Positions 1 through 64,000 of a DNA stretch of 64,000 bases are shown piece by piece. The translations under genes and the position numbers were made by a program. The notes beneath the pieces were generated by a model. That model did no database searches. It saw only the letters and a program-made list of their open reading frames with translations, and had not been told where the DNA came from. Numbering within the stretch: the stretch's first letter is position 1; each line of letters starts with the position of its first letter. The DNA is taken from positions 124,001 to 188,000 of the forward strand of contig NZ_NPBF01000018.1 of assembly GCF_002272135.1 (NCBI RefSeq). Reading direction: 5' to 3'. Source of the DNA: Virgibacillus sp. 7505. Lineage in GTDB: Bacteria > Bacillota > Bacilli > Bacillales > Amphibacillaceae.

Positions 1-349
1 AATGGAACTGGTGGTTGTTACGATAAATGACCCGGATGACTGGCAGGATCATATGAATCTTTTTGAATGGGGATTCGATGAATTTGAGCTTACCAAGCTA
101 AAACAGTCTGGGACAGGCACTTCCCTAATCTATCCGCTTTCCGAACAGGAGAAGAAACAAGCGCATACGAAGACACAGCTTCTGAAACAGGACAAGCAAA
201 AAGAAAACCAGCAGATAGGTGCGGATATTTATTATCTGGATGAAAAGAAAATCGGTACAGTGCCGATCTTCGCAGTTCCAGAGAACCCGACACTGGCCGG
301 TAAGACAAAGCAAGTGTTTGACGATCTGGCGGGTGTCCGCTTATGGTGA
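1..349 (+). CDS. dacB: D-alanyl-D-alanine carboxypeptidase DacB (PBP5*), C-terminal fragment
   Basis: The reading frame is open at the left edge, so only the last ~115 residues are present and the gene begins upstream. The visible part (VVTINDPDDWQDH, then a charged stretch and IGTVPIF) resembles the C-terminal beta-rich domain of sporulation carboxypeptidase DacB, not the catalytic serine domain. The family trims stem peptides of spore-cortex peptidoglycan on the outer face of the forespore membrane. The assignment leans on its place: it overlaps spmA by 7 bp, and dacB-spmA-spmB is a conserved sporulation operon. Active-site motifs lie outside the window and cannot be checked. Confidence 0.8.
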   Translation, partial: MELVVVTINDPDDWQDHMNLFEWGFDEFELTKLKQSGTGTSLIYPLSEQEKKQAHTKTQLLKQDKQKENQQIGADIYYLDEKKIGTVPIFAVPENPTLAGKTKQVFDDLAGVRLW

Positions 350-936
350 ATTATATTTGGGCAATCATGGCGATCGGAGGCATTATTTATGCCATGATCA
401 ATGGGACGATGGATGAAGTGAATAAGGCAATATTCAAAAGTGCAGATGATGCAGTCGTACTTGCCATCAGCTTGATCAGTGTGATGGTGTTTTGGCTCGG
501 TATGACGAAGATAGCAGAAGCCGCCGGACTTTTAAAAGGTCTGGTACGACTGTCCAAGCCGTTCATTGCCAGGTTGTTTCCAGACATTCCGAAGGATCAC
601 CCGGCAATGGGATATATCCTGTCCAACCTGACTGCTAATTTCTTTGGTTTGGGAAATGCAGCGACACCTATGGGAATAAAAGCGATGGAAGAGATGAAGA
701 AGCTAAGCGGCAGCCCCAAAGCGAGCCGTTCGATGATAACCTTCCTGGCTATCAACACATCCAGTTTGACACTGATTCCAACGACCGTGCTTGCTGTGCG
801 GATGAAATATGATTCGCAATCACCGACCGAGATTGTCAGCGCTACCTTACTGGCTTCGATCATCTCTTTCATTGGAGCCATTCTGATTGATAGGCTCTTT
901 TATGAAATCAGGAGACGGAAGGAGCGGCATGTATGA
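343..936 (+). CDS. spmA: Spore maturation protein SpmA
   Basis: A 197-residue polytopic membrane protein with a nucleoside-recognition/Gate-type domain, the usual length for SpmA. Hydrophobic segments lie near residues 5-20, 38-55 and 150-180, with a central polar stretch (GNAATPMGIKAM) typical of the family. In B. subtilis, SpmA and SpmB are needed for spore-core dehydration and heat resistance; their biochemical activity is unsettled. The start overlaps the dacB end and the stop overlaps spmB by 4 bp, so the three genes are translationally coupled. Confidence 0.93.
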   Translation: MVNYIWAIMAIGGIIYAMINGTMDEVNKAIFKSADDAVVLAISLISVMVFWLGMTKIAEAAGLLKGLVRLSKPFIARLFPDIPKDHPAMGYILSNLTANFFGLGNAATPMGIKAMEEMKKLSGSPKASRSMITFLAINTSSLTLIPTTVLAVRMKYDSQSPTEIVSATLLASIISFIGAILIDRLFYEIRRRKERHV

Positions 937-1466
937 GTCTGCTTACTACCGCCAGTATGTGGATCATTCCTTGTCTCATACTTGTTGTACTAACTATCGC
1001 GACTGCGAAACGACTGCCGACTTACGAACTGTTTGTGGATGGCGGCAAGGAAGGTATCGGTTTGGCTATCTCGATACTCCCTTTTCTGCTCGGAATGCTA
1101 GTCTCGATTGCGATTCTTCGGGCTTCTGGTGCATTGGATGCCATTATCGGCCTGATTACACCTTTTCTGAGCTTTATCGGAATGCCTGCTGATATCGTCC
1201 CGCTGGCACTCGTAAGGCCGATCAGCGGAACAGCAGCACTCGGAATGACAACAGAACTGATTGCAACCCATGGTCCGGACTCTTTCATTGGCAGATTGGC
1301 TTCCGTGCTACAGGGAAGTACGGATACCACTTTTTATATACTGACAGTCTATTTTGGTGCCGTCGGTATCCGTAAGATGGGGGATGCATTAAAAGTTGGA
1401 CTGTTGGCTGATGTTATTGGTATAATGGCATCAATAATAGTAGTAACGATTATATTCGGAGCATGA
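933..1466 (+). CDS. spmB: Spore maturation protein SpmB
   Basis: A 177-residue integral membrane protein of the same Gate-domain family as SpmA. It has hydrophobic helices near residues 5-23, 43-64, 80-100 and 150-175, and the conserved polar segment RPISGTAALGM. It probably acts with SpmA in spore-core dehydration. The ATG lies in an ATGA overlap with the spmA stop. A terminator-like hairpin follows directly, closing the dacB-spmA-spmB operon. Confidence 0.93.
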   Translation: MSLLTTASMWIIPCLILVVLTIATAKRLPTYELFVDGGKEGIGLAISILPFLLGMLVSIAILRASGALDAIIGLITPFLSFIGMPADIVPLALVRPISGTAALGMTTELIATHGPDSFIGRLASVLQGSTDTTFYILTVYFGAVGIRKMGDALKVGLLADVIGIMASIIVVTIIFGA

Positions 1467-1500
1467 GAGGCGTTGACAACCGTTAACGCTCTTTCTTTTG
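1467..1500 (+). terminator. Rho-independent terminator after spmB
   Basis: GAGGCGTTGAC and CGTTAACGCTC pair with one bulge and one G-U, followed by TTTCTTTT. It separates the sporulation operon from rluB. Confidence 0.7.
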
Positions 1501-1530
1501 TTCCTGATGATAAAAAGTGAGGATCAGTAA

Positions 1531-2271
1531 ATGGATAAACAAGCAGAACGCCTGCAGAAAGTAATTGCCCACAGCGGGATTACATCAAGAAGAAAAGCCG
1601 AGACGATGATTTTGGAAGGCAAAGTCAAGGTAAATGGCAAGGTTGTGAAGGAACTTGGTATCAAAGTGACCGATAGAGACACTGTAGAAGTAAATGGAAT
1701 ACCGCTTGAAAAGGAAAAGTCTGTCTATTATATGCTTTACAAACCACGCGGCGTCATTTCAAGCGTGCAGGATGAGAAAGACCGGAAAGTAGTGCTCGAC
1801 TTGATGCCGGAAGTATTGGAAAGAGTCTATCCAATTGGCCGTCTTGATTATGACACATCAGGTTTGCTGCTTCTGACGAATGACGGAGAGTTTGCCAATA
1901 TGCTCATGCATCCAAGCCAGAAGATCGACAAAGTGTATGTTGCCAAAGTCAAAGGCATACCTACCCCGGATGAATTAAAACAGCTGAAACGTGGCATTAT
2001 GATTGACGGACATAAATGCAAAGCTGTTTATGCGAAGCTGATGAGTGCTGACAGAAAGAAGAATACAAGCCTTGTTCAAATTATCCTGCATGAAGGACGC
2101 AATCGCCAGGTGAGAAAAATGATGGAAAGAATTCAATTTCCTGTTCAGAAGCTAAAGCGCGAAAGATATGGTTTCTTGACACTTGAAGGGCTTCAGCCAG
2201 GTGCATATCGTAAGCTGACACCAGAAGAAGTACATCGGTTCAAAATGGAATACAAAGAAAAAAGTAAATAA
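1531..2271 (+). CDS. rluB: 23S rRNA pseudouridine synthase RluB (YpuL)
   Basis: This 246-residue protein has an N-terminal S4 RNA-binding domain (about residues 5-50) and an RsuA/RluB/E/F-type pseudouridine synthase domain. The catalytic motif GRLDYDTSG is visible, with the expected catalytic Asp at residue 106. The family isomerises a uridine in the helix 90 region of 23S rRNA. ATG 1531 is preceded by GTGAGGATC. It sits between spmB and resA as in B. subtilis; the function is unrelated to its neighbours. Confidence 0.95.
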   Translation: MDKQAERLQKVIAHSGITSRRKAETMILEGKVKVNGKVVKELGIKVTDRDTVEVNGIPLEKEKSVYYMLYKPRGVISSVQDEKDRKVVLDLMPEVLERVYPIGRLDYDTSGLLLLTNDGEFANMLMHPSQKIDKVYVAKVKGIPTPDELKQLKRGIMIDGHKCKAVYAKLMSADRKKNTSLVQIILHEGRNRQVRKMMERIQFPVQKLKRERYGFLTLEGLQPGAYRKLTPEEVHRFKMEYKEKSK

Positions 2272-2298
2272 TTTGTCAAAATTGCTGGCTGGAAGAGA

Positions 2299-2307
2299 TG
2301 CTATACT
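2299..2307 (+). promoter_or_regulatory. Extended -10 promoter candidate for the res operon
   Basis: TG-C-TATACT makes an extended -10 box about 20 bp upstream of the resA ATG. No good -35 exists at 17 bp; TTGTCA at 2273-2278 is 23 bp away. In B. subtilis resA has its own ResD- and PhoP-activated promoter, so a poor -35 would fit activator dependence. That link is inference. Confidence 0.4.
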
Positions 2308-2327
2308 TGGCAAAGAGGTGAGGATAC

Positions 2328-2861
2328 ATGACACCTATTCGTAAGAGGCGTTTCATTGTACGTCTGACTGTGCTTGTCTTACTGGCTGGCCTTGTTTTGA
2401 CAGCGTGCTGGCAGCTGTTGGGAGAAGGAAAGGCAGAAAAGGTAGGAGAAGGACAACAGGCACCTGAATTCAAGCTGACGGATATGCGGACTGGCCAAGA
2501 GTTCAAACTATCTGATATGCGCGGCAAAGGTGTCCTAATCAATTTTTGGGCAACTTATTGCGAGCCTTGCAAGCAGGAAATGCCTTTGTTCGAAGAGGCA
2601 TCCGATACATATGAAAACAAAGATGTGATTCTTGCTGCTGTCAATGTGGACGAAAGCAGCGTTGTCATTGATCGTTTCCGAAAGCAGTATGATCTTACTT
2701 TTCCAATTTTGCAGGATAATGGACAAGTGATGGAAGCATATGGAGTAGATGCGCTGCCGGCTACGTTTTTCATCTCAGCAGATGGAACAGTCAGCAGGAC
2801 TGTTTATGGGCCGTTGGAAACGGAGCGGCTGGAGGAATATTTAGATGAGATTGTGCCTTGA
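2328..2861 (+). CDS. resA: Thiol-disulfide oxidoreductase ResA
   Basis: This 177-residue membrane-anchored thioredoxin-like protein has one N-terminal anchor helix (about residues 10-28) and an extracytoplasmic TlpA/ResA fold. The active site C-E-P-C is at Cys78-Cys81 within INFWATYCEPCKQEMP. The family reduces the CXXCH cysteines of apocytochrome c outside the membrane before haem attachment. GAGGTGAGG precedes the ATG. It is the first gene of resABCDE. Confidence 0.95.
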   Translation: MTPIRKRRFIVRLTVLVLLAGLVLTACWQLLGEGKAEKVGEGQQAPEFKLTDMRTGQEFKLSDMRGKGVLINFWATYCEPCKQEMPLFEEASDTYENKDVILAAVNVDESSVVIDRFRKQYDLTFPILQDNGQVMEAYGVDALPATFFISADGTVSRTVYGPLETERLEEYLDEIVP

Positions 2862-2878
2862 GAAAAGAGGCGATGTTT

Positions 2879-4414
2879 GTGCAGAAATGTTCTAAATGTA
2901 AGCATGAAAACGAAAAGTGCGACCATTGCGGAAGCTACGTAAACGAAAAAATGGACATGCGTTATGAAAATGCAGACCGCCGCTCCCAGCAGCGCAACCA
3001 GACGATGATCGACAAGGTTTGGCGTTTTTTCGCATCTGTGCGGAACGGTATGTATATCCTCTTCCTGACTTTGCTTGCAACGGCGCTCGGCACCATTCTT
3101 CCGCAGCGGGCATACATACCTATTGATCGACTGGCTCAGGAATTTTACGAATCAGAATATGGCAACTTCGGAAGTCTGTATTATGCATTAGGTTTTGATC
3201 AGTTATACAGCTCATGGTGGTATATGACGCTCCTCGGGATGCTTGGTGCAAGTATCCTGATTGCCAGTATCGACCGTTTTTCCCCTTTGTACCGTGCATT
3301 GAAGCTGCAGCCAGTGAAGCGCAAGAAACATTTCCTGATAAGTCAAGTGTATGTTCGGAATTTGGAAATCAGTGATCATGAGATCTTGTTAAAGCAAATA
3401 CGGGCAAGACGTTATCGTATCCGCCAAGATGGACAGGATTATCTGGCTGAGAAAAACAGGTTTGCCAGGTGGGGTCCATATGTGAATCATATCGGTCTGC
3501 TCCTGGTGCTGCTGGCAGCTTTCCTTAGGCTGTTTCCTTATTTTTATCAAGATGAATTTGTATGGATAAGGGATGGTGAAACAGCGGTAGTGCCCGATAC
3601 CGATCAATCATTGTTTATCAAAAATGAACAATTCAATGTCGATACATACGATAAGGATGATCCAAAGTTCAAAGCTGCTATCGAACAAGAAGGCAGGTCG
3701 ATCCCGAAAAGCTTCACAACAGATATCATTGTTTATGAAGGTGAGGATCATATAGCCGGTGATACTCCTGGTTTAAGGGTATTGACACAATTGAAGGTGT
3801 CCGTTAACCATCCAGTCAAAGCAGCTGGGTTTACGATCTATCAATCAGGCTATCAGCTGAATGAGTTCAGCAGTTTGTCTCTCCGCGCTGAAAATGAAGA
3901 AGGTATATCAGCTGATTTTAAAGTCGATACCGATAATCCCCAAGCGAATTATACGCTTGATAACGGTCTTCAAGCAACATTAGTTGATTATTATCCGGAC
4001 TATCAATTGGACGGGGACAAAATGACTACTGCATCTAAATACCCTCGAAATCCTGCATTCGTTTTTGATATTTCAGAAGGCGATAATACGCAAAGACTTT
4101 TCATAGCAATTGATGAGGTTGTTTCGGAGACAGAAACGAACAAATACAACGTACGTGCAGTGGATTATGATACGCATAATGTGACTGGATTGTCCGTGAA
4201 ACGCGATTTGACTTTACCAGTATTCCTGCTCGGAGGACTCATATTCATGATCGGTCTTGTCCAGGGACTTTATTGGCAGCATCGCAGGATCTGGCTTCAA
4301 AGACAACCTGATGGCTCCTATCTTATTGCAGGACATACGAATAAGCATGCGTCCTCCTTTGAAAGAGAATTGGATAGTATTTTCTACAATTATGATAAAG
4401 GAGAGAGCAGCTGA
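2879..4414 (+). CDS. resB: Cytochrome c biogenesis protein ResB (CcsB family)
   Basis: A large membrane protein of the ResB/CcsB family, which with ResC forms the system II haem-delivery and cytochrome c synthesis complex. Hydrophobic segments follow an N-terminal CxxC-x6-CxxC zinc-ribbon-like cluster, there is a long extracytoplasmic domain, and a last helix near the C terminus. Candidate starts are TTG 2858, ATG 2873 and GTG 2879. I chose GTG 2879 because the only good ribosome-binding site, GAGG at 2867-2870, is 8 nt from it but 2 nt from the ATG. It overlaps resC by 1 nt. About 511 residues. Confidence 0.9.
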   Translation: MQKCSKCKHENEKCDHCGSYVNEKMDMRYENADRRSQQRNQTMIDKVWRFFASVRNGMYILFLTLLATALGTILPQRAYIPIDRLAQEFYESEYGNFGSLYYALGFDQLYSSWWYMTLLGMLGASILIASIDRFSPLYRALKLQPVKRKKHFLISQVYVRNLEISDHEILLKQIRARRYRIRQDGQDYLAEKNRFARWGPYVNHIGLLLVLLAAFLRLFPYFYQDEFVWIRDGETAVVPDTDQSLFIKNEQFNVDTYDKDDPKFKAAIEQEGRSIPKSFTTDIIVYEGEDHIAGDTPGLRVLTQLKVSVNHPVKAAGFTIYQSGYQLNEFSSLSLRAENEEGISADFKVDTDNPQANYTLDNGLQATLVDYYPDYQLDGDKMTTASKYPRNPAFVFDISEGDNTQRLFIAIDEVVSETETNKYNVRAVDYDTHNVTGLSVKRDLTLPVFLLGGLIFMIGLVQGLYWQHRRIWLQRQPDGSYLIAGHTNKHASSFERELDSIFYNYDKGESS

Positions 4415-5571
4415 TGGAAAAGTTATCTATCATTAGCGGTCATTTGCTGGAAGCTGCTTTTATCAGTTACCTGCTTGGTATCATCTTATTCACATGGTCA
4501 GCGGCAAAGCATAGGCATGACCTTATTGAGCGGATTGCTTGGTCTGTCACTGCTGCCGGATGGATTGCACAGCTCGGTTTTTTCATCCTTCGATGGGTGT
4601 ACAGCGGACATGCACCGGTAAGCAATTTATTTGAATTCATGACCTTCTTTGGCATGATGCTCATATTGGTTCTGCTGATTATGTATCGGTTTTACCGCTA
4701 CCCGATTTTAGCGGTAACGGCATTGGTTATCAGTATACTGATCATTGGATGTGCAGCCATGTTTCCGCGGGAAGTAGCACCGCTTGTGCCTTCGCTGCAA
4801 AGTCATTGGCTGTATATTCATGTAACAACGGCTGCACTAGGGGAAGCCGTACTTGCTGTCAGCTTTTTCGCTGGGTTTCTTTATATCCTGCATGAAACGA
4901 ATCAAGACAAACAGCATAAGAGGGTATGGCTGATTGAAAGCATAATCGTTGTTATATTATCAGTTGCAGGCTACATGCTGCTTGCTATTCTTTTCCGAAC
5001 ATTCGGATATACTGCTAGTGTGACGACAGCAGAGGCAAGCATCATCTATCAGCTGCCTCCTGTCTTTGTTCCAAATGATTCGATATCCTCACCATTTCCG
5101 ATCGGTATATCTGTTCCCGACTGGCTGCGCGGTGAAAATGCGGCAATGAAGCTAAATACAATCTGCTTGTCCTTGCTCGCTGGTTGTGTACTTTATGTTC
5201 TCATTCGTCTCTTTACTAAAAAGAGAATCGGAGCAGCACTGCAGCCGCTAGTGCGCAGAATGCCTAAGGATATGCTGGATGATATCGGCTATCGTTCTGT
5301 AGCAGTCGGTTTTCCTATCTTCACACTTGGTGCGCTTATCTTTGCGATGATCTGGGCCCAGCAGGCATGGGATCGCTTTTGGGGCTGGGATCCCAAAGAA
5401 GTATGGGCGCTGATTACGTGGCTTTTCTATGCTGCTTATTTACATATACGTATGCTGAGAGGCTGGCAGGGCATACGATCAGCATGGCTCGCAGTGATCG
5501 GCTTTTGTATCATCATGTTCAATTTGCTGGCAGTAAATTTGCTTATCGTTGGATTACACGCGTATGCTTAA
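4414..5571 (+). CDS. resC: Cytochrome c biogenesis protein ResC (CcsA family)
   Basis: This 385-residue polytopic protein is the haem-handling partner of ResB. The tryptophan-rich WWD-type motif appears as DRFWGWDPKEVWAL near residues 320-333, followed by histidine-containing helices (YLHIR) of the CcsA/CcmF/CcmC superfamily. Its ATG overlaps the resB stop by 1 nt (TGATG), so the two are coupled. It works at the outer face of the membrane in covalent haem attachment to c-type cytochromes. Confidence 0.95.
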   Translation: MEKLSIISGHLLEAAFISYLLGIILFTWSAAKHRHDLIERIAWSVTAAGWIAQLGFFILRWVYSGHAPVSNLFEFMTFFGMMLILVLLIMYRFYRYPILAVTALVISILIIGCAAMFPREVAPLVPSLQSHWLYIHVTTAALGEAVLAVSFFAGFLYILHETNQDKQHKRVWLIESIIVVILSVAGYMLLAILFRTFGYTASVTTAEASIIYQLPPVFVPNDSISSPFPIGISVPDWLRGENAAMKLNTICLSLLAGCVLYVLIRLFTKKRIGAALQPLVRRMPKDMLDDIGYRSVAVGFPIFTLGALIFAMIWAQQAWDRFWGWDPKEVWALITWLFYAAYLHIRMLRGWQGIRSAWLAVIGFCIIMFNLLAVNLLIVGLHAYA

Positions 5572-5597
5572 CATAAAAAGAGAAAAGGGGAAGGACC

Positions 5598-6314
5598 ATG
5601 GAAACAGAAGCACATATTCTTGTAGTAGACGATGAAGAAAGAATCCGCAGGCTCGTGCGCATGTATCTGGAGAAGGAAGGCTACACGCTTGATGAAGCCG
5701 CTGACGGAGACCAGGGACTTCAAATGGCAAACGAGACAGACTATGATGTTATCCTATTGGATGTCATGATGCCCGGCAAGGATGGAATAGAGGTTTGTCA
5801 GGAGATCCGCAAAGAAAAAGGCACGCCGATCATCATGCTGACAGCCAAGGGGGAAGAAGCTGACCGGGTAGAAGGCTTTGAAGTCGGTGCGGATGATTAT
5901 ATCGTGAAACCTTTCAGTCCTCGTGAAGTCGTCCTGCGTGTAAAAGCACTATTGAGACGGTCTTCCACGACTAAATATTTGCATACCGATGCAAAAGCGA
6001 AGGACTTGCTTGTATTCTCCCATCTTACTATCGATAAGGATGCCCACCGTGTGACGGCGGATAATTCGGAAGTTACATTGACACCAAAGGAATATGAATT
6101 GCTGCACTTCCTTGCTTCGACACCAGATAAAGTGTACGGCCGAGAAGAGCTGCTCAAACAGGTTTGGAAATATGAGTTCTTCGGAGACTTGCGTACAGTA
6201 GATACACATGTCAAAAGGTTACGTGAAAAATTAAGCAAGGTTTCAGAAGAAGCTGCTAGCATGATTGTGACAGTGTGGGGTGTCGGATACAAATTCGAAG
6301 CGGATAAAAGCTGA
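5598..6314 (+). CDS. resD: Response regulator ResD (OmpR/PhoB type)
   Basis: 238 residues. The receiver domain (about 1-120) has the acidic pair Asp11-Asp12, phospho-acceptor Asp55 (VILLDVMMPG), Thr82 and Lys104. A winged-helix DNA-binding domain follows (about 135-235, ending DTHVKRLREKL and VWGVGYKFE). In B. subtilis ResD, phosphorylated by ResE, activates anaerobic and aerobic respiration genes, including the res operon itself. AGAAAAGGGGAAGG precedes ATG 5598. Confidence 0.96.
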   Translation: METEAHILVVDDEERIRRLVRMYLEKEGYTLDEAADGDQGLQMANETDYDVILLDVMMPGKDGIEVCQEIRKEKGTPIIMLTAKGEEADRVEGFEVGADDYIVKPFSPREVVLRVKALLRRSSTTKYLHTDAKAKDLLVFSHLTIDKDAHRVTADNSEVTLTPKEYELLHFLASTPDKVYGREELLKQVWKYEFFGDLRTVDTHVKRLREKLSKVSEEAASMIVTVWGVGYKFEADKS

Positions 6315-8074
6315 TGCTGTGGGGAAGTGTTGTTAACAAGTTATGGCTGACTATCCTGGTTCTTGTGTCAGTCGTCCTTGGTCTGCTTACTTTTTTGCTG
6401 CTGGAGTTTTTTGGTAATTTCCATATTGAAGAGGCCGAAGAAAGCCTTATGCAGACAGCTACGAAGGTGTCCATTTTACTGGAAGAAATCGATGACCGAA
6501 ATACTGTATATGATACAGCAGAACGTGTGCAGGACCCGAATTCCCGCATAGCTATCCTACAGAATGATGAGCTTTGGATATCAAATCCAGATGAGGCGGA
6601 GCCATTGCCTGATGTTGACCAGCAATGGCTGCTGAATGATGATACATTAAATAAGGCTGTAACCGATGGTGAAGATGTATCCAAGCAGCTAATTCTGCCT
6701 AATACCGATAGAAGCGTAATCGTTGTCGGTACACCGCTGCAGGATGGTTCTGGTGCGGTCTATGTCTATCAATCACTATCTGTCGTAAAAGAGACAGGTA
6801 ATCAGACGACACAGATCATCCTCTTAGGAGCAGGGATCGCCTTCGTGCTGACAACCGTGTTTGCCTTTTTCCTATCATCCAGAATCACGAAACCACTGAT
6901 TAAAATGCAGGATGCAGCACTGAACGTCGCCAGAGGTGAATTCGGGACAGAAGTGCCTGTCGTTACACATGACGAGATAGGCATGCTGGCAACTGCTTTG
7001 AACAAGATGGGTAAACAGCTGGAATTCAATATCAATGCACTAAGCCAGGAAAAAGAGCATCTTGCCCGTGTTGTAAATGCCATGGTGGATGGCGTCGTCA
7101 TGATCAATCGGCAGGGTGAACTAACCGTGACGAATCCGCCGGCTGAAGCATTTATCCATGATTGGCAGTTTGAGAATGGCGAAACATTTCATGAAGTGCC
7201 AGGTGTCTGGCTTGAGATCATGGAAAGTGTTGTCTCAACTGCATCGGAGGTTACACGAGAGGTGACGATCCAGGGACGCGAATGGGTGATTATAGCAACA
7301 CCCCTTTATGATGATGCAGCTATTCGCGGTGCGGTTGCTGTCGTTCGGGATATGACACAGGAACGAAGATTGAATAAGCTTCGCGAAGATTTTATAACGA
7401 ATATCACGCATGAACTGCGCACTCCGATTTCCTTACTGCAAGGCTATAGTGAAGCAATCATCGATGATATCGCCGATACAGTCGAAGCAAAAAACGAGCT
7501 GGCTCAAATCATCCACGATGAATCTTTGCGAATCGGCAGACTCGTCAATCAGCTGCTTGACCTTGCTCGGATGGAAGCAGGCGATACAAATCTCGTGATG
7601 GAAGACGTAGAAATAAATCCTTTCCTGGAGCGGATTGTTCGTAAGTTCCAAGGCTTGGCCGATGAAAGGGAAATCAAACTTGGGCTCGTCAATGCAGTGG
7701 ATAAACGCACCTATCATTTTGCGCCTGATGCACTGGAGCAAGTACTGACGAATTTGATTGATAATGCCATAACCCATACAGAGCATGCAGGTGCTGTACA
7801 GGTATTGGTATCCGACGATAAAGATCAGCTTGTTATAATCGTCAAAGACTCTGGGAGCGGGATACCGGAAGAAGATTTGCCTTTTGTATTCGAACGATTC
7901 TACAAGGCCGACAAATCGAGAACAAGAAAAACCGCTAAAACCGGAAATGGCTTAGGACTTGCTATCGCTAAAAATATCATTCAAGCTCACAATGGTACTA
8001 TCAAAGTGACGAGTAAACTGCGTGAGGGAACAACCTTTACTATTCGTCTCCCTCAGGATACAAACCTGACATAA
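6314..8074 (+). CDS. resE: Sensor histidine kinase ResE
   Basis: 586 residues. TM1 is about 10-31, an extracytoplasmic loop spans about 32-165, and TM2 is about 167-188. HAMP (189-241), PAS (about 245-350), HisKA and HATPase_c domains follow. His366 in NITHELRTP is the phosphorylation site; the G box reads GNGLGLAIAKNI. It senses oxygen or redox state through the PAS domain and controls ResD. The ATG overlaps the resD stop by 1 nt. In B. subtilis sigX-rsiX follow resE; here a cobalamin riboswitch follows. Confidence 0.95.
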   Translation: MLWGSVVNKLWLTILVLVSVVLGLLTFLLLEFFGNFHIEEAEESLMQTATKVSILLEEIDDRNTVYDTAERVQDPNSRIAILQNDELWISNPDEAEPLPDVDQQWLLNDDTLNKAVTDGEDVSKQLILPNTDRSVIVVGTPLQDGSGAVYVYQSLSVVKETGNQTTQIILLGAGIAFVLTTVFAFFLSSRITKPLIKMQDAALNVARGEFGTEVPVVTHDEIGMLATALNKMGKQLEFNINALSQEKEHLARVVNAMVDGVVMINRQGELTVTNPPAEAFIHDWQFENGETFHEVPGVWLEIMESVVSTASEVTREVTIQGREWVIIATPLYDDAAIRGAVAVVRDMTQERRLNKLREDFITNITHELRTPISLLQGYSEAIIDDIADTVEAKNELAQIIHDESLRIGRLVNQLLDLARMEAGDTNLVMEDVEINPFLERIVRKFQGLADEREIKLGLVNAVDKRTYHFAPDALEQVLTNLIDNAITHTEHAGAVQVLVSDDKDQLVIIVKDSGSGIPEEDLPFVFERFYKADKSRTRKTAKTGNGLGLAIAKNIIQAHNGTIKVTSKLREGTTFTIRLPQDTNLT

Positions 8075-8100
8075 TATGATAAAATAAGCTGAATCAAAGC

Positions 8101-8264
8101 GTACAAGGTGTCGAACAGACTTGATAGGGAACACGGTGTGATTCCGTGACTGTCCTCGCAGCTGTGATTACCGCCGAAAAGAACATATCCACTGTCCTAT
8201 TCGATGGGAAGGGTTCTTAGTAGATGAAGGTATCAGTCAGCAGACCTGCCCTGTGTGCTTGTGT
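8101..8264 (+). promoter_or_regulatory. Cobalamin (adenosylcobalamin) riboswitch
   Basis: The conserved core is clear: TAGGGAACACGGTGTGATTC, then CGTGACTGTCCTCGCAGCTGTG (8145-8166), then GATGGGAAGG, and the B12 box CAGTCAGCAGACCTGCC near 8234-8250. The ends ACAAG (8103-8107) and CTTGT (8258-8262) can form P1. It lies 3' of resE and 78 nt before the lipoprotein ATG. The expression platform is listed separately. Confidence 0.93.
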
Positions 8265-8310
8265 TTCACCGCTTCGAGGACTGAGCGGTTGGAGCGGCAG
8301 CTTCTGATGC

Positions 8311-8341
8311 TCTTTCCTTTATTAAAAGGGAGGATTTTTTT
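8311..8341 (+). terminator. Riboswitch expression platform: terminator hairpin containing the ribosome-binding site
   Basis: TCTTTCCTTT (8311-8320) pairs with AAAAGGGAGGA's last ten bases (8325-8334), giving 10 bp with two G-U pairs and loop ATTA. Seven T residues follow (8335-8341) and run straight into ATG 8342. The 3' arm is the Shine-Dalgarno sequence itself. One hairpin could therefore stop transcription and also hide the ribosome-binding site. Confidence 0.7.
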
Positions 8342-8731
8342 ATGAAAAAAGTATTACATATGTTATCTGCCTTATTGCTGGCAGCAGGCATACTGGCTGG
8401 CTGCGGGACGACCGAACAGCCGCAGCAAAACCAGCAGGCAGAGCAGAAGACCGAACAGCAGGTCACTATCACCTTATCTGAAGATGGAGAAGAGATTTCA
8501 TCCAAGGAAGTCAGCTTCGAGGAAGGCGACAATCTTTTGGATGTAATGAAAGAGAACTTTGAAATCGAGGAAGATGGTGGATTCATCACGGCAATTGATG
8601 GCCATTCCCAGGATGAAAATGCCAATAAATACTGGCTTTTCACGGTTAATGGGGAAATGTCACAAGTCGGAGCGAATGAGCTTGAATTGAAAGACGGCGA
8701 TGAAGTCGTCTTCGATCTTCAAGCAACTTAA
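8342..8731 (+). CDS. DUF4430 (transcobalamin-like) lipoprotein, putative B12-binding
   Basis: 129 residues with a lipoprotein signal peptide. The lipobox is Leu18-Ala19-Gly20-Cys21, followed by a Gln/Glu-rich linker (about 23-40). Residues ~41-127 form one DUF4430 domain, with EEGDNLLDVM, the signature YWLFTVNG and a closing DGDEVVFDL. DUF4430 corresponds to the C-terminal beta-domain of animal transcobalamin and intrinsic factor. Together with the B12 riboswitch and the coupled S component, this suggests a surface-anchored cobalamin-capture protein. That function is inference; the fold and lipoprotein call are strong. Its stop overlaps the next ATG (TAATG). Confidence 0.85.
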   Translation: MKKVLHMLSALLLAAGILAGCGTTEQPQQNQQAEQKTEQQVTITLSEDGEEISSKEVSFEEGDNLLDVMKENFEIEEDGGFITAIDGHSQDENANKYWLFTVNGEMSQVGANELELKDGDEVVFDLQAT

Positions 8732-9242
8732 TGTTTACAACACGTAAGCTGACGCTGCTGGCAATGCTGACGGCACTTGCTGCGGTAGGCAGGATATATG
8801 CGAATGTGCTGTTTCCGTTTCTGCCGAATATGCAGCCGTTGACGAGTGTTATCATCATTTGTTCGCTTTTGCTTGGTCCGGCTGCAGGTGTTGTTATTGC
8901 TGTTTTGTCCACGCTTTTATCCAATATGATCTTGGGTATGGGATTATGGACATTGTGGCAGATGCTCGCTTGGGGATTGATTGGTCTGACATTCGGACTG
9001 ATAGGCAAGCTATGGAATGACCCGCCACTAATTGTCATGACGGCTGCCAGCGTTTTTACAGGCTATGTATATGGCATCTTGATATCACTGCCGAATGTAT
9101 TCATAATGGAACATTTTCTGGCGTACTATCTTGCTGGTCTTAGTTTCGATACGATGCATGCAATCGGTAATGGAATTTTCTTTTTCATTTTGTACCCTGT
9201 TCTGCGAAAGCTGTTCAGCAAGTGGATTCCTGCAGAAGGAAA

Positions 9243-9261
<19 letters not shown>
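8731..9261 (+). CDS. ECF transporter S component, probable cobalamin specificity subunit
   Basis: 176 residues, very hydrophobic, with about six helices, as in substrate-binding S components of energy-coupling-factor transporters. Motifs NMQPLT and GMGLWTLWQMLAWG resemble the CbrT-like (B12) subgroup rather than RibU. It is coupled to the lipoprotein by a 1-nt overlap and shares its B12 riboswitch, which points to cobalamin uptake. No ECF ATPase or T component lies nearby, so it presumably shares a general EcfAA'T module encoded elsewhere. It lies next to fer, where B. subtilis has the riboflavin S component gene fmnP/ypaA. Confidence 0.8.
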
Positions 9262-9573
<312 letters not shown>

Positions 9574-9625
9574 AAGTGTAGCGCGTCCCGAAACGGAATA
9601 CAAGCTTACAGAAAGGTTGATTGCC

Positions 9626-10624
9626 ATGCTTCTGGCTTCTATCATCATACATGCCGCTCAGCCCATCAGGCATGAACGGAGTTCGGCGTCCATCTATCAT
9701 CTTCTGCAAGGCAAGCGTTCCGCCCAAACATTGCAGGATGCCCATATGTACGGTCTTACCCATCTGTTTGGCATCTATCCGAAGCTATCCAGACAGTTTT
9801 TCGACCAGGTGGCCGAGGATGCCATGCAGGAAGAAAGCCAAGATATACTAAAAAATCTGCCATATTTCAATGGTATGACCTATCAGACTCAAACAGAGCC
9901 ATTCTTATATCGGCTGCTTCTGCTCGTTCAACTGCTTTCCAATCTAGCGAAAGAGGAGAAGCAGTATATTCCTGTAACGGATAACCCAGCTATCCAACAT
10001 TGGATAAAGCAGTTGTATCGACAGGAACAGCATCACTTGGAAGATTGGCGAAACGGAGTATATAAGGAGCTATATGGATTGCTCGGGAAGCTGCCGCAAA
10101 TACAGGCAGATTTATTCGTTGACCGAATGACCGGCTACCATCATATCGGCTTGACTACTGTTCAGCTGGCAGAAAAATATCACGTGCATGAAACAGATGT
10201 GCTCCTATATCAGACGTCGACTGTCCACCATCTTTTGCAGCATGCTGAGAGCGATGGGGCAGCTTATCCATATCTTGCTGCACTCATGGATAGACCACAG
10301 CAGCAGATCCGTTCCATCACAACTACTGCGCAAAAGACTCGGACAATGCTTGAGCGTGGTATGTCAGTAGAGCAAATCGCTTTAGTCAGAGGTTTGTCAG
10401 AGAACACAATTAAAGATCATATTGTGGAAATCACTTGGATAGATGGAGAAGCACTTTCCAGTAAATTCATTTCCGATAACGATGCCAGTATCATTTTAGC
10501 GAGCGCTATGCAGGCTGGTACAAACAAACTAAAACAAATACATGCTTTGCTGGAAGGGAAATATGATTATTTTCAGATCAGATTGGCATTAGCATTACGG
10601 AAAGAACAGGAGGTGAAAGCATGA
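9626..10624 (+). CDS. ypbB: YpbB family protein with C-terminal helix-turn-helix
   Basis: A 332-residue protein always paired with RecQ in Bacillaceae. The N-terminal part (SSASIYHLLQGKRSAQTLQDAH) is typical of YpbB. Near residues 245-275 is a winged HTH of the RQC/HTH_40 type (MLERGMSVEQIALVRGLSENTIKDHI). The function is unknown; an accessory role for the RecQ helicase is inferred from the fusion-like coupling. The frame extends upstream over fer, but ATG 9626 has GAAAGG 9 nt upstream. Its stop overlaps the recQ ATG (ATGA). Confidence 0.88.
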   Translation: MLLASIIIHAAQPIRHERSSASIYHLLQGKRSAQTLQDAHMYGLTHLFGIYPKLSRQFFDQVAEDAMQEESQDILKNLPYFNGMTYQTQTEPFLYRLLLLVQLLSNLAKEEKQYIPVTDNPAIQHWIKQLYRQEQHHLEDWRNGVYKELYGLLGKLPQIQADLFVDRMTGYHHIGLTTVQLAEKYHVHETDVLLYQTSTVHHLLQHAESDGAAYPYLAALMDRPQQQIRSITTTAQKTRTMLERGMSVEQIALVRGLSENTIKDHIVEITWIDGEALSSKFISDNDASIILASAMQAGTNKLKQIHALLEGKYDYFQIRLALALRKEQEVKA

Positions 10625-12141
10625 AAGCAGATTTGCAAAAGGCATTGCAGAAGTTCTATGGCTACAATCAGTTCCGTACTGGGCAGGAGGAAATACTGGG
10701 CAGTGTCCTAGCGAACCATCATACATTGGGAGTCTTGCCGACAGGAACGGGGAAATCTATCTGTTATCAGCTGCCTGCTTTCATGCGGAGCGGACAAGTC
10801 ATTGTTGTTTCTCCCCTCCTGTCTCTGATGGAAGATCAAGTGAAGCAGCTGCGTGCCAGAGGTTTCAAGCGAGTGGCTGCACTGAATAGTTTTCTCGATT
10901 TTGAAGACAAGCAGCAGATCATGCGGAAACTTCAGCATTACGATCTGCTGTATGTTTCTCCGGAGATGCTGCAAAACGAATTCCTGATTAATCGTCTGCA
11001 GACACTGCATATTCAATTGTTTGTAGTGGATGAAGCCCATTGTATTTCGCAGTGGGGGCAGGAATTCCGGACGGATTACCTTCGCTTGGCAGAAGTGATA
11101 AGAAACCTGGGCAGTCCGCCAGTTCTTGCATTGACGGGAACTGCTACTCCAGAAGTCCAAGCGGATATTCAGCATTTGCTTGGGGATCTGGACATGGATA
11201 AGCATATCTATCCGATGGATCGGGAAAATATCTCTTACTTCGTCAAGGAAGTACAGGACCAGCAGGAAAAGAATGAAACGATGCTAGCCTTGCTGAGAAA
11301 GATTCAAGCTCCGACAATCATTTATTTTTCAAGCCGGAATATGGCCGAAAGTACGGCAGCTATCATTCGGGCAAATATGCCGGACATGCCGTGTGCTTAC
11401 TATCACGGAGGCATGGAGAATGAAGACAGGATATTGATCCAGCAGCAGTTCCTTGCCGGCCAGCTGCAGATCATTTGCTGTACGAGTGCATTTGGTATGG
11501 GAGTGGATAAAGAAGATGTTCGTCTGATCGTTCATTATCATTTGCCAAGTGATAAGGAATCTTTCATTCAGGAGGTCGGCAGAGCTGGACGTGATGGCGA
11601 GGAAAGTGTAAGTGCTGTTCTTTATAGTCCGGGCGATTGGCAAATACCCATCCATCTGATTGAGCAGGACCTTCCAGAGCAAGCTTCGATTCAGCAAATG
11701 CTGCGTTTCCTTTATCAGCGCGTAAAAGCAGGTCAGACAGAACTTCCATCTTACGAGCTGCTCATCCAGCATATTCCGATTAGTGAGACGCAATGGCGAT
11801 TTTTACTTTATCAAATGGAGAAACATGATATAGTTAAGGTAAATCATCTGCATTATAAGGCAAATGCCTGGAAGGAATTCCTTAACCAGATAGAGAAGTT
11901 TGTTGGAGACAGGAAAAGGCATAAGCTGAAGCAGCTGCAGCGTATGAAGGAATGGGTTTATACAGATACATGCAGACGCCAAGTGCTTTTTGCTGACTTT
12001 CAGTCTGAAGTGCGCCCAGCAAAAGGCAGATGCTGTGATAATTGCGGTGATACCCTTGCGGAATGGCAGGCAGGTTTGACGAATGCACAGCCGGAACGTA
12101 CTGGCTGGCGGGAGCAGCTGTATCACCTCCTGCAGCAGTAA
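10621..12141 (+). CDS. recQ: ATP-dependent DNA helicase RecQ (RecS type)
   Basis: A 506-residue short RecQ. Walker A is LPTGTGKSICYQLPA (Lys45), motif II is VDEAHCISQWG, and motif VI is QEVGRAGRDG. Cysteines near the C terminus (TDTCRRQVLF and GRCCDNCG) fit the RecQ zinc-binding module. An HRDC domain is lacking, as in B. subtilis RecS, and the RQC winged helix may be supplied by YpbB. It unwinds DNA 3'-5' in recombination and replication-fork repair. It overlaps ypbB by 4 nt. Confidence 0.92.
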   Translation: MKADLQKALQKFYGYNQFRTGQEEILGSVLANHHTLGVLPTGTGKSICYQLPAFMRSGQVIVVSPLLSLMEDQVKQLRARGFKRVAALNSFLDFEDKQQIMRKLQHYDLLYVSPEMLQNEFLINRLQTLHIQLFVVDEAHCISQWGQEFRTDYLRLAEVIRNLGSPPVLALTGTATPEVQADIQHLLGDLDMDKHIYPMDRENISYFVKEVQDQQEKNETMLALLRKIQAPTIIYFSSRNMAESTAAIIRANMPDMPCAYYHGGMENEDRILIQQQFLAGQLQIICCTSAFGMGVDKEDVRLIVHYHLPSDKESFIQEVGRAGRDGEESVSAVLYSPGDWQIPIHLIEQDLPEQASIQQMLRFLYQRVKAGQTELPSYELLIQHIPISETQWRFLLYQMEKHDIVKVNHLHYKANAWKEFLNQIEKFVGDRKRHKLKQLQRMKEWVYTDTCRRQVLFADFQSEVRPAKGRCCDNCGDTLAEWQAGLTNAQPERTGWREQLYHLLQQ

Positions 12142-12167
12142 AAAGGAAATGGAAGGATGGACACTTC

Positions 12168-12467
12168 ATGGTAAAGACAGAAGAGAAGGATCAGAATCTG
12201 GAGGAGCTGGTGGCATCCGTGACACAGTCTCCGGGTGCCGAGGAATTTAAACCAGATCAAGAAGAATCGGAACCAGCAGTTCAGCGTATCGATGTTCTTA
12301 ATTTACCCCCACGCCGGACAGTCCATGACGGACAGCGGACAAGCTTCCGTCTGCGCTGGAATGGAGGTATTGCCAGGTTCATCCTCCTGACGGTCATCGT
12401 GCTGGCAGTAATAGGATTTATTCTGTTGTACACAGATGTGCCGCTGTCGATACCAGCCCTATTTTAG
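12168..12467 (+). CDS. Small single-pass membrane protein at the ypbE position
   Basis: 99 residues. An acidic, disordered-looking cytoplasmic N terminus (about 1-60) is followed by a basic patch and one membrane helix (about 72-93, RFILLTVIVLAVIGFILLY), with a very short outer tail. It lies between recQ and the mecA-like gene, where B. subtilis has ypbD, ypbE and others. YpbE has a similar anchor followed by a LysM domain; no LysM is present here. GAAGGATGG precedes the ATG. The relation to YpbE is a guess from position and topology. Confidence 0.6.
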   Translation: MVKTEEKDQNLEELVASVTQSPGAEEFKPDQEESEPAVQRIDVLNLPPRRTVHDGQRTSFRLRWNGGIARFILLTVIVLAVIGFILLYTDVPLSIPALF

Positions 12468-12661
12468 TCCGTTTTCAGTTTGGACAACAAGGGTATTTTT
12501 AACTCAAAGATTAATATACTAACTATACGTACAAATCCTTTCTGTTCGAGGTTGTAAACTATCACGAAAATGGACGCTCCCATTGGGAGGGTGCCGCGTA
12601 CAAAACATAAAGCGAATCATATGCTATCTATATCTAGAATGGCATCCAAGGGGGAAAAGTG

Positions 12662-13243
12662 ATGAAGTTAGAGCGCGTTTCATTAAATCAATTCAAGATC
12701 TTTCTTACCTTCGACGATTTAATCGAGAGAGGCTTGACTAAAGAAGATCTGTGGCATGATCTTCCAGGCGTTCATCAGCTTTTTCACGATATGATGTATG
12801 AAGCAAGCGATGAATTGGGCTTTGAATTGGAAGGCACACTTCTTGTTCAAGTGCATATTCTTCAAGCACAAGGGATGCAGATCATCGTAACACAGTATCC
12901 ACAGACGGAAGACTTCGAAGAAGAAGAGGATTATATCGAGATGAAAGTGACACTTGACGAAAGCAGGGAGCTTATCTTCTCATTCACAGATTTTGAGGAC
13001 ATCATCAGCGTTTCACGTCAGCTGGACCAAATCGGCATTGAAGATGCCGCTGTGTACTTTATGAACGATCTTTACTATATGGAAATTCGAACGCTGCTCC
13101 ATCCTGCGGCGCGGGAAAACCTGATTGCAGTCATGTCGGAATTCGCTAACCCGAGTATTGTCACCTCGGTTCGGCTGAATGAATACGGCAAAAAGATTTT
13201 CGATAAGGATGCAATACGGCAGATCTGCACGTATTTTGCATAA
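12662..13243 (+). CDS. mecB: MecA/YpbH family ClpC adaptor protein
   Basis: 193 residues with the MecA-family N-terminal signature (KLERVSLNQFKIFLTFDDLIERGLT, given here in part) and an acidic middle. The C-terminal domain of about 80 residues binds and activates ClpC in this family. The N-terminal domain recruits substrates. The gudB-proximal position matches YpbH (MecB), the B. subtilis MecA paralogue involved in competence and sporulation control. ATG 12662 is preferred over GTG 12659; AAGGGGGAAAAG lies just upstream. Confidence 0.88.
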   Translation: MKLERVSLNQFKIFLTFDDLIERGLTKEDLWHDLPGVHQLFHDMMYEASDELGFELEGTLLVQVHILQAQGMQIIVTQYPQTEDFEEEEDYIEMKVTLDESRELIFSFTDFEDIISVSRQLDQIGIEDAAVYFMNDLYYMEIRTLLHPAARENLIAVMSEFANPSIVTSVRLNEYGKKIFDKDAIRQICTYFA

Positions 13244-13250
13244 GTTGCCG

Positions 13251-13282
13251 AAGATACCGGAGCATCTGCCGGTATCTTTTTG
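13251..13282 (+). terminator. Rho-independent terminator after the MecA-like gene
   Basis: AAGATACCGG and CCGGTATCTT form a perfect 10-bp stem, loop AGCATCTG, T-run TTTTTG. Confidence 0.85.
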
Positions 13283-13405
13283 ATTTTTGATTAAATACAT
13301 GTTTCTCATTATCCATCTGGCTGCTTTTTTGTTAGAATGGAGGGGAAGATTTGATGTGGTAATATCGCTAAACAAGATGGGGAAACATTTAGGAGGTACA
13401 GAATA

Positions 13406-14677
13406 GTGGCCGACAACGCTGCGGAATCTACCAACAACAAGCATAAGGACGTATTAGAATCGACACAGAGGGTCGTACAAACGGCTTTGCAGAAACTTGG
13501 CTATCCTGAGGAAGTCTATGAATTACTGAAAGAACCAGTACGGTTGATGACAGTCCGTATTCCAGTTCGAATGGACGATGGCAGTACGAAGATATTCACA
13601 GGGTACAGGGCTCAGCATAACGATGCAGTTGGTCCAACCAAGGGTGGCGTTCGTTTCCATCCGGAAGTGAGTGAGAATGAAGTAAAAGCATTGTCCATTT
13701 GGATGAGTCTGAAAGCGGGTATCGTCGACTTACCTTATGGAGGCGGTAAAGGCGGTATCATCTGTGATCCCCGTGAAATGAGTTTTCGGGAGCTGGAAGG
13801 TGTCAGCCGTGGATATGTACGGGCAATCAGTCAGATTGTCGGTCCGACGAAAGACATACCAGCACCGGATGTGATGACCAACTCTCAGATAATGGCATGG
13901 ATGATGGACGAATACAGCAGGATGGATGAATTCAACAATCCAGGGTTCATCACCGGAAAGCCGATTGTATTGGGAGGTTCACATGGCAGGGAAACAGCTA
14001 CAGCTAAAGGCGTGACAATCTGCTTGAAGGAAGCTGCCAAGCAGCGAGGCATCAAAATCGAAGGAGCGCGTGTTGTCATTCAAGGCTTCGGAAATGCTGG
14101 CAGTTACCTAGCTAAATTCATGCACGAAGCTGGTGCGAAGGTAATCGGTATTTCAGATGCTTACGGGGCGCTTCATGACCCGGATGGCCTGGATATCGAC
14201 TATTTGCTTGATCGAAGGGACAGCTTCGGAACAGTGACCAACTTGTTCAAGTCCACAATTTCCAACCAGGAATTATTGGAGCTTGATTGCGATATACTTG
14301 TACCAGCTGCGGTAGAAAACCAAATCACCAAAGATAATGCACATAAAATTAAAGCTCAGATTGTGATTGAAGCTGCAAATGGACCGACAACGTTTGAAGC
14401 GACCAAGATCCTGACAGAACGCGGTATCTTGATAGTTCCGGATGTGCTTGCATCGGCAGGCGGTGTGACGGTCTCCTATTTTGAATGGGTGCAGAACAAC
14501 CAGGGCTTTTATTGGACGGAGCAGGAAGTAGAAGAAAGATTAGAGAAAGTGATGCTGAAAGGGTTCCAAAATGTATACCAGACTGCACAAACTAGACGGG
14601 TCGATATGCGGCTGGCTGCATACATGGTAGGTGTCCGGAAAATGGCGGAAGCATCCAGATTCAGAGGCTGGATCTAA
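13406..14677 (+). CDS. gudB: NAD-dependent glutamate dehydrogenase (GudB/RocG type)
   Basis: A 423-residue enzyme that deaminates glutamate to 2-oxoglutarate and ammonia. The substrate and dimerisation domain carries KGGVRFHP and LPYGGGKGG with the catalytic Lys region; the Rossmann domain has VIQGFGNAGSYLA. The C-terminal end DMRLAAYMVGVRKMAEA is characteristic. The GTG start is preceded by AGGAGG at 8 nt or so. Position before ypdA matches gudB. The active-site three-residue duplication that inactivates GudB in B. subtilis 168 is not present (PTKDIPAPD is normal), so the enzyme should be active. Confidence 0.95.
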   Translation: MADNAAESTNNKHKDVLESTQRVVQTALQKLGYPEEVYELLKEPVRLMTVRIPVRMDDGSTKIFTGYRAQHNDAVGPTKGGVRFHPEVSENEVKALSIWMSLKAGIVDLPYGGGKGGIICDPREMSFRELEGVSRGYVRAISQIVGPTKDIPAPDVMTNSQIMAWMMDEYSRMDEFNNPGFITGKPIVLGGSHGRETATAKGVTICLKEAAKQRGIKIEGARVVIQGFGNAGSYLAKFMHEAGAKVIGISDAYGALHDPDGLDIDYLLDRRDSFGTVTNLFKSTISNQELLELDCDILVPAAVENQITKDNAHKIKAQIVIEAANGPTTFEATKILTERGILIVPDVLASAGGVTVSYFEWVQNNQGFYWTEQEVEERLEKVMLKGFQNVYQTAQTRRVDMRLAAYMVGVRKMAEASRFRGWI

Positions 14678-14693
14678 TCATATTGGAAATTAT

Positions 14694-14735
14694 GCTCTTA
14701 TCCTGAAGCAAAAAGGATAAGAGCTTTCTCTTTTC
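14694..14735 (+). terminator. Rho-independent terminator after gudB
   Basis: GCTCTTATCC (14694-14703) pairs with GGATAAGAGC (14715-14724), followed by TTTCTCTTTTC. Confidence 0.8.
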
Positions 14736-14765
14736 TCGGGAAGAGGGATAGAAAGGAGCAGTACA

Positions 14766-15743
14766 ATGCATAAAGAACAAGCAATCATTATAGGAGCCGG
14801 TCCATGCGGATTATCCGCAGCAATTGAGCTGCAAAAAGTTGGTATCGAACCGCTTCTTATCGAAAAAGGCAATGTCGTTAATTCGATTTATAATTATCCT
14901 ACACATCAAACCTTTTTCAGTTCCAGTGAGCGGCTGGAGGTAGGCGACATCGCATTTGTAACCGAAATGAAGAAACCAGTCAGGAACCAGGCGCTGGCTT
15001 ATTATCGAACAGTGGCTCAGCGGCAGAATTTGCGTATACATACTTTTGAGCGAGTGATGCAAGTGTCTGGAAGTGTTCATGACTTTACGTTAACTACGAA
15101 GACGATGAAGGAGGAAGAAAAACACTATAAAGCAGATTATGTTATTGTAGCAACCGGATACTACGATCAGCCTTACTTGATGAATGTGCCTGGTGAGAAT
15201 CAGCCGCATGTATTCCATTATTTTAAAGAAGCTCATCCTTATTTCGGTAAAAATGTGACGGTAATTGGCGGGAAAAATTCCGCCGTCGATGCTGTGTTAG
15301 AACTTCATAAAGCAGGAGCGAATATTACTGCACTCTATCGCGGCAGTACATATTCCAAAAGTGTAAAGCCTTGGATCCTCCCAGAATACGAATCATTGGC
15401 TCGTAATGGATACATCGACCATAGATTCAATGCACATATTAAAGAGATCACCGATACACAGGTTATTTATGAAGCAGATGGCGAGACTCAATCAGTCGAC
15501 GCTGATTTCGTTTTTGCGATGACTGGGTACCGGCCCGACTTGAAGCTGCTGCAAAGCATGGGTATCTCCATTCATCCAGAAACAGGAAAGCCTGACTATG
15601 ATCCGGAAACAATGGAGTCTAACGTACCGGGTATTTTCATTGCGGGAGTAATCGCAGCTGGGAATAATAACAACGAAGTATTCATCGAAAATGGACGTTT
15701 CCATGGTGGACAGATTGCCCAATCCATTGCTTCGCGTAACTGA
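14766..15743 (+). CDS. ypdA: YpdA family bacillithiol-disulfide reductase
   Basis: A 325-residue FAD-dependent oxidoreductase. The FAD-binding motif IIGAGPCGLSAA is at residues 8-19 and a second nucleotide fold, VTVIGGKNSAVDAV, is near residue 167. YpdA (Bdr) reduces bacillithiol disulfide with NADPH, keeping this thiol pool reduced in the cytoplasm. This fits bshA later in the window. AGAAAGGAGC precedes the ATG, and asparaginase follows 14 bp downstream. Confidence 0.92.
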   Translation: MHKEQAIIIGAGPCGLSAAIELQKVGIEPLLIEKGNVVNSIYNYPTHQTFFSSSERLEVGDIAFVTEMKKPVRNQALAYYRTVAQRQNLRIHTFERVMQVSGSVHDFTLTTKTMKEEEKHYKADYVIVATGYYDQPYLMNVPGENQPHVFHYFKEAHPYFGKNVTVIGGKNSAVDAVLELHKAGANITALYRGSTYSKSVKPWILPEYESLARNGYIDHRFNAHIKEITDTQVIYEADGETQSVDADFVFAMTGYRPDLKLLQSMGISIHPETGKPDYDPETMESNVPGIFIAGVIAAGNNNNEVFIENGRFHGGQIAQSIASRN

Positions 15744-15757
15744 AAGGAAGAAAATAG

Positions 15758-16720
15758 ATGAAAAAAGGGAAAGTTGTATTGATCACTACTGGCGGCACAA
15801 TTGCCAGTGTTCCGAATGAAGAAAGCGGGAAACTTACATCCGGTGAAATGACGGGTGAGGAACTGCGCAGCCAGATTGATCTGCCGGATCATATCGAAGT
15901 CATAGTGGTAAGTGCACTTCAGAAACCGAGTATGCACATTACGTTTGATGACCTGCTGTCATTAAAAGAAATAATCGAACAGCAGCTAAAGGATCCGCAA
16001 GTCCAAGGGGTTGTTGTCACACATGGCACAGATTCGCTGGAGGAAACGGCTTATTTCCTTGATTTGACCATAGCGGATGCCCGTCCAGTTGTAGTCACAG
16101 GTTCTCAGCGTGCTATCCACGAACTTGGTTCTGATGTGTTCATCAACCTGCGCCACGCTGTTCTGACAGCTTTTGATGACCAATTGTTGGATTGCGGGAC
16201 TGTTGTTGTCTTCAATGAGCGTATTTTCCCAGCAAAATATGTTAAAAAAGAGCATGCCTCCAATATCCAAGGCTTCAATGCTTTCGGGTTCGGTTATTTA
16301 GGTATTATTGACAATGATAAAGTGTATCTCTATCAAAAACCGGTCAAACGGAATACGTATGAGCTGAAAAGCAGGCTTCCTGACGTGGATATTATCAAGT
16401 GCTATCTGCAGGCGGACGGCAAATTTCTTAAAGCAGCGCGTGAAGCAGGGGTGAAAGGCATTGTCTTAGAGGGCGTTGGGCGAGGACAAGTAGCTCCAAA
16501 AATGAAAGAAGAAATCCTTCAAGCCTTACAGGATGGTATCAAAATCATTCTAACGACTGCTTCTGAAGAAGGTAATGTTTATACGACATATGATTATGAG
16601 GGAAGTGCCTATGATCTGTATAAGGCTGGTGTTCTGTTAGGAAAGGATCAAGATAGTAAGAAAGCCCGTATCGAGCTTGCCGTTGCTTTGGCATCTGATC
16701 AGACCGACAGGCTTATATAG
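15758..16720 (+). CDS. ansA: Type I L-asparaginase
   Basis: A 320-residue cytoplasmic asparaginase that hydrolyses asparagine to aspartate and ammonia. Both catalytic threonine motifs are present: LITTGGTIAS near residue 10 and VTHGTDSLEETAYFLD near residues 86-101. No signal peptide is seen, in keeping with the type I class. It is probably co-transcribed with ypdA. With gudB this makes a small amino-acid catabolism group. Confidence 0.92.
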   Translation: MKKGKVVLITTGGTIASVPNEESGKLTSGEMTGEELRSQIDLPDHIEVIVVSALQKPSMHITFDDLLSLKEIIEQQLKDPQVQGVVVTHGTDSLEETAYFLDLTIADARPVVVTGSQRAIHELGSDVFINLRHAVLTAFDDQLLDCGTVVVFNERIFPAKYVKKEHASNIQGFNAFGFGYLGIIDNDKVYLYQKPVKRNTYELKSRLPDVDIIKCYLQADGKFLKAAREAGVKGIVLEGVGRGQVAPKMKEEILQALQDGIKIILTTASEEGNVYTTYDYEGSAYDLYKAGVLLGKDQDSKKARIELAVALASDQTDRLI

Positions 16721-16723
16721 ACC

Positions 16724-16750
16724 GCAGGAATTATTTCCTGTTTCTTTCCA
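16724..16750 (+). terminator. Possible weak terminator after ansA
   Basis: CAGGAA and TTCCTG form a short stem followed by TTTCTTT. The stem is only about 6-7 bp. Confidence 0.4.
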
Positions 16751-16820
16751 GTAACATATTCCAAAAAAATAGACCACATGGTACGATAAAGGAAGATTGT
16801 TAGTTGGAAGAGGTGCTATC

Positions 16821-17489
16821 ATGCTTACCATCCTTTCCGCAGCTATTGCGCCAGCCCTCGCGCTTCTCACCTTCTTCTATTTGAAGGATCGTCTGGAGCC
16901 CGAGCCGCTCAGCATGGTACTGCGGACTTTCCTATATGGCGCTCTGCTTGTTTTTCCTATCATGTTCATCCAATATGCGATGAAAGCTGAAGGATTAAGC
17001 ACGCATCCGATCGTTTACTCATTTTTCACTGTCGGATTCATGGAAGAGTTCTTCAAATGGTTCATCTTCCTATACACAGCTTTCCGGCACACTGAGATGG
17101 ATTCGGTATATGATGGGATCATTTATGGTGTCAGTATCAGCTTGGGCTTTGCTACGGTGGAGAATGTACTCTACTTATTTGCGCATGGGGTAGACTATGC
17201 CTTCACTCGGGCACTTTTCCCGGTTTCTTCCCATGCTCTTTTTGGAGTGCTGATGGGATATTATCTCGGAAGAGCTAAATTCGGCAGTTATCATCCTCGT
17301 ATGCGTATTTTCGGAGCGATGCTGATCCCGTTTTTGCTGCACGGATTGTACGATTATATTTTACTGATTGTTACATTCAACTGGATTTACGTACTGGTTC
17401 CCTTCATGATCATCCTTTGGATAATCGGACTTCGTAAGGTGCGATCAGCAATTCAGCATCCTATTGAACAGATACATACAACGAAATAA
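16821..17489 (+). CDS. prsW: Glutamic-type intramembrane protease PrsW
   Basis: 222 residues with about seven membrane helices. The PrsW family motif FMEEFFKW has the catalytic pair Glu75-Glu76, with conserved histidines in PVSSHALFGV and LLHGLYDY. In B. subtilis PrsW makes the first cut in anti-sigma-W factor RsiW, but it is also placed next to sleB. The frame runs upstream to 16797, but ATG 16821 follows GGAAGAGGTG, so I took that. Confidence 0.92.
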   Translation: MLTILSAAIAPALALLTFFYLKDRLEPEPLSMVLRTFLYGALLVFPIMFIQYAMKAEGLSTHPIVYSFFTVGFMEEFFKWFIFLYTAFRHTEMDSVYDGIIYGVSISLGFATVENVLYLFAHGVDYAFTRALFPVSSHALFGVLMGYYLGRAKFGSYHPRMRIFGAMLIPFLLHGLYDYILLIVTFNWIYVLVPFMIILWIIGLRKVRSAIQHPIEQIHTTK

Positions 17490-17490
17490 A

Positions 17491-17527
17491 AGAGTCAGGC
17501 AGTGAATCTGCCTGGCTCTTTTTTTAT
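17491..17527 (+). terminator. Rho-independent terminator after prsW
   Basis: AGAGTCAGGCAG and CTGCCTGGCTCT form 12 bp with one G-U, followed by a run of eight or more T. Confidence 0.9.
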
Positions 17528-17597
17528 TGCATAATATGAGCACACGAGAAGAAAGCTATCGGTATCAGATCATAGTTAGGTTGGAGGAAAAAGACAG

Positions 17598-18431
17598 ATG
17601 GAAAGTAAAAAGTTTCGGCTTTGCAAATTGTTATGTGCCGGTCTGATATTGATAGGCGCAATCCTATCGGCACCTGTAGAGACTAAAGCCTTTTCCGATC
17701 AGGTGATCCAGCATGGAGCCACAGGTGACGACGTAGTGGAACTGCAAGCTCGCTTACAATATGCAGGGTACTACAATAAAACAATTGATGGTGTTTTCGG
17801 GTGGAGCACGTACTGGGCACTTCGTAATTTTCAATATGAATTCGGAATGGAGATTGACGGTGTTGCAGGCCAGCAGGCGAAAGACAAGCTAGTTTCCATG
17901 ACGAAGTACGACAAAGCTTTCGTTATGCGTCAGATTCAAGAAGGTAATACATTCACTTATTATGGTGGAACACCGCAGGAAAATCAGGTGAAGAAGCGTG
18001 GTAATGGAGGCGGAGGCGGTAATAATGCTAATTCTAATGCTCCAACTACGTCTGCAGTCAATGTTCCAAATGGCTATTCTCAGAATGATATTAAACTAAT
18101 GGCTAATGCTGTCCATGGAGAAGCGCGAGGAGAACCGTATGTTGGGCAAGTAGCAGTAGCAGCAGTCATCCTGAACAGGGTGGAAGATCCTTCTTTCCCC
18201 AACACCATTTCTGGTGTCATTTTCGAACCGAGAGCTTTCACAGCTGTTGCAGATGGCCAAATATGGCTGACACCCGATGAAACAGCGGAACAAGCAGTAT
18301 TGGATGCAATAAACGGCTGGGATCCTTCCGGAGGAGCCATTTATTACTTCAACCCAAACACGGCAACTTCGCCATGGATTTGGGGCAGACCTCAGATTAA
18401 AACGATCGGTGAACACATTTTCTGTATGTAG
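17598..18431 (+). CDS. sleB: Spore cortex-lytic enzyme SleB
   Basis: 277 residues. Signal peptide about 1-31, peptidoglycan-binding_1 repeat about 40-97 (DDVVELQARLQYAGYY), a Gly/Asn linker about 134-150, then the SleB/hydrolase_2 lytic transglycosylase domain to the end. The catalytic glutamate is Glu175 in HGEARGEP. It degrades muramic-lactam cortex during germination. YpeB follows 15 bp downstream, the conserved pair that localises and stabilises SleB in the spore. Confidence 0.95.
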   Translation: MESKKFRLCKLLCAGLILIGAILSAPVETKAFSDQVIQHGATGDDVVELQARLQYAGYYNKTIDGVFGWSTYWALRNFQYEFGMEIDGVAGQQAKDKLVSMTKYDKAFVMRQIQEGNTFTYYGGTPQENQVKKRGNGGGGGNNANSNAPTTSAVNVPNGYSQNDIKLMANAVHGEARGEPYVGQVAVAAVILNRVEDPSFPNTISGVIFEPRAFTAVADGQIWLTPDETAEQAVLDAINGWDPSGGAIYYFNPNTATSPWIWGRPQIKTIGEHIFCM

Positions 18432-18446
18432 AAAGGAGAGCGAAGG

Positions 18447-19796
18447 ATGTACAAATGGGTTATTATCGGCGTTCTGGCTTTGGCACTCACAGGAACAGCT
18501 TTTTGGGGCTATAATGAACGCCAGGAAAAGAATGATATCAAGATGCAAGCAGAGAATAATTATCAGCGTTCTTTCCACGAGCTGACGTATCGGATTGATA
18601 CGCTGCACGATAAGATCGGAGCGACACTGGCAATGAACTCCAGAGATTCCCTTTCCCCACAATTAGCGGAAATCTGGCGTTTATCATCTGAAGCACATAC
18701 AGACGTCGGCCAGCTTCCATTAGCACTTTTACCGTTTGAAAAAACAGAGAAATTTTTAACGAACATTGGTGATTTTACGTACAAAACAGCTGTCCGGGAT
18801 TTGGACAAGGAACCATTGTCTGAAGAAGAAATGGAGCGCTTGGAGAAGCTGCATGATAATGCGGGGCAAATTAAAGATGAGCTGCGGAATGTCCAAAATA
18901 CAGTTCTGGGAGATAACCTGCACTGGACTGATGTGGAGCTTGCGTTATCAGATGATGAACCAGATCATTCAGATAATACCATCATTTCAAGCTTTAAAAA
19001 TGTAGATGATACCTCAGGAGGATTTTCTGACGAAAAAGATTTCAATAACGGTGCATTGCCAGCCTCCAATGAAGAGCATAAATTTGAAGGCGTGACCGGT
19101 GAACGAATCAATCAAAAACAAGCAAAGACAGTTGCTGCAAAAGCTTTTGATTTGAATACGATAAGCGGCATAGAAGGCGGAAAATCGGGTAAAGGATCTG
19201 ATGTACCTCTATATAGTCTCTCCTATCAAAAGGATGGCGAAAGCGGCTATGCAGATATCAGTCAAAAAGGCGGTCACATTCTTACACTAATGATGCAGCG
19301 TGATCGGGAGGAGCCAAAGCTGGGATTGCACGATGCCCAGCAAAAGGCACAGGACTTCTTGGAAGAGCAGAAACTGGAGGATATGGAAATGGTGCAGAGC
19401 AGCCAGTATGATTCTGTCGGTATCTTCTTCTTTGTACCTGTCCAAAACGACGTTCGTATTTATGCAGATATTGTCCAAGTGAAAGTAGCTCTCGATAATG
19501 GAGATATCCTAGGCTATAATGCCCGTGACTATTTTATGAATCACCATGAGCGTGATTTACAGGAACCAAAACTTACAGAAGACCAAGCAGCAGAAAAACT
19601 GAATCAAAATGTTCAGGTACAGGAGACGCATCTTGCTTTGATCGAGAACGATACCCATGAAGAAACACTTGTCTATGAAATAATGGGTACTAGAAATGAC
19701 GAAACTTACCGAATTTATGTAAATGCCGATACAGGAAAAGAAGAAGAAATCGAGAAACAAACAACAACAGAAGCACGTTTTCTGCAAAGTACGTAA
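18447..19796 (+). CDS. ypeB: Germination protein YpeB
   Basis: 449 residues with one N-terminal membrane helix (about 3-21) and a long extracytoplasmic part. The C-terminal half carries PepSY-like repeats (for example QKQAKTVAAKAFDL, and the region around DAQQKAQDFLEEQ). YpeB is required for SleB accumulation in the dormant spore and is proteolysed on germination. GAAAGGAG precedes ATG 18447. It forms an operon with sleB. Confidence 0.95.
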   Translation: MYKWVIIGVLALALTGTAFWGYNERQEKNDIKMQAENNYQRSFHELTYRIDTLHDKIGATLAMNSRDSLSPQLAEIWRLSSEAHTDVGQLPLALLPFEKTEKFLTNIGDFTYKTAVRDLDKEPLSEEEMERLEKLHDNAGQIKDELRNVQNTVLGDNLHWTDVELALSDDEPDHSDNTIISSFKNVDDTSGGFSDEKDFNNGALPASNEEHKFEGVTGERINQKQAKTVAAKAFDLNTISGIEGGKSGKGSDVPLYSLSYQKDGESGYADISQKGGHILTLMMQRDREEPKLGLHDAQQKAQDFLEEQKLEDMEMVQSSQYDSVGIFFFVPVQNDVRIYADIVQVKVALDNGDILGYNARDYFMNHHERDLQEPKLTEDQAAEKLNQNVQVQETHLALIENDTHEETLVYEIMGTRNDETYRIYVNADTGKEEEIEKQTTTEARFLQST

Positions 19797-19826
19797 AGGG
19801 GAATGGCAAACAGCCTTCCCCTTTTT
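19795..19826 (+). terminator. Rho-independent terminator after ypeB
   Basis: AAAGGGGAA-GGC pairs with GCC-TTCCCCTTT across one bulge, followed by TTTTT. It begins at the ypeB stop codon. Confidence 0.8.
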
Positions 19827-19881
19827 GAATATTTTTGTAATAATAGGAAGAAAGAACGATTCAAGGGAAGAGGCGAGGTGC

Positions 19882-20556
19882 TTGCTGAAAATCGGTAGTA
19901 CTTTAGTATTAGAGAAAACAGATACATTAAATCGGGACGAATGGCTGCGATATCGGGCCAAAGTAATCGATTTGGCAGAAGATGCGATTTATATCGATTA
20001 TCCGGTAAACGAACAGACAAAACGGACAGATATTTTTCCAGTCGGTACTGCTTTTAAAGCATTATATGTGACAGAAGACGAGAATGCATTTACATTCGGA
20101 ACATCAATAATGGGCAGAGAAATGCTGAAAGTTCCGGCATTGAAACTATCAATGCCGAAGGAAGATGCTATCCGGAAGATTCAGCGCCGCCAATATGTGC
20201 GAATTATGACGAGTACGGATGTGGCTCTTCACAGCAACGAAGCTGGTGTATCCCCGATTTCATCCATTACACTTGATATAAGCGGAGGGGGGCTGTCTTT
20301 GCTGCTGCCTGAGAAGCATGGATTCAAGGAGGGAATGAACGTAACGCTGTATATTGCCTACTCCCTGCAGAAAGAGGGTCCTGCTTTTCTGACAGCCTCA
20401 GGAAATATCATTCGAATCGTCCGTAATGAGAAATCCGGCAAAATAATCGCCAGCATTCAGTTCGATGAAATCAAGGAACGGGACAGACAAGCAATCATCC
20501 GTTTCTGCTTTGAGCGTCAGCGGGAACAGCGGAAAAAAGGGGTCCGAATCAGGTAG
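19882..20556 (+). CDS. ypfA: PilZ-domain c-di-GMP receptor (YpfA/MotI-like flagellar brake)
   Basis: 224 residues. An N-terminal YcgR-type domain (about 1-95) is followed by a PilZ domain (about 98-215). Both c-di-GMP binding motifs are intact: the RxxxR pattern in QRRQYVR and the D-x-S-x-x-G pattern in LDISGGGLS. In B. subtilis YpfA (DgrA/MotI) binds c-di-GMP and restrains the flagellar stator. The start is TTG 19882; GAGGCGAGG lies just upstream and no ATG suits. Confidence 0.85.
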   Translation: MLKIGSTLVLEKTDTLNRDEWLRYRAKVIDLAEDAIYIDYPVNEQTKRTDIFPVGTAFKALYVTEDENAFTFGTSIMGREMLKVPALKLSMPKEDAIRKIQRRQYVRIMTSTDVALHSNEAGVSPISSITLDISGGGLSLLLPEKHGFKEGMNVTLYIAYSLQKEGPAFLTASGNIIRIVRNEKSGKIIASIQFDEIKERDRQAIIRFCFERQREQRKKGVRIR

Positions 20557-20640
20557 ACTTCAAATAGACCAAGCCGCTTTCCTGTGTTATGCTTTATTAG
20601 GTTTTATTTCCGATTATGATGAGAAAAAGGATTGAATTGA

Positions 20641-21318
20641 ATGACGAAAACTATCGCTATCGCAATTGATGGACCTGCAGCTGCAGGCAAAAGTACGGTA
20701 TCCAAATTAGTCGCTAAGAAATTGCAATTTGTATATGTGGATACTGGTGCAATGTACCGAGCACTTACACTGACTGCACTTGAGGCTGGAGCTGACTTGG
20801 AATCAGAGGAAGCCTTACTATCCTTGCTTCAAGGAATTGACATTGTGTTGATGCAGCATGAAGACGGTCAAAAAGTACTTGTAAATAGTAAAGATGTAAC
20901 CGAAGCAATCCGCACCAATGAAGTGACAAATAATGTTTCCATTGTCGCTAAGCATCCGCTTGTACGCGAAGAAATGGTGAGACGACAGCAGAAACTTGCA
21001 GCCGATAATGGTATTGTCATGGATGGCCGTGATATTGGGACTCGAGTGCTTCCGGATGCTGAAGTGAAGATTTTCATGATAGCTTCTGTAGAGGAACGTG
21101 CAGAGCGCCGTTACAAAGAAAATATCGCCAAAGGATTCGAGGCAGATCTGGAACAGCTGAAAGAGGAAATTCGTCTTCGTGACAAGCTCGATTCTGAAAG
21201 GGAAGCATCTCCATTAGTCAAAGCCGAAGACGCTGTTGAAATCGATACAACTGCACTATCGATCGATGGTGTTGTAGAAAAAATCCTTAAAGCCGTACAC
21301 GAGGCTCTCGGAAGATAA
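20641..21318 (+). CDS. cmk: (d)CMP kinase
   Basis: A 225-residue cytidylate kinase phosphorylating CMP and dCMP with ATP. The P-loop is [12 protein letters not shown] (residues 7-18), and [11 protein letters not shown] and [14 protein letters not shown] are family signatures. It supplies CDP for DNA, RNA and phospholipid precursors. plsC follows 12 bp later, giving the conserved cmk-plsC-rpsA cluster. Confidence 0.96.
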
Positions 21319-21330
21319 GGAGTAGGGATT

Positions 21331-21915
21331 ATGTCATTATATACCATAGGTAAAATGATCCTTAGTGCTGCATTTTACCCAATGTTCCGTATAAAAGTAT
21401 ATGGCAAGGAACATGTTCCTAAAGAAGGACCTGTTCTGGTCTGTTCCAATCATATCTCCAATTTCGATCCGCCAATACTAGGTATTACCTGTCCGCGTGA
21501 CATCGCCTTCATGGGAAAAAGTGAGCTTTTCAAGCCTAAGCCGCTTGGCTGGCTCATGAAGAACCTAAATGTTTTTCCAGTGAAGCGGGGCATGCAGGAT
21601 CGAGGAGCACTTCGTGTAGGATTGGACATATTAGCCGAAGGCAAGACGATGGGTTTGTTCCCAGAAGGAACTAGAAGTAAGGACGGTAAGCTCGGGGAGC
21701 CCCTTCCTGGAATAGGTTTCTTTGCCATGCGCTCGGAAGCGAAAGTTGTACCTTGTGCGATTATTGGCTCCTATAAAGGGGTAAAAGCATTGAAAGTAAT
21801 CTATGGACCGCCAATTGATATGGAAGAGCTGAGAGAGCGTAAAGCGCCGGCTAAAGAAGTATCACAGGTGATCATGGATGAAATACAACTTCTAATGAAT
21901 AAGCATGTCGGATAG
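21331..21915 (+). CDS. plsC: 1-acyl-sn-glycerol-3-phosphate acyltransferase
   Basis: A 194-residue membrane-associated acyltransferase making phosphatidic acid. The catalytic HX4D motif is His41-Asp46 (NHISNFDPP), and the glycerol-phosphate binding motif FPEGTRS is near residue 110. The ATG follows AAGGAGTAGGG. It is coupled to cmk by proximity. Confidence 0.95.
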   Translation: MSLYTIGKMILSAAFYPMFRIKVYGKEHVPKEGPVLVCSNHISNFDPPILGITCPRDIAFMGKSELFKPKPLGWLMKNLNVFPVKRGMQDRGALRVGLDILAEGKTMGLFPEGTRSKDGKLGEPLPGIGFFAMRSEAKVVPCAIIGSYKGVKALKVIYGPPIDMEELRERKAPAKEVSQVIMDEIQLLMNKHVG

Positions 21916-22023
21916 ATGCCCTATCACTTGACAAATATCTTCAAATGTTAGAAGTTAGAAAAAAGGACATTTCTATGTTTTTTTACTAATGTTTTGTCTC
22001 GTAAACTGAAGGAGGTCTCTTTG

Positions 22024-23169
22024 ATGGATGAAATGAATGAGCAAGCTACGGATTTCAAGGAATTGTCTGTAGGCGATACTGTAACCGGTAAAGTGGTGAA
22101 AGTGGAAGATAAACAAGCTTTGGTAGACATTGGCTACAAAGTGGAAGGTATCCTGCCAATCAGCGAATTATCCAGTCTTCATGTTGAGCGTGCTGCTGAT
22201 GCAGTGAGTGAAGGTGAAGAGTTGACACTTAAAGTGAAAAAAGTAGATGACGAAGAAGTCGTTTTATCCAAGCGTGCAGTAACTGCTGAGCTTGCATGGG
22301 ATGACCTGGAAGCGAAATTCGAATCCGGAGAAGTCTTCGAAGCTGAAGTCAAGGAAGTCGTCAAAGGCGGTCTTGTTGTAGATGTCGGCCTTCGCGGATT
22401 CATCCCTGCTTCCCTCGTGGAAACATATTTTGTGGAAGAGTTTGAAGGGTACAAAGGAAAACCGCTTACGCTGAAAGTGGTCGAGCTTGACCGCGAACAG
22501 AACCGTGTCATCCTTTCTCACCGTGCGGTAGCCGAGGAAGAGGAAGCTTCCAAGAAACAGGAAGTGCTTGACAGCCTAGAAGCTGGCCAGGTAATTGACG
22601 GTACAGTACAGCGTTTGACTGACTTTGGTGTCTTCGTCAGCATTGGCGGCGGAATTGACGGTCTCGTACACATTTCCCAGCTTTCTCATGAGCATGTGGA
22701 AAAGGCATCTGATGTCGTGACAGAAGGTCAAGAAATCAAAGTCAAAGTGCTTGGTGTCGACAAAGAAAACGAGCGCATCAGCCTATCCCTGAAAGAGACA
22801 CTCCCAGGACCTTGGGAGAACATCAGTGATCGAGCACAAGCAGGGGATGTACTGGAAGGCGAAGTGAAGCGCTTGGTAAGCTTCGGTGCATTTGTTGAAG
22901 TATTCCCTGGTGTTGAGGGCCTTGTCCACATTTCCCAAATTGCTAACCGTCATATCGGTACGCCGCAGGAAGTGCTTGAGCCAGGTCAAACAGTGCAAGT
23001 GAAAGTTCTTGATGTCAACGAAAGCGAAAAACGCATGAGCTTGAGCATCAAGGAATTAGAACAAGATGAAAACGATGCAGTCATCAAGGAATACGAAAAA
23101 GAAGAAGAGCATTCCGGCTTCCAGCTTGGAGATATTCTCGGTGACAAATTGAATAAGTACAAGCAATAA
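22024..23169 (+). CDS. rpsA: 30S ribosomal protein S1 homologue (YpfD)
   Basis: 381 residues with four S1 RNA-binding repeats at about 15-83, 100-167, 187-256 and 272-342. Low-GC Gram-positive S1 homologues are shorter than the six-repeat proteobacterial protein, and in B. subtilis YpfD is not essential for growth. It binds RNA and may associate with ribosomes. GGAGGTCTCTTTG precedes ATG 22024, which I prefer to the upstream in-frame ATG at 21994. Confidence 0.93.
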   Translation: MDEMNEQATDFKELSVGDTVTGKVVKVEDKQALVDIGYKVEGILPISELSSLHVERAADAVSEGEELTLKVKKVDDEEVVLSKRAVTAELAWDDLEAKFESGEVFEAEVKEVVKGGLVVDVGLRGFIPASLVETYFVEEFEGYKGKPLTLKVVELDREQNRVILSHRAVAEEEEASKKQEVLDSLEAGQVIDGTVQRLTDFGVFVSIGGGIDGLVHISQLSHEHVEKASDVVTEGQEIKVKVLGVDKENERISLSLKETLPGPWENISDRAQAGDVLEGEVKRLVSFGAFVEVFPGVEGLVHISQIANRHIGTPQEVLEPGQTVQVKVLDVNESEKRMSLSIKELEQDENDAVIKEYEKEEEHSGFQLGDILGDKLNKYKQ

Positions 23170-23174
23170 TCTTA

Positions 23175-23217
23175 AAAGACCAAGGCTGTCTCAAAAGGAC
23201 AGCCTTGGTCTTTTTTT
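23175..23217 (+). terminator. Strong Rho-independent terminator after rpsA
   Basis: AAAGACCAAGGCTGTC pairs with GACAGCCTTGGTCTTT, 16 bp perfect, then a T-run. Confidence 0.95.
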
Positions 23218-23278
23218 GTGATCCGTGTATAGTTTTTCTCCTCACTTGTCATAATGCTGATACAAGGAGGAGTGAAAA

Positions 23279-23866
23279 ATGGACGGGTTTTACTTTTATT
23301 GGGCTACATGGATCAGCTGGATCTTGGTAACCTTTTTCATGCGTCATTCATTGGCTCGGACACTTTTTGCATTCGCTATATTGCTTACCATATCATTATC
23401 AGGTTTTTCCGTTAATTTTGCTGGACATCGAATTTTTGCTACCGTTTTTCTGCTTGCTGTCATTGGCTACCTATTCATTTTTTCCAGTAAGCGAGTTGGA
23501 AGGGGGACATTTGGGAGCATATGTTTAGGAATTGCTTATGCGGGAATGCTGCTTTGGGAACTGACAAATCCCGTCGCACTGCTTATTCCGCGTATCCTTT
23601 TGTTTTCATTGACATTATTTGCCCTTGTTATCTATCTGACTCGGAATTTCCATTTACAGCTTGGCATTAGCTGCTTGGGCTTTGCTATCGGGGAAGTCAT
23701 TTATCTGTTACTATTGGATATTTATGGTCTGCAGCAAGATGCTGGCAGCTTTAAAGCAATGGATGTACTGGGAACGATCCTGCTGTTAATAATCTCAGCA
23801 AAACTGCTTGGTATGCTCAGAAAGTATCTGCGAAATAAGTCGAAATGGACTCCCGGACGAACATGA
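23279..23866 (+). CDS. yphA: YphA family membrane protein
   Basis: 195 residues with about seven hydrophobic helices and no soluble domain. The N-terminal GFYFYWATWISWI and the place between the S1 gene and der match B. subtilis YphA. The function is unknown. AAGGAGGAG precedes the ATG. Independent transcription is likely, since strong terminator and promoter signals lie on either side. Confidence 0.75.
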   Translation: MDGFYFYWATWISWILVTFFMRHSLARTLFAFAILLTISLSGFSVNFAGHRIFATVFLLAVIGYLFIFSSKRVGRGTFGSICLGIAYAGMLLWELTNPVALLIPRILLFSLTLFALVIYLTRNFHLQLGISCLGFAIGEVIYLLLLDIYGLQQDAGSFKAMDVLGTILLLIISAKLLGMLRKYLRNKSKWTPGRT

Positions 23867-23878
23867 TGTCGAAAAATA

Positions 23879-23907
23879 TTGTTTCCCTATGGCGCTTTTG
23901 CTAGAAT
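23879..23907 (+). promoter_or_regulatory. Sigma-A promoter candidate for der
   Basis: TTGTTT (23879-23884), 17-bp spacer ending in TGC, TAGAAT (23902-23907). It is 65 bp before the der ATG. Confidence 0.55.
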
Positions 23908-23971
23908 AAAACAGTTAGGTTGCAACAGAAGAACCAGCACATAAAGGAAAGTAGGAAAGGATGTTCCTTTC

Positions 23972-25282
23972 ATGAGGAAATCAGTAGTTGCCATTGTAGG
24001 CAGACCAAACGTAGGAAAATCAACAATATTCAACCGTCTGGCCGGGGAAAGGATCTCCATTGTGGAAGATACACCTGGTGTGACACGTGACAGAATCTAT
24101 ACGGAAGCTGAATGGCTGAACCAGCCGTTTAACATAATTGACACCGGCGGTATCGAAATCGGAGATGCACCATTTCTAGTGGAAATCCGTGAGCAGGCAG
24201 AACTTGCCATTGCAGAAGCGGATGTCATCATTTTCATGGTGAACGGGCGCGAGGGTATCACGGGCGCGGATGAAGAAGTAGCGAAGATTCTATTCCGTTC
24301 CAATAAGCCTGTTGTACTGGCTGTCAATAAAGTGGACAACCCTGAAATGCGAGATCAGATTTATGAGTTTTACAGCCTTGGCTTTGGCGAACCATTCCCA
24401 ATCTCTGGTACACATGGTTTAGGGCTGGGTGATTTGCTTGACGCAACTGTCCAGCATTTCCCTGAGCGTGCCGAGATGCAGGAAGATGAAGAAACGATTC
24501 ATTTCAGCTTGATCGGCAGACCGAATGTCGGAAAATCGTCCCTAGTGAACGCACTGCTTAATCAAGAACGTGTAATTGTAAGTGACGTTGCAGGAACGAC
24601 GCGTGATGCAGTCGATTCATCCTTCACAAGAGAAGGACAAGACTTTGTCATCATCGACACCGCAGGTATGCGTAAACGCGGAAAAGTATATGAGACAACT
24701 GAACGATACAGTATCCTTCGTGCATTGAAAGCGATTGAGCGATCCGATGTCGTCCTCGTGCTTATTAATGCAGAAGAGGGCATCATCGAACAAGATAAGA
24801 AAATTGCCGGATATGCGCATGATGCTGGTAAAGCAATCGTTATCGTCGTCAATAAGTGGGATACTGTTGAATCCGATGAGAAGAAGATGAAGGAATTCAC
24901 AGACGAAATTCGCGCGCATTTCCTTTACTTGGATTATGCACCAATCGTCTTCTTGTCTGCTAAAACGAAAAAACGGATCCATACACTATTGCCTGCAATT
25001 CTGACAGCAAGTGAAAATCATGCGAAACGTATTCAGACAAATGTTTTGAACGATGTTATCATGGATGCCTTGGCAATGAATCCAGCTCCGACATACAAAG
25101 GCCAGCGTCTGAAAGTGCTTTATGCTACGCAAGTGGCAGTCAAGCCGCCAGCGTTTGCTGTATTCGTCAATGATCCGGAACTGATGCACTTCTCTTATGT
25201 TCGATTCCTTGAGAATAGAATCAGAGAAGCATTCGGATTCACTGGTACACCAATAAAGATTTTCCCTAGAAGAAGATCATAA
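23972..25282 (+). CDS. der: Ribosome-assembly GTPase Der (EngA)
   Basis: 436 residues with two tandem GTPase domains and a C-terminal KH-like domain. G1 motifs are GRPNVGKST (about 10-18) and GRPNVGKSS (about 182-190); NKVD and NKWD specificity motifs are present in order. It is essential for 50S subunit maturation. The gene is followed by gpsA after 21 bp. Confidence 0.97.
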
Positions 25283-25303
25283 ACAGGGACGAGGAGGATT
25301 TTT

Positions 25304-26341
25304 ATGACACAACAGATAGCAGCAGTACTCGGTGCCGGCAGTTGGGGAACCGCCCTTGCCATGGTTTTGGCGGACAATGGACATGATGTGAGACTTTGGT
25401 CTCATAATCCGGATCAGGTTGCTGAAATCAACGAGAAGCGCCAGAATGAGAAATACCTGCCTGGAGTGACACTTCCTGAGGCTATTACTGCTTATGCAGA
25501 TATAGAAGAGGCTGTACATGATGCAGCTGCTGTGATCCTCGTCGTACCTGCAAAAGCAACGCGCGAAGTGGCTGCGAAGCTTGCGGGACACATTCCTGCC
25601 GAAGCCGTTATTGCGCATGCTACGAAGGGAATTGAACCAAAAACTAGTAAACGCGTCTCCCAGATGATCGAAGAAGAACTGGAGCATGTCACACATCGTC
25701 CAGTCGTTGTCTTGTCTGGTCCAAGCCACGCAGAGGAAGTAGCGAAAAGACAGCCGACGACGCTGAGTGCCTCTTCTGTCGAAATGGAAGAAGCGAAGAA
25801 GGTCCAAGAGCTGTTCATGAATGAATACTTCCGCGTTTACACCATCACGGACATGGTCGGCGTGGAACTTGGCGGTTCCTTGAAGAATATCATTGCCCTT
25901 GGAGCAGGTATTTCCGATGGCCTGGGTTATGGGGATAACGCGAAAGCAGCATTGATCACAAGGGGTCTCGCAGAAATTGCCCGCCTTGGAACAAAGCTTG
26001 GAGCAAATCCTCTCACATTCATTGGCTTATCCGGCATGGGAGATCTCATTGTGACTTGTACGAGTGTCCATAGCCGTAACTGGCGCACTGGTAATATGCT
26101 CGGTAAAGGTATGACATTGGATGAAGCGCTCGCCCAAATGGGTATGGCTGTAGAAGGTGTCCGAACGACCGAAGCTGTGGCTGAGCTTGCTGACAAGGCT
26201 GGTGTCGATATGCCAATCACCCAGGGTATCAATCAAGTCCTCTTCCATGGTGCAAAAGCCAAGGACATTGTTGATCAGCTTATGACACGTTTGCCAAAAC
26301 ATGAAATGGATGATCTTCAAGATGTATTGAATGCCCGCTAA
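25304..26341 (+). CDS. gpsA: NAD(P)-dependent glycerol-3-phosphate dehydrogenase
   Basis: A 345-residue enzyme reducing dihydroxyacetone phosphate to sn-glycerol-3-phosphate for phospholipid synthesis. The nucleotide-binding motif is VLGAGSWGTALA (about 8-19), and the catalytic Lys lies in ELGGSLKNIIALGAG. GAGGAGG precedes ATG. The der-gpsA order is conserved. Confidence 0.97.
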   Translation: MTQQIAAVLGAGSWGTALAMVLADNGHDVRLWSHNPDQVAEINEKRQNEKYLPGVTLPEAITAYADIEEAVHDAAAVILVVPAKATREVAAKLAGHIPAEAVIAHATKGIEPKTSKRVSQMIEEELEHVTHRPVVVLSGPSHAEEVAKRQPTTLSASSVEMEEAKKVQELFMNEYFRVYTITDMVGVELGGSLKNIIALGAGISDGLGYGDNAKAALITRGLAEIARLGTKLGANPLTFIGLSGMGDLIVTCTSVHSRNWRTGNMLGKGMTLDEALAQMGMAVEGVRTTEAVAELADKAGVDMPITQGINQVLFHGAKAKDIVDQLMTRLPKHEMDDLQDVLNAR

Positions 26342-26351
26342 CATTTTTTCT

Positions 26352-26390
26352 CTCCTTGCATATACTGTTTCGTAGCTAATCTGCAAGGAG
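26352..26390 (+). promoter_or_regulatory. Inverted repeat occluding the spoVIF-like ribosome-binding site
   Basis: CTCCTTGCA (26352-26360) is the exact reverse complement of TGCAAGGAG (26382-26390), with a 21-nt loop. The right arm contains the AAGGAG core. It starts 11 nt after the gpsA stop. In a read-through transcript the site would be base-paired. Confidence 0.6.
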
Positions 26391-26398
26391 GAATGAAC

Positions 26399-26659
26399 GT
26401 GGCAGACTTTCAAAAGAACTTGATTGACCAGATTCAGAAAAAATCGAATGTGAAGGCTGATGATATCTACAAGGTAGCCAACTCTGTTAAAAGTGCGAAT
26501 TTCCAAGACGAAGCAACAGTGCGTGGTTTAGTGAAGCAATTGGCTGCAATGGCAGGCAAGCCGCTTACACAGGCGAAAGAAGATAAAATCGTCAAAGCCA
26601 TCATCGGTAACAATATGCCGACTGATATGAACACGCTAAGCAAATTATTCAAAAACTAA
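26399..26659 (+). CDS. Stage VI sporulation protein F-like small protein
   Basis: 86 residues, mostly helical and soluble, matching the SpoVIF family (ANSVKSANFQDEATVRGLVKQ, and KIVKAI near the end). SpoVIF helps late coat assembly in B. subtilis. At this position B. subtilis has yphE, so this may be the YphE-type member of the family. I took GTG 26399, which is 7 nt from AAGGAGG; ATG 26393 is only 1 nt from it. Confidence 0.78.
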   Translation: MADFQKNLIDQIQKKSNVKADDIYKVANSVKSANFQDEATVRGLVKQLAAMAGKPLTQAKEDKIVKAIIGNNMPTDMNTLSKLFKN

Positions 26660-26910
26660 CAGCGGCAATTGGGCAGAACAACTTACCATTCCTTGCCCTT
26701 TACGCATAAACTAACTCGCACCAGCATATTTTTCTAGGTTGCCTTGGGTATAATTTAGTCTATTTCAAGAAGAAGCGTCTGCTTCTTCTTTTTTTATTGG
26801 TATGATCCCCGACTGCAGCGCATAGATTATCCGCAGAGGGCAATATGCTGTTCGTCCTTTCCTGCAAAACCGCCCTTTGATGCCAGCAGGCAAGGAATCC
26901 ATTATTTCTA
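26660..26910. other. Gap between the spoVIF-like gene and spoIVA
   Basis: No gene seen. It holds the terminator at 26767-26795. The rest of the gap, 26911-26997, holds a sporulation-type promoter candidate for spoIVA. Imperfect complementary stretches near 26855 and 26888 are too weak to call. Confidence 0.6.
26767..26795 (+). terminator. Rho-independent terminator upstream of spoIVA
   Basis: AAGAAGAAGC and GCTTCTTCTT form a perfect 10-bp stem with loop GTCT, followed by TTTTT. It probably ends the der-gpsA-spoVIF transcript about 110 bp after the last stop. Confidence 0.8.
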
Positions 26911-26940
26911 GCATATTTGGATAGGACAACATCATAAACT
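26911..26940 (+). promoter_or_regulatory. Candidate sigma-E promoter for spoIVA
   Basis: GCATATTT (26911-26918), 14-bp spacer, CATAAACT (26933-26940). This is close to the sigma-E pattern (ATATTT-like -35, CATACANT-like -10). spoIVA is a mother-cell sigma-E gene in B. subtilis. The start codon is 58 bp downstream. Confidence 0.5.
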
Positions 26941-26997
26941 GCTAGTGTATGTAGCTAAGACTGTCCATGCATCGAAAGTAGATCGGGAGGGGATCTT

Positions 26998-28476
26998 TTG
27001 GAAAGAGTAGATATTTTTAAAGATATCTCGAAACGGACAAACGGCGATATCTACCTTGGGGTGGTAGGGGCTGTCCGAACAGGGAAATCGACATTTATCA
27101 AGAAGTTCATGGAATTGGTTGTCCTGCCTAACATGGAGGACGAAGCAGAGCGGGCCCGAGCCCAAGATGAACTGCCGCAAAGCGCAGCTGGTCGGACGAT
27201 CATGACGACAGAACCGAAATTCGTTCCGAACAACGCTGTCTCCCTTCAAGTGGACGAAGGTCTGGAAGTAAGTGTCCGGGTCGTCGATTGTGTAGGATAT
27301 ACAGTGGCAGGTGCAAAAGGGTTTGAAGATGAAAATGGGCCGCGCATGATAAACACGCCATGGTATGAGGAGCCTATCCCATTCCATGATGCTGCCGAGA
27401 TCGGAACCCGCAAAGTGATTCAGGAGCATAGCACCATTGGTGTCGTTGTGACGACAGACGGTTCGATCGGCGAAATTCCGCGAACTGACTATGTGGAGCC
27501 GGAAGAGCGAGTCGTATCTGAGCTGAAGGAAGTTGGCAAGCCGTTCATCATGGTGATCAATTCGGTAACTCCGCATAACCAAAACACCGAGCTGCTCCGT
27601 CAGGAATTGAGTGAAAAATATGATATCCCGGTACTCGCAATGAGTGTAGAAAGCATGACGGAACATGATGTATATAATGTGCTTCGGGAGTCGCTGTATG
27701 AATTCCCGGTCCTGGAAGTGAACGTCAATTTGCCGAGCTGGGTGATGGTGCTGAAAGAAGACCACTGGCTTCGTTCCAATTATCAAGTAGCCATCCAGGA
27801 AACAGTCAAGGATATCAAACGGCTTCGTGATGTTGATCGTGTTGTGGGGTACTTTGATGAATATGATTATATTGAAAGAGCAAATCTTGCTGGAATGGAA
27901 CTGGGCGAAGGAGTAGCAGAAATAGATTTACATGCTCCGGATGCTTTGTACGATCAAGTGCTGAAGGAAATTGTCGGGGAAGAAATTCGCGGAAAAGATC
28001 ACCTGCTGCAGCTGATGCAGGATTTCTCCCATGCGAAACGTGAGTATGATCAAGTATCCGATGCGCTGCATATGGTAAAACAGACAGGCTATGGAATCGC
28101 GGCACCTAGTCTTCAGGATATGGCTTTGGATGAACCTGAAATCATCCGTCAAGGCTCTCGCTTCGGAGTTCGGCTGAAGGCTGTTGCACCGAGTATCCAT
28201 ATGATCAAAGTAGATGTCCATTCCGAATTTGCACCGATTATCGGAACAGAGAAGCAGAGCGAAGAGCTGGTTCGGTACTTGATGCAGGACTTCGAGGAAG
28301 ACCCGCTTTCCATCTGGGATTCAGACATCTTCGGCCGTTCCCTCAATAGCATTGTAAGAGAAGGAATTCAAGGCAAAATCAGCTTGATGCCGGAAAATGC
28401 CAGATATAAATTGAAAGAAACATTGGAAAGAATCATTAACGAAGGATCGGGCGGATTGATAGCGATCATTCTATGA
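26998..28476 (+). CDS. spoIVA: Spore coat morphogenetic ATPase SpoIVA
   Basis: A 492-residue protein, the normal family length. The N-terminal TRAFAC-type ATPase domain has Walker A GAVRTGKST (Lys30). The C-terminal region (end GGLIAIIL) drives attachment to SpoVM on the forespore membrane. It polymerises irreversibly to form the basement layer of the coat and is needed for cortex assembly. The TTG start at 26998 follows GGGAGGGG. Confidence 0.97.
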   Translation: MERVDIFKDISKRTNGDIYLGVVGAVRTGKSTFIKKFMELVVLPNMEDEAERARAQDELPQSAAGRTIMTTEPKFVPNNAVSLQVDEGLEVSVRVVDCVGYTVAGAKGFEDENGPRMINTPWYEEPIPFHDAAEIGTRKVIQEHSTIGVVVTTDGSIGEIPRTDYVEPEERVVSELKEVGKPFIMVINSVTPHNQNTELLRQELSEKYDIPVLAMSVESMTEHDVYNVLRESLYEFPVLEVNVNLPSWVMVLKEDHWLRSNYQVAIQETVKDIKRLRDVDRVVGYFDEYDYIERANLAGMELGEGVAEIDLHAPDALYDQVLKEIVGEEIRGKDHLLQLMQDFSHAKREYDQVSDALHMVKQTGYGIAAPSLQDMALDEPEIIRQGSRFGVRLKAVAPSIHMIKVDVHSEFAPIIGTEKQSEELVRYLMQDFEEDPLSIWDSDIFGRSLNSIVREGIQGKISLMPENARYKLKETLERIINEGSGGLIAIIL

Positions 28477-28505
28477 GCGGCAAATGAGCCGCTTTATTTT
28501 TTTGT
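28476..28505 (+). terminator. Rho-independent terminator after spoIVA
   Basis: AGCGGC (28476-28481) pairs with GCCGCT (28488-28493), then TTATTTTTTT. The stem begins at the stop codon. Confidence 0.8.
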
Positions 28506-28555
28506 CAAAAAATATGCTGAAATGCGATAAATTTAAGGTTTTCTGGCGTTTTGTG

Positions 28556-28584
28556 TTGAATTATGACGCTAAGTCGTATATTAT
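28556..28584 (+). promoter_or_regulatory. Sigma-A promoter of hbs
   Basis: TTGAAT (28556-28561), 17-bp spacer, TATTAT (28579-28584). Transcription would start near 28590, giving a leader of about 110 nt. Confidence 0.7.
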
Positions 28585-28592
28585 AAGCGTTG

Positions 28593-28698
28593 ATATCGCT
28601 CCGTGAGCGGTATTGATAGGTATAAAACCTATCTTTATAGTGAACAAATGATAGCAAATGCTATTGTCTTTACTGTTCAAGGTAATGTCAGGGAGGTG
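28593..28698 (+). promoter_or_regulatory. Structured 5' leader of hbs
   Basis: Three consecutive hairpins: ATATCGCTC/GAGCGGTAT (28593-28613), GATAGGT/ACCTATC (28615-28633), and TGAACA/TGTTCA (28641-28679) with an inner ATAGC/GCTAT stem. The unpaired, strong ribosome-binding site GGGAGGTG follows at 28691-28698. The first hairpin would sit at the very 5' end of the mRNA. Confidence 0.6.
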
Positions 28699-28703
28699 TA
28701 ATG

Positions 28704-28976
28704 ATGAACAAAACAGATCTTATCAATACTGTTGCTGAGAAAAGCGATCTTTCTAAAAAGGATGCTACGAAAGCTGTTGACGCAGTTTTCGATTCAATCA
28801 TGGATTCTCTTAAACAAGGTGACAAAGTACAATTGATCGGTTTCGGTAACTTCGAAGTACGCGAGCGTGCTGCACGTAAAGGCCGTAACCCGCAGACTGG
28901 GAAAGAAATCGAAATCCCAGCGAGCAAAGTGCCAGCGTTCAAAGCCGGCAAGGCCCTTAAGGATAACGTGAAGTAA
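28704..28976 (+). CDS. hbs: DNA-binding protein HU
   Basis: 90 residues, nearly the B. subtilis HBsu sequence in pattern. It opens [20 protein letters not shown], has the core [21 protein letters not shown] and the DNA-arm end [11 protein letters not shown]. It is the major nucleoid-compacting protein. I use the second of two adjacent ATGs, which gives the standard family start. Expression should be high given promoter, leader and ribosome-binding site. In B. subtilis mtrA-mtrB follow; they are absent here. Confidence 0.96.
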
Positions 28977-28994
28977 TTACATATGGGCTGTGAT

Positions 28995-29034
28995 GAGGGA
29001 TGCCTGAATACATCAGGTGTCCCTCATTTTTATT
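28995..29034 (+). terminator. Rho-independent terminator after hbs
   Basis: GAGGGATGCCTGA and TCAGGTGTCCCTC form 13 bp with two G-U pairs, then ATTTTTATTT. Confidence 0.85.
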
Positions 29035-29072
29035 TGACAAGCTTGCAGACAAGACGAAATAGGACTTGCTAT

Positions 29073-29080
29073 GCTATAAT
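29073..29080 (+). promoter_or_regulatory. Extended -10 promoter candidate for hepS-menG-hepT
   Basis: TG-C-TATAAT at 29073-29080 is a perfect extended -10 about 47 bp before the TTG start. A TTGACA at 29034-29039 is too far (35 bp) to pair with it. Confidence 0.5.
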
Positions 29081-29126
29081 ACTTTTTATACAGTTTGAAA
29101 TACGAAAAAGGGCGCAGGTGATTGTT

Positions 29127-29909
29127 TTGTCCTATGCATCCATGGAAGAGCTACACACATTACGAAATAAAATAGAGAAGCGCATGCAGCAGACTTATCT
29201 GGACAAGAATACGGAAGCGCCATTCTTGGACGAAAATAAGCTGCTGATACTGCAGACGCTATTTGGTCAAACGAACCTGCCCGATAAGCAGCAGACAGAC
29301 TACGTGATCACAATCATGCTAATCCAGATGGCGCTGGACACACATGATAAAGTGATCATAACCACTAAATCTGACGAGACAGCTGATGAACGGAAAAACC
29401 GACAGCTGACTGTATTGGCTGGTAATTATTATAGTGCGCTGTATTATCAGATTCTTGCCGGTCTGGAAGAAATTGATATGGTGGCGCTGCTGGCAAGCAG
29501 CATTAAAGAAATCAACGAACAGAAAATGTCATTGCATTATGATACGACTGCAACGGAAGCGTTCTTTACAAAGCTAGGACGGCTGGAAAGCAGCTTGTTC
29601 CGAACTGCAGCTTCCCGTTATATGGGAACAGCAATACTTGAGCCGCTGAATGACTATTTCCTGATTAGCAGACTACAGCAGGAGGCCAGGGAAAAGAAAC
29701 AGACGTCCTTGCTTTCAAAGCTTGCTGCAATTCTAGAAACGGAAAAGAGCGGACTGACTGTGATGGAAGCGATACATCAGGAGATAGAAGCTGCTAAAGA
29801 TCGGCTTCAAGCTAGACTGGATATACTGCCGCCGGTCTTTGCAAAGTTATCCCGTAAGCTGCTGCTTCAGGGGAATCGGCAGGAAGAGTTATTTCTGGAA
29901 GAAGGGTAA
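29127..29909 (+). CDS. hepS: Heptaprenyl diphosphate synthase component I
   Basis: 260 residues, similar in size to B. subtilis HepS (251). The small non-catalytic subunit works with HepT to make the C35 side chain of menaquinone-7. The sequence is helical with few motifs, so the call rests on position before menG and hepT and on the PF07307-like pattern ([13 protein letters not shown] as [16 protein letters not shown]). TTG 29127 is preferred because AGGTGAT precedes it; GTG 29118 and ATG 29142 are alternatives. Confidence 0.82.
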
Positions 29910-29911
29910 TT

Positions 29912-30631
29912 ATGGCACAAGAAACGAAAGAACAGCGTGTACACCACGTTTTCGAAAAGATATATGACCGCTATGATTTTATGAACTCTGTCATTTCCTT
30001 CAGGCGTCACCGTGCTTGGAGACGGAGTGTGATGAAGAAAATGCAGGTACAGCCAGGAGATACAGCATTGGATGTTTGCTGTGGAACTGGTGACTGGTCC
30101 TTTTCGCTTGCTAAGGCTGTCGGTCCGAAAGGGCAAGTGACAGGTCTTGACTTCAGCAAGAATATGCTTTCAGTAGCAGAAAAGAAAAACACGGAAAAAT
30201 CAATCGATCAGCTATCGTTCACATGGGGAAATGCAATGGAGCTGCCGTTTGAGGATAATTCTTTTGATTTCGTGACCATCGGCTTCGGCCTGCGTAATGT
30301 CCCTGATTATCTCCAAGTATTGAAGGAGATGTATCGGGTGGTCAAACCTGGTGGCAAAGTAGTTTGCCTGGAAACATCACAGCCGACGATGTTCGGTTTC
30401 AAACAAGTATATTATTTTTATTTCAAACGAATCATGCCAGTATTAGGTAAGCTTCTGGCGAAAAGTTATGATGAGTACAGCTGGCTGCAGGAATCTGCAA
30501 AGGATTTCCCAGGCAAGAAGGAACTTCGCGGGCTATTCCAGCAAGCTGGACTGACGAATGTGAAGATTAAGACATATACAGGCGGCGTAGCAGCTATGCA
30601 TATGGGAGAAAAGCCGGCGGTAAGGAACTGA
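29912..30631 (+). CDS. menG: Demethylmenaquinone methyltransferase MenG (UbiE family)
   Basis: A 239-residue SAM-dependent C-methyltransferase for the last step of menaquinone synthesis. SAM motif I is [11 protein letters not shown], and the UbiE signatures [12 protein letters not shown] and [11 protein letters not shown] are present. It begins 2 nt after the hepS stop, so translation is probably coupled. Confidence 0.96.
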
Positions 30632-30666
30632 CTGGCAAAATGTCTGGACGGATGAAGGTGACGTGA

Positions 30667-31638
30667 ATGAAATTACCGATGATCTACTCATATTTAAAAA
30701 AGGACTTGGACAGAATCGAGGATGCGATGACAAACACGATTCGCGCTGAGCATCCTGTCCTGGAGGATGCGTCGGTACAGCTTCTCCGAGCCGGAGGCAA
30801 GCGGATCCGACCGGTTTTCGTTTTGCTGAGCGGTAAGTTCGGAACGTATGAACTGCCTCGGATCCAAACCGTGGCCGTCGCACTCGAATTGATTCATATG
30901 GCTTCGCTTGTCCACGATGATGTCATTGACGATGCGGAACTCCGACGTGGGAAACCGACCGTAAAGGCGAAATGGGACAATAAGGTGGCCATGTATGCGG
31001 GTGATTATATCTTCGCTCGATCCCTGGAGTACCTTTCTAAGCTGGAAGAGCCAAGGGCGCACCAGATTCTTGCGCACACGATTGTCGAGCTTTGTATCGG
31101 TGAAGTGGAGCAGATTCGGGATAAATACCGGATTGAGCAGCACTTGAAAGATTACCTCCGGCGCATACGCCGTAAGACAGCGATACTTATTGCAGCCAGT
31201 GCACGGCTTGGTGCAATTGCATCCGGAGCGTCACTTCAGCATGAGCGTGCATTGTATCGGTACGGTTATTTTGTGGGGATGAGTTATCAGATCATCGATG
31301 ATGTGCTCGATTTCACGGCATCTGAAGCTGATTTGGGCAAGCCGGCTGGCGGTGATTTACTTCAGGGGAATATGACACTTCCTGCTTTGCTTGCATGCGA
31401 AGATCGTTTCTTCAAAGAACGGCTTACACAGGCCTTTCGCAATCCGGAAACCTTGGATCGGGAAACTTTGCAGCCATTTATCCAGCACATAAAAGCTTCA
31501 GACAGCATCAAGCGATCGTTGGAAATCAGTGACCGCTACTTACAGAAAGCATATCAGGAATTGGATAAATTGCCGCCAACAAGAGATCGTAATACACTGA
31601 AACAAATTGCTAGACATATAGGTAAGCGCAGCTCCTGA
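30667..31638 (+). CDS. hepT: Heptaprenyl diphosphate synthase component II
   Basis: A 323-residue catalytic trans-prenyltransferase. The first aspartate-rich motif is Asp84-Asp85-x2-Asp88 (VHDDVIDDAELRRGKPT), and the second is IIDDVLDFT near residue 215. It adds isopentenyl units to farnesyl diphosphate up to C35 and needs HepS. It completes the hepS-menG-hepT quinone-tail cluster. Confidence 0.95.
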   Translation: MKLPMIYSYLKKDLDRIEDAMTNTIRAEHPVLEDASVQLLRAGGKRIRPVFVLLSGKFGTYELPRIQTVAVALELIHMASLVHDDVIDDAELRRGKPTVKAKWDNKVAMYAGDYIFARSLEYLSKLEEPRAHQILAHTIVELCIGEVEQIRDKYRIEQHLKDYLRRIRRKTAILIAASARLGAIASGASLQHERALYRYGYFVGMSYQIIDDVLDFTASEADLGKPAGGDLLQGNMTLPALLACEDRFFKERLTQAFRNPETLDRETLQPFIQHIKASDSIKRSLEISDRYLQKAYQELDKLPPTRDRNTLKQIARHIGKRSS

Positions 31639-31667
31639 TTGTAAAACGCTTACATAACTGGTATGAT
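31639..31667 (+). promoter_or_regulatory. Sigma-A promoter of ndk
   Basis: TTGTAA (31639-31644), 17-bp spacer ending TGG, TATGAT (31662-31667), an extended -10. It lies 36 bp before the ndk ATG. Confidence 0.6.
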
Positions 31668-31702
31668 GACAGTAAAGTTCAGAAAAGGGAGCTGTATTTA
31701 GT

Positions 31703-32152
31703 ATGGAAAAAACATTTTTGATGGTTAAGCCGGATGGCGTACAACGCGGATTGATTGGGGAAATCGTAACAAGATTTGAAAAGAAGGGCTTGAAGCTTCT
31801 GGCAGGTAAGATAATGGTTGTAACAGAAGAGCAAGCAAAGACGCATTACATAGAACATGAAAGCAAACCCTTCTTCGGTTCTTTGATCAGCTATATTACA
31901 TCCGGTCCGGTATTTGCAATGGTTTGGGAAGGCAAAGATGCTGTCGCACTTACGAGAAGCATGATTGGGGCGACTAAACCAACAGTTGCAGCACCAGGGA
32001 CTATCAGAGGCGATTATGCAGTCGAGATGAGCCGTAACCTTATCCATGGTTCTGACAGCCCAGAAAGTGCTGAACGGGAAATCGCAAATATGTTTAAAGC
32101 CGATGAACTGGTTTCATATGAACAAGCAACAGCGAAATGGCTATATGAATAA
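31703..32152 (+). CDS. ndk: Nucleoside-diphosphate kinase
   Basis: 149 residues, the normal length. The phospho-histidine is His115 in [16 protein letters not shown], the family signature. It transfers gamma-phosphate from ATP to NDPs and dNDPs. A promoter lies just upstream and a strong terminator just downstream, so it is probably its own unit. Confidence 0.97.
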
Positions 32153-32157
32153 ATGAA

Positions 32158-32188
32158 AAATGCAGGCGTACATGCCTGCATTTTTTTT
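32158..32188 (+). terminator. Rho-independent terminator after ndk
   Basis: AAATGCAGGC and GCCTGCATTT form a 10-bp stem, followed by a long T-run. Confidence 0.93.
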
Positions 32189-32259
32189 ATTTACATCTAC
32201 CAACAATCGTCTATATACAGTAAAATAGAACTAGATACATATAGACAGGGGAACATGAC

Positions 32260-33042
32260 GTGGCAACTGATTATGATTACTTTGTACAGCAAATCAAAGC
32301 ACATACGGGTATCGATTTATCACAATATAAAGAAGCGCAGATGCTGAGGCGTTTGACGACGCTTCGTGAAAAGAGAGGCTTTAAAGATTTTAAGGCATAT
32401 TCTCAGGCAATCAAGGATGACGCTGCTTTGATGGATGAGTTCCTTGATCGCATGACCATTAATGTCTCTGAATTCTACCGAAACTATCAGCGCTGGGAAG
32501 TGTTGGAGCGACGGATACTACCCGAACTGCTCAAGAAAAAGAAGCCGCTGAAAATATGGAGTGCCGCTTGCTCTACCGGTGAAGAACCATATACATTAGC
32601 AATCCTTCTTGATCGTTACGCTAAGGGAACTTCGTACACCATCCATGCAACCGACTTAGATCAGCGTGTGCTGGATACGGCTAAGCTCGGAAAGTATAAT
32701 GAAAGGGCATTGAAAGAAATGCCTGCAGCAATCAAATCCGCTTATTTCAATCAAGACGGATCCGTATTCCAAATAAAAGACGAATTAAAGCAGCATATTC
32801 AATTCAAGCAGCATAATCTGCTGGCCGATGCTTATGATACGAATTACGATTTAATCATTTGCCGGAATGTACTAATTTACTTCACAGAAGAAGCGAAGGC
32901 AGATATATATCATAAATTCAGTAAATCCTTGGCATCTGATAGTTATCTCTTTGTCGGCAGTACAGAACAAATATTCAATCCCGGCATCTATGGCTTGGGT
33001 GCAGTCGACACATTTTTCTATCAAAAACAAAAAACAGACTAG
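32260..33042 (+). CDS. cheR: Chemotaxis protein methyltransferase CheR
   Basis: 260 residues. The N-terminal CheR helical domain is followed by the SAM domain with WSAACSTGEEPYTLAI (about 99-114). It methylates glutamates on chemoreceptors using SAM, setting adaptation with CheB and CheD. The start is GTG 32260 with AGGGG upstream. The ndk-cheR order is conserved. The stop codon lies inside the terminator stem. Confidence 0.95.
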   Translation: MATDYDYFVQQIKAHTGIDLSQYKEAQMLRRLTTLREKRGFKDFKAYSQAIKDDAALMDEFLDRMTINVSEFYRNYQRWEVLERRILPELLKKKKPLKIWSAACSTGEEPYTLAILLDRYAKGTSYTIHATDLDQRVLDTAKLGKYNERALKEMPAAIKSAYFNQDGSVFQIKDELKQHIQFKQHNLLADAYDTNYDLIICRNVLIYFTEEAKADIYHKFSKSLASDSYLFVGSTEQIFNPGIYGLGAVDTFFYQKQKTD

Positions 33043-33062
33043 GAGAATTCCTAGTCTGTTTT
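33035..33062. terminator. Bidirectional terminator between cheR and the DUF2798 gene
   Basis: CAGACTAGGA and TCCTAGTCTG form a perfect 10-bp stem with loop GAAT. T-tracts follow on both strands. The cheR stop (33040-33042) is within the left arm. Confidence 0.85.
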
Positions 33063-33063
33063 C

Positions 33064-33297
33064 TTATTCTTTAATCCGTATTATCTTCGACACATGTCGA
33101 TTGACGAATGCCGGAAGAAAGAAAGAGATGGCGAATACTAAAGTAAAAGCAATGATCCAAGCACGCAGCCAGTTTGATAATTGGAAAGCTTGTAATCCTG
33201 AATTCACTGCTGTTAATGTAAAAGAAATAATGGCGGTCATTATGGCAGCAGTGACAGCGCTGCAAAGAACGCGATGAATTTTTGAATTGACAATCAT
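33064..33297 (-). CDS. DUF2798 family small membrane protein
   Basis: 77 residues with two hydrophobic helices and the family's internal pattern (WLRAWIIAFTLVFAISFFLPAFV). DUF2798 proteins have no assigned function. I start at ATG 33297 because AAAGGAGT lies 7 nt upstream; a longer frame from 33327 has no ribosome-binding site. It is transcribed divergently from a MerR-type gene, and their promoters overlap. Neither gene is at this place in B. subtilis. Confidence 0.75.
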   Translation of the reverse strand: MIVNSKIHRVLCSAVTAAIMTAIISFTLTAVNSGLQAFQLSNWLRAWIIAFTLVFAISFFLPAFVNRHVSKIIRIKE

Positions 33298-33329
33298 GTT
33301 CGTACTCCTTTTGTAACTAATCTCCAATA

Positions 33330-33378
33330 ATTATATATTATCTTCAAAAGTTGTCAAATGGATTAAATGACGTATAAT
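33330..33378. promoter_or_regulatory. Divergent promoters with overlapping -35 boxes
   Basis: Plus strand: TTGTCA (33351-33356), 16-bp spacer, TATAAT (33373-33378), toward the MerR gene. Minus strand: TTGACA (complement of 33352-33357), 16-bp spacer, TATAAT (complement of 33330-33335), toward the DUF2798 gene. The two -35 boxes share five base pairs. Confidence 0.7.
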
Positions 33379-33413
33379 GATGCTAAAGCTGCATGGAGGG
33401 GGCAAAATTTTGA

Positions 33414-33707
33414 ATGGATGAAATTGATTATAAACTGCTGCGGCAGATGGCGGTAACTATTGGAGACGCAGCTAAAATCACTGATATTCCGATTCGAAAG
33501 CTTAGATACTGGGAAGATAAAGGTTATATCGATAGTGTAGAGGAAAAGACGAATACGACAAGGCGGTTCGATTATTACATGATCAAGAAAATTGTCCTTA
33601 TGAAGGAATTGTTGGAAGACGGTTATACCGTGGAAGCTGCCTCTAAAAAAGCGGAAGCCCGTCTCGGCACATTGCGTCACGTATTCGAGGAGAGCAGCCG
33701 AAAATAA
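33414..33707 (+). CDS. MerR family transcriptional regulator, short form
   Basis: 97 residues. The MerR winged helix is clear at about 14-82 (TIGDAAKITDIPIRKLRYWEDKGY). The tail is too short for a usual effector domain and has no cysteine set for metal sensing, so it may act as a simple repressor or dimerise through a short helix. GGAGGGGG precedes ATG 33414. Its divergent neighbour is the likely target. Confidence 0.85.
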   Translation: MDEIDYKLLRQMAVTIGDAAKITDIPIRKLRYWEDKGYIDSVEEKTNTTRRFDYYMIKKIVLMKELLEDGYTVEAASKKAEARLGTLRHVFEESSRK

Positions 33708-33739
33708 CGATAAGTTACTGCTCGAAAATATTGTCAGAA

Positions 33740-33768
33740 TTGTTCCCACTTAAGAAACAAGTTATGTT
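33740..33768 (+). promoter_or_regulatory. Promoter candidate for the aro operon
   Basis: TTGTTC (33740-33745), 17-bp spacer, TATGTT (33763-33768), 45 bp before aroC. No T-box or TRAP-like (G/U)AG-repeat leader is seen. Confidence 0.45.
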
Positions 33769-33813
33769 ATAGTAAATAAAATTACAAAGAACAGAGACAA
33801 CGGAGGAATATAC

Positions 33814-34980
33814 ATGCGCTACTTAACTGCAGGTGAATCACATGGTAAACAGCTTACAACAATTGTAGAAGGTGTTCCTTCCTATTTACCGTTGACTACC
33901 GATGATATCAACGCATCCTTGCTTGAGAGGCAGAAAGGTCATGGCCGGGGCAAGCGAATGCAGATTGAAAAAGATTTGGTCGACATTGTAGGTGGTGTCC
34001 GTCATGGATATACACTGGGATCTCCTATCGCACTTGTCATACATAATGATGATTTTAAGCACTGGGTTGATGTAATGGGTGAGGACCCAGTGGAAGATCC
34101 GCAAGCTGTGCGTCGAATCGTCTCACGTCCAAGACCCGGACACGCGGATTTAAACGGTGCCTTGAAATACGGCCATCGCGACATGCGAAATGTATTGGAG
34201 CGTTCATCGGCTCGTGAAACAGCAGCACGGGTGGCAGCTGGTGCAGTAGCTAAAAAGCTTCTTGCGGAATTGGATATAAATATTGTTGGCTATACAAAAG
34301 AGATTGCGGGCATTAAAGCAGTTGAATTCCCAGATTATACATATGAAGAAAGAGATAGTATTTCAAAAGCATCATCTGTACGCTGCCTTGATCCACAGGC
34401 TTCTGAACAAATGGTAAATGCGATTGATCAAGCAAAGAAAGACGGAGATTCTATCGGCGGTGTCGTGGAGGTCTTTGTAGAAGGACTGCCAGCAGGTATT
34501 GGATCTTACGTGCACTATGACCGTAAACTTGATGGACGTATTGCAGGAGCTGTCGCGAGCATCAATGCATTCAAAGGTGTGGAATTCGGAATCGGCTTTG
34601 AAGCAGCAAGACTTCCAGGAAGTCAAGTACATGACGAAATTGCATGGGATAAAGAAAATGGCTATTACCGCAAAACGAATCGTCTTGGCGGATTGGAGGG
34701 CGGCATGACAACTGGTATGCCACTCGTTGTCAAAGGTGTCATGAAACCAATCCCGACTCTTTATAAACCGCTGCAGAGCGTGGATATAGAGACTAAGGAG
34801 CCGTTCAATGCCAGTATAGAACGTTCCGATAGCTGTGCCGTTCCGGCTGCAGCTCTAGTAATGGAGCATGTAGTGGCATTCGAGATAGCAAAGGCGATTT
34901 TGGAACAGTTCCCGAATGATCAGTTTCCAAAGCTTCAGGAAGCGATCAAAAACTACCGGGAAGAAATCCGGGTGTTCTGA
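33814..34980 (+). CDS. aroC: Chorismate synthase (AroF of B. subtilis naming)
   Basis: A 388-residue FMN-dependent enzyme turning EPSP into chorismate. Signatures [22 protein letters not shown] and [36 protein letters not shown] (quoted in part by position 110-145) are present. It is first in aroC-aroB-aroH-hisC-tyrA-aroA and overlaps aroB by 1 nt. Confidence 0.96.
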
Positions 34981-36059
34981 TGGAACAGATAACGGTAAAG
35001 GCAAGTCAGTCAAGTTACAAAGTTTCTGTAGGTGCGGGAATCAGGCATAAATTGTCTGAGTTCCTGCCTAAGTCCTATCAAAATGTATTTGTTGTCACCG
35101 ATACTAGTATCGCACCTCATTATCTGGATGATTATGTATCTTCGCTCTTGCCAGATGCTAAGATAACAAAGAAAATCATCGAGCCAGGGGAAGCGGCTAA
35201 AAGTAAGGATGTATATTTTGACATATTGGATAGTATGTTCGAGGCTGAGCTTGACCGAAAGGCCCTGGTCCTAGCCTTGGGCGGAGGAGTTATTGGTGAC
35301 TTAGCCGGGTTTGTGGCAAGTACATATATGCGAGGAATCGACTTCGTTCAGCTGCCGACAACAATCCTTGCCCATGATTCGAGTGTCGGAGGTAAGGTTG
35401 CGATCAACCATGAAACTGGGAAAAATCTTATTGGAAGCTTCTATCCTCCAGTTGCTGTCGTCTACGATGTAGACACTATTACCACACTACCAGAAAAAGA
35501 AGTGCGAAGCGGCTATGCTGAGCTAATCAAGGAAGCTTATATCGGAAACGCTGCCTTTCTCAGCCAGCTGCTGGAACGTGAAAAACTAGACAAAGAAAAT
35601 CAGGAACTGCTTATTCAGGATTTGTCTTATGGAATACGTGTGAAAACGAAGATCGTTGAGGCGGATGAAAAAGAAAATGACCTTCGCAAGTTTTTGAATC
35701 TCGGTCATACACTCGGTCATGCAATTGAAGCTGAAGCAGGCTACGGCACATTCACTCACGGAGAAGCTGTCGCAATTGGTATGCTTTTTGCTTTGGAGTT
35801 GAGTGAGAAACGATTCGGAGCTGATTTGCGTTTAGAGGAATTCCGCAGCTGGATGGAACGAAACGATTATCCGTTGCAATTGCCTGATCTTTCTCCCGAA
35901 AGACTCGTTAAGAGAATGCAAATGGATAAAAAATCGGAGAACAAAGAAGTACACATGGTGCTGCTTCGTGAAATCGGGGAACCGGTGACTGAAAGAATCG
36001 ATCATGATACGCTTCATGACGCTGTTAGATCATTCCTTGAGAGGATGAGCAGAGCATGA
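34980..36059 (+). CDS. aroB: 3-dehydroquinate synthase
   Basis: A 359-residue NAD- and metal-dependent enzyme of the shikimate pathway. Motifs LGGGVIGDLAGFVASTYMRG and SVGGKVAIN, and metal-ligand histidines in NLGHTLGHAIE and THGEAVAIGM, are intact. It overlaps aroC by 1 nt and aroH by 4 nt. Confidence 0.96.
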   Translation: MEQITVKASQSSYKVSVGAGIRHKLSEFLPKSYQNVFVVTDTSIAPHYLDDYVSSLLPDAKITKKIIEPGEAAKSKDVYFDILDSMFEAELDRKALVLALGGGVIGDLAGFVASTYMRGIDFVQLPTTILAHDSSVGGKVAINHETGKNLIGSFYPPVAVVYDVDTITTLPEKEVRSGYAELIKEAYIGNAAFLSQLLEREKLDKENQELLIQDLSYGIRVKTKIVEADEKENDLRKFLNLGHTLGHAIEAEAGYGTFTHGEAVAIGMLFALELSEKRFGADLRLEEFRSWMERNDYPLQLPDLSPERLVKRMQMDKKSENKEVHMVLLREIGEPVTERIDHDTLHDAVRSFLERMSRA

Positions 36060-36430
36060 TACGAGGTTTTAGAGGAGCAACAACTGTAGCTGAGAATGAT
36101 GAGAAACAAATTATCGAAGCAACTGCAGCTATGCTGGATGAAATAGTCTCGGAGAATGCGATAGACCCGGAGGATGTTGTCCAAGTACTCATTTCGGCTA
36201 CTCCCGATTTGACAAAAACATTTCCGGCAAAAGCATTGCGCGTCTTTCGCGATGACTGGACATATGTACCTGTCATGTGTATGCAGGAGCTGGCAATCGA
36301 AGGCGGGCTGCCTAAATGCATTCGTGTGATGCTGACAGCACGGACTGACTTGGCACAGAAGGACATTCATCATGTTTATCATGAGGAAGCAATCAAATTA
36401 CGTCCCGACTTAAAGGAGGAGCATCAATGA
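36056..36430 (+). CDS. aroH: Chorismate mutase, AroH class
   Basis: A 124-residue monofunctional trimeric AroH-type mutase. It opens MIRGFRGATTV with Arg7, has the VPVMCMQE segment with the family's active-site Cys, and Arg in CIRVMLTAR. It converts chorismate to prephenate. In B. subtilis trpEDCFBA follows here; in this genome hisC follows directly with a 4-nt overlap. Confidence 0.95.
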   Translation: MIRGFRGATTVAENDEKQIIEATAAMLDEIVSENAIDPEDVVQVLISATPDLTKTFPAKALRVFRDDWTYVPVMCMQELAIEGGLPKCIRVMLTARTDLAQKDIHHVYHEEAIKLRPDLKEEHQ

Positions 36431-37527
36431 GAGCAAAACAGATTTTGAATGAATTGACAGCTTACAAACCAGGAAAACCGATGGAAGAGGTTCGGAAGGA
36501 ATTTGGATTGGACCGCATCGTAAAACTCGCATCCAATGAAAATCCCTACGGTTTTTCAGCTAAAGTAAAAGAGGCCTTGCCGTCATTCGCAGATGAACAA
36601 GAGATCTATCCTGATGGATATGGTACAGCATTGAAAGAGAAATTGGCAGAGCGCTTTGGCGTAGGCTTAGATCAAATCGTTCTCGGAGCGGGCTCTGATG
36701 AAATCATTATGATGCTTTGCCGCACATTCCTTGCGCCTGGCCTTAACACGGTAATGGCACATCCTTCTTTTTCGCAATACCCGCATCATGCTTTGATTGA
36801 AGGGGCAGAAGTCCGGGCAATTGAAACAAAGAACGGGTTCCACGACCTTCCAGCAATGCTGGAAGCAATCGACGAGAAAACAGGAATCGTTTGGCTGTGT
36901 ACACCTAACAATCCAACAGGAAACCATATTGCCAAAGCAGACTTTGAAAACTTCCTTCGTCAAGTTCCAAAAGAGGTTCTGGTAGTAGCGGATGAGGCTT
37001 ATGTCGAGTTTCTGGAAACTGATGACTATTTTGATACACTAGCTGCTTTGAGTGAATACCCGAATTTGATCACACTGCGCACTTTCTCTAAAGCGTATGG
37101 TTTAGCTGCATTGCGCGTAGGTTACGGTATCGGTCATCCGGAAGTTATTCATAAGATTAACGTAGTAAGAAGTCCGTTCAATAATACGACAATTGCACAA
37201 AAGGCAGCGATTGTGGCTCTTGATGATCAAGAATTCATCAAGGATTCCATCGCTAAGAATAATCAAGTGAAGCATAACTTCCTGGCATTCTGTGATGCTC
37301 ACCAAATCAAATATTATGAGTCACATACAAACTTCGTCTTGATATACGACCTGCCTGTCAGCGGAGATACTGTCTTCCAGCATATGCTTTCCAAAGGCTT
37401 TATCATTCGTTCCGGCGACGCTCTCGGTATTCCGAACAGTGTCCGAATCACAATTGGTAATGAACAGGATATGACGGAATTCACTGTGTTACTTGATCAA
37501 TTCTTGACTAGCGTGAAAGAAAGCTAA
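36427..37527 (+). CDS. hisC: Histidinol-phosphate (and aromatic) aminotransferase
   Basis: A 366-residue class I/II PLP enzyme. The PLP lysine lies in TFSKAYGLAALRVGY, and SNENPYG and TPNNPTGNHI are family signatures. In B. subtilis this HisC works in histidine synthesis and also transaminates phenylpyruvate and hydroxyphenylpyruvate, which explains its place in the aro operon. It overlaps aroH by 4 nt. Confidence 0.95.
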   Translation: MRAKQILNELTAYKPGKPMEEVRKEFGLDRIVKLASNENPYGFSAKVKEALPSFADEQEIYPDGYGTALKEKLAERFGVGLDQIVLGAGSDEIIMMLCRTFLAPGLNTVMAHPSFSQYPHHALIEGAEVRAIETKNGFHDLPAMLEAIDEKTGIVWLCTPNNPTGNHIAKADFENFLRQVPKEVLVVADEAYVEFLETDDYFDTLAALSEYPNLITLRTFSKAYGLAALRVGYGIGHPEVIHKINVVRSPFNNTTIAQKAAIVALDDQEFIKDSIAKNNQVKHNFLAFCDAHQIKYYESHTNFVLIYDLPVSGDTVFQHMLSKGFIIRSGDALGIPNSVRITIGNEQDMTEFTVLLDQFLTSVKES

Positions 37528-37528
37528 G

Positions 37529-38626
37529 ATGGAGACGGTCGTAATCGCGGGACTTGGTTTGATAGGCGGCTCGCTTGCTCGTAATATCCAAACGCACAAG
37601 CAAGTTCATCTTATCGGAGTAGATCAAAGGGAAAGTACGTTGGAGTATGCCCTGAAGCATGAGATCATCGATGAAGCGTCGTCTTCTTTCCAAGAAGCAG
37701 CACGCAAGGCAGATATCATTATACTTGCTGCACCAGTTTCCAAGTCTGTCGAGCTACTTAAGGAGCTTGATAGTATGAAACTGGAAAAAGATGTGCTTGT
37801 AACCGATGTTTCATCAGTTAAGGGTCCGATTTTCCAGCAGGCTGCGTCCCTTCAGTCCGACAAAGTATACTTCGTCGGCGGCCACCCGATGGCAGGTTCC
37901 CATAAACACGGAATAGAGGCTTCAAAAGCGCATTTGTTTGAGAATGCCATATATGTTTTGACACCTGTTCAGAGGGCTAGGGAAAGTGATATCAAGCGGT
38001 TGGAGAACTTGCTTGATGGTACGAAAAGTAGTTTTATCACGTTATCGGCAGAAGAGCATGATGAGATGACCGGAGTTGTTTCTCATTTTCCTCATTTGAT
38101 TGCATCTGCACTGGTACAGCAGGCAAAGAAATGGGAAGCGAAACATAGCTTCCTTCCTAAACTCGCTGCAGGCGGATTCCGTGATATCACCCGGATTGCC
38201 TCGAGCAATCCCGGTATGTGGCAGGACATTTTCTTTCAGAACAAAGAGAAGATGGGGGTCCTGCTTGACGATTGGATTGAGGAAATGCAGGCTTTTCGAA
38301 AGCTTTTGGCAGAAGATCAGGGACAGCAGATTCATACCTACCTGGAAGAGGCGAAGCAATATCGGGACGGTTTAGAACCTCGGAAAAAAGGTGCAATCCC
38401 AGGGTATTACGATTTGTATGTCGATATTACTGACCGGCCCGGAGCTTTGCAGAAAGTTCTCACCATTGTCGCTGATGCTGGTTTGAGTATTGTGAATATC
38501 CAAATACTTGAGCTGCGTGAAGGACTGACGGGTGTTCTTCGCCTCAGCTTTTCAGAGCAGAAAATCCAGCTGAAGGCAAAAGGTGTGCTGGAAGTTTTCG
38601 GATATGAAGTAAAGATAGAAGATTGA
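37529..38626 (+). CDS. tyrA: Prephenate dehydrogenase with ACT domain
   Basis: 365 residues. The NAD-binding motif is GLGLIGGSLA (residues 7-16), and GGHPMAGSHKHGIEAS is in the catalytic domain. A C-terminal ACT domain (about 297-362, YDLYVDITDRPGALQKVL) suggests tyrosine feedback. It makes 4-hydroxyphenylpyruvate. It begins 1 nt after the hisC stop. Confidence 0.95.
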   Translation: METVVIAGLGLIGGSLARNIQTHKQVHLIGVDQRESTLEYALKHEIIDEASSSFQEAARKADIIILAAPVSKSVELLKELDSMKLEKDVLVTDVSSVKGPIFQQAASLQSDKVYFVGGHPMAGSHKHGIEASKAHLFENAIYVLTPVQRARESDIKRLENLLDGTKSSFITLSAEEHDEMTGVVSHFPHLIASALVQQAKKWEAKHSFLPKLAAGGFRDITRIASSNPGMWQDIFFQNKEKMGVLLDDWIEEMQAFRKLLAEDQGQQIHTYLEEAKQYRDGLEPRKKGAIPGYYDLYVDITDRPGALQKVLTIVADAGLSIVNIQILELREGLTGVLRLSFSEQKIQLKAKGVLEVFGYEVKIED

Positions 38627-38637
38627 AGGTGGAAGCA

Positions 38638-39927
38638 GTGACAGATGTACGACTCAAACCTACAGCAAAGGGACTTTCTGGTTCTATTACCGTTCCAGGC
38701 GATAAATCGGTTTCCCACCGAAGCATCATTTTCGGTGCTTTGGCCAAAGGAAAAACTACTGTCCGTCATTTCTTGACTGGAGAGGATTGTCTTCGGACGA
38801 TAGATGCTTTTCGAGCGCTTGGTGTCTCGATTCAACAGGATGGGGATACGGTTATCATCGATAGCGCAGGGAAAGACAGCTTTACAGAACCGACTGTTCC
38901 GATTTACTTTGGTAATTCTGGAACAACGGCCCGCCTATTGCTTGGTGTTTTTGCAGCCTTGCCATTTCATATAACAGCATATGGGGATGCATCACTTACT
39001 AAACGACCGATGGATCGTGTTGTGATTCCTTTGCGACAGATGGGGGCAAAAATAAATGGGCGTGAGCAAGGGAAGTATTTGCCGTTGGCCATTGACGGAC
39101 AAAATCTCTCAGCTCTTACATACCACACCCCAGTAAAAAGTGCACAAGTGAAATCAGCTTTGCTGCTTGCTGGTTTGTTGGCAAATGGCGAAACGCAGAT
39201 TTCTGAAGATGTCAAGACGAGGGATCATACCGAACAGATGCTGAGAAGCTTCGGGGCGAGCATTGATGTAACAGGAACGACAGTCACGGTCAAAGGCGGC
39301 CAGCAACTCGTCGGCACAGATGTCTATGTTCCAGGAGATATTTCATCGGCTGCTTTCTTCCTGGTTGCGGCATGTCTTGTTCCAGGCAGTGAAATCGTAC
39401 TGACGAATACAGGTTTGAACGATACCCGAACCGGCATTTTGGATGTGCTGCAGCAAATGGGAGCTGATATGGAAATCAAAGAGCATGACATTCAGGCAGG
39501 CGAGCGAATCGGAGATATCACGATACGATATCGTCCTTTGAAAAGTACAGAGATAGGCGGAAACATAATCCCCCGGCTTATCGATGAGCTGCCTATCCTG
39601 GCATTACTGGCTACGCAGGCTGAGGGAGAAACAATCATCAAGGATGCGGAGGAACTTCGGTACAAGGAAACCGATCGAATCGAGGCGATTGCAGCTACAC
39701 TGCGGAGTTTTGGTGCTGAAGTGGAATCGACACCTGATGGAATGAGAATTCCTGGAAATCAATCCCTTACAGGTGCAACTGCTGATTCTTTCGGTGATCA
39801 CCGAATCGGGATGATGATTGCTATTGCCAGCTTGATTGCAACAGGGGAGACAGTTTTAACTGATGCGGACAGCATCAATATCTCTTACCCATCATTTTTT
39901 GCGGATCTACGTGCGCTGCAGGATTGA
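38638..39927 (+). CDS. aroA: 5-enolpyruvylshikimate-3-phosphate synthase
   Basis: 429 residues. Motifs include VPGDKSVSHRSIIFGAL, GNSGTTARLLLGV and KRPMDRVVIPL. The GNSGTT variant, in place of GNAGTA, is like B. subtilis AroE and other class II enzymes. It joins PEP to shikimate-3-phosphate. I use GTG 38638, five bases after GAAGGTGG, rather than TTG 38623. Last gene of the aro operon; a terminator follows. Confidence 0.95.
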   Translation: MTDVRLKPTAKGLSGSITVPGDKSVSHRSIIFGALAKGKTTVRHFLTGEDCLRTIDAFRALGVSIQQDGDTVIIDSAGKDSFTEPTVPIYFGNSGTTARLLLGVFAALPFHITAYGDASLTKRPMDRVVIPLRQMGAKINGREQGKYLPLAIDGQNLSALTYHTPVKSAQVKSALLLAGLLANGETQISEDVKTRDHTEQMLRSFGASIDVTGTTVTVKGGQQLVGTDVYVPGDISSAAFFLVAACLVPGSEIVLTNTGLNDTRTGILDVLQQMGADMEIKEHDIQAGERIGDITIRYRPLKSTEIGGNIIPRLIDELPILALLATQAEGETIIKDAEELRYKETDRIEAIAATLRSFGAEVESTPDGMRIPGNQSLTGATADSFGDHRIGMMIAIASLIATGETVLTDADSINISYPSFFADLRALQD

Positions 39928-39931
39928 TTAT

Positions 39932-39963
39932 GTCTGATTCCCAACCGGGAATCAGACTTTTTT
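39932..39963 (+). terminator. Rho-independent terminator of the aro operon
   Basis: GTCTGATTCCC and GGGAATCAGAC form a perfect 11-bp stem, loop AACC, then TTTTTT. Confidence 0.95.
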
Positions 39964-40047
39964 GCTGTTCTAAAGCTATTGCTTTAGGTTACACTGAAGA
40001 CAGATGGATAAGCCGAGAGGCGTGTAAATAAAAGGAAGTGTAAAAAA

Positions 40048-41301
40048 ATGGAAGAAATAAGAAAAGCAATAACTTATATGGAGAATAATCAGCCACAGGA
40101 AGCGGTTGATACATTAGAGGCTTATTTACCGGCTGCCAACGAGGAAGAGAAATTCACGATAGCAGAATTATATATGCAGTGGGGTATGCATGAAGAAGCA
40201 AAAGCAGTCCTGCTTCAGCTCGAGCAAATGTTCCCGGATGAGATGGAGCTTAAAATGATGCTTGCTGAACTTTTCATTGATCTGAATGAAGACCAGGAAG
40301 CAATTGATAAGCTGGATCAGATTGTGGAGGATGAGGACTATTTTATCCCAGCTCAAATGCAGCTTGCTGATTTGTATGAGGCGCAAGGTTTATTTGAAGT
40401 CGCTGAGCAAAAGCTGTTGGCAGCAAAACGATTCGATCCTTCTGAACCTGTCATTGATTTGGCATTAGGAGAGCTTGCTTTATCGACTGCATCCTACTTG
40501 AAAGCAATCACTTATTATGAAAAAGTCTACGAAAAGCAGACTGTCATGGGTGATATCGATATCGCCCTTCGCCTCGCAGAAGCTTATGCTGCTACAGGTG
40601 AATTCGAGAAAGCATTGACTTATTACCAGGAAACAGATGTCGATGATGTGGAACAGCTGTTCAGTTTTGGGTTCACGGCCTTCAAGCTAGCCAGATACGA
40701 TATTGCTATCAGTACATGGGAGAAACTTCTTAAAGAGGAAGCGGATTATCTGTCTGTCTATGAGTATCTTGCCAAGGCCTATGAAGAAGAGGGATTGATG
40801 GAGAAGGCATTCGAAAAGGCAGAAAAAGGTTTGTCATTGGATGAGTATAACCAGAAGCTCTATTTCACTGCGGGCCGTCTTGCAAGACAGCTTGGCAAAA
40901 ATGATCGCAGCTATTTCCTTATTCGTCATGCAATTGCACTCGACCCGGGTTATAAAGAAGCGATTCTCTATTTGATTGAGAATTTCAAGCTGGATGAAGA
41001 CCACGAGGCTATCATCGAATTATTGACGCATATCTTGGAGACAGATGAAGAAGATGCAGCGTACCGTTGGGAGCTTGCGCGTGCCTATAATGAAACTGAA
41101 ATGTTTGATGAGGCATTAAAGGCATATGGGGAAGCATATACTAACTTCAAAGATGATAGCGATTTTCTAAAAGAATACGGATATTTCCTATTGGAAGAAG
41201 GGAGGATGCAAGAGGCTGTCGAAATACTAAAAGAGTATCTTCGCCTGGAGCCATCAGATATCGAAGTAGAGGAGAATATCAACCGGCTCTTGTCTCAATA
41301 A
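40048..41301 (+). CDS. ypiA: TPR-repeat protein YpiA
   Basis: A 417-residue acidic cytoplasmic protein made almost wholly of tetratricopeptide repeats (for example DLALGELALSTASYLKAITYYEKVY, shown in part at residues ~135-160). It is probably a protein-interaction scaffold; substrates are unknown. AAGGAAGTG precedes the ATG. The aroA-ypiA-ypiB order matches B. subtilis. Confidence 0.88.
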   Translation: MEEIRKAITYMENNQPQEAVDTLEAYLPAANEEEKFTIAELYMQWGMHEEAKAVLLQLEQMFPDEMELKMMLAELFIDLNEDQEAIDKLDQIVEDEDYFIPAQMQLADLYEAQGLFEVAEQKLLAAKRFDPSEPVIDLALGELALSTASYLKAITYYEKVYEKQTVMGDIDIALRLAEAYAATGEFEKALTYYQETDVDDVEQLFSFGFTAFKLARYDIAISTWEKLLKEEADYLSVYEYLAKAYEEEGLMEKAFEKAEKGLSLDEYNQKLYFTAGRLARQLGKNDRSYFLIRHAIALDPGYKEAILYLIENFKLDEDHEAIIELLTHILETDEEDAAYRWELARAYNETEMFDEALKAYGEAYTNFKDDSDFLKEYGYFLLEEGRMQEAVEILKEYLRLEPSDIEVEENINRLLSQ

Positions 41302-41345
41302 ATGCATTGAATTGAAATCATTTCGCTTTCTGGGAGGGGGCACAT

Positions 41346-41915
41346 ATGAATATTTCCGTTACCATGCAGGATAAGAAGACGTTCATTCGCTGGTTCTTAG
41401 ATAATTACCAATTGAAGCGCAGGGAAAGTGTCTGGATCTTGAACTACTTGATAAATCATGATTCGTTTCTTGATAATGTGCATTTTATCCGTGAAGCAAG
41501 ATTCAGTCCCAGAGGAATCATCATATCCGCCCATTGTTCTGAAGAAGTGCCGTTCCGTTTCTACAAGGACAACATCGTTACAACCGATGCAGAGAAATCA
41601 TTCCATGATATTCGCATGAACAAGAAAGATCCTGTCTATATTCAACTCAATTTCAAGAATTCCCATCAAAGTATGGAATATGTTGCAGTGCTGGAAGACA
41701 ATCCTTTCTTGCCGGAAGATCATTATGTGACGAAAGAAGACCGGCAGCTGGCAGCGAAACTTCTGGATGCGTCACACCATCAATACAAGAAGAAGAAGCT
41801 GCAAGAAGCAATTGATTTAGCTCTTGATAAGAGAGACGAAGATAAATTCCGTTTATTAAGCAAGGCGATGCGACAATTGAAAGAAGAAGCTGAAGACACA
41901 ATTGAACACATTTAA
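41346..41915 (+). CDS. ypiB: YpiB family protein (UPF0302)
   Basis: A 189-residue soluble protein of the UPF0302/ReoM-adjacent YpiB family. It has conserved RRESVWILNYLINHDSFLDNVHF (in part) and a basic helical C terminus. The function is not established in what I can see. GGGAGGGGG precedes the ATG. In B. subtilis ypiF and qcrABC follow; here only a terminator and ypjA do. Confidence 0.85.
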   Translation: MNISVTMQDKKTFIRWFLDNYQLKRRESVWILNYLINHDSFLDNVHFIREARFSPRGIIISAHCSEEVPFRFYKDNIVTTDAEKSFHDIRMNKKDPVYIQLNFKNSHQSMEYVAVLEDNPFLPEDHYVTKEDRQLAAKLLDASHHQYKKKKLQEAIDLALDKRDEDKFRLLSKAMRQLKEEAEDTIEHI

Positions 41916-41918
41916 TTG

Positions 41919-41948
41919 GATGCGCTGTTATAGCGCATCTATTTTTTT
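41919..41948 (+). terminator. Rho-independent terminator after ypiB
   Basis: GATGCGCT and AGCGCATC form a perfect 8-bp stem, followed by TATTTTTTT. Confidence 0.9.
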
Positions 41949-41987
41949 ATCTTTCTAGTTAAAAATTTCAATAGAGAAGAAAGATTC

Positions 41988-41996
41988 TGCTAAAAT
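41988..41996 (+). promoter_or_regulatory. Extended -10 promoter candidate for ypjA
   Basis: TG-C-TAAAAT at 41988-41996, with TTCAAT about 18 bp upstream of the hexamer. Confidence 0.4.
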
Positions 41997-42067
41997 AAAG
42001 TGACTGCTTATTAAGAAGCAGGCTGGAATACATAAAAGAAAATACTTCATGAAAGGAAATACACAGA

Positions 42068-42652
42068 ATGTATCGTCTTCTATTTCACCGTTACAGCATG
42101 CTGATATTGTTTATCATTAATCTTATTGGGACGATCTACGGGTACATATGGTATGGCTGGCAGCTTGAGATTACACCGCCGATTTTCCTTCCCTTTGTAC
42201 CGGATAGTCCGACAGCCAGTCTCTTCTTCACTATCTTCCTTGGGTTATACCTGATTGGAAGACAAAATGGCTATATCGAAGCGCTGGCAGTTGTTTCATT
42301 ATTCAAATACGGTATATGGGCGGTCGTCATGAATTTGCTCACCATAGCCGTAGCAGGGTCACTTTCCTGGCAGGGGTATATGCTGATTGCCTCTCATTTG
42401 GGAATGGCGATTCAAGGCCTTTTGTATGCACCACTTTACCGAGTGAAGTTACGGCATCTTGCTGTAGCTGCCATCGTCGTTTTACATAATGACATCATCG
42501 ATTATGTATTCGACATGATGCCTATTTACGGCAACTTGATGGATTATAGCGATAATATCGGCTATTTCACATTCTGGCTCAGTATCGTTTCCATCCTGGT
42601 TGGATACATAGCCACGCAGCAAAAATCATCTTTACGAAATCTAAACAAATAA
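42068..42652 (+). CDS. ypjA: YpjA family membrane protein (DUF1405)
   Basis: 194 residues with about six hydrophobic helices. The pattern around NLIGTIYGYIWYGWQLE and PPIFLPFVPDSPTASLFF is typical of DUF1405. The function is unknown. ATG 42068 follows AAAGGAAATACACAG. It normally lies just after qcrC. Confidence 0.85.
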   Translation: MYRLLFHRYSMLILFIINLIGTIYGYIWYGWQLEITPPIFLPFVPDSPTASLFFTIFLGLYLIGRQNGYIEALAVVSLFKYGIWAVVMNLLTIAVAGSLSWQGYMLIASHLGMAIQGLLYAPLYRVKLRHLAVAAIVVLHNDIIDYVFDMMPIYGNLMDYSDNIGYFTFWLSIVSILVGYIATQQKSSLRNLNK

Positions 42653-42722
42653 GGCACATACCGACATACAAATACGTCTTTAAGCATAGGCTGTAGGAAC
42701 ATTTAAAAAAGAGGGGATGCTT

Positions 42723-43043
42723 ATGAAAAAGCTGCTTCTCGTCATTGTTCTGACAGCCTCTTTTTTTGTACTTGCCAATCTTGCTGAACTACTTCTGCAG
42801 CCGCATACAGAGGCTCTGTCGTCATCTTCCGACAAAACAGGTCAAACGTTTGATCAACAGTTCGAAGCGCTTCCTGCATATTTGTACAGTGTTGCCGTAC
42901 CGGACAAAAACAGTTATGGAACAGGACGATTCTGGGGAATACTTGGTATTAGTGCAAGCATTGTAGGAACACTTGTTTATGTTGGTTATAAGAAGTATCG
43001 AGCTGAAAATGACAAAAGTGTGAACAACGATCCTAATAGTTGA
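42723..43043 (+). CDS. Small membrane protein at the ypjB position
   Basis: 106 residues. An N-terminal signal-like helix (about 3-24), a short outer stretch of about 40 residues (FDQQFEALPAYLYSV), then a membrane helix (about 74-93) and a basic, Asn-rich tail. B. subtilis YpjB, a sporulation protein at this place, has the same ends but a far longer middle domain (about 260 residues in all). This may be a shrunken YpjB or an unrelated gene. ATG 42723 is used, 6 nt after AGGGG. Confidence 0.6.
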   Translation: MKKLLLVIVLTASFFVLANLAELLLQPHTEALSSSSDKTGQTFDQQFEALPAYLYSVAVPDKNSYGTGRFWGILGISASIVGTLVYVGYKKYRAENDKSVNNDPNS

Positions 43044-43109
43044 TTTTTTTCGAATTTTTGACTAAAATTGACCTTAATAAGTTCCAAATATTTTTATGGA
43101 GGAATGTAT

Positions 43110-43796
43110 ATGTCACTAGGTGCTTATATAATCTATATAGCACTTCTTCTGATTATCCCTTTATGGGCTCAATCGAAGGTAAAAAGCACGTATAAGAAGT
43201 ATTCGAAAGTAGAAACGTCATCTCTAATGACAGGTGCACAGGTCGCAAGAAAGATTTTAGATGATAATGGAATATATGATGTGCAAATTGAAGAAACACG
43301 CGGTATGTTATCTGATCACTATGACCCGCGTCATAAAGTAGTTCGTTTATCCACTGACAACTACCATGGTCACAGCATGGCTGCAGCAGCGGTTTCAGCC
43401 CACGAGGTTGGACACGCAATTCAGCATGCAGAAGGATACGGATTCCTGAAGTTCCGTACAGCTCTTGCTCCGGCAGCTGCATGGGGCAGCAACCTTTCCA
43501 TGTTCCTTATCATAGCAGGTGCTATCTTTGGATCCCTGCAATTCGTCGGACTTGGTATTGCGTTCTTTGCTATCGCAGTATTGTTCCAGGTTGTTACTCT
43601 GCCGGTCGAGTTCAATGCTTCTAACCGTGCAATGACACAATTGGTTTCAACAGGAATCATCCGGAACGATGAAGAGCGCTCAACTAAAAAGGTTTTGAAC
43701 GCGGCAGCAATGACTTACGTTGCGGCAGCTCTAGTAGCTGTAGCCGAGCTTGTACGCTTCATCCTTATGTTCTTTGTAAGCAATAACGAAGATTAA
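43110..43796 (+). CDS. Zinc metallopeptidase, YugP family
   Basis: A 228-residue membrane-embedded zinc peptidase (PF04298 type). The HExxH zinc motif is seen in SAHEVGHAIQHAEGY near residue 107, with helices before and after. The natural substrate is unknown; a membrane-protein quality role is a guess. ATG 43110 is 7 nt from GGAGG; the upstream in-frame ATG at 43104 is too close. B. subtilis has YugP elsewhere, so the location is not the usual one. Confidence 0.88.
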   Translation: MSLGAYIIYIALLLIIPLWAQSKVKSTYKKYSKVETSSLMTGAQVARKILDDNGIYDVQIEETRGMLSDHYDPRHKVVRLSTDNYHGHSMAAAAVSAHEVGHAIQHAEGYGFLKFRTALAPAAAWGSNLSMFLIIAGAIFGSLQFVGLGIAFFAIAVLFQVVTLPVEFNASNRAMTQLVSTGIIRNDEERSTKKVLNAAAMTYVAAALVAVAELVRFILMFFVSNNED

Positions 43797-43798
43797 CA

Positions 43799-43826
43799 AA
43801 AGGCATCCCGAGGGATGCCTTTTTTA
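43799..43826. terminator. Bidirectional terminator between yugP-like and pfpI-like genes
   Basis: AAAGGCATCCC and GGGATGCCTTT form the stem, with T-runs on both strands. Confidence 0.9.
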
Positions 43827-44348
43827 TTGTGCTTGTATGACCTTGATCAACTCTCGGAGGTAGTCGGGCAGATCAGGCGGCCGTCTGCTGCTGACAATAT
43901 GACCGTCTACGACAACAGCTTTATCATGCCATATCGCTCCTGCATTCGTCATGTCATCTTTTATTCCAGGAGTACTAGTGACATTTACACCTTCCAATAT
44001 GCCGGCAGAGATAAGCACCCACCCGGCATGGCAGATTTGACCGATTGCTTTCTTATGTGTGTGGAAATGACGGGTGATTTCCAATACACTTTGATAGCGG
44101 CGAAGTTTATCCGGTGACCATCCGCCAGGGACGAGCAAGGCATCATATTGATTCGGATCAACTTCATCAAACGTCAAATCAGAAGTCGCTGGAACCCCAT
44201 ACTTTCCTTTATAAGCAGTATTTGCTGACTCACCAGCTAAATACACTTCCGATCCTGCTTCGCGCAGCCGAAGTATTGGATACCACAATTCCAGATCCTC
44301 GAAATCATCACTGACAAACGATAGTATTTTCTTTCCAGTAAGTTCCAC
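43824..44348 (-). CDS. DJ-1/PfpI family protein (YfkM-like)
   Basis: A 174-residue class I glutamine-amidotransferase-like fold protein of the PfpI/YhbO/YfkM group. The nucleophilic elbow QICHAGWVLISAG holds the conserved Cys, and DFEDLELWYPI supplies the usual acidic residue. Members are general stress proteins with reported glyoxalase or deglycase activity. GTG 44348 has GAGAGGTGAG upstream. Before the insert described here, its 5' end would have lain about 75 bp from the yitT stop. Confidence 0.88.
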   Translation of the reverse strand: MELTGKKILSFVSDDFEDLELWYPILRLREAGSEVYLAGESANTAYKGKYGVPATSDLTFDEVDPNQYDALLVPGGWSPDKLRRYQSVLEITRHFHTHKKAIGQICHAGWVLISAGILEGVNVTSTPGIKDDMTNAGAIWHDKAVVVDGHIVSSRRPPDLPDYLRELIKVIQAQ

Positions 44349-44421
44349 GATCTCACCTCTCTCGATTATTCTTCTCCACTTTACCAATTCAAGTATCAAA
44401 ATGCATGCAAAACGTCAGTCG

Positions 44422-44473
44422 GTATTATACGGTTTTTTATTTTCATCCAGTGTAAACCCTTCTCCCATGACAT
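44422..44473. repeat. Left copy of a 52-bp direct repeat (yitT 3' end)
   Basis: Matches 45507-45558 in the same orientation with one mismatch (C at 44457, T at 45542). On the minus strand it encodes the last residues of YitT (MGEGFTLDENKKPYNT). The frame continues past the repeat to Asp and a TGA stop, so it is a second, orphan gene end. Confidence 0.95.
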
Positions 44474-44816
44474 ATTATTACTTCACGCTTTAAAAAAACT
44501 CGTAAGCATAAGTTTGCTTTGCTTTCATAGGCAGCTAGGTTTATCGATAAAGGTAGATTTCATGCTTTCTACGAATTATAATCAGTTTTAAATGAAATCA
44601 ACCGGTATCACTAATGTATTCATAGAAAAACTTTACTCTTATTAACAATGTTATAAATTTTAAAGTTCAAGTTTACTATCGATGAGTTTTATAAATAATA
44701 ACAGATTGAGAATATATAATAGAGATAATTATTAAATTCATATTTTTTGAAAATATTATCCATATTATCCAGTAAATATGTTAAGATTTACTTAAAATAT
44801 AAAAGGAGGAATAATT
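44474..44816. other. AT-rich non-coding stretch in the insert
   Basis: No gene seen. Composition is strongly AT, unlike other gaps here. A possible extended -10 (TG-T-TAAGAT) lies about 45 bp before the secreted-protein gene, but its -35 is poor. Confidence 0.55.
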
Positions 44817-45356
44817 ATGAAAAAAACAATAGGAAAAATATTTCTTTTAGGATTACTTGGCTTTGTAGCCTTTCTAATCTCTCCAACAGACAGTAAGGCT
44901 TACACAGAAGATAACGAGGGAGACTTTCCGGTCTACTATTTTGATACTAAAGAAGAGTTAGATGATTTTAAGCAAAATAGTGCAGTGGGGCAGTTAGCAA
45001 CCAATAAAGCTAATATTGAGAGTAATATGCTTAGAGCATCAGCAAAATCAACTTACAAAAAGTATTATTTTGGAAGTACATCATTCTCAAACTATATTTG
45101 GGTTGGGGGTTCTTCTAGGACATTCAACGGTCCACAATTTATGGATATCGAAAAGGGTGACAGAAAAAACCTTGAAGTGTGGATATATGATGGTAAAGGA
45201 AAATACCTAGGAAAAACTAAAATCAAAGATCGTTCAGGATGGGTTCATACCGACTTTTCTTATCTTACTGGAAAAGGATATAACTATAAGATAAAGCTTG
45301 TAAATACTAGTAGTGGTACCCAAAAACTAGTACAAGGCGAACTTTATTACTTTTAA
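44817..45356 (+). CDS. Secreted protein of unknown function in the insert
   Basis: 179 residues. A clear signal peptide (basic start, hydrophobic core about 9-22, cleavage likely after SKA near residue 28) is followed by an acidic stretch and a beta-rich C-terminal region (about 75-179) full of Tyr, Gly and Lys (for example YYFGSTSFSNYIWVGG, MDIEKGDRKNLEVWIYDGKG). It has no cysteine in the mature part and no lipobox, so it is likely released. It slightly recalls prophage-type small secreted proteins such as YolA, but I cannot confirm this. Codon use is AT-rich. GGAGG lies 9 nt or so before the ATG. Confidence 0.8.
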   Translation: MKKTIGKIFLLGLLGFVAFLISPTDSKAYTEDNEGDFPVYYFDTKEELDDFKQNSAVGQLATNKANIESNMLRASAKSTYKKYYFGSTSFSNYIWVGGSSRTFNGPQFMDIEKGDRKNLEVWIYDGKGKYLGKTKIKDRSGWVHTDFSYLTGKGYNYKIKLVNTSSGTQKLVQGELYYF

Positions 45357-45406
45357 AATCTATATATAGATTTATAGTTTAATTTAAAACTATGATATCT
45401 TTTATG

Positions 45407-45444
45407 AAAGGTGATTCCTAATTTACTTACTAGGGATCACCTTT
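45407..45444 (+). terminator. Hairpin after the secreted-protein gene
   Basis: AAAGGTGATTCCTA pairs with TAGGGATCACCTTT, 14 bp with one G-U. The T-run is poor (CGTATTG), so termination may be weak or the hairpin may work for both strands. Confidence 0.6.
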
Positions 45445-45499
45445 CGTATTGTAAAAAGAGAGAACTTATGACCCAATTCTATTTGCTATTTCATCTACA

Positions 45500-46372
45500 T
45501 TAATCTGTATTATACGGTTTTTTATTTTCATCCAGTGTAAATCCTTCTCCCATGACATCATGCACCTCGCTAAGGGCGACAAAGGCATGTGGATCGACTG
45601 AGGTGATAATCGCTTTCAGTCGGACGATTTCGTTCCGGGCGACGACACAGTAAAGCACATCGCGTTTTTCGCCTGTGAAGCTTCCTCTGCCATCAAGGAC
45701 CGTTACACCCCGGTCCATTTGCTTTAGTATCTGATTGGCTATATCTGCACTCTGACTCGAAATGATAGTTGCACCTCTTGCCGAGTAGGCGCCTTCTTGG
45801 ATAAAGTCGATGACTCTAGCGCCAACGAAGACAGCAACGAGTGTATACATACCGCGGATCAGATCAAGATAGGTAAGAACCGATGTGACAATAACAACGG
45901 CATCAAAGAGAAACATCGTCCGTCCCATCGTCCAGCCGGCATACTTGTTAGCAAGTCGGGCAATGATGTCGACTCCTCCGGTTGTACCGCCGAAGCGGAA
46001 GATGATACCGAGACCGACTCCTATGAATACGCCAGCTAAAAGTGAAGCAATCAGCAAATCGTTGCCTAAGTCAATATTAAATGAATATGTCTGGAATAAA
46101 CGCAGGAACAAGGAAACTGCCACTGTCCCGATGATTGTATAAACGAAAGTTGTCCGGCCAAGGAACTTCCAGCCGATCAGGAACAATGGAATATTCAGCA
46201 CCAGGTTCATAATTGCTGGATCCCAATCGAATTCGAATAGTAAAATAAGCGTTATCCCGGTGAATCCGCCTTCCCCAAGTTTATTGGCGATATTGAAATG
46301 GACGATACCGAACGAAAAGATAGCCGCGCCTAACAGAATGAACAGGATGTTCTTTATACGCAGTCTGAACAT
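45500..46372 (-). CDS. ypjC: YitT family membrane protein (DUF161/DUF2179; YpjC)
   Basis: 290 residues. Five or so membrane helices span about 8-165 (YitT/DUF161 domain), followed by a soluble DUF2179 domain (about 225-280, with TVLDGRGSFTGEKRDVLYCVVARNEI). Function is unknown in this family. The minus-strand ATG has TAGGAGGTAG upstream. Its last 19 codons or so occur a second time 1,085 bp downstream. Confidence 0.88.
   Translation of the reverse strand: MFRLRIKNILFILLGAAIFSFGIVHFNIANKLGEGGFTGITLILLFEFDWDPAIMNLVLNIPLFLIGWKFLGRTTFVYTIIGTVAVSLFLRLFQTYSFNIDLGNDLLIASLLAGVFIGVGLGIIFRFGGTTGGVDIIARLANKYAGWTMGRTMFLFDAVVIVTSVLTYLDLIRGMYTLVAVFVGARVIDFIQEGAYSARGATIISSQSADIANQILKQMDRGVTVLDGRGSFTGEKRDVLYCVVARNEIVRLKAIITSVDPHAFVALSEVHDVMGEGFTLDENKKPYNTD
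45507..45558. repeat. Right copy of the 52-bp direct repeat, within yitT
   Basis: The copy that is part of the intact yitT-family gene. Compared with the left copy, codons differ GGA/GGG and, just beyond the core, ACA/ACC, GAT/GAC and TAA/TGA; all keep the same product. Confidence 0.95.
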
Positions 46373-46404
46373 AATCTACCTCCTAAGATGACAATTCCTT
46401 CTAT

Positions 46405-46433
46405 ATTATAGACAACTATCCTTATCCCTACAA
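46405..46433 (-). promoter_or_regulatory. Sigma-A promoter of the yitT-family gene
   Basis: On the minus strand: TTGTAG, 17-bp spacer, TATAAT (complement of 46405-46410), about 32 bp before the ATG. Confidence 0.55.
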
Positions 46434-46456
46434 ATCTGCCAGATAGGTAAAAACAT

Positions 46457-46486
46457 TTGTCAAATGCCGTATTTTTAAGCTAACAT
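46457..46486 (+). promoter_or_regulatory. Promoter candidate for the mazG-dapB-mgsA operon
   Basis: TTGTCA (46457-46462), 18-bp spacer, TAACAT (46481-46486). The pair is back to back with the yitT promoter. Confidence 0.4.
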
Positions 46487-46516
46487 GGTAATGATATAGC
46501 GAAAGGAAGATCGCGA

Positions 46517-46867
46517 ATGAATACTACATATACGACAAAGGAAATACAAGCACGTGTCGACGCTTATATTTCCCAATTCAAAGAAGGTTATTTTTCACCG
46601 CTCAGCATGCTTGCCAGAATGACGGAAGAAGTAGGAGAGCTTGCAAGGGAAGTGAACCATACATATGGAGAAAAGCCGAAAAAAGCTAGTGAAGAAGCTA
46701 ATACAGTAGCAGATGAACTCGGAGATATTATATTCGTTATGACATGCTTTGCTAATTCCTTGAATATCGATCTATCGGATGCATTCGAAAAATCGATGAC
46801 GAAATTCGAAACAAGGGATAAAGACAGATGGACGAAGAAGACACAGGAGGACATACATAATGACTAA
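46517..46867 (+). CDS. ypjD: MazG-like nucleotide pyrophosphohydrolase (YpjD)
   Basis: 116 residues of the all-alpha NTP-PPase fold. Metal-binding motif [10 protein letters not shown] (ExxE) and the downstream [12 protein letters not shown] (ExxD) are intact. It probably hydrolyses non-canonical or excess NTPs to NMPs. It overlaps dapB by 8 nt, as in the ypjD-dapB pair of B. subtilis. Confidence 0.9.
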
Positions 46868-47666
46868 AGATACGATTAAAATTATTGTAGCGGGACCAAG
46901 GGGCAGAATGGGTTCGGAAGCATTGCAGCTTATCGATCGGACGGCTCATTTTGAGCTAGTGGCAGCAATTGACCGAAAAAACGGAGGAAAGCGGATCAGT
47001 GATATCGAAGGTTTGCCAGCGAGCGATGCATTCATCTACGAAGATGCTGCGGCGTGTTTAGATGAAGTGGAGGCAGATGTCCTTATCGACTTGACCATTC
47101 CGGAAACAGGCTACAAACATATGAAGCTCGCTATTGAACATGGTGTGCGTCCGGTAGTCGGTACTTCTGGTTTTACGGAAGAACAAGTAGAAGAGCTAGG
47201 GAAGCTTAGTGAAGAAAAAGGTATCGGAGCAATTATTGCACCAAACTTCGCAATTGGGGCAGTACTTATGATGCAATTCGCCAAGCAAGCAGCAAAATAC
47301 TTCCCAACAGTAGAAATCATTGAAAAGCATCATGATCAAAAACTGGATGCCCCAAGCGGTACGGCTGTGAAAACAGCTCAGCTGATCCAGGAAGTACGCG
47401 AACCAGCAAAGCAAGGACATCCGGATGAGAAAGAGACGATAGCTGGAGCACGTGGTGCAGATGTGGACGGCATGCGGATTCATAGTGTCCGTCTCCCAGG
47501 ACTCGTTGCCCACCAAGAAGTTATTTTCGGTGCACCAGGCGAGCAATTCACAGTTAAACATGATAGTTTTAACCGCGCATCCTTTATGTCAGGTGTAGAG
47601 CTGGCAGTGGACCGTGTCATGAAGATGGACATACTTGCATACGGATTAGAAAATATATTGGAATGA
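46860..47666 (+). CDS. dapB: 4-hydroxy-tetrahydrodipicolinate reductase
   Basis: A 268-residue NAD(P)H enzyme of lysine, meso-diaminopimelate and dipicolinate synthesis. Nucleotide motif is [12 protein letters not shown] (about 9-20), and the active-site signature [18 protein letters not shown] contains the catalytic His-His and Lys. It feeds both peptidoglycan and spore dipicolinic acid. Confidence 0.96.
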
Positions 47667-47676
47667 GGCGATAGAC

Positions 47677-48090
47677 ATGCATATTGCTTTAATTGCCCAT
47701 GATAAGAAAAAACCTGAAATGGTCCGTTTTACGGTCGCATATAAAGAAATGCTGAAGAAACATACCCTGTATGCAACAGGCACGACAGGCACTCGCATCA
47801 AAGAAGCAACAGGATTACCTGTGGAATTGTTCCAATCGGGCCCGCTTGGAGGCGATCAGCAGATTGGTGCAAGGATTGCAACGAATCAAATGGATCTGAT
47901 TATCTTTTTCAGGGATCCGCTCACTGCCCAGCCGCATGAACCTGATGTAAGTGCGCTAATGCGCTTATGTGATGTGCACCGTATTCCGCTGGCAACCAAT
48001 CTGGCAGCGGCCGAAATATTTATTCGCGGATTGGACCGTGGAGATTTCGATTGGCGCAAGATCATACGCGATCGTGAGCCCGAGCTATGA
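47677..48090 (+). CDS. mgsA: Methylglyoxal synthase
   Basis: 137 residues. It converts dihydroxyacetone phosphate to methylglyoxal and phosphate as a glycolytic bypass. Family signatures [21 protein letters not shown] and [15 protein letters not shown], with the catalytic Asp in GGDQQ, are present. It overlaps bshA by 4 nt. bshB1 (ypjG), which follows it in B. subtilis, is not here. Confidence 0.95.
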
Positions 48091-49214
48091 AAAAGCTGAA
48101 AATCGGTATCACTTGTTATCCGACGCTTGGCGGATCGGGCGTCATTGCGACAGAACTCGGGAAAAAACTAGCCAAAAAGGGACATGACATTCATTTCATT
48201 ACATCCAGTGTCCCTTTCCGGCTGGATATGCTGCTTCCGAATGTATTTTTCCATGAAGTCGAGATGAGTCATTATCCTGTCTTCCAATACCCGCCATACG
48301 ATTTGGTGCTGGCTAATAAAATGGCTGAGGTAATCGACGAAGAACAGCTCGATATCCTGCATGTCCATTATGCTGTTCCGCATGCTATATGTGCGATCTT
48401 AGCTAAGGCAATTGCCAAGCGGGATGTAAAGATTGTCACTACCCTGCACGGAACGGATATTACGGTGCTTGGAATTGATAATGGACTGCGCAAAATGATC
48501 ATTCATGCAATTGAAGAAAGTGATGTCGTCACTGCGGTATCACAAAGTCTCGTACAGCAGACAAGGGAAATGCTCGATGTCACTAGTCCAATCGACGTTG
48601 TCTACAACTTTGTGGATGAAGAAGTGTACCATCCTGCCGATGTACGTGACATTAGGCAGCAGTTCGGTATCGAAGAAAACGAAAAGGTACTCGTACATAT
48701 AAGCAATTTCCGTAAAGTGAAACGTGTACAGGATGTTGTACAGGTTTTTTCGTATGTACAGGAGAAACTGCCTGCCAAGCTGATGCTGATAGGGGACGGC
48801 CCGGAATACTCGGATATTCTGCGGGATGTACAGCAGCGTGGTCTCGAAGATAAAGTCTTATTTCTAGGTAAGCAGAATAATGTTGCTGCTCTTTTAAATA
48901 TGGCAGACATCATGCTGCTTCCTTCTGAAAAAGAGAGCTTCGGTTTGGTTCTTTTAGAAGCAATGGCCTGTGGGGTGCCATGTATCGGAACAGATGTCGG
49001 CGGCATACCAGAAGTCATACAGCACGGAAAGAATGGGTTTATAACGCAGCTTGGCGATGTAGAGCAAATGGGTTCCTTTGCAATGGATTTGCTGACAAAT
49101 GACAAACTGTGGCAGCAATTTTCCGCAGCATCCATTCAGTATGCTGCGGAAAACTTCCATTCTGATCAAATTGTTGCTCAATACGAAGCTATATATGAAG
49201 AGGTTTTGCAATGA
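48087..49214 (+). CDS. bshA: Bacillithiol glycosyltransferase BshA
   Basis: A 375-residue GT-B glycosyltransferase (GT4). N-terminal [19 protein letters not shown] and C-terminal [18 protein letters not shown] with the catalytic Glu-x7-Glu pattern are typical of BshA. It makes GlcNAc-malate from UDP-GlcNAc and L-malate, the first step of bacillithiol. ATGA overlaps on both sides link mgsA, bshA and cca. Confidence 0.94.
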
Positions 49215-50380
49215 AGATATTTGAAAAAGCCTTCCGGGTCATACAGCAACTCGAACAGCATGGTTATGAAGCATATCTGGTCGGAGGAGCGGTGAGGGAT
49301 TACCTTATCGGAAAAGCTGTCGGCGATTTGGATATTGCTACGTCAGCTACGCCGGATCAGGTAATAAAAGTCTTTGATAAAGTCATACCAATAGGTATCG
49401 AACATGGAACTGTTCTTGTGCGTTTTGAGCAGGAAAGCTTCGAAATTACAACCTTCCGAATAGAAGGCGCATATTCTGATTACCGGCATCCTGATAGCGT
49501 GAACTTTGTGACGGATGTAACAGCTGATCTTGCACGTCGTGATTATACAGTTAATGCGATAGCGATGGCCAGAACAGGGGAGTTAGTGGATCCTTTCGAT
49601 GGCAGGAGCGCTATCGAAAAGAAGGAGCTTGTTACGGTAGGCAAGGCCTTTGATCGTTTTCAAGAAGATCCTCTGCGTATGATGCGCGGTGTCCGGTTTG
49701 TTTCTCAGCTAGGGTACAAATTGGATCATGATGCACGAAAAGTGATGGAGGACCAGCGTCTGTGGTTAGCACGTATTGCAATTGAACGTGTAGCGATTGA
49801 AATGGAGAAATTATGCCGCGGCAAACATGTGAAGACAGCTGTACAGCTCCTGCAGGATACGGGATTATGGAAAGCAATGCCGATTTTTAGGAATCATCCT
49901 GAGCTGATGGGTGAGCTATCCAACAAAATTGTTCCTCTCGGCAGTTTAGCAGAATGGATCGCGCTTTGTTCTTTATTAAGCACAAGGCCAGTGCTTGATT
50001 GGGTAAAAGAGTGGAAGCTCTCCAATGCTGTCAAACAAGACGCTCAAAATTTGGTGCGCTTACTGCAAAGCGACATGGATGCTTGGGTGGTATATCAGTT
50101 GCCAGATCATCTGGATACTGGCTACTGCCGTCTTGTGAAAATTTATAAGGAAATAGATATTCAGGATGAGTTATCAACTTTGAGAGATTCACTTCCGATT
50201 CGAAATAGTTCGGAGCTGGCTATTTCCGGTTCAGACTTGATCAGCTGGTTCCCTGAAAGAAAGAAAGGAAGCTGGATCCGTGATCTGCTGCTCGCTGCGG
50301 AAAAAGCTGTGGTGGAAAACAGGGTGCCAAATGATAAAGAGCAGCTGAAGGAGTGGGTCTACAATGGACACGACACGTAA
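49211..50380 (+). CDS. cca: CCA tRNA nucleotidyltransferase
   Basis: A 389-residue class II CCA-adding enzyme. The active-site motif LVGGAVRDYLIGKAVGDLDIATSA (given partly, residues ~22-45) carries the catalytic DxD, and RRDYTVNAIAM and DPLRMMRGVRFVSQ follow. It adds CCA to tRNA 3' ends. It overlaps bshA by 4 nt and birA by 17 nt. Confidence 0.94.
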   Translation: MKIFEKAFRVIQQLEQHGYEAYLVGGAVRDYLIGKAVGDLDIATSATPDQVIKVFDKVIPIGIEHGTVLVRFEQESFEITTFRIEGAYSDYRHPDSVNFVTDVTADLARRDYTVNAIAMARTGELVDPFDGRSAIEKKELVTVGKAFDRFQEDPLRMMRGVRFVSQLGYKLDHDARKVMEDQRLWLARIAIERVAIEMEKLCRGKHVKTAVQLLQDTGLWKAMPIFRNHPELMGELSNKIVPLGSLAEWIALCSLLSTRPVLDWVKEWKLSNAVKQDAQNLVRLLQSDMDAWVVYQLPDHLDTGYCRLVKIYKEIDIQDELSTLRDSLPIRNSSELAISGSDLISWFPERKKGSWIRDLLLAAEKAVVENRVPNDKEQLKEWVYNGHDT

Positions 50381-51344
50381 TCGTCTTATAAGAATTCTCC
50401 AGGAACATAAGACGTCGTATGTTTCTGGCCAGAACCTATCCGATCAGCTCGGTATCTCAAGGGCAGCAGTCTGGAAGCATATGAAAGCGTTGGAAGCAGA
50501 CGGCTATGAAATAGATGCTGTTCCTCGCAAGGGATACCAAGTTAAGCGATCGCCGGACAAACTCAGCAAAAATACACTGAACTGGAAGCTGGATACGGAA
50601 TGGATCGGACGCAAGATCATCTTTGAAGAAGAGCTTGATTCTACCCAAGTTTTGGCGAAATCTTTGGCGGATCAAGGTGCAGTTCACGGAACTGTTGTCA
50701 TCGCTGATCAGCAGACAAGCGGTAAGGGAACAAAAGGGCGCAGTTGGCATTCACCAGCCGGAACCGGTATATGGATGAGTTTAATCATCCGGCCTGAATT
50801 TGGACCCCGGGAAGCAGCACAGCTGACGTTGGCTGCAGCGGTTGCCATCACACGCGTATTCCGTCAGAACGATATAGATGCTAGCATTAAATGGCCGAAT
50901 GATATCTATCTGGGCGGCAAGAAGCTCGCTGGAATACTGACCGAAATGCAGGCAGAGCAGGATTATATTCAGCATATCGTACTGGGTATCGGAATCAACA
51001 TCAATCAGACTGCGGCGGAATTAGCGCCGGATATCCGCGATAAAGCAACATCATTGCGTATCGAGACAGATAAGGAATGGAAGCGGCAAGAGCTCATTCA
51101 TATGATTTGGAAAGAGTTCGAGGATGTCTATTCGCTATACATAAAAAAAGGTTTCCACATTATCAGGAACGAATGGATGCAGTATGCTTTACGACTCGGG
51201 CACCGTGTGAAAGCAACTACTCCATCAACTGTCTTTTATGCAGTTTTCAAGGGAATCGGGGAAGACGGCGAGCTTATCCTTGAAAATGATGATGGCAGTA
51301 CACAGCGTTTGTATTCAGCTGAATTGGAATGGAGAGAGGAGTAA
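50364..51344 (+). CDS. birA: Bifunctional biotin ligase / biotin repressor BirA
   Basis: 326 residues. N-terminal winged HTH (about 5-62, [20 protein letters not shown]), biotin-protein ligase domain with the ATP-binding loop [14 protein letters not shown] (the GRGRRG-type loop), and a C-terminal SH3-like domain. It biotinylates carboxylases and, because the HTH is present, should repress biotin genes. It overlaps cca and is followed 4 bp later by panB. Confidence 0.94.
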
Positions 51345-51348
51345 CGAA

Positions 51349-52179
51349 ATGAAAACAAGACTCGATTTTCAGAAGATGAAAGAAAACAACGAGAAAATCA
51401 CTATGGTCACTGCCTATGATTATCCAACGGCAAAATTGGCGCAGCAGGCCGGTATCGATATGCTTCTTGTCGGCGACTCACTAGGGATGGTAGTGCTCGG
51501 TTATGATAGCACCATTCCCGTAACAGTGGATGATATGATTCATCATGGAAAAGCCGTCACTCGCGGTGGAAACGATACGTTCGTTGTAGTAGATATGCCA
51601 TTTATGACGTACCATGTATCGGTTGAGGCAACTATACCGCAAGCGAAACGCATCTTCCAGGAAACCGGAGCACAGGCTTTGAAGCTGGAAGGAGCAGATC
51701 AGGTCATCCTGGACAGCATCAAGGCATTAGCAACAGGCGGTATTCCAGTTGTAGGTCATCTTGGTCTGACACCGCAGTCAGTCCATATACTCGGGGGATA
51801 TAAAGTACAAGGGAAAAACGAACAGACAGCAAAACAGCTGCTGGAGGATGCACGCAAAGTTGAAGCAGCCGGAGCGATTGCAGTCGTGCTGGAGTGTGTA
51901 CCAAAGCAATTGGCCGCACTCATTGCCAAAGATATTTCTATTCCGGTCATCGGAATTGGTGCCGGTGCAGAAGTAGACGGACAAGTACTTGTCTTTCATG
52001 ACCTAAGTCGGTACGGTGTTGATCGTTTGCCGAAATTCGCTGTTAGCTATGCAGATCTAAATGAAACAGTTACGAATGTCTTCTCCACATATAAGGAAAA
52101 TGTAAAGAATGGTATTTTTCCGAATGACGGACAGAGTTTTACGATGGACGAAGCAGCATTACCTAAATTAGGAGAATGA
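51349..52179 (+). CDS. panB: 3-methyl-2-oxobutanoate hydroxymethyltransferase
   Basis: A 276-residue metal-dependent TIM-barrel enzyme, the first committed step of pantothenate synthesis. Motifs include [24 protein letters not shown] and LEGADQV. ATG 51349 follows GAGAGGAG. panB, panC and panD are contiguous. Confidence 0.96.
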
Positions 52180-52181
52180 AT

Positions 52182-53051
52182 ATGAAGATCATTTCGACAT
52201 TAGAAGCGTTGCAGCAAGAAAGAAAGCAACTGGCGAAGGAGCAGAAATCAATTGGTTATGTGGCTACGATGGGCTTTTTGCATGAAGGGCATCAATCCTT
52301 GATGAAGCGCTCCAAGGCAGAGAACGATATCACTGTGCTTAGCATTTTCGTAAATCCGCTGCAATTTGGTGAGGGCGAGGATTTTGAGACTTATCCGAGA
52401 GATGCAGTCCGTGATCTGGCTGTCGCGGAAGCAGAAGGCGTCGATATCGTCTTCATGCCAGAAGCAGCAGACATGTATCCAGGCAGCAGTACCATCAAAC
52501 TGCATGTTGCTGACAGAGTAGACGTGCTCTGCGGCAGATCAAGACCCGGTCATTTTGATGGTGTGGTTACTGTCTTATCGAAGCTTTTCCATTTGATTCA
52601 GCCGGACAGAGCGTATTTCGGGCTGAAGGATGCACAGCAAGTAGCAGTTGTACAAGCTTTGGTGCACGACCTTAATTTCCCGCTGGAAGTGGTTCCGGTA
52701 CCGACTGTGCGCGAGGCAGACGGATTAGCGAAAAGCAGCCGCAACGTCTATTTATCAGAGGAAGAGAGACAAGAAGCTCCAGCTATTCACCACGCACTGC
52801 AGCAAGCTAAACAAAGCATCCAAGATGGAACAAAGGATCCTGAAAAAGTAGCATCTGCTGTAAAAGAATTTATAAACAGCCAAACAAGTGGTAGAATAGA
52901 CTACGTTGAAATTTTGTCATATCCGGCCTTGAAGCCAGTCAGGGAAATAGATGAACGGATCATCATTGCTGCAGCTGTCTATTTCGACAAGGCAAGATTG
53001 ATCGACAATCTAGTATTAGAAGCTGATGGCTCCATCATGGACCGTTTTTAA
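52182..53051 (+). CDS. panC: Pantothenate synthetase
   Basis: 289 residues. It joins pantoate and beta-alanine using ATP. The HxGH motif of the nucleotidyltransferase fold is HEGH in MGFLHEGHQSLMKRS; SSRNVYLS is the KMSKS-like region. ATG 52182 is chosen, 7 nt from GGAG; ATG 52176, which overlaps the panB stop, is only 1 nt from it. Confidence 0.95.
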   Translation: MKIISTLEALQQERKQLAKEQKSIGYVATMGFLHEGHQSLMKRSKAENDITVLSIFVNPLQFGEGEDFETYPRDAVRDLAVAEAEGVDIVFMPEAADMYPGSSTIKLHVADRVDVLCGRSRPGHFDGVVTVLSKLFHLIQPDRAYFGLKDAQQVAVVQALVHDLNFPLEVVPVPTVREADGLAKSSRNVYLSEEERQEAPAIHHALQQAKQSIQDGTKDPEKVASAVKEFINSQTSGRIDYVEILSYPALKPVREIDERIIIAAAVYFDKARLIDNLVLEADGSIMDRF

Positions 53052-53068
53052 TATAGGGGGATAATAAG

Positions 53069-53455
53069 ATGTTTCGCACAATGATGAAGGCGAAGATACA
53101 TCGTGCTCGTGTCACGGAAGCAAACTTGAATTATGTTGGCAGTATTACGATCGATACGCACATTCTGGAACAAGTAGGCATACTTCCTCATGAAAAAGTG
53201 CAGATTGTGAACAATAATAATGGAGCTCGTCTCGAAACATATGTCATCCCCGGTGAGCGGCATAGCGGTGTCATCTGCCTAAACGGTGCTGCTGCACGTC
53301 TTGTACAAAAAGATGATGTAGTTATCATCGTTTCCTATGCCATGCTATCTGAAGAAGAACTGGCTGACTTCAAGCCAAAGATCGCCCTGATGAACGAAGA
53401 TAATACAGTTCAGGAAATCATCGAGGAAGAACCGCCGCTTACTGTTATGATGTAA
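53069..53455 (+). CDS. panD: Aspartate 1-decarboxylase proenzyme
   Basis: 128 residues. The self-cleavage site Gly24-Ser25 (YVGSITID) gives the pyruvoyl cofactor, with Tyr58-region [10 protein letters not shown] and NGAAAR conserved. It makes beta-alanine for PanC. It completes panBCD and is followed by a terminator. Confidence 0.96.
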
Positions 53456-53477
53456 CGGCATAAAAGAATCGTACGAT

Positions 53478-53511
53478 AAGACTCTTATCTGTGATAAGAG
53501 TCTTTCTTTTC
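53478..53511 (+). terminator. Rho-independent terminator after panD
   Basis: AAGACTCTTATC and GATAAGAGTCTT form a perfect 12-bp stem, loop TGT, then TCTTTTC. Confidence 0.85.
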
Positions 53512-53533
53512 TAAGCAGTATGGAGGGTGGAGT

Positions 53534-56299
53534 ATGGAAAAATTTGTAGTGGTGGATCTTGAAACAACAGGACATGCGCCGTCGAATGGCGATAAAATCA
53601 TAGAGGTCGGGATTGTCGTCATCCAAGGACGTGTGATCACAGATCAATTTCAGACGATGCTGGATCCCGGTATGCCGATTCCACCTTTCATCTCCCAACT
53701 GACAGGTATTACGGATGAAGATGTAGCTGGTGCTCCGCAATTTGAAGATGTAGCAGAAGAGATTTCTGCTTTCTTCAAAGATAGCTATGTGGTCGCTCAT
53801 AATGCGAATTTTGATTTGCGGTTTCTGAACAGCGCTCTGGAAGAGGCGGGACTAACTCCAATCCAGCGCCCAGTGCTGGATACGGTCGAGTTGGCGCGTA
53901 TTCTGCTGCCAACGGCACCGAGCTACAAATTAAGCGTTCTTAGTGAGCATCTTTCTTTTGAACATGATCAGCCTCACCGTGCGCTGTCCGATACGCTTGT
54001 AACGGCAGAACTCCTGCTGTCTCTACTTGATGAGCTAGGAAAGCTGCCTTATGAGACAATTTCTCATCTACTGACACTGGAACGCTCATTGAAGAGCGAT
54101 TTACGCGGCTTACTTGAGTACCGTTTGGAGGAACTTGCATTCGAGGATACACAAGACGATGGGCTTGAGGTTTATCGAGGGCTGGCATTTCGGAAAGTCC
54201 AGGAAGAAAATGATACTGTATCTGTTATTACCCAGTCTTTCGGTGAGATGGCGGATCAGCTGTATCAAAAGAGTGGCTGGCTTTCAGAGGGAATGGAGGG
54301 CTATGAGCCGAGAAAAAGTCAGCTGGAGATGAGTGAACAGATCTTTGATGTTTTCCAATCAAATAAACACGCTCTCCTGGAAGCAGAAACAGGTACCGGA
54401 AAGTCACTTGCTTATCTTTTGCCAGCAGTATACACAGCAGTTAAAGAAAAGAGCCGGATCGTTATCAGCACTCATTTGACTCAGCTGCAGGCACAATTGA
54501 TGGACAAGGAAATTCCGCTTTTACAGCGTATTCTGCCGTTTTCCTTTAAAGCTGCACTGCTGAAGGGAAAGCAGCATTATTTAAGTCTCAGCCGCTTCGA
54601 ATCAGAGCTTCAGCAAACAGCAAATGATAATTATGATATCGTACTTACAAAAGCGATTTTACTTGTATGGCTGACAATGACTGAAACTGGTGATATTGAT
54701 GAAGTGAATCTGCCTTCCAGCGGGAAGCGGTTTTTCCTGCATATGTCTGCGGATGCAGAGGATACGCAAGATCCATTTTCGCCATGGTTTTCCCGTTCGT
54801 TTTATCAGCGGGCAAAAAAAGCAGCATGGCAGGCAGATGTGATCGTGACGAACCATGCGCTGCTTTGCAGCGATATGCAAGAAGAATACCAGCTCCTGCC
54901 ATCGTATCAGCGAGCCATTATCGATGAGGCACATCATTTCGAGGCGACAGCCGCGAAGCATTTTGGATTGGCATTGGATTATGTGAGCATCCACCATATG
55001 CTGTCTCATGCGAATAAAGTATATGAGACAGCAACGGATGAGCTTCCAAATACACAAGCAGAGATGCTGATTTGGCAAAGTTTATGGGATCAGACTAAAG
55101 AAGAAGCAGATGACATGTTCCGCTACATCCATGATTTTGTCTTGTCCCAGCATAAAAAGAAGCTCGGAACCAACGACATCGGCAGATTACAGCTGCGGCT
55201 CGAGGATGTTCGGCAGACAAAGCAGGTCCTGGTAATAGCTGAAATGAGCAACAGATTATTATTTGGTGTGCGAGACTGTATCCACCATTTGCTTCAGCTG
55301 ACAAAATCCGCTGATAAGCAGGGGGATAAAAAGATTGCTGATTCCATTCGGAATGCAGTGGATCAGCTGCAGACAATCATTGATGCGATTGAACGGATGT
55401 TCCTTATGTATGACGATGAGGAAGTGAAATGGATAGAAGTCGATATGTACGGCGCGCGAAACGCTGTTTACTTGTACAGTGAACCATTAGAAATTGCAGA
55501 TTTGCTACTGGAACATTTCTTTTCGGAAAAGAAGAGTGTTGTGCTCACAAGTGCAACTTTAACAATGAAGCAATCGTTTGCTTTCATTCAGGAACAGCTA
55601 GGCTTGGATGAACACACCGTAACAAGACGTTTCGATTCTCCTTATTCTTATCAGGAGCAAGTACAGCTGCTTGTCCCAAATGATTTTCCGGACGTGCGAG
55701 GCAAGGATAACTATCCTTTCATTTATGCGGTTTGCGAATCGATTCTGAGCCTTGCAGCCATTACGGATGGGCGAATGCTAGTATTGTTCACTTCCTATGA
55801 TATGCTGAAAAAAGCTTATGGACTTGTGAAGGAATTGACAGAGGATCAGGATTATACTTTGATCGCCCAAGGTATTACGAGCGGCAGTCGTGATCGGCTG
55901 AAAAAGAATTTCCAAAGCAATAAGAAGGCCATCCTGTTCGGAACCAGCTCATTCTGGGAAGGCGTCGATATTCCTGGAGAAGATTTAAGCTGTCTCGTCA
56001 TTGTAAGGCTGCCATTCCAGCCTCCAGATCATCCGATTTATGAGGCAAAGGCAGCCAAATTGAAGGCAGAAGGAAAGAATGCCTTTATGGAGCTTGCATT
56101 ACCTAATGCCGTCATCCGCTTCAAGCAAGGGTTCGGCAGGCTGATTCGGTCATCCAGTGATAGAGGAATTGTGTTCGTTTGTGATGACAGGATGATGAAG
56201 ACAAGATATGGCAGTTACTTCACGGCTTCGATACCAGATGTACCCACACATTATAAGAGTACAGCTGAACTTTTGGAGCTAGCAGAGGAATGGCTATAA
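53534..56299 (+). CDS. dinG: DinG-family exonuclease-helicase
   Basis: 921 residues. The N-terminal DEDDh 3'-5' exonuclease (about 1-165) has VVDLETTG, AHNANFDLRFL and HRALSDT. The superfamily 2 helicase part has Walker A AETGTGKSLAYLLPA (near 285), DEAH box IIDEAHHFE and motif VI QGFGRLIRSSSDRG. The Fe-S cysteines of E. coli DinG are not evident, as in other Gram-positive forms where the nuclease is active and helicase activity is doubtful. GGAGGGTGGAGT precedes the ATG. Confidence 0.93.
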   Translation: MEKFVVVDLETTGHAPSNGDKIIEVGIVVIQGRVITDQFQTMLDPGMPIPPFISQLTGITDEDVAGAPQFEDVAEEISAFFKDSYVVAHNANFDLRFLNSALEEAGLTPIQRPVLDTVELARILLPTAPSYKLSVLSEHLSFEHDQPHRALSDTLVTAELLLSLLDELGKLPYETISHLLTLERSLKSDLRGLLEYRLEELAFEDTQDDGLEVYRGLAFRKVQEENDTVSVITQSFGEMADQLYQKSGWLSEGMEGYEPRKSQLEMSEQIFDVFQSNKHALLEAETGTGKSLAYLLPAVYTAVKEKSRIVISTHLTQLQAQLMDKEIPLLQRILPFSFKAALLKGKQHYLSLSRFESELQQTANDNYDIVLTKAILLVWLTMTETGDIDEVNLPSSGKRFFLHMSADAEDTQDPFSPWFSRSFYQRAKKAAWQADVIVTNHALLCSDMQEEYQLLPSYQRAIIDEAHHFEATAAKHFGLALDYVSIHHMLSHANKVYETATDELPNTQAEMLIWQSLWDQTKEEADDMFRYIHDFVLSQHKKKLGTNDIGRLQLRLEDVRQTKQVLVIAEMSNRLLFGVRDCIHHLLQLTKSADKQGDKKIADSIRNAVDQLQTIIDAIERMFLMYDDEEVKWIEVDMYGARNAVYLYSEPLEIADLLLEHFFSEKKSVVLTSATLTMKQSFAFIQEQLGLDEHTVTRRFDSPYSYQEQVQLLVPNDFPDVRGKDNYPFIYAVCESILSLAAITDGRMLVLFTSYDMLKKAYGLVKELTEDQDYTLIAQGITSGSRDRLKKNFQSNKKAILFGTSSFWEGVDIPGEDLSCLVIVRLPFQPPDHPIYEAKAAKLKAEGKNAFMELALPNAVIRFKQGFGRLIRSSSDRGIVFVCDDRMMKTRYGSYFTASIPDVPTHYKSTAELLELAEEWL

Positions 56300-56393
56300 A
56301 AAAAGTGCGCCACTAGGACGCACAACTGCTGGGGAGAAGGAAGATTTTTGTTGAAAAAACTTTGAACTCGTCTTAGAATTACACCAGTACAAC

Positions 56394-56402
56394 TGGTATA
56401 AT
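56394..56402 (+). promoter_or_regulatory. Extended -10 promoter for ypmA-ypmB-asnS
   Basis: TG-G-TATAAT at 56394-56402, a perfect extended -10, about 98 bp before the ypmA ATG. The -35 region is weak. It follows a small ACCAGT/ACTGGT inverted repeat. Confidence 0.55.
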
Positions 56403-56499
56403 AAGAATTGGATTGCTTCTCAACATACATTAGTTTGCTGCAGAAAGCCATCTCTATGAGTAACAAATCATGTAAATGAATTGCTCGGAGGTAACGATG

Positions 56500-56673
56500 A
56501 TGGAAAATAATAAGATGGAGACATTGTCCACTGTACGTGTACAATACAGCAGCGACCTGTACAAGCTGGTTGACTCACTGAACCGTACACTGAAAGAGAA
56601 GGACTTAATGTTCGGATTAGCATTGGATGAGGAAGATCATGATACGGCGATATTCACGATTTACCGTACCTAA
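56500..56673 (+). CDS. ypmA: YpmA family small protein
   Basis: A 57-residue acidic protein that closely resembles B. subtilis YpmA (LSTVRVQYSSDLYKLVDSLNRTLKE and LMFGLALDEEDH, shown in part). The function is unknown. The second of two adjacent ATGs is taken, 8 nt from GGAGG. Its end overlaps ypmB by 35 nt. Confidence 0.85.
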   Translation: MENNKMETLSTVRVQYSSDLYKLVDSLNRTLKEKDLMFGLALDEEDHDTAIFTIYRT

Positions 56674-57169
56674 ATGGGCAAAGATCACAATTTTCAGTGC
56701 TTTAGCAGTTTTGATCATTGTCCTCGGCTGCGGTATATACGTTTATAGCACAGCACAAAATGCACGAACAGAGGGCTTTGAAGCTTCAGAGGACTTTGCA
56801 CTTGATAATACGGATCTAGAAACCGCAGATGAAGTGACACGCTTCAATGGCGAACATGTATATCATGTCGTCAAAGGCAAGCAGGCTGATGGAGAAGATG
56901 CTATCGCTTATGTCAAAAAGGGCGAGAAGGATCCTAAGCAGATCATTTATACAACAGATACTGCTGATGAACAGCAAGCAGAAAGCAGCTGGCAGTCAGC
57001 GTGCGGAGCGGACTGTCAATTGGATGATGTCCGGCTCGGATTGTACGATGATGCACCAGCATGGGAATTCACATTCCGCGATGGACAGGATCGCCTCGGC
57101 TACAGTTATTACACACTAGATGGCACCGAGCAGCTGGAAAGCTATGCTCTATCCAACCAATATCAATAA
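56639..57169 (+). CDS. ypmB: YpmB family membrane-anchored protein
   Basis: 176 residues. A short basic start, one membrane helix (about 16-37), and an extracytoplasmic PepSY-like domain (about 60-175, VYHVVKGKQADGEDAIAYV) of the YpmB/DUF5590 family. Function is unknown. ATG 56639 is 6 nt from GAGG inside ypmA; ATG 56627 lacks a site. In B. subtilis aspB follows; here asnS does. Confidence 0.8.
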   Translation: MIRRYSRFTVPKWAKITIFSALAVLIIVLGCGIYVYSTAQNARTEGFEASEDFALDNTDLETADEVTRFNGEHVYHVVKGKQADGEDAIAYVKKGEKDPKQIIYTTDTADEQQAESSWQSACGADCQLDDVRLGLYDDAPAWEFTFRDGQDRLGYSYYTLDGTEQLESYALSNQYQ

Positions 57170-57208
57170 TATAACTACATATGTAGGACAGACAATGGAG
57201 GGTTCTTT

Positions 57209-58501
57209 TTGAAGACAACGATCGCAAAGCTTAGTGAGCATGTAGGAGAAGAAGTAACAATCGGAGCGTGGCTCCGCAACAAACGTTCCAGCGGTAAAAT
57301 TGCATTTTTACAGCTGCGTGACGGAACTGGATTTGTACAAGGTGTTGTCGTGAAAAGCGACGTATCTGAGGAAGTGTTCCAGACAGCCAAGAACATGACA
57401 CAGGAAACTTCCCTTTATGTTACAGGAAAAGTAGTAGAGGACAGCCGTTCTTCCTTCGGTTATGAAATCCAGGTCAGTGATGTGGAAGTAATCCATGCAG
57501 CAACAGATTACCCGATCACACCAAAAGAGCATGGAACTGAATTCTTGATGGACAACCGCCATCTGTGGCTTCGTTCCCAAAAACAGCATGCGGTGATGAA
57601 AATCCGTAATGAAATCATCCGTGCAACGTATGAATACTTCCATGAAAATGGCTATACGAAAATCGATCCGCCAATTCTGACAGGTTCCTCTGCAGAAGGT
57701 ACGACGGAATTGTTCCATACAAAATACTTCGACGAAGAAGCATATCTATCACAAAGCGGACAGCTTTACATGGAAGCAGCTGCAATGGCATTCAACAAAG
57801 TATTCTCCTTTGGTCCGACATTCCGTGCAGAAAAATCCAAAACTAGACGTCATTTGATCGAATTTTGGATGATTGAGCCGGAAATGGCTTTCGTTGAACA
57901 CGAAGAAAGCTTGGAAATCCAGGAGAACTACATCAGTCACCTAGTTGCTTCTGTACTGAAGAATTGCAAACTGGACCTTGAAATCCTTGGACGCGATACA
58001 GAGAAATTGGCTAAAGTTACTGCGCCATTCCCGCGCATCACGTACGACAAAGCGATCGAATTATTGAAGGAAAAAGGGTTTGATGATATTGAGTGGGGTG
58101 AAGATTTCGGAGCACCGCATGAGACTGCGATTGCTGAAAGCTTCGACAAGCCAGTATTCATCACGCATTACCCAGCTGCAATCAAAGCATTCTACATGAA
58201 GCCAGATCCGAATCGGGAAGATGTCGTGCTTTGTGCAGATTTGATTGCTCCAGAAGGCTATGGCGAAATCATCGGCGGATCTCAGCGTATCGATGATCTT
58301 GAATTGATGGAAAAACGCTACGAAGAACATAACCTGACTAGCGATGCGTACAACTGGTACTTGGAATTACGCAAGTACGGCAGTGTGCCACACTCAGGCT
58401 TTGGTCTTGGTCTGGAGCGGACAGTCGCTTGGCTTTCCGGAGTGGAGCACGTTCGCGAAACTATACCATTCCCACGTCTTTTGAACCGTCTATACCCATA
58501 A
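57209..58501 (+). CDS. asnS: Asparaginyl-tRNA synthetase
   Basis: A 430-residue class IIb synthetase. The OB-fold anticodon-binding domain (about 1-105) is followed by the catalytic core with motif 2 [19 protein letters not shown] and motif 3 [15 protein letters not shown]. It charges tRNA-Asn directly. The start is TTG 57209, 6 nt after GGAGGG. No T-box leader is seen. Confidence 0.96.
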
Positions 58502-58518
58502 TAAATAGATTACCTGAC

Positions 58519-58544
58519 GATCCCTTGTCGAATGACGAGGGATT
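58519..58544 (+). other. Hairpin between asnS and dnaD
   Basis: GATCCCTTGTC and GACGAGGGATT form 11 bp with two G-U pairs and loop GAAT, but no T-run follows. It could be an mRNA-processing or weak termination site. Confidence 0.45.
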
Positions 58545-58570
58545 GTCCTATTAATGGAAGGAGAACCCAG

Positions 58571-59278
58571 ATGAATAACGACTTGAATTACCAACGAATG
58601 CTGGGAAATCCATTTTCCTTTCCCGGTATTTTGATGAATAGATATGTATCCCTTGGATTGAATGAAACGGAAATGATGGTCATTTTGCATATTTGCTTCT
58701 TCCAGCAGCAAGGTATCATGTTTCCGACAACAGATCAACTTGCCAAAAAAGTAACGCTTTCCGAAAGAGATGTAGCCTTAGTTTTACGCAAGCTCGTTCA
58801 GCGTAATATGCTGCAGATTGAAGATGTGCAGGAAGAAAATGTGCGAAGCCAAGCTTACAGTCTGAACGGATTATGGCATCTCGCGTTTGCAGAAACCGTG
58901 TATCCTGAACCAGAAAAGAATACAGACAAAGAAGAAGAGGCTGCAATATTCATTCTTTTTGAGCAGGAATTCGGCCGTCCATTGTCACCTTTTGAAATAG
59001 AAACGGTCACATTATGGCTCGATGAAGACATGCAGCCGCCATCCCTCATTAAAGCTGCTTTGCGAGAAGCAGTACTAATGAGTAAATTGAATTTCCGCTA
59101 TATAGATCGTATTTTGCGTGAATGGAAGCGTAAAGGTATCCGATCCGTAGACCATGCTCGCAAGGAAAGTAAATCATTTCATGAGAACCAGCGGCCTACA
59201 GCAGCTGCAGTACGTTCAGAGCAGCAAGCACCAGCCCGTGATGTAAGTATTTACTATAACTGGCTGGAAGAAGATTGA
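58571..59278 (+). CDS. dnaD: DNA replication initiation protein DnaD
   Basis: A 235-residue protein with an N-terminal winged-helix DDBH1 domain (about 10-100) and a C-terminal DDBH2 DNA-binding domain (about 125-195, LSPFEIETVTLWLDE). It acts at oriC and in primosome restart with DnaB and DnaI. ATG 58571 follows GGAAGGAGAACCCAG. nth follows 15 bp later. Confidence 0.93.
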   Translation: MNNDLNYQRMLGNPFSFPGILMNRYVSLGLNETEMMVILHICFFQQQGIMFPTTDQLAKKVTLSERDVALVLRKLVQRNMLQIEDVQEENVRSQAYSLNGLWHLAFAETVYPEPEKNTDKEEEAAIFILFEQEFGRPLSPFEIETVTLWLDEDMQPPSLIKAALREAVLMSKLNFRYIDRILREWKRKGIRSVDHARKESKSFHENQRPTAAAVRSEQQAPARDVSIYYNWLEED

Positions 59279-59293
59279 GGAGGAAAGCATACA

Positions 59294-59947
59294 ATGCTGA
59301 ACAAAACACAGATACGACGGGCATTGGATGCGATGCGAGACATGTTCCCAGAAGCAGCATGTGAACTGGTCCACCGTAATCCATTCGAGCTGGTGATCGC
59401 CGTACTGCTGTCTGCGCAGTGTACCGATAACCTTGTCAATAAAGTAACGAAAGATCTGTTCGAAAAATATAAGACACCGGAAGACTATCTAGCTGTTCCG
59501 CTTGAAGAGCTGCAGCATGATATTCGTTCTATCGGCCTTTATCGCAACAAGGCGAAAAATATCCAGAAGCTTTGTCAGACGCTGCTTGATCAATACGATG
59601 GAATTGTCCCAGACACACGTGATGAACTAGTCAAGCTAGCTGGAGTAGGGCGCAAGACAGCCAATGTGGTAGCATCGGTTGCTTTCAACGAGCCTGCCAT
59701 TGCTGTAGATACCCACGTTGAGCGTGTATCCAAACGGCTCGGTTTTTGCCGCTGGAAGGACAACGTAACCGAAGTAGAAAACACATTGATGAAAAAGGTA
59801 CCACGTGATGAGTGGAGCGATACACATCACCGCATGATCTTTTTCGGACGCTATCATTGTAAAGCAAGAAACCCAAACTGTCTGGCATGTCCCTTGAACG
59901 ACATTTGCCGGGAAGGCAGGAAACGTCTGAAGGCCGAATCAAATTAA
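59294..59947 (+). CDS. nth: Endonuclease III
   Basis: A 217-residue bifunctional DNA glycosylase/AP lyase for oxidised pyrimidines. The helix-hairpin-helix LAGVGRKTANVVASVAF with the catalytic Lys, the catalytic Asp in AVDTHVERV, and the Fe-S cluster C-x6-C-x2-C-x5-C (CKARNPNCLACPLNDIC) are all present. Confidence 0.97.
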   Translation: MLNKTQIRRALDAMRDMFPEAACELVHRNPFELVIAVLLSAQCTDNLVNKVTKDLFEKYKTPEDYLAVPLEELQHDIRSIGLYRNKAKNIQKLCQTLLDQYDGIVPDTRDELVKLAGVGRKTANVVASVAFNEPAIAVDTHVERVSKRLGFCRWKDNVTEVENTLMKKVPRDEWSDTHHRMIFFGRYHCKARNPNCLACPLNDICREGRKRLKAESN

Positions 59948-59985
59948 AAGACAGTCACTCCAAATTGAAGTGACTGTCTTTTTTT
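59948..59985. terminator. Bidirectional terminator between nth and ponA
   Basis: AAGACAGTCACT and AGTGACTGTCTT form a perfect 12-bp stem, then TTTTT. It sits between converging genes. Confidence 0.92.
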
Positions 59986-59998
59986 GTTTGATATTTTG

Positions 59999-62623
59999 TT
60001 ATTGCTGCTCGTCTGTATTTCCTTGATCAGTTTCCGATGCATCTCCGCCAGTATCCGATTCCGGATTGTCTCCATCAGGATTTTCTTCTTCCTCGGTATT
60101 GCCGGATTCCCCGCCTTGATCAGAATTTCCATTATTATTACCGTTGCCGTTGTTATTCTCATTTTCGTTACTATTACCATTGTTCTGGCCACTGTTTTCA
60201 TCGGCGTTTTGGTCTTGATTCTGTTCATCATTCTGATCTTGGTTCTGCTCGTCCTCATTTTGCTGATCTTCATTGTTCTGATCTTGCTGATCCTCAGCAT
60301 TTTCATCAGGATTTTCTTCTTCTTCTGCGTTTTCTTCCCCACCAGGGACGGTGACAGAAGTTGATTTCGCCTCACTAGTTTCGCCATCAACTGATGCTGT
60401 AACCGCAATGTTGTAGGTTTGTCCAGCTTGGACGTTCTCAATTACTGCTGACGTATCAGACGTGGATGTAGAGCCGCTTGGATCGGCACTTACACTGAAG
60501 TTTGCATCGCCATCGTAGTTCCAGCTGATACTAATGCTGTTGCTTGCTTCATCATAGCTTGCAGAAAGTCCGGTAACCGGAGCTATTTCTTTTTCTTCAT
60601 ATCTTTCTGATGTAGCACCAGGAAGATTACCCTTCAGGAATAATTCCGTCAGGATTTCAGAAGAGGGGGTGCCAGCACTAGGAGAAGCAGCAGGGCGAGA
60701 GCCTTTTTCGACTTTCGCCTCCACTACGCTGCTGGGTTTTTTAAAGCTTTCCGTGTCCTTACCTTCATGGACTTCTGTCATGATTTGCTTAAATAGCTGT
60801 TTTGCAACATTCGTTCCAATTACACCGTTTCCGTCCTGGATTACTGTACTACCTTTATCGTTACCAGTCCAAACAGAGAGGGTGTAATTTGTTGTCAAGC
60901 CATTCATCCAGGAGTCAGGACTTCCTTCTTGGTCTTCTAGATTGGTTGTACCAGTCTTACCAGCAATATCCAACCCCGGCACATTTGCTAATGTTCCGGT
61001 ACCTTCTGTCATAACAGAACGCATCATGTCTGTTACCATATAAGCTGTTGATTCGCTCATCGCTGCTTCAGATTCTGGTTTCATATCCAACGTACTGCCA
61101 TCGCTAAATTCTATTTTCGTAATGGCATATGGCTCCGTGTAGATACCTTCGTTACCAAATGCTGCATAAGCGCCAGCAATATCAATCGTATGGAACTGAG
61201 CTGCTCCACCTATACTATCTCCATTTTTGATACCATCCGGAAATTCCAGACCCAGACCATTCGCGAATTTCTCTGCGTTTTCTGCACCAACAGCTTGGAA
61301 TGTTTTGATTGCTGGAATATTGTATGATTTCGCCAAAGCAGTTCTTGCGCTCATCCAACCATGGAATCGATCATCATAGTTACCAGGAGTCCACTTACCA
61401 ATAGTAAGTGGTTCATCATTAATTTGTTCATACGTAGATGTATAAACACCATTTTCAAATGCTGGTGCGTAGTCAAGAATCGGTTTCATACCTGATCCCG
61501 GCTGACGACCATTTCCCTGGATAGCATAGTTGTAACCGCCAAGTTCGTTGTTTCGATTACCGCCAATAGCCCGAATTGCTCCGCTCTTAGTATCGAGTAG
61601 GGTAATACCAGCTTGCAGTTCTTCATTGGGCCAGACAATGCCGCTGTCTTCGCTAAGTGCATTTTCCACAGTGTCTTGCGCATCCGGATCCAAAGTTGTA
61701 TAAATCTTCATGCCATCTAGATGAAGATCAGTATCTTCAAAACGCTCGCTAAGCTCTTTTTGTACTTGATCAAGAAAAGCTCCATATTTATTTGACTGTG
61801 GCTTCTTCTCAGTAAGTAAATCCTCAACCTTTGTCTTTTTCGCTTCATCTGCTTCTGCTTGGGTGATTTTCCCATGCTGTACCATTAAATCAAGAACAGT
61901 GTTCATACGTTCCTGAGCAAGATCGGGATTCTCAAATGGGTTGTAAGCAGTAGGTCGTTGTGGTAGCCCAGCAAGCAAAGCTATTTCTGGCAGTGTTAAA
62001 TCATTCAAGTCATCTTTATCAAAATATGTTTCTGATGCTGTTAATACACCATTTGCATACTCCCCGTAAAAAACTTTATTCAAATACATTTCTAAAATTT
62101 CTTCCTTGGAGTACTTGCGATCAAGCTGGAAGGCAAGCCACCATTCCTGTACTTTTCGTTTGATTGTCTTTTCCGGAGATAGGAAAGAGCGTTTGATGAC
62201 CTGCTGGTCGATCGTACTTCCGCCTTCTGCCCCAAATCCATTCTTAAAGTTGGAAATTAATGCGCCGCCGGTACGAATGATATCGATTCCGTTATGTTCA
62301 AAGAATCGGGAATCCTCTGTAGCAGTTACTGCATCAATCAGCTGCTGCGGCAGATCGTCATACGTTACTTTTCGTCTGCTTTCCGAACCTAATTCGGCAA
62401 ATTCATCGCCATTCATGTCATAGACGATATTGGAAGCAGGGTCGGTTAGTTTTTCTTCGTCCAGCTTAGGAGCTGTAGCAGCGTAGTAAGCAAATACACT
62501 ACCACCTGCGATAACACATAATATACCTATTAATACAATCGTAAGTAATATTTTCTTCCAAATAGGTTTTTTCTTCTTTTTCTGTTTTCTTCTTGATGCA
62601 CGAGATTGGCCCTTTTCTGCCAT
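59999..62623 (-). CDS. ponA: Class A penicillin-binding protein PBP1
   Basis: 874 residues. Basic cytoplasmic tip, TM about 24-48, GT51 transglycosylase (about 70-250, catalytic Glu103 in TEDSRFFEHNGID), and transpeptidase (about 330-600) with SxxK Ser377-Lys380, SYN and KTGT. A fibronectin III-like domain (about 660-745) and a tail of ~125 residues very rich in Asp, Glu, Asn, Gln and Gly follow. It polymerises and cross-links peptidoglycan. The ponA-recU pair is conserved; the stop of recU abuts its ATG. Confidence 0.95.
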   Translation of the reverse strand: MAEKGQSRASRRKQKKKKKPIWKKILLTIVLIGILCVIAGGSVFAYYAATAPKLDEEKLTDPASNIVYDMNGDEFAELGSESRRKVTYDDLPQQLIDAVTATEDSRFFEHNGIDIIRTGGALISNFKNGFGAEGGSTIDQQVIKRSFLSPEKTIKRKVQEWWLAFQLDRKYSKEEILEMYLNKVFYGEYANGVLTASETYFDKDDLNDLTLPEIALLAGLPQRPTAYNPFENPDLAQERMNTVLDLMVQHGKITQAEADEAKKTKVEDLLTEKKPQSNKYGAFLDQVQKELSERFEDTDLHLDGMKIYTTLDPDAQDTVENALSEDSGIVWPNEELQAGITLLDTKSGAIRAIGGNRNNELGGYNYAIQGNGRQPGSGMKPILDYAPAFENGVYTSTYEQINDEPLTIGKWTPGNYDDRFHGWMSARTALAKSYNIPAIKTFQAVGAENAEKFANGLGLEFPDGIKNGDSIGGAAQFHTIDIAGAYAAFGNEGIYTEPYAITKIEFSDGSTLDMKPESEAAMSESTAYMVTDMMRSVMTEGTGTLANVPGLDIAGKTGTTNLEDQEGSPDSWMNGLTTNYTLSVWTGNDKGSTVIQDGNGVIGTNVAKQLFKQIMTEVHEGKDTESFKKPSSVVEAKVEKGSRPAASPSAGTPSSEILTELFLKGNLPGATSERYEEKEIAPVTGLSASYDEASNSISISWNYDGDANFSVSADPSGSTSTSDTSAVIENVQAGQTYNIAVTASVDGETSEAKSTSVTVPGGEENAEEEENPDENAEDQQDQNNEDQQNEDEQNQDQNDEQNQDQNADENSGQNNGNSNENENNNGNGNNNGNSDQGGESGNTEEEENPDGDNPESDTGGDASETDQGNTDEQQ

Positions 62624-63231
62624 TACTCCTCTTCCTCCGTTCTAAAATGAAGCTGGTCGATAATGTGTAAGTAATCGACCTTTGCCTGATACTTCATTGG
62701 AATCAGAAATCCTTGCTCACAAATCACTTCGTAGGGAATGGATTTTCTGCCTCCATCATATTGACGTTTCCACCACGGAAAAAGTTTCTCTGCTTCGAAA
62801 AAAAATGTTTGATTATGTGCGGAAAAACGCATAATGACGAAGCAGATAGCCCCATGGCTGCATACATGCTCCATGTGGGAAATCTGGTGCTCGTGGAAAT
62901 TGGAGAGCGGGAAACTGGTCTTGTTTTTGGTGACCTTGGCTTCGAAGTCTACATATTTTCCGCGATATACGCCATTATAATCCGTAGTGGATGCTTGTTT
63001 GAAATACGCTTCTTTAATGACCGCTGCACTTCGTTTTGGATAGTCGACCTTGACAATCTGCACCGGGGTAGGTTTTTTGTGGATGATAGCCTTTTGCTGA
63101 GCGAGATAATACTCGTTTGTCTCATTGATATCTTCCTCTAAAGTCATCCCTCTGTTGCCGAAGTCGACAGGCTGTGTGAGCCTCGATGCAGCAGTTTGTC
63201 TGATGATCTTTTTCCCGTTAGGATATTGCAC
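62623..63231 (-). CDS. recU: Holliday-junction resolvase RecU
   Basis: A 202-residue (B. subtilis 206) RuvC-type replacement for Gram-positives. The catalytic core includes STTDYNGVYRGKYVDFEAK with the acidic triad and KNKTSFPLSNFHEHQ. It cleaves Holliday junctions and modulates RecA, and aids chromosome segregation. A longer frame exists to 63330, but GTG 63231 follows GGGGGGAG and gives the conserved VQYPNGKK start. Confidence 0.93.
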   Translation of the reverse strand: MQYPNGKKIIRQTAASRLTQPVDFGNRGMTLEEDINETNEYYLAQQKAIIHKKPTPVQIVKVDYPKRSAAVIKEAYFKQASTTDYNGVYRGKYVDFEAKVTKNKTSFPLSNFHEHQISHMEHVCSHGAICFVIMRFSAHNQTFFFEAEKLFPWWKRQYDGGRKSIPYEVICEQGFLIPMKYQAKVDYLHIIDQLHFRTEEEE

Positions 63232-63256
63232 AGTTTCTCCCCCCACTATAGGAATG

Positions 63257-63265
63257 ATCATACCA
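63257..63265 (-). promoter_or_regulatory. Extended -10 promoter candidate for recU-ponA
   Basis: On the minus strand TG-G-TATGAT, about 26 bp before the recU GTG. The -35 is poor (GTGAAG at 17 bp). Confidence 0.4.
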
Positions 63266-63323
63266 TAATCCTTAGAATACTTCACTTTGTGTCTGTAACT
63301 CAACTGAAAAAAGGGGCAATTCG

Positions 63324-64000
63324 ATGACAATTACTGACATAGCACAATTGCTTTCTTCCATCGAAGAGAAAACAGCCGCTGCAAACTTAGATAATATCCG
63401 AAGAACGATGGCATATCAAGCTTTTTATGAACGGAATCCAGAGATAAAGTGGGCATTCCTGGCTTCCATGGTTTCTAGGAACGCTGGCTGGAATATGACA
63501 GATTTACATTTGGATATGTTTCAGGACTTACTGTCAGCACGTATAAGAAAACAGCTTTTTTCTCTTTACGAACGTGCCAATTGGCTCATTTTCTCTGATG
63601 CTTATCCGCAGTTGCTGTTGTATGAGTCACATAAAAAAGGACAAATTGACATGATTGCACTTCTTCATCATTTTCGTGTGTCTGCTTTTATGGAAGAAAC
63701 GTGGAAGCAATTCATAAAAGAAGGTGACATGCAGCAGCTGCTGTACTGCCTTATCGTCAACGAACAGCATGTCATCGGCTCGCCTGTCATCGTCCAGCCG
63801 TTCTATAAAAAGCATGTCTTCAGCCGCTGGCCATATCAGCTTCAAGATTTTTTTCGTTTGAATACTGTGTTCTTCCCGACAATGGATGGGGAGTTGTACG
63901 GACTGTATGCTCACCATTTTACAAGTGTGGATGAGCGAATACAGATGGGGAAGAAGTTGAGCCAGCTCCTTTTTGACGACCAGCTTTATCCCGCATTTAT
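63324..64000 (+). CDS. yppC: YppC family protein (DUF2515), N-terminal part
   Basis: The frame is open from ATG 63324 to the right edge, giving 225 residues of a family of about 320. It has the DUF2515 pattern (NIRRTMAYQAFYERNPEIKWAFLA in part, then NAGWNMTDLHL and LYERANWLIFSDAYPQLL). It is cytoplasmic with no membrane helix, and function is unknown. AAAAGGGG lies 7 nt before the ATG. It is divergent from recU, as in B. subtilis. Confidence 0.85.
   Translation, partial: MTITDIAQLLSSIEEKTAAANLDNIRRTMAYQAFYERNPEIKWAFLASMVSRNAGWNMTDLHLDMFQDLLSARIRKQLFSLYERANWLIFSDAYPQLLLYESHKKGQIDMIALLHHFRVSAFMEETWKQFIKEGDMQQLLYCLIVNEQHVIGSPVIVQPFYKKHVFSRWPYQLQDFFRLNTVFFPTMDGELYGLYAHHFTSVDERIQMGKKLSQLLFDDQLYPAF

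Follow-up and report, generated by a model that had tools for sequence, protein, structure and literature searches.

Cis-mobilizable elements (CIMEs), as described in PMC5704250, possess attL/attR-like flanks at the 3' end of a gene and carry no integration or transfer genes. In Dehalococcoides, genomic islands located at the 3' end of ssrA have a direct repeat of the target end at their boundary, and the integration module is missing from some of them (PMC3146451). Islands and prophages specific for dusA enter a core protein gene and supply the gene end that they replace (PMC4482086). In the 64-kb window considered here (the whole stretch of DNA that was analysed), a small insert is found at the 3' end of yitT. 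Comparison of its junctions with empty sites suggests that a circle, on which an imitation of the yitT end served as attP, probably integrated into the 3' end of the gene by a single conservative, site-specific crossover.

The target gene, coding for a YitT-family membrane protein (45500..46372, minus strand), was recognized by its ORF and Pfam matches (YitT_membrane, 2e-55; DUF2179, 1.3e-23); it is intact, and its last codons are foreign when compared with the empty sites. Its native downstream neighbour, identified by ORF and family matches, is a DJ-1/PfpI-family gene on the same strand (43824..44399, minus), which adjoins yitT in nine empty sites. A direct repeat of 62 nt, 92% identical, was found in the window at 44412-44473 and 45497-45558, with a start-to-start distance of 1,085 bp; it is not a chance similarity, since BLAST gives it E-values of about 1e-19 to 1e-20. 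The two copies differ at five positions (left/right: 44414/45499, 44416/45501, 44418/45503, 44421/45506, and 44457/45542). An earlier note on this DNA had pointed to a 52-bp repeat with one mismatch, which was confirmed as the core of this repeat (44422-44473 and 45507-45558), and to four differences near the yitT end, which are indeed silent when read on the minus strand (GGG/GGA, ACC/ACA, GAC/GAT, and TGA/TAA); the fifth mismatch is located directly past the yitT stop codon. A search of the left copy against its own genome gave matches at two places alone, the left and the right copies, and the left copy forms a 19-aa open frame that adjoins the DJ-1/PfpI-family gene. It thus does not belong to a longer yitT duplication in tandem, which had been named as an observation that would overturn the interpretation; the tail alone is duplicated.

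The search within the genus comprised ten genomes: that of the window itself, a second one from its species (G167), and eight from elsewhere in the genus. The insert is absent in all nine genomes other than its own, G167 included, and the yitT 3' end runs there into the flank on the pfpI side. Relatives without 44474-45558, which the earlier note proposed to look for, are therefore available, and were obtained in 9 of 9 cases; the proposal that the cargo is foreign is supported as well. When the window was aligned with G167, two blocks were obtained, 1-44473 (98.2%) and 45504-63998 (95.9%), so that, relative to this strain, the window has no large insertion other than the insert, which is exactly 1,085 bp long. 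Divergence beside it is ordinary, with 11 mismatches in approximately 970 aligned bases in the bin 44001-46000 and 9-42 mismatches per kb in all remaining 2-kb bins but one. These values bear on the possibility that a transformed linear fragment, consisting of a foreign yitT tail and the cargo, was captured with one end joined by homology and the other illegitimately. Such a capture would require no enzyme, and the single base that marks the upstream half of the junctions (44457, see below) could be a chance mutation; however, there is no excess divergence around the insert, and replacement alone would leave the native tail unduplicated, so that an extra exchange between sister chromosomes would be required. 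Linear capture is considered improbable. A separate observation concerns the bin 60001-62000, inside an ORF at 59999-62623 (minus strand), where the two same-species strains differ by 140.5 mismatches per kb with 38 gap columns, compared to 5.5-41.5 mismatches per kb in the remaining 2-kb bins; judged by eye, this ORF resembles a penicillin-binding protein whose long acidic tail is of low complexity.

The structure of the junctions becomes apparent when the coding strand is read against the empty site of G167, which has GGA ... ACC GAC TGA. In the window, the right copy reads GGA ... ACA GAT TAA and the left copy GGG ... ACC GAC TGA. The right copy, by the yitT body (45500..45558, minus strand), is native down to 45542 (GGA) and foreign from 45506 to the stop codon, and the left copy (44412..44473, minus strand) is foreign at 44457 (GGG) and native from 44421 down, including the flank. 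By this comparison both copies read as mosaics, the right one native upstream and foreign downstream and the left one the reverse. It was previously suggested that one copy is a native and the other an imported allele; this did not survive, since each copy is mixed relative to G167, although an origin of the ending outside the species gains from its resemblance to yitT of other genus members. Selection on both copies, also postulated, is not needed because the left copy has ceased to belong to a gene. All four silent differences are explained by one reciprocal exchange within 35 identical bases, 45507-45541 in the right copy (minus strand; the same in both copies and in G167) and 44422-44456 in the left (minus strand; delimited by comparison of the copies), which form the required crossover zone. 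It follows that GGG ... ACA GAT TAA must have been present on the incoming circle. The downstream half of the mosaic is the firmer one, as it consists of three silent changes and the restored T-D-stop; the chance of obtaining T-D-stop from a sequence of the insert's composition is about 0.0018, and it is found at 3 of 2052 insert positions. The upstream half has a single marker base, 44457, and this base may instead have mutated later, within the stranded copy. The left copy also bears, upstream of this marker, the 16 bases ATGTCATGGGAGAAGG, so the element's own copy spans 52 bp. The central proposal of the earlier note, an integration at the 3' end by which that end is restored, is supported by the empty sites together with the restored T-D-stop, and the earlier reading as a whole, right in its main idea, is corrected in detail.

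The presence of a direct repeat on both sides of the insert, in a genome that is divided into 578 contigs, could also point to a transposon-type target duplication or to an assembly artefact. Yet the copies left by target duplication are expected to be identical, whereas here each of them mixes native and foreign bases; moreover, no transposase is found in the insert, and 52 bp is far above the length of usual target duplications, which are far shorter. An assembly artefact, in turn, would not bring its own silent gene ending. Both possibilities are regarded as highly improbable.

In the preferred explanation, integration by a site-specific crossover, the incoming circular DNA would have had 1,085 bp as now, or more if genes have since been lost, and would have contained one gene for a secreted protein and, as attP, the imitation of the last yitT codons. 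One conservative crossover of attP with attB, the yitT 3' end, would have occurred inside the 35-bp identical stretch; the element would thereby supply the last codons and the stop codon of yitT and displace the old end about 1.1 kb downstream. The gene would have remained intact because the element brought these replacement codons. A single crossover with a circle is proposed since it leaves two copies of the shared stretch, both of them hybrid, while the stretch stays single in a simple linear replacement. We infer that a site-specific enzyme made the crossover, a tyrosine-type integrase that acted in trans or has since been lost. Long identity between attP and attB suggests an enzyme of this class; against it stands the finding that the inverted repeat in the core is no better than in shuffled sequences (387 and 287 of 500 shuffles equal it).

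The same hybrid junctions would be yielded by homologous recombination, in which a non-replicating circle with the yitT tail of a related species enters by one RecA-type crossover (Campbell type), and from the sequence alone the two kinds of exchange are inseparable. The ending ACA GAT TAA is also that of yitT in one other-species genome (G003), and in the seven remaining other-species genomes of the genus yitT ends with ACA or ACG, GAC or GAT, and TAG or TAA, so the imitation tail may derive from the yitT of another species. The identity with G003 also fits homologous recombination, and in this respect it counts against the site-specific explanation. However, the shared stretch has just 52 bp with one mismatch, and efficient recombination in Bacillus usually needs approximately 70 bp. 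Within the 35 bp, the copy brought by the insert has the sequence of its own host, and all eight other-species genomes differ there. The captured piece would, in addition, have to restore the protein exactly by coincidence. Homologous integration is considered distinctly unlikely, and site-specific exchange is favoured because the element brings just a gene end, by which the protein is restored, and because the stretch in common is short.

Further evidence was sought in sister insertions and in integrases. With the 19-aa tail as query, matches were obtained in 120 of 159 family genomes, two each in the own genome and in G133, and in 369 of 397 order genomes, two each in the own genome, G262, and G485. 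None of these proved to be a second detached tail, as both frames are long in G133 (260 and 309 aa) and the frames in G262 and G485 have 294-311 aa. No second detached yitT tail was found in the 159 family genomes, nor among the matches listed for the 397 order genomes, in a search in which diverged tails escape detection and, for the order, single matches in short frames can escape. Strains with other cargo at the yitT 3' end, for which the earlier note proposed to look, were likewise not encountered in the family and order tail searches. Two candidates with shortened frames were rejected. In G103 (21-aa frame) yitT lies over two frames at its usual place with no insert, and in G168 (132-aa frame) yitT residues 174-286 alone were found, so the front of the gene, not its end, is missing. 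On the G103 contig (C1, L050 8879-9741), the distribution of yitT over more than one reading frame points to a pseudogene or to sequencing errors.

The search that it proposed for the core next to integrase genes gave no such case in phages, plasmids, viral contigs, or genus genomes. Phages gave Listeria matches and weak Vibrio matches to the core and otherwise none, and the one Listeria phage record examined is an UNVERIFIED wastewater contig with no annotation. In the plasmid collection there was one Listeria record, with the core match at an annotated YitT gene. Viral contigs contained no core by the pattern used and no relative by a yitT profile. In the ten genus genomes no integrase is located beside yitT, the nearest tyrosine recombinase of the searched Pfam family being at least ~62-66 kb away. 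The own genome has two tyrosine recombinases of Xer-like length, a broken one (C31), and, at the edge of contig C14, a 392-aa enzyme whose gene sits among others named by eye as phage-type; in positions 1-15,000 and 62,000-81,634 of this 81,634-bp contig, no match longer than 15 bp to a 121-bp query around the core was present. Contig C14 (L053 1-15000) starts 34 bases beyond the gene for the 392-aa recombinase, followed by phage-type genes, and its edge may be the attachment site. Full-text literature searches returned no paper that joins yitT with an integrase and an attachment site, nor with an integration site, prophage, and Bacillus. The failure to find a known integrase for the yitT site in the genus genomes, phages, and viral contigs searched weighs against the preferred explanation.

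The unique part of the insert (44474..45506) is AT-rich, with inner windows of ~28-32% GC compared to ~40-49% outside. In agreement with the earlier note, no integrase, transposase, or recombinase was detected in it by Pfam, and its one ORF is accompanied by six short open stretches that have no Pfam match; no remnant genes were seen. The ORF is the cargo gene (44817..45356, plus strand), encoding a 179-aa protein with an N terminus that, judged by eye, resembles a signal peptide. A strong hairpin is located between the convergent cargo and yitT genes (45403..45448; the folding energy of 45396-45460 is -26.2 and -21.9 kcal/mol on its two strands) and is possibly a terminator; it has no T run and is absent from the terminator-scan list. 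Rfam gave no match in 44300-46600. The cargo protein matched no family in Pfam, NCBIfam, PHROGs, or PADLOC, its comparison with solved structures gave a best E of 0.022, and the structure predicted by a single-sequence model (mean pLDDT 47.8) is too poor for fold comparison. Its C-terminal region of about 100 residues is common to other secreted-looking proteins. Relatives are rare; they occur in 3 of 159 family genomes including its own, one of the two others having an internal stop, and in 8 of 397 order genomes including its own, several of them weak: the match in G228 has six internal stops, and those in G330 and G355 are partial and lie inside much longer proteins. Four plasmid records contain relatives (31-43% identity), and none were found in the genome_contigs collection, phages, or viral contigs. 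On two of these plasmids, from Priestia megaterium (L057 4866-9527 and L058 4758-10004), the relative is upstream of small genes with no known function, an ABC transporter, and a MauE/DoxX gene, followed by a redoxin gene in the L058 cluster, an order of genes reminiscent of an export or bacteriocin cluster. The third has its relative near an LXG-toxin gene and the fourth near spore-germination and other genes. As a guess, the product may act outside the cell, perhaps in competition. For the 1,033-bp unique part, 29 non-own family genomes matched with pieces of 27-56 bp alone, mostly at a ribosome-binding site and gene start; as donor DNA, phages offered a single 5% match and plasmids none.

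For the history of the element, decay of a larger island is tentatively proposed, falling short of a probable account but likelier than movement in trans, which seems somewhat unlikely. Small one-gene circles whose recombinase is encoded elsewhere are known as integron cassettes and Xer-type (pdif) modules, and the islet would be like them if it were a minimal cassette of ~1.1 kb, with one gene, its own attP, and a replacement gene ending, that depends for its movement entirely on a foreign integrase acting in trans. This is judged unlikely; if true, it would mean integron-like cassette traffic, but with the 3' end of a core protein gene as the landing site, and with ~1 kb and a single gene it would place the minimum that such an element needs at a low value.

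Several known kinds of element differ from the islet. The insert has no integrase of its own, as an autonomous element (prophage, ICE, or IME) would, nor the transposase and identical target duplication of a transposon. No dif-like core was seen in a comparison with the Bacillus dif (best 13 of 28, where 80-bp bins of the window give an average best of 13.3), which separates it from Xer/dif-type modules. As in the ssrA islands, a repeat of the target 3' end bounds the islet, and, as in some of them, the integration module is lacking, but those islands, according to PMC3146451, have an RNA-gene target, a serine recombinase, a 20-bp repeat, and tandem arrays, whereas here the target is a protein gene, the core has 52 bp, and the islet is single. 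With the dusA islands it shares a place within a core protein gene and the supply of a replacement end; those, as reported in PMC4482086, insert at the 5' end, with sites of 21 bp, and encode an integrase in every case, while the islet is at the 3' end and has none. The CIMEs of PMC5704250 are similar in their attL/attR-like repeats at a gene 3' end, and here both flanks are retained, the upstream side being marked by one base alone. Integration and conjugation genes are absent from the islet as well, and its single ORF has no known family; it differs in having just ~1.1 kb, one gene, and yitT as its target, and no sister ICE or IME with its att site was found in the searches. The closest known kind thus appears to be the CIME, with the islet as a very small member of the integrase-less islets. 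Its insertion into a 3' end, resolved to the base, presents an element that rewrites the end of its target gene and leaves the protein unchanged, and it indicates that integrase-less islets can be recognized by their hybrid junctions, given a near-identical empty site.
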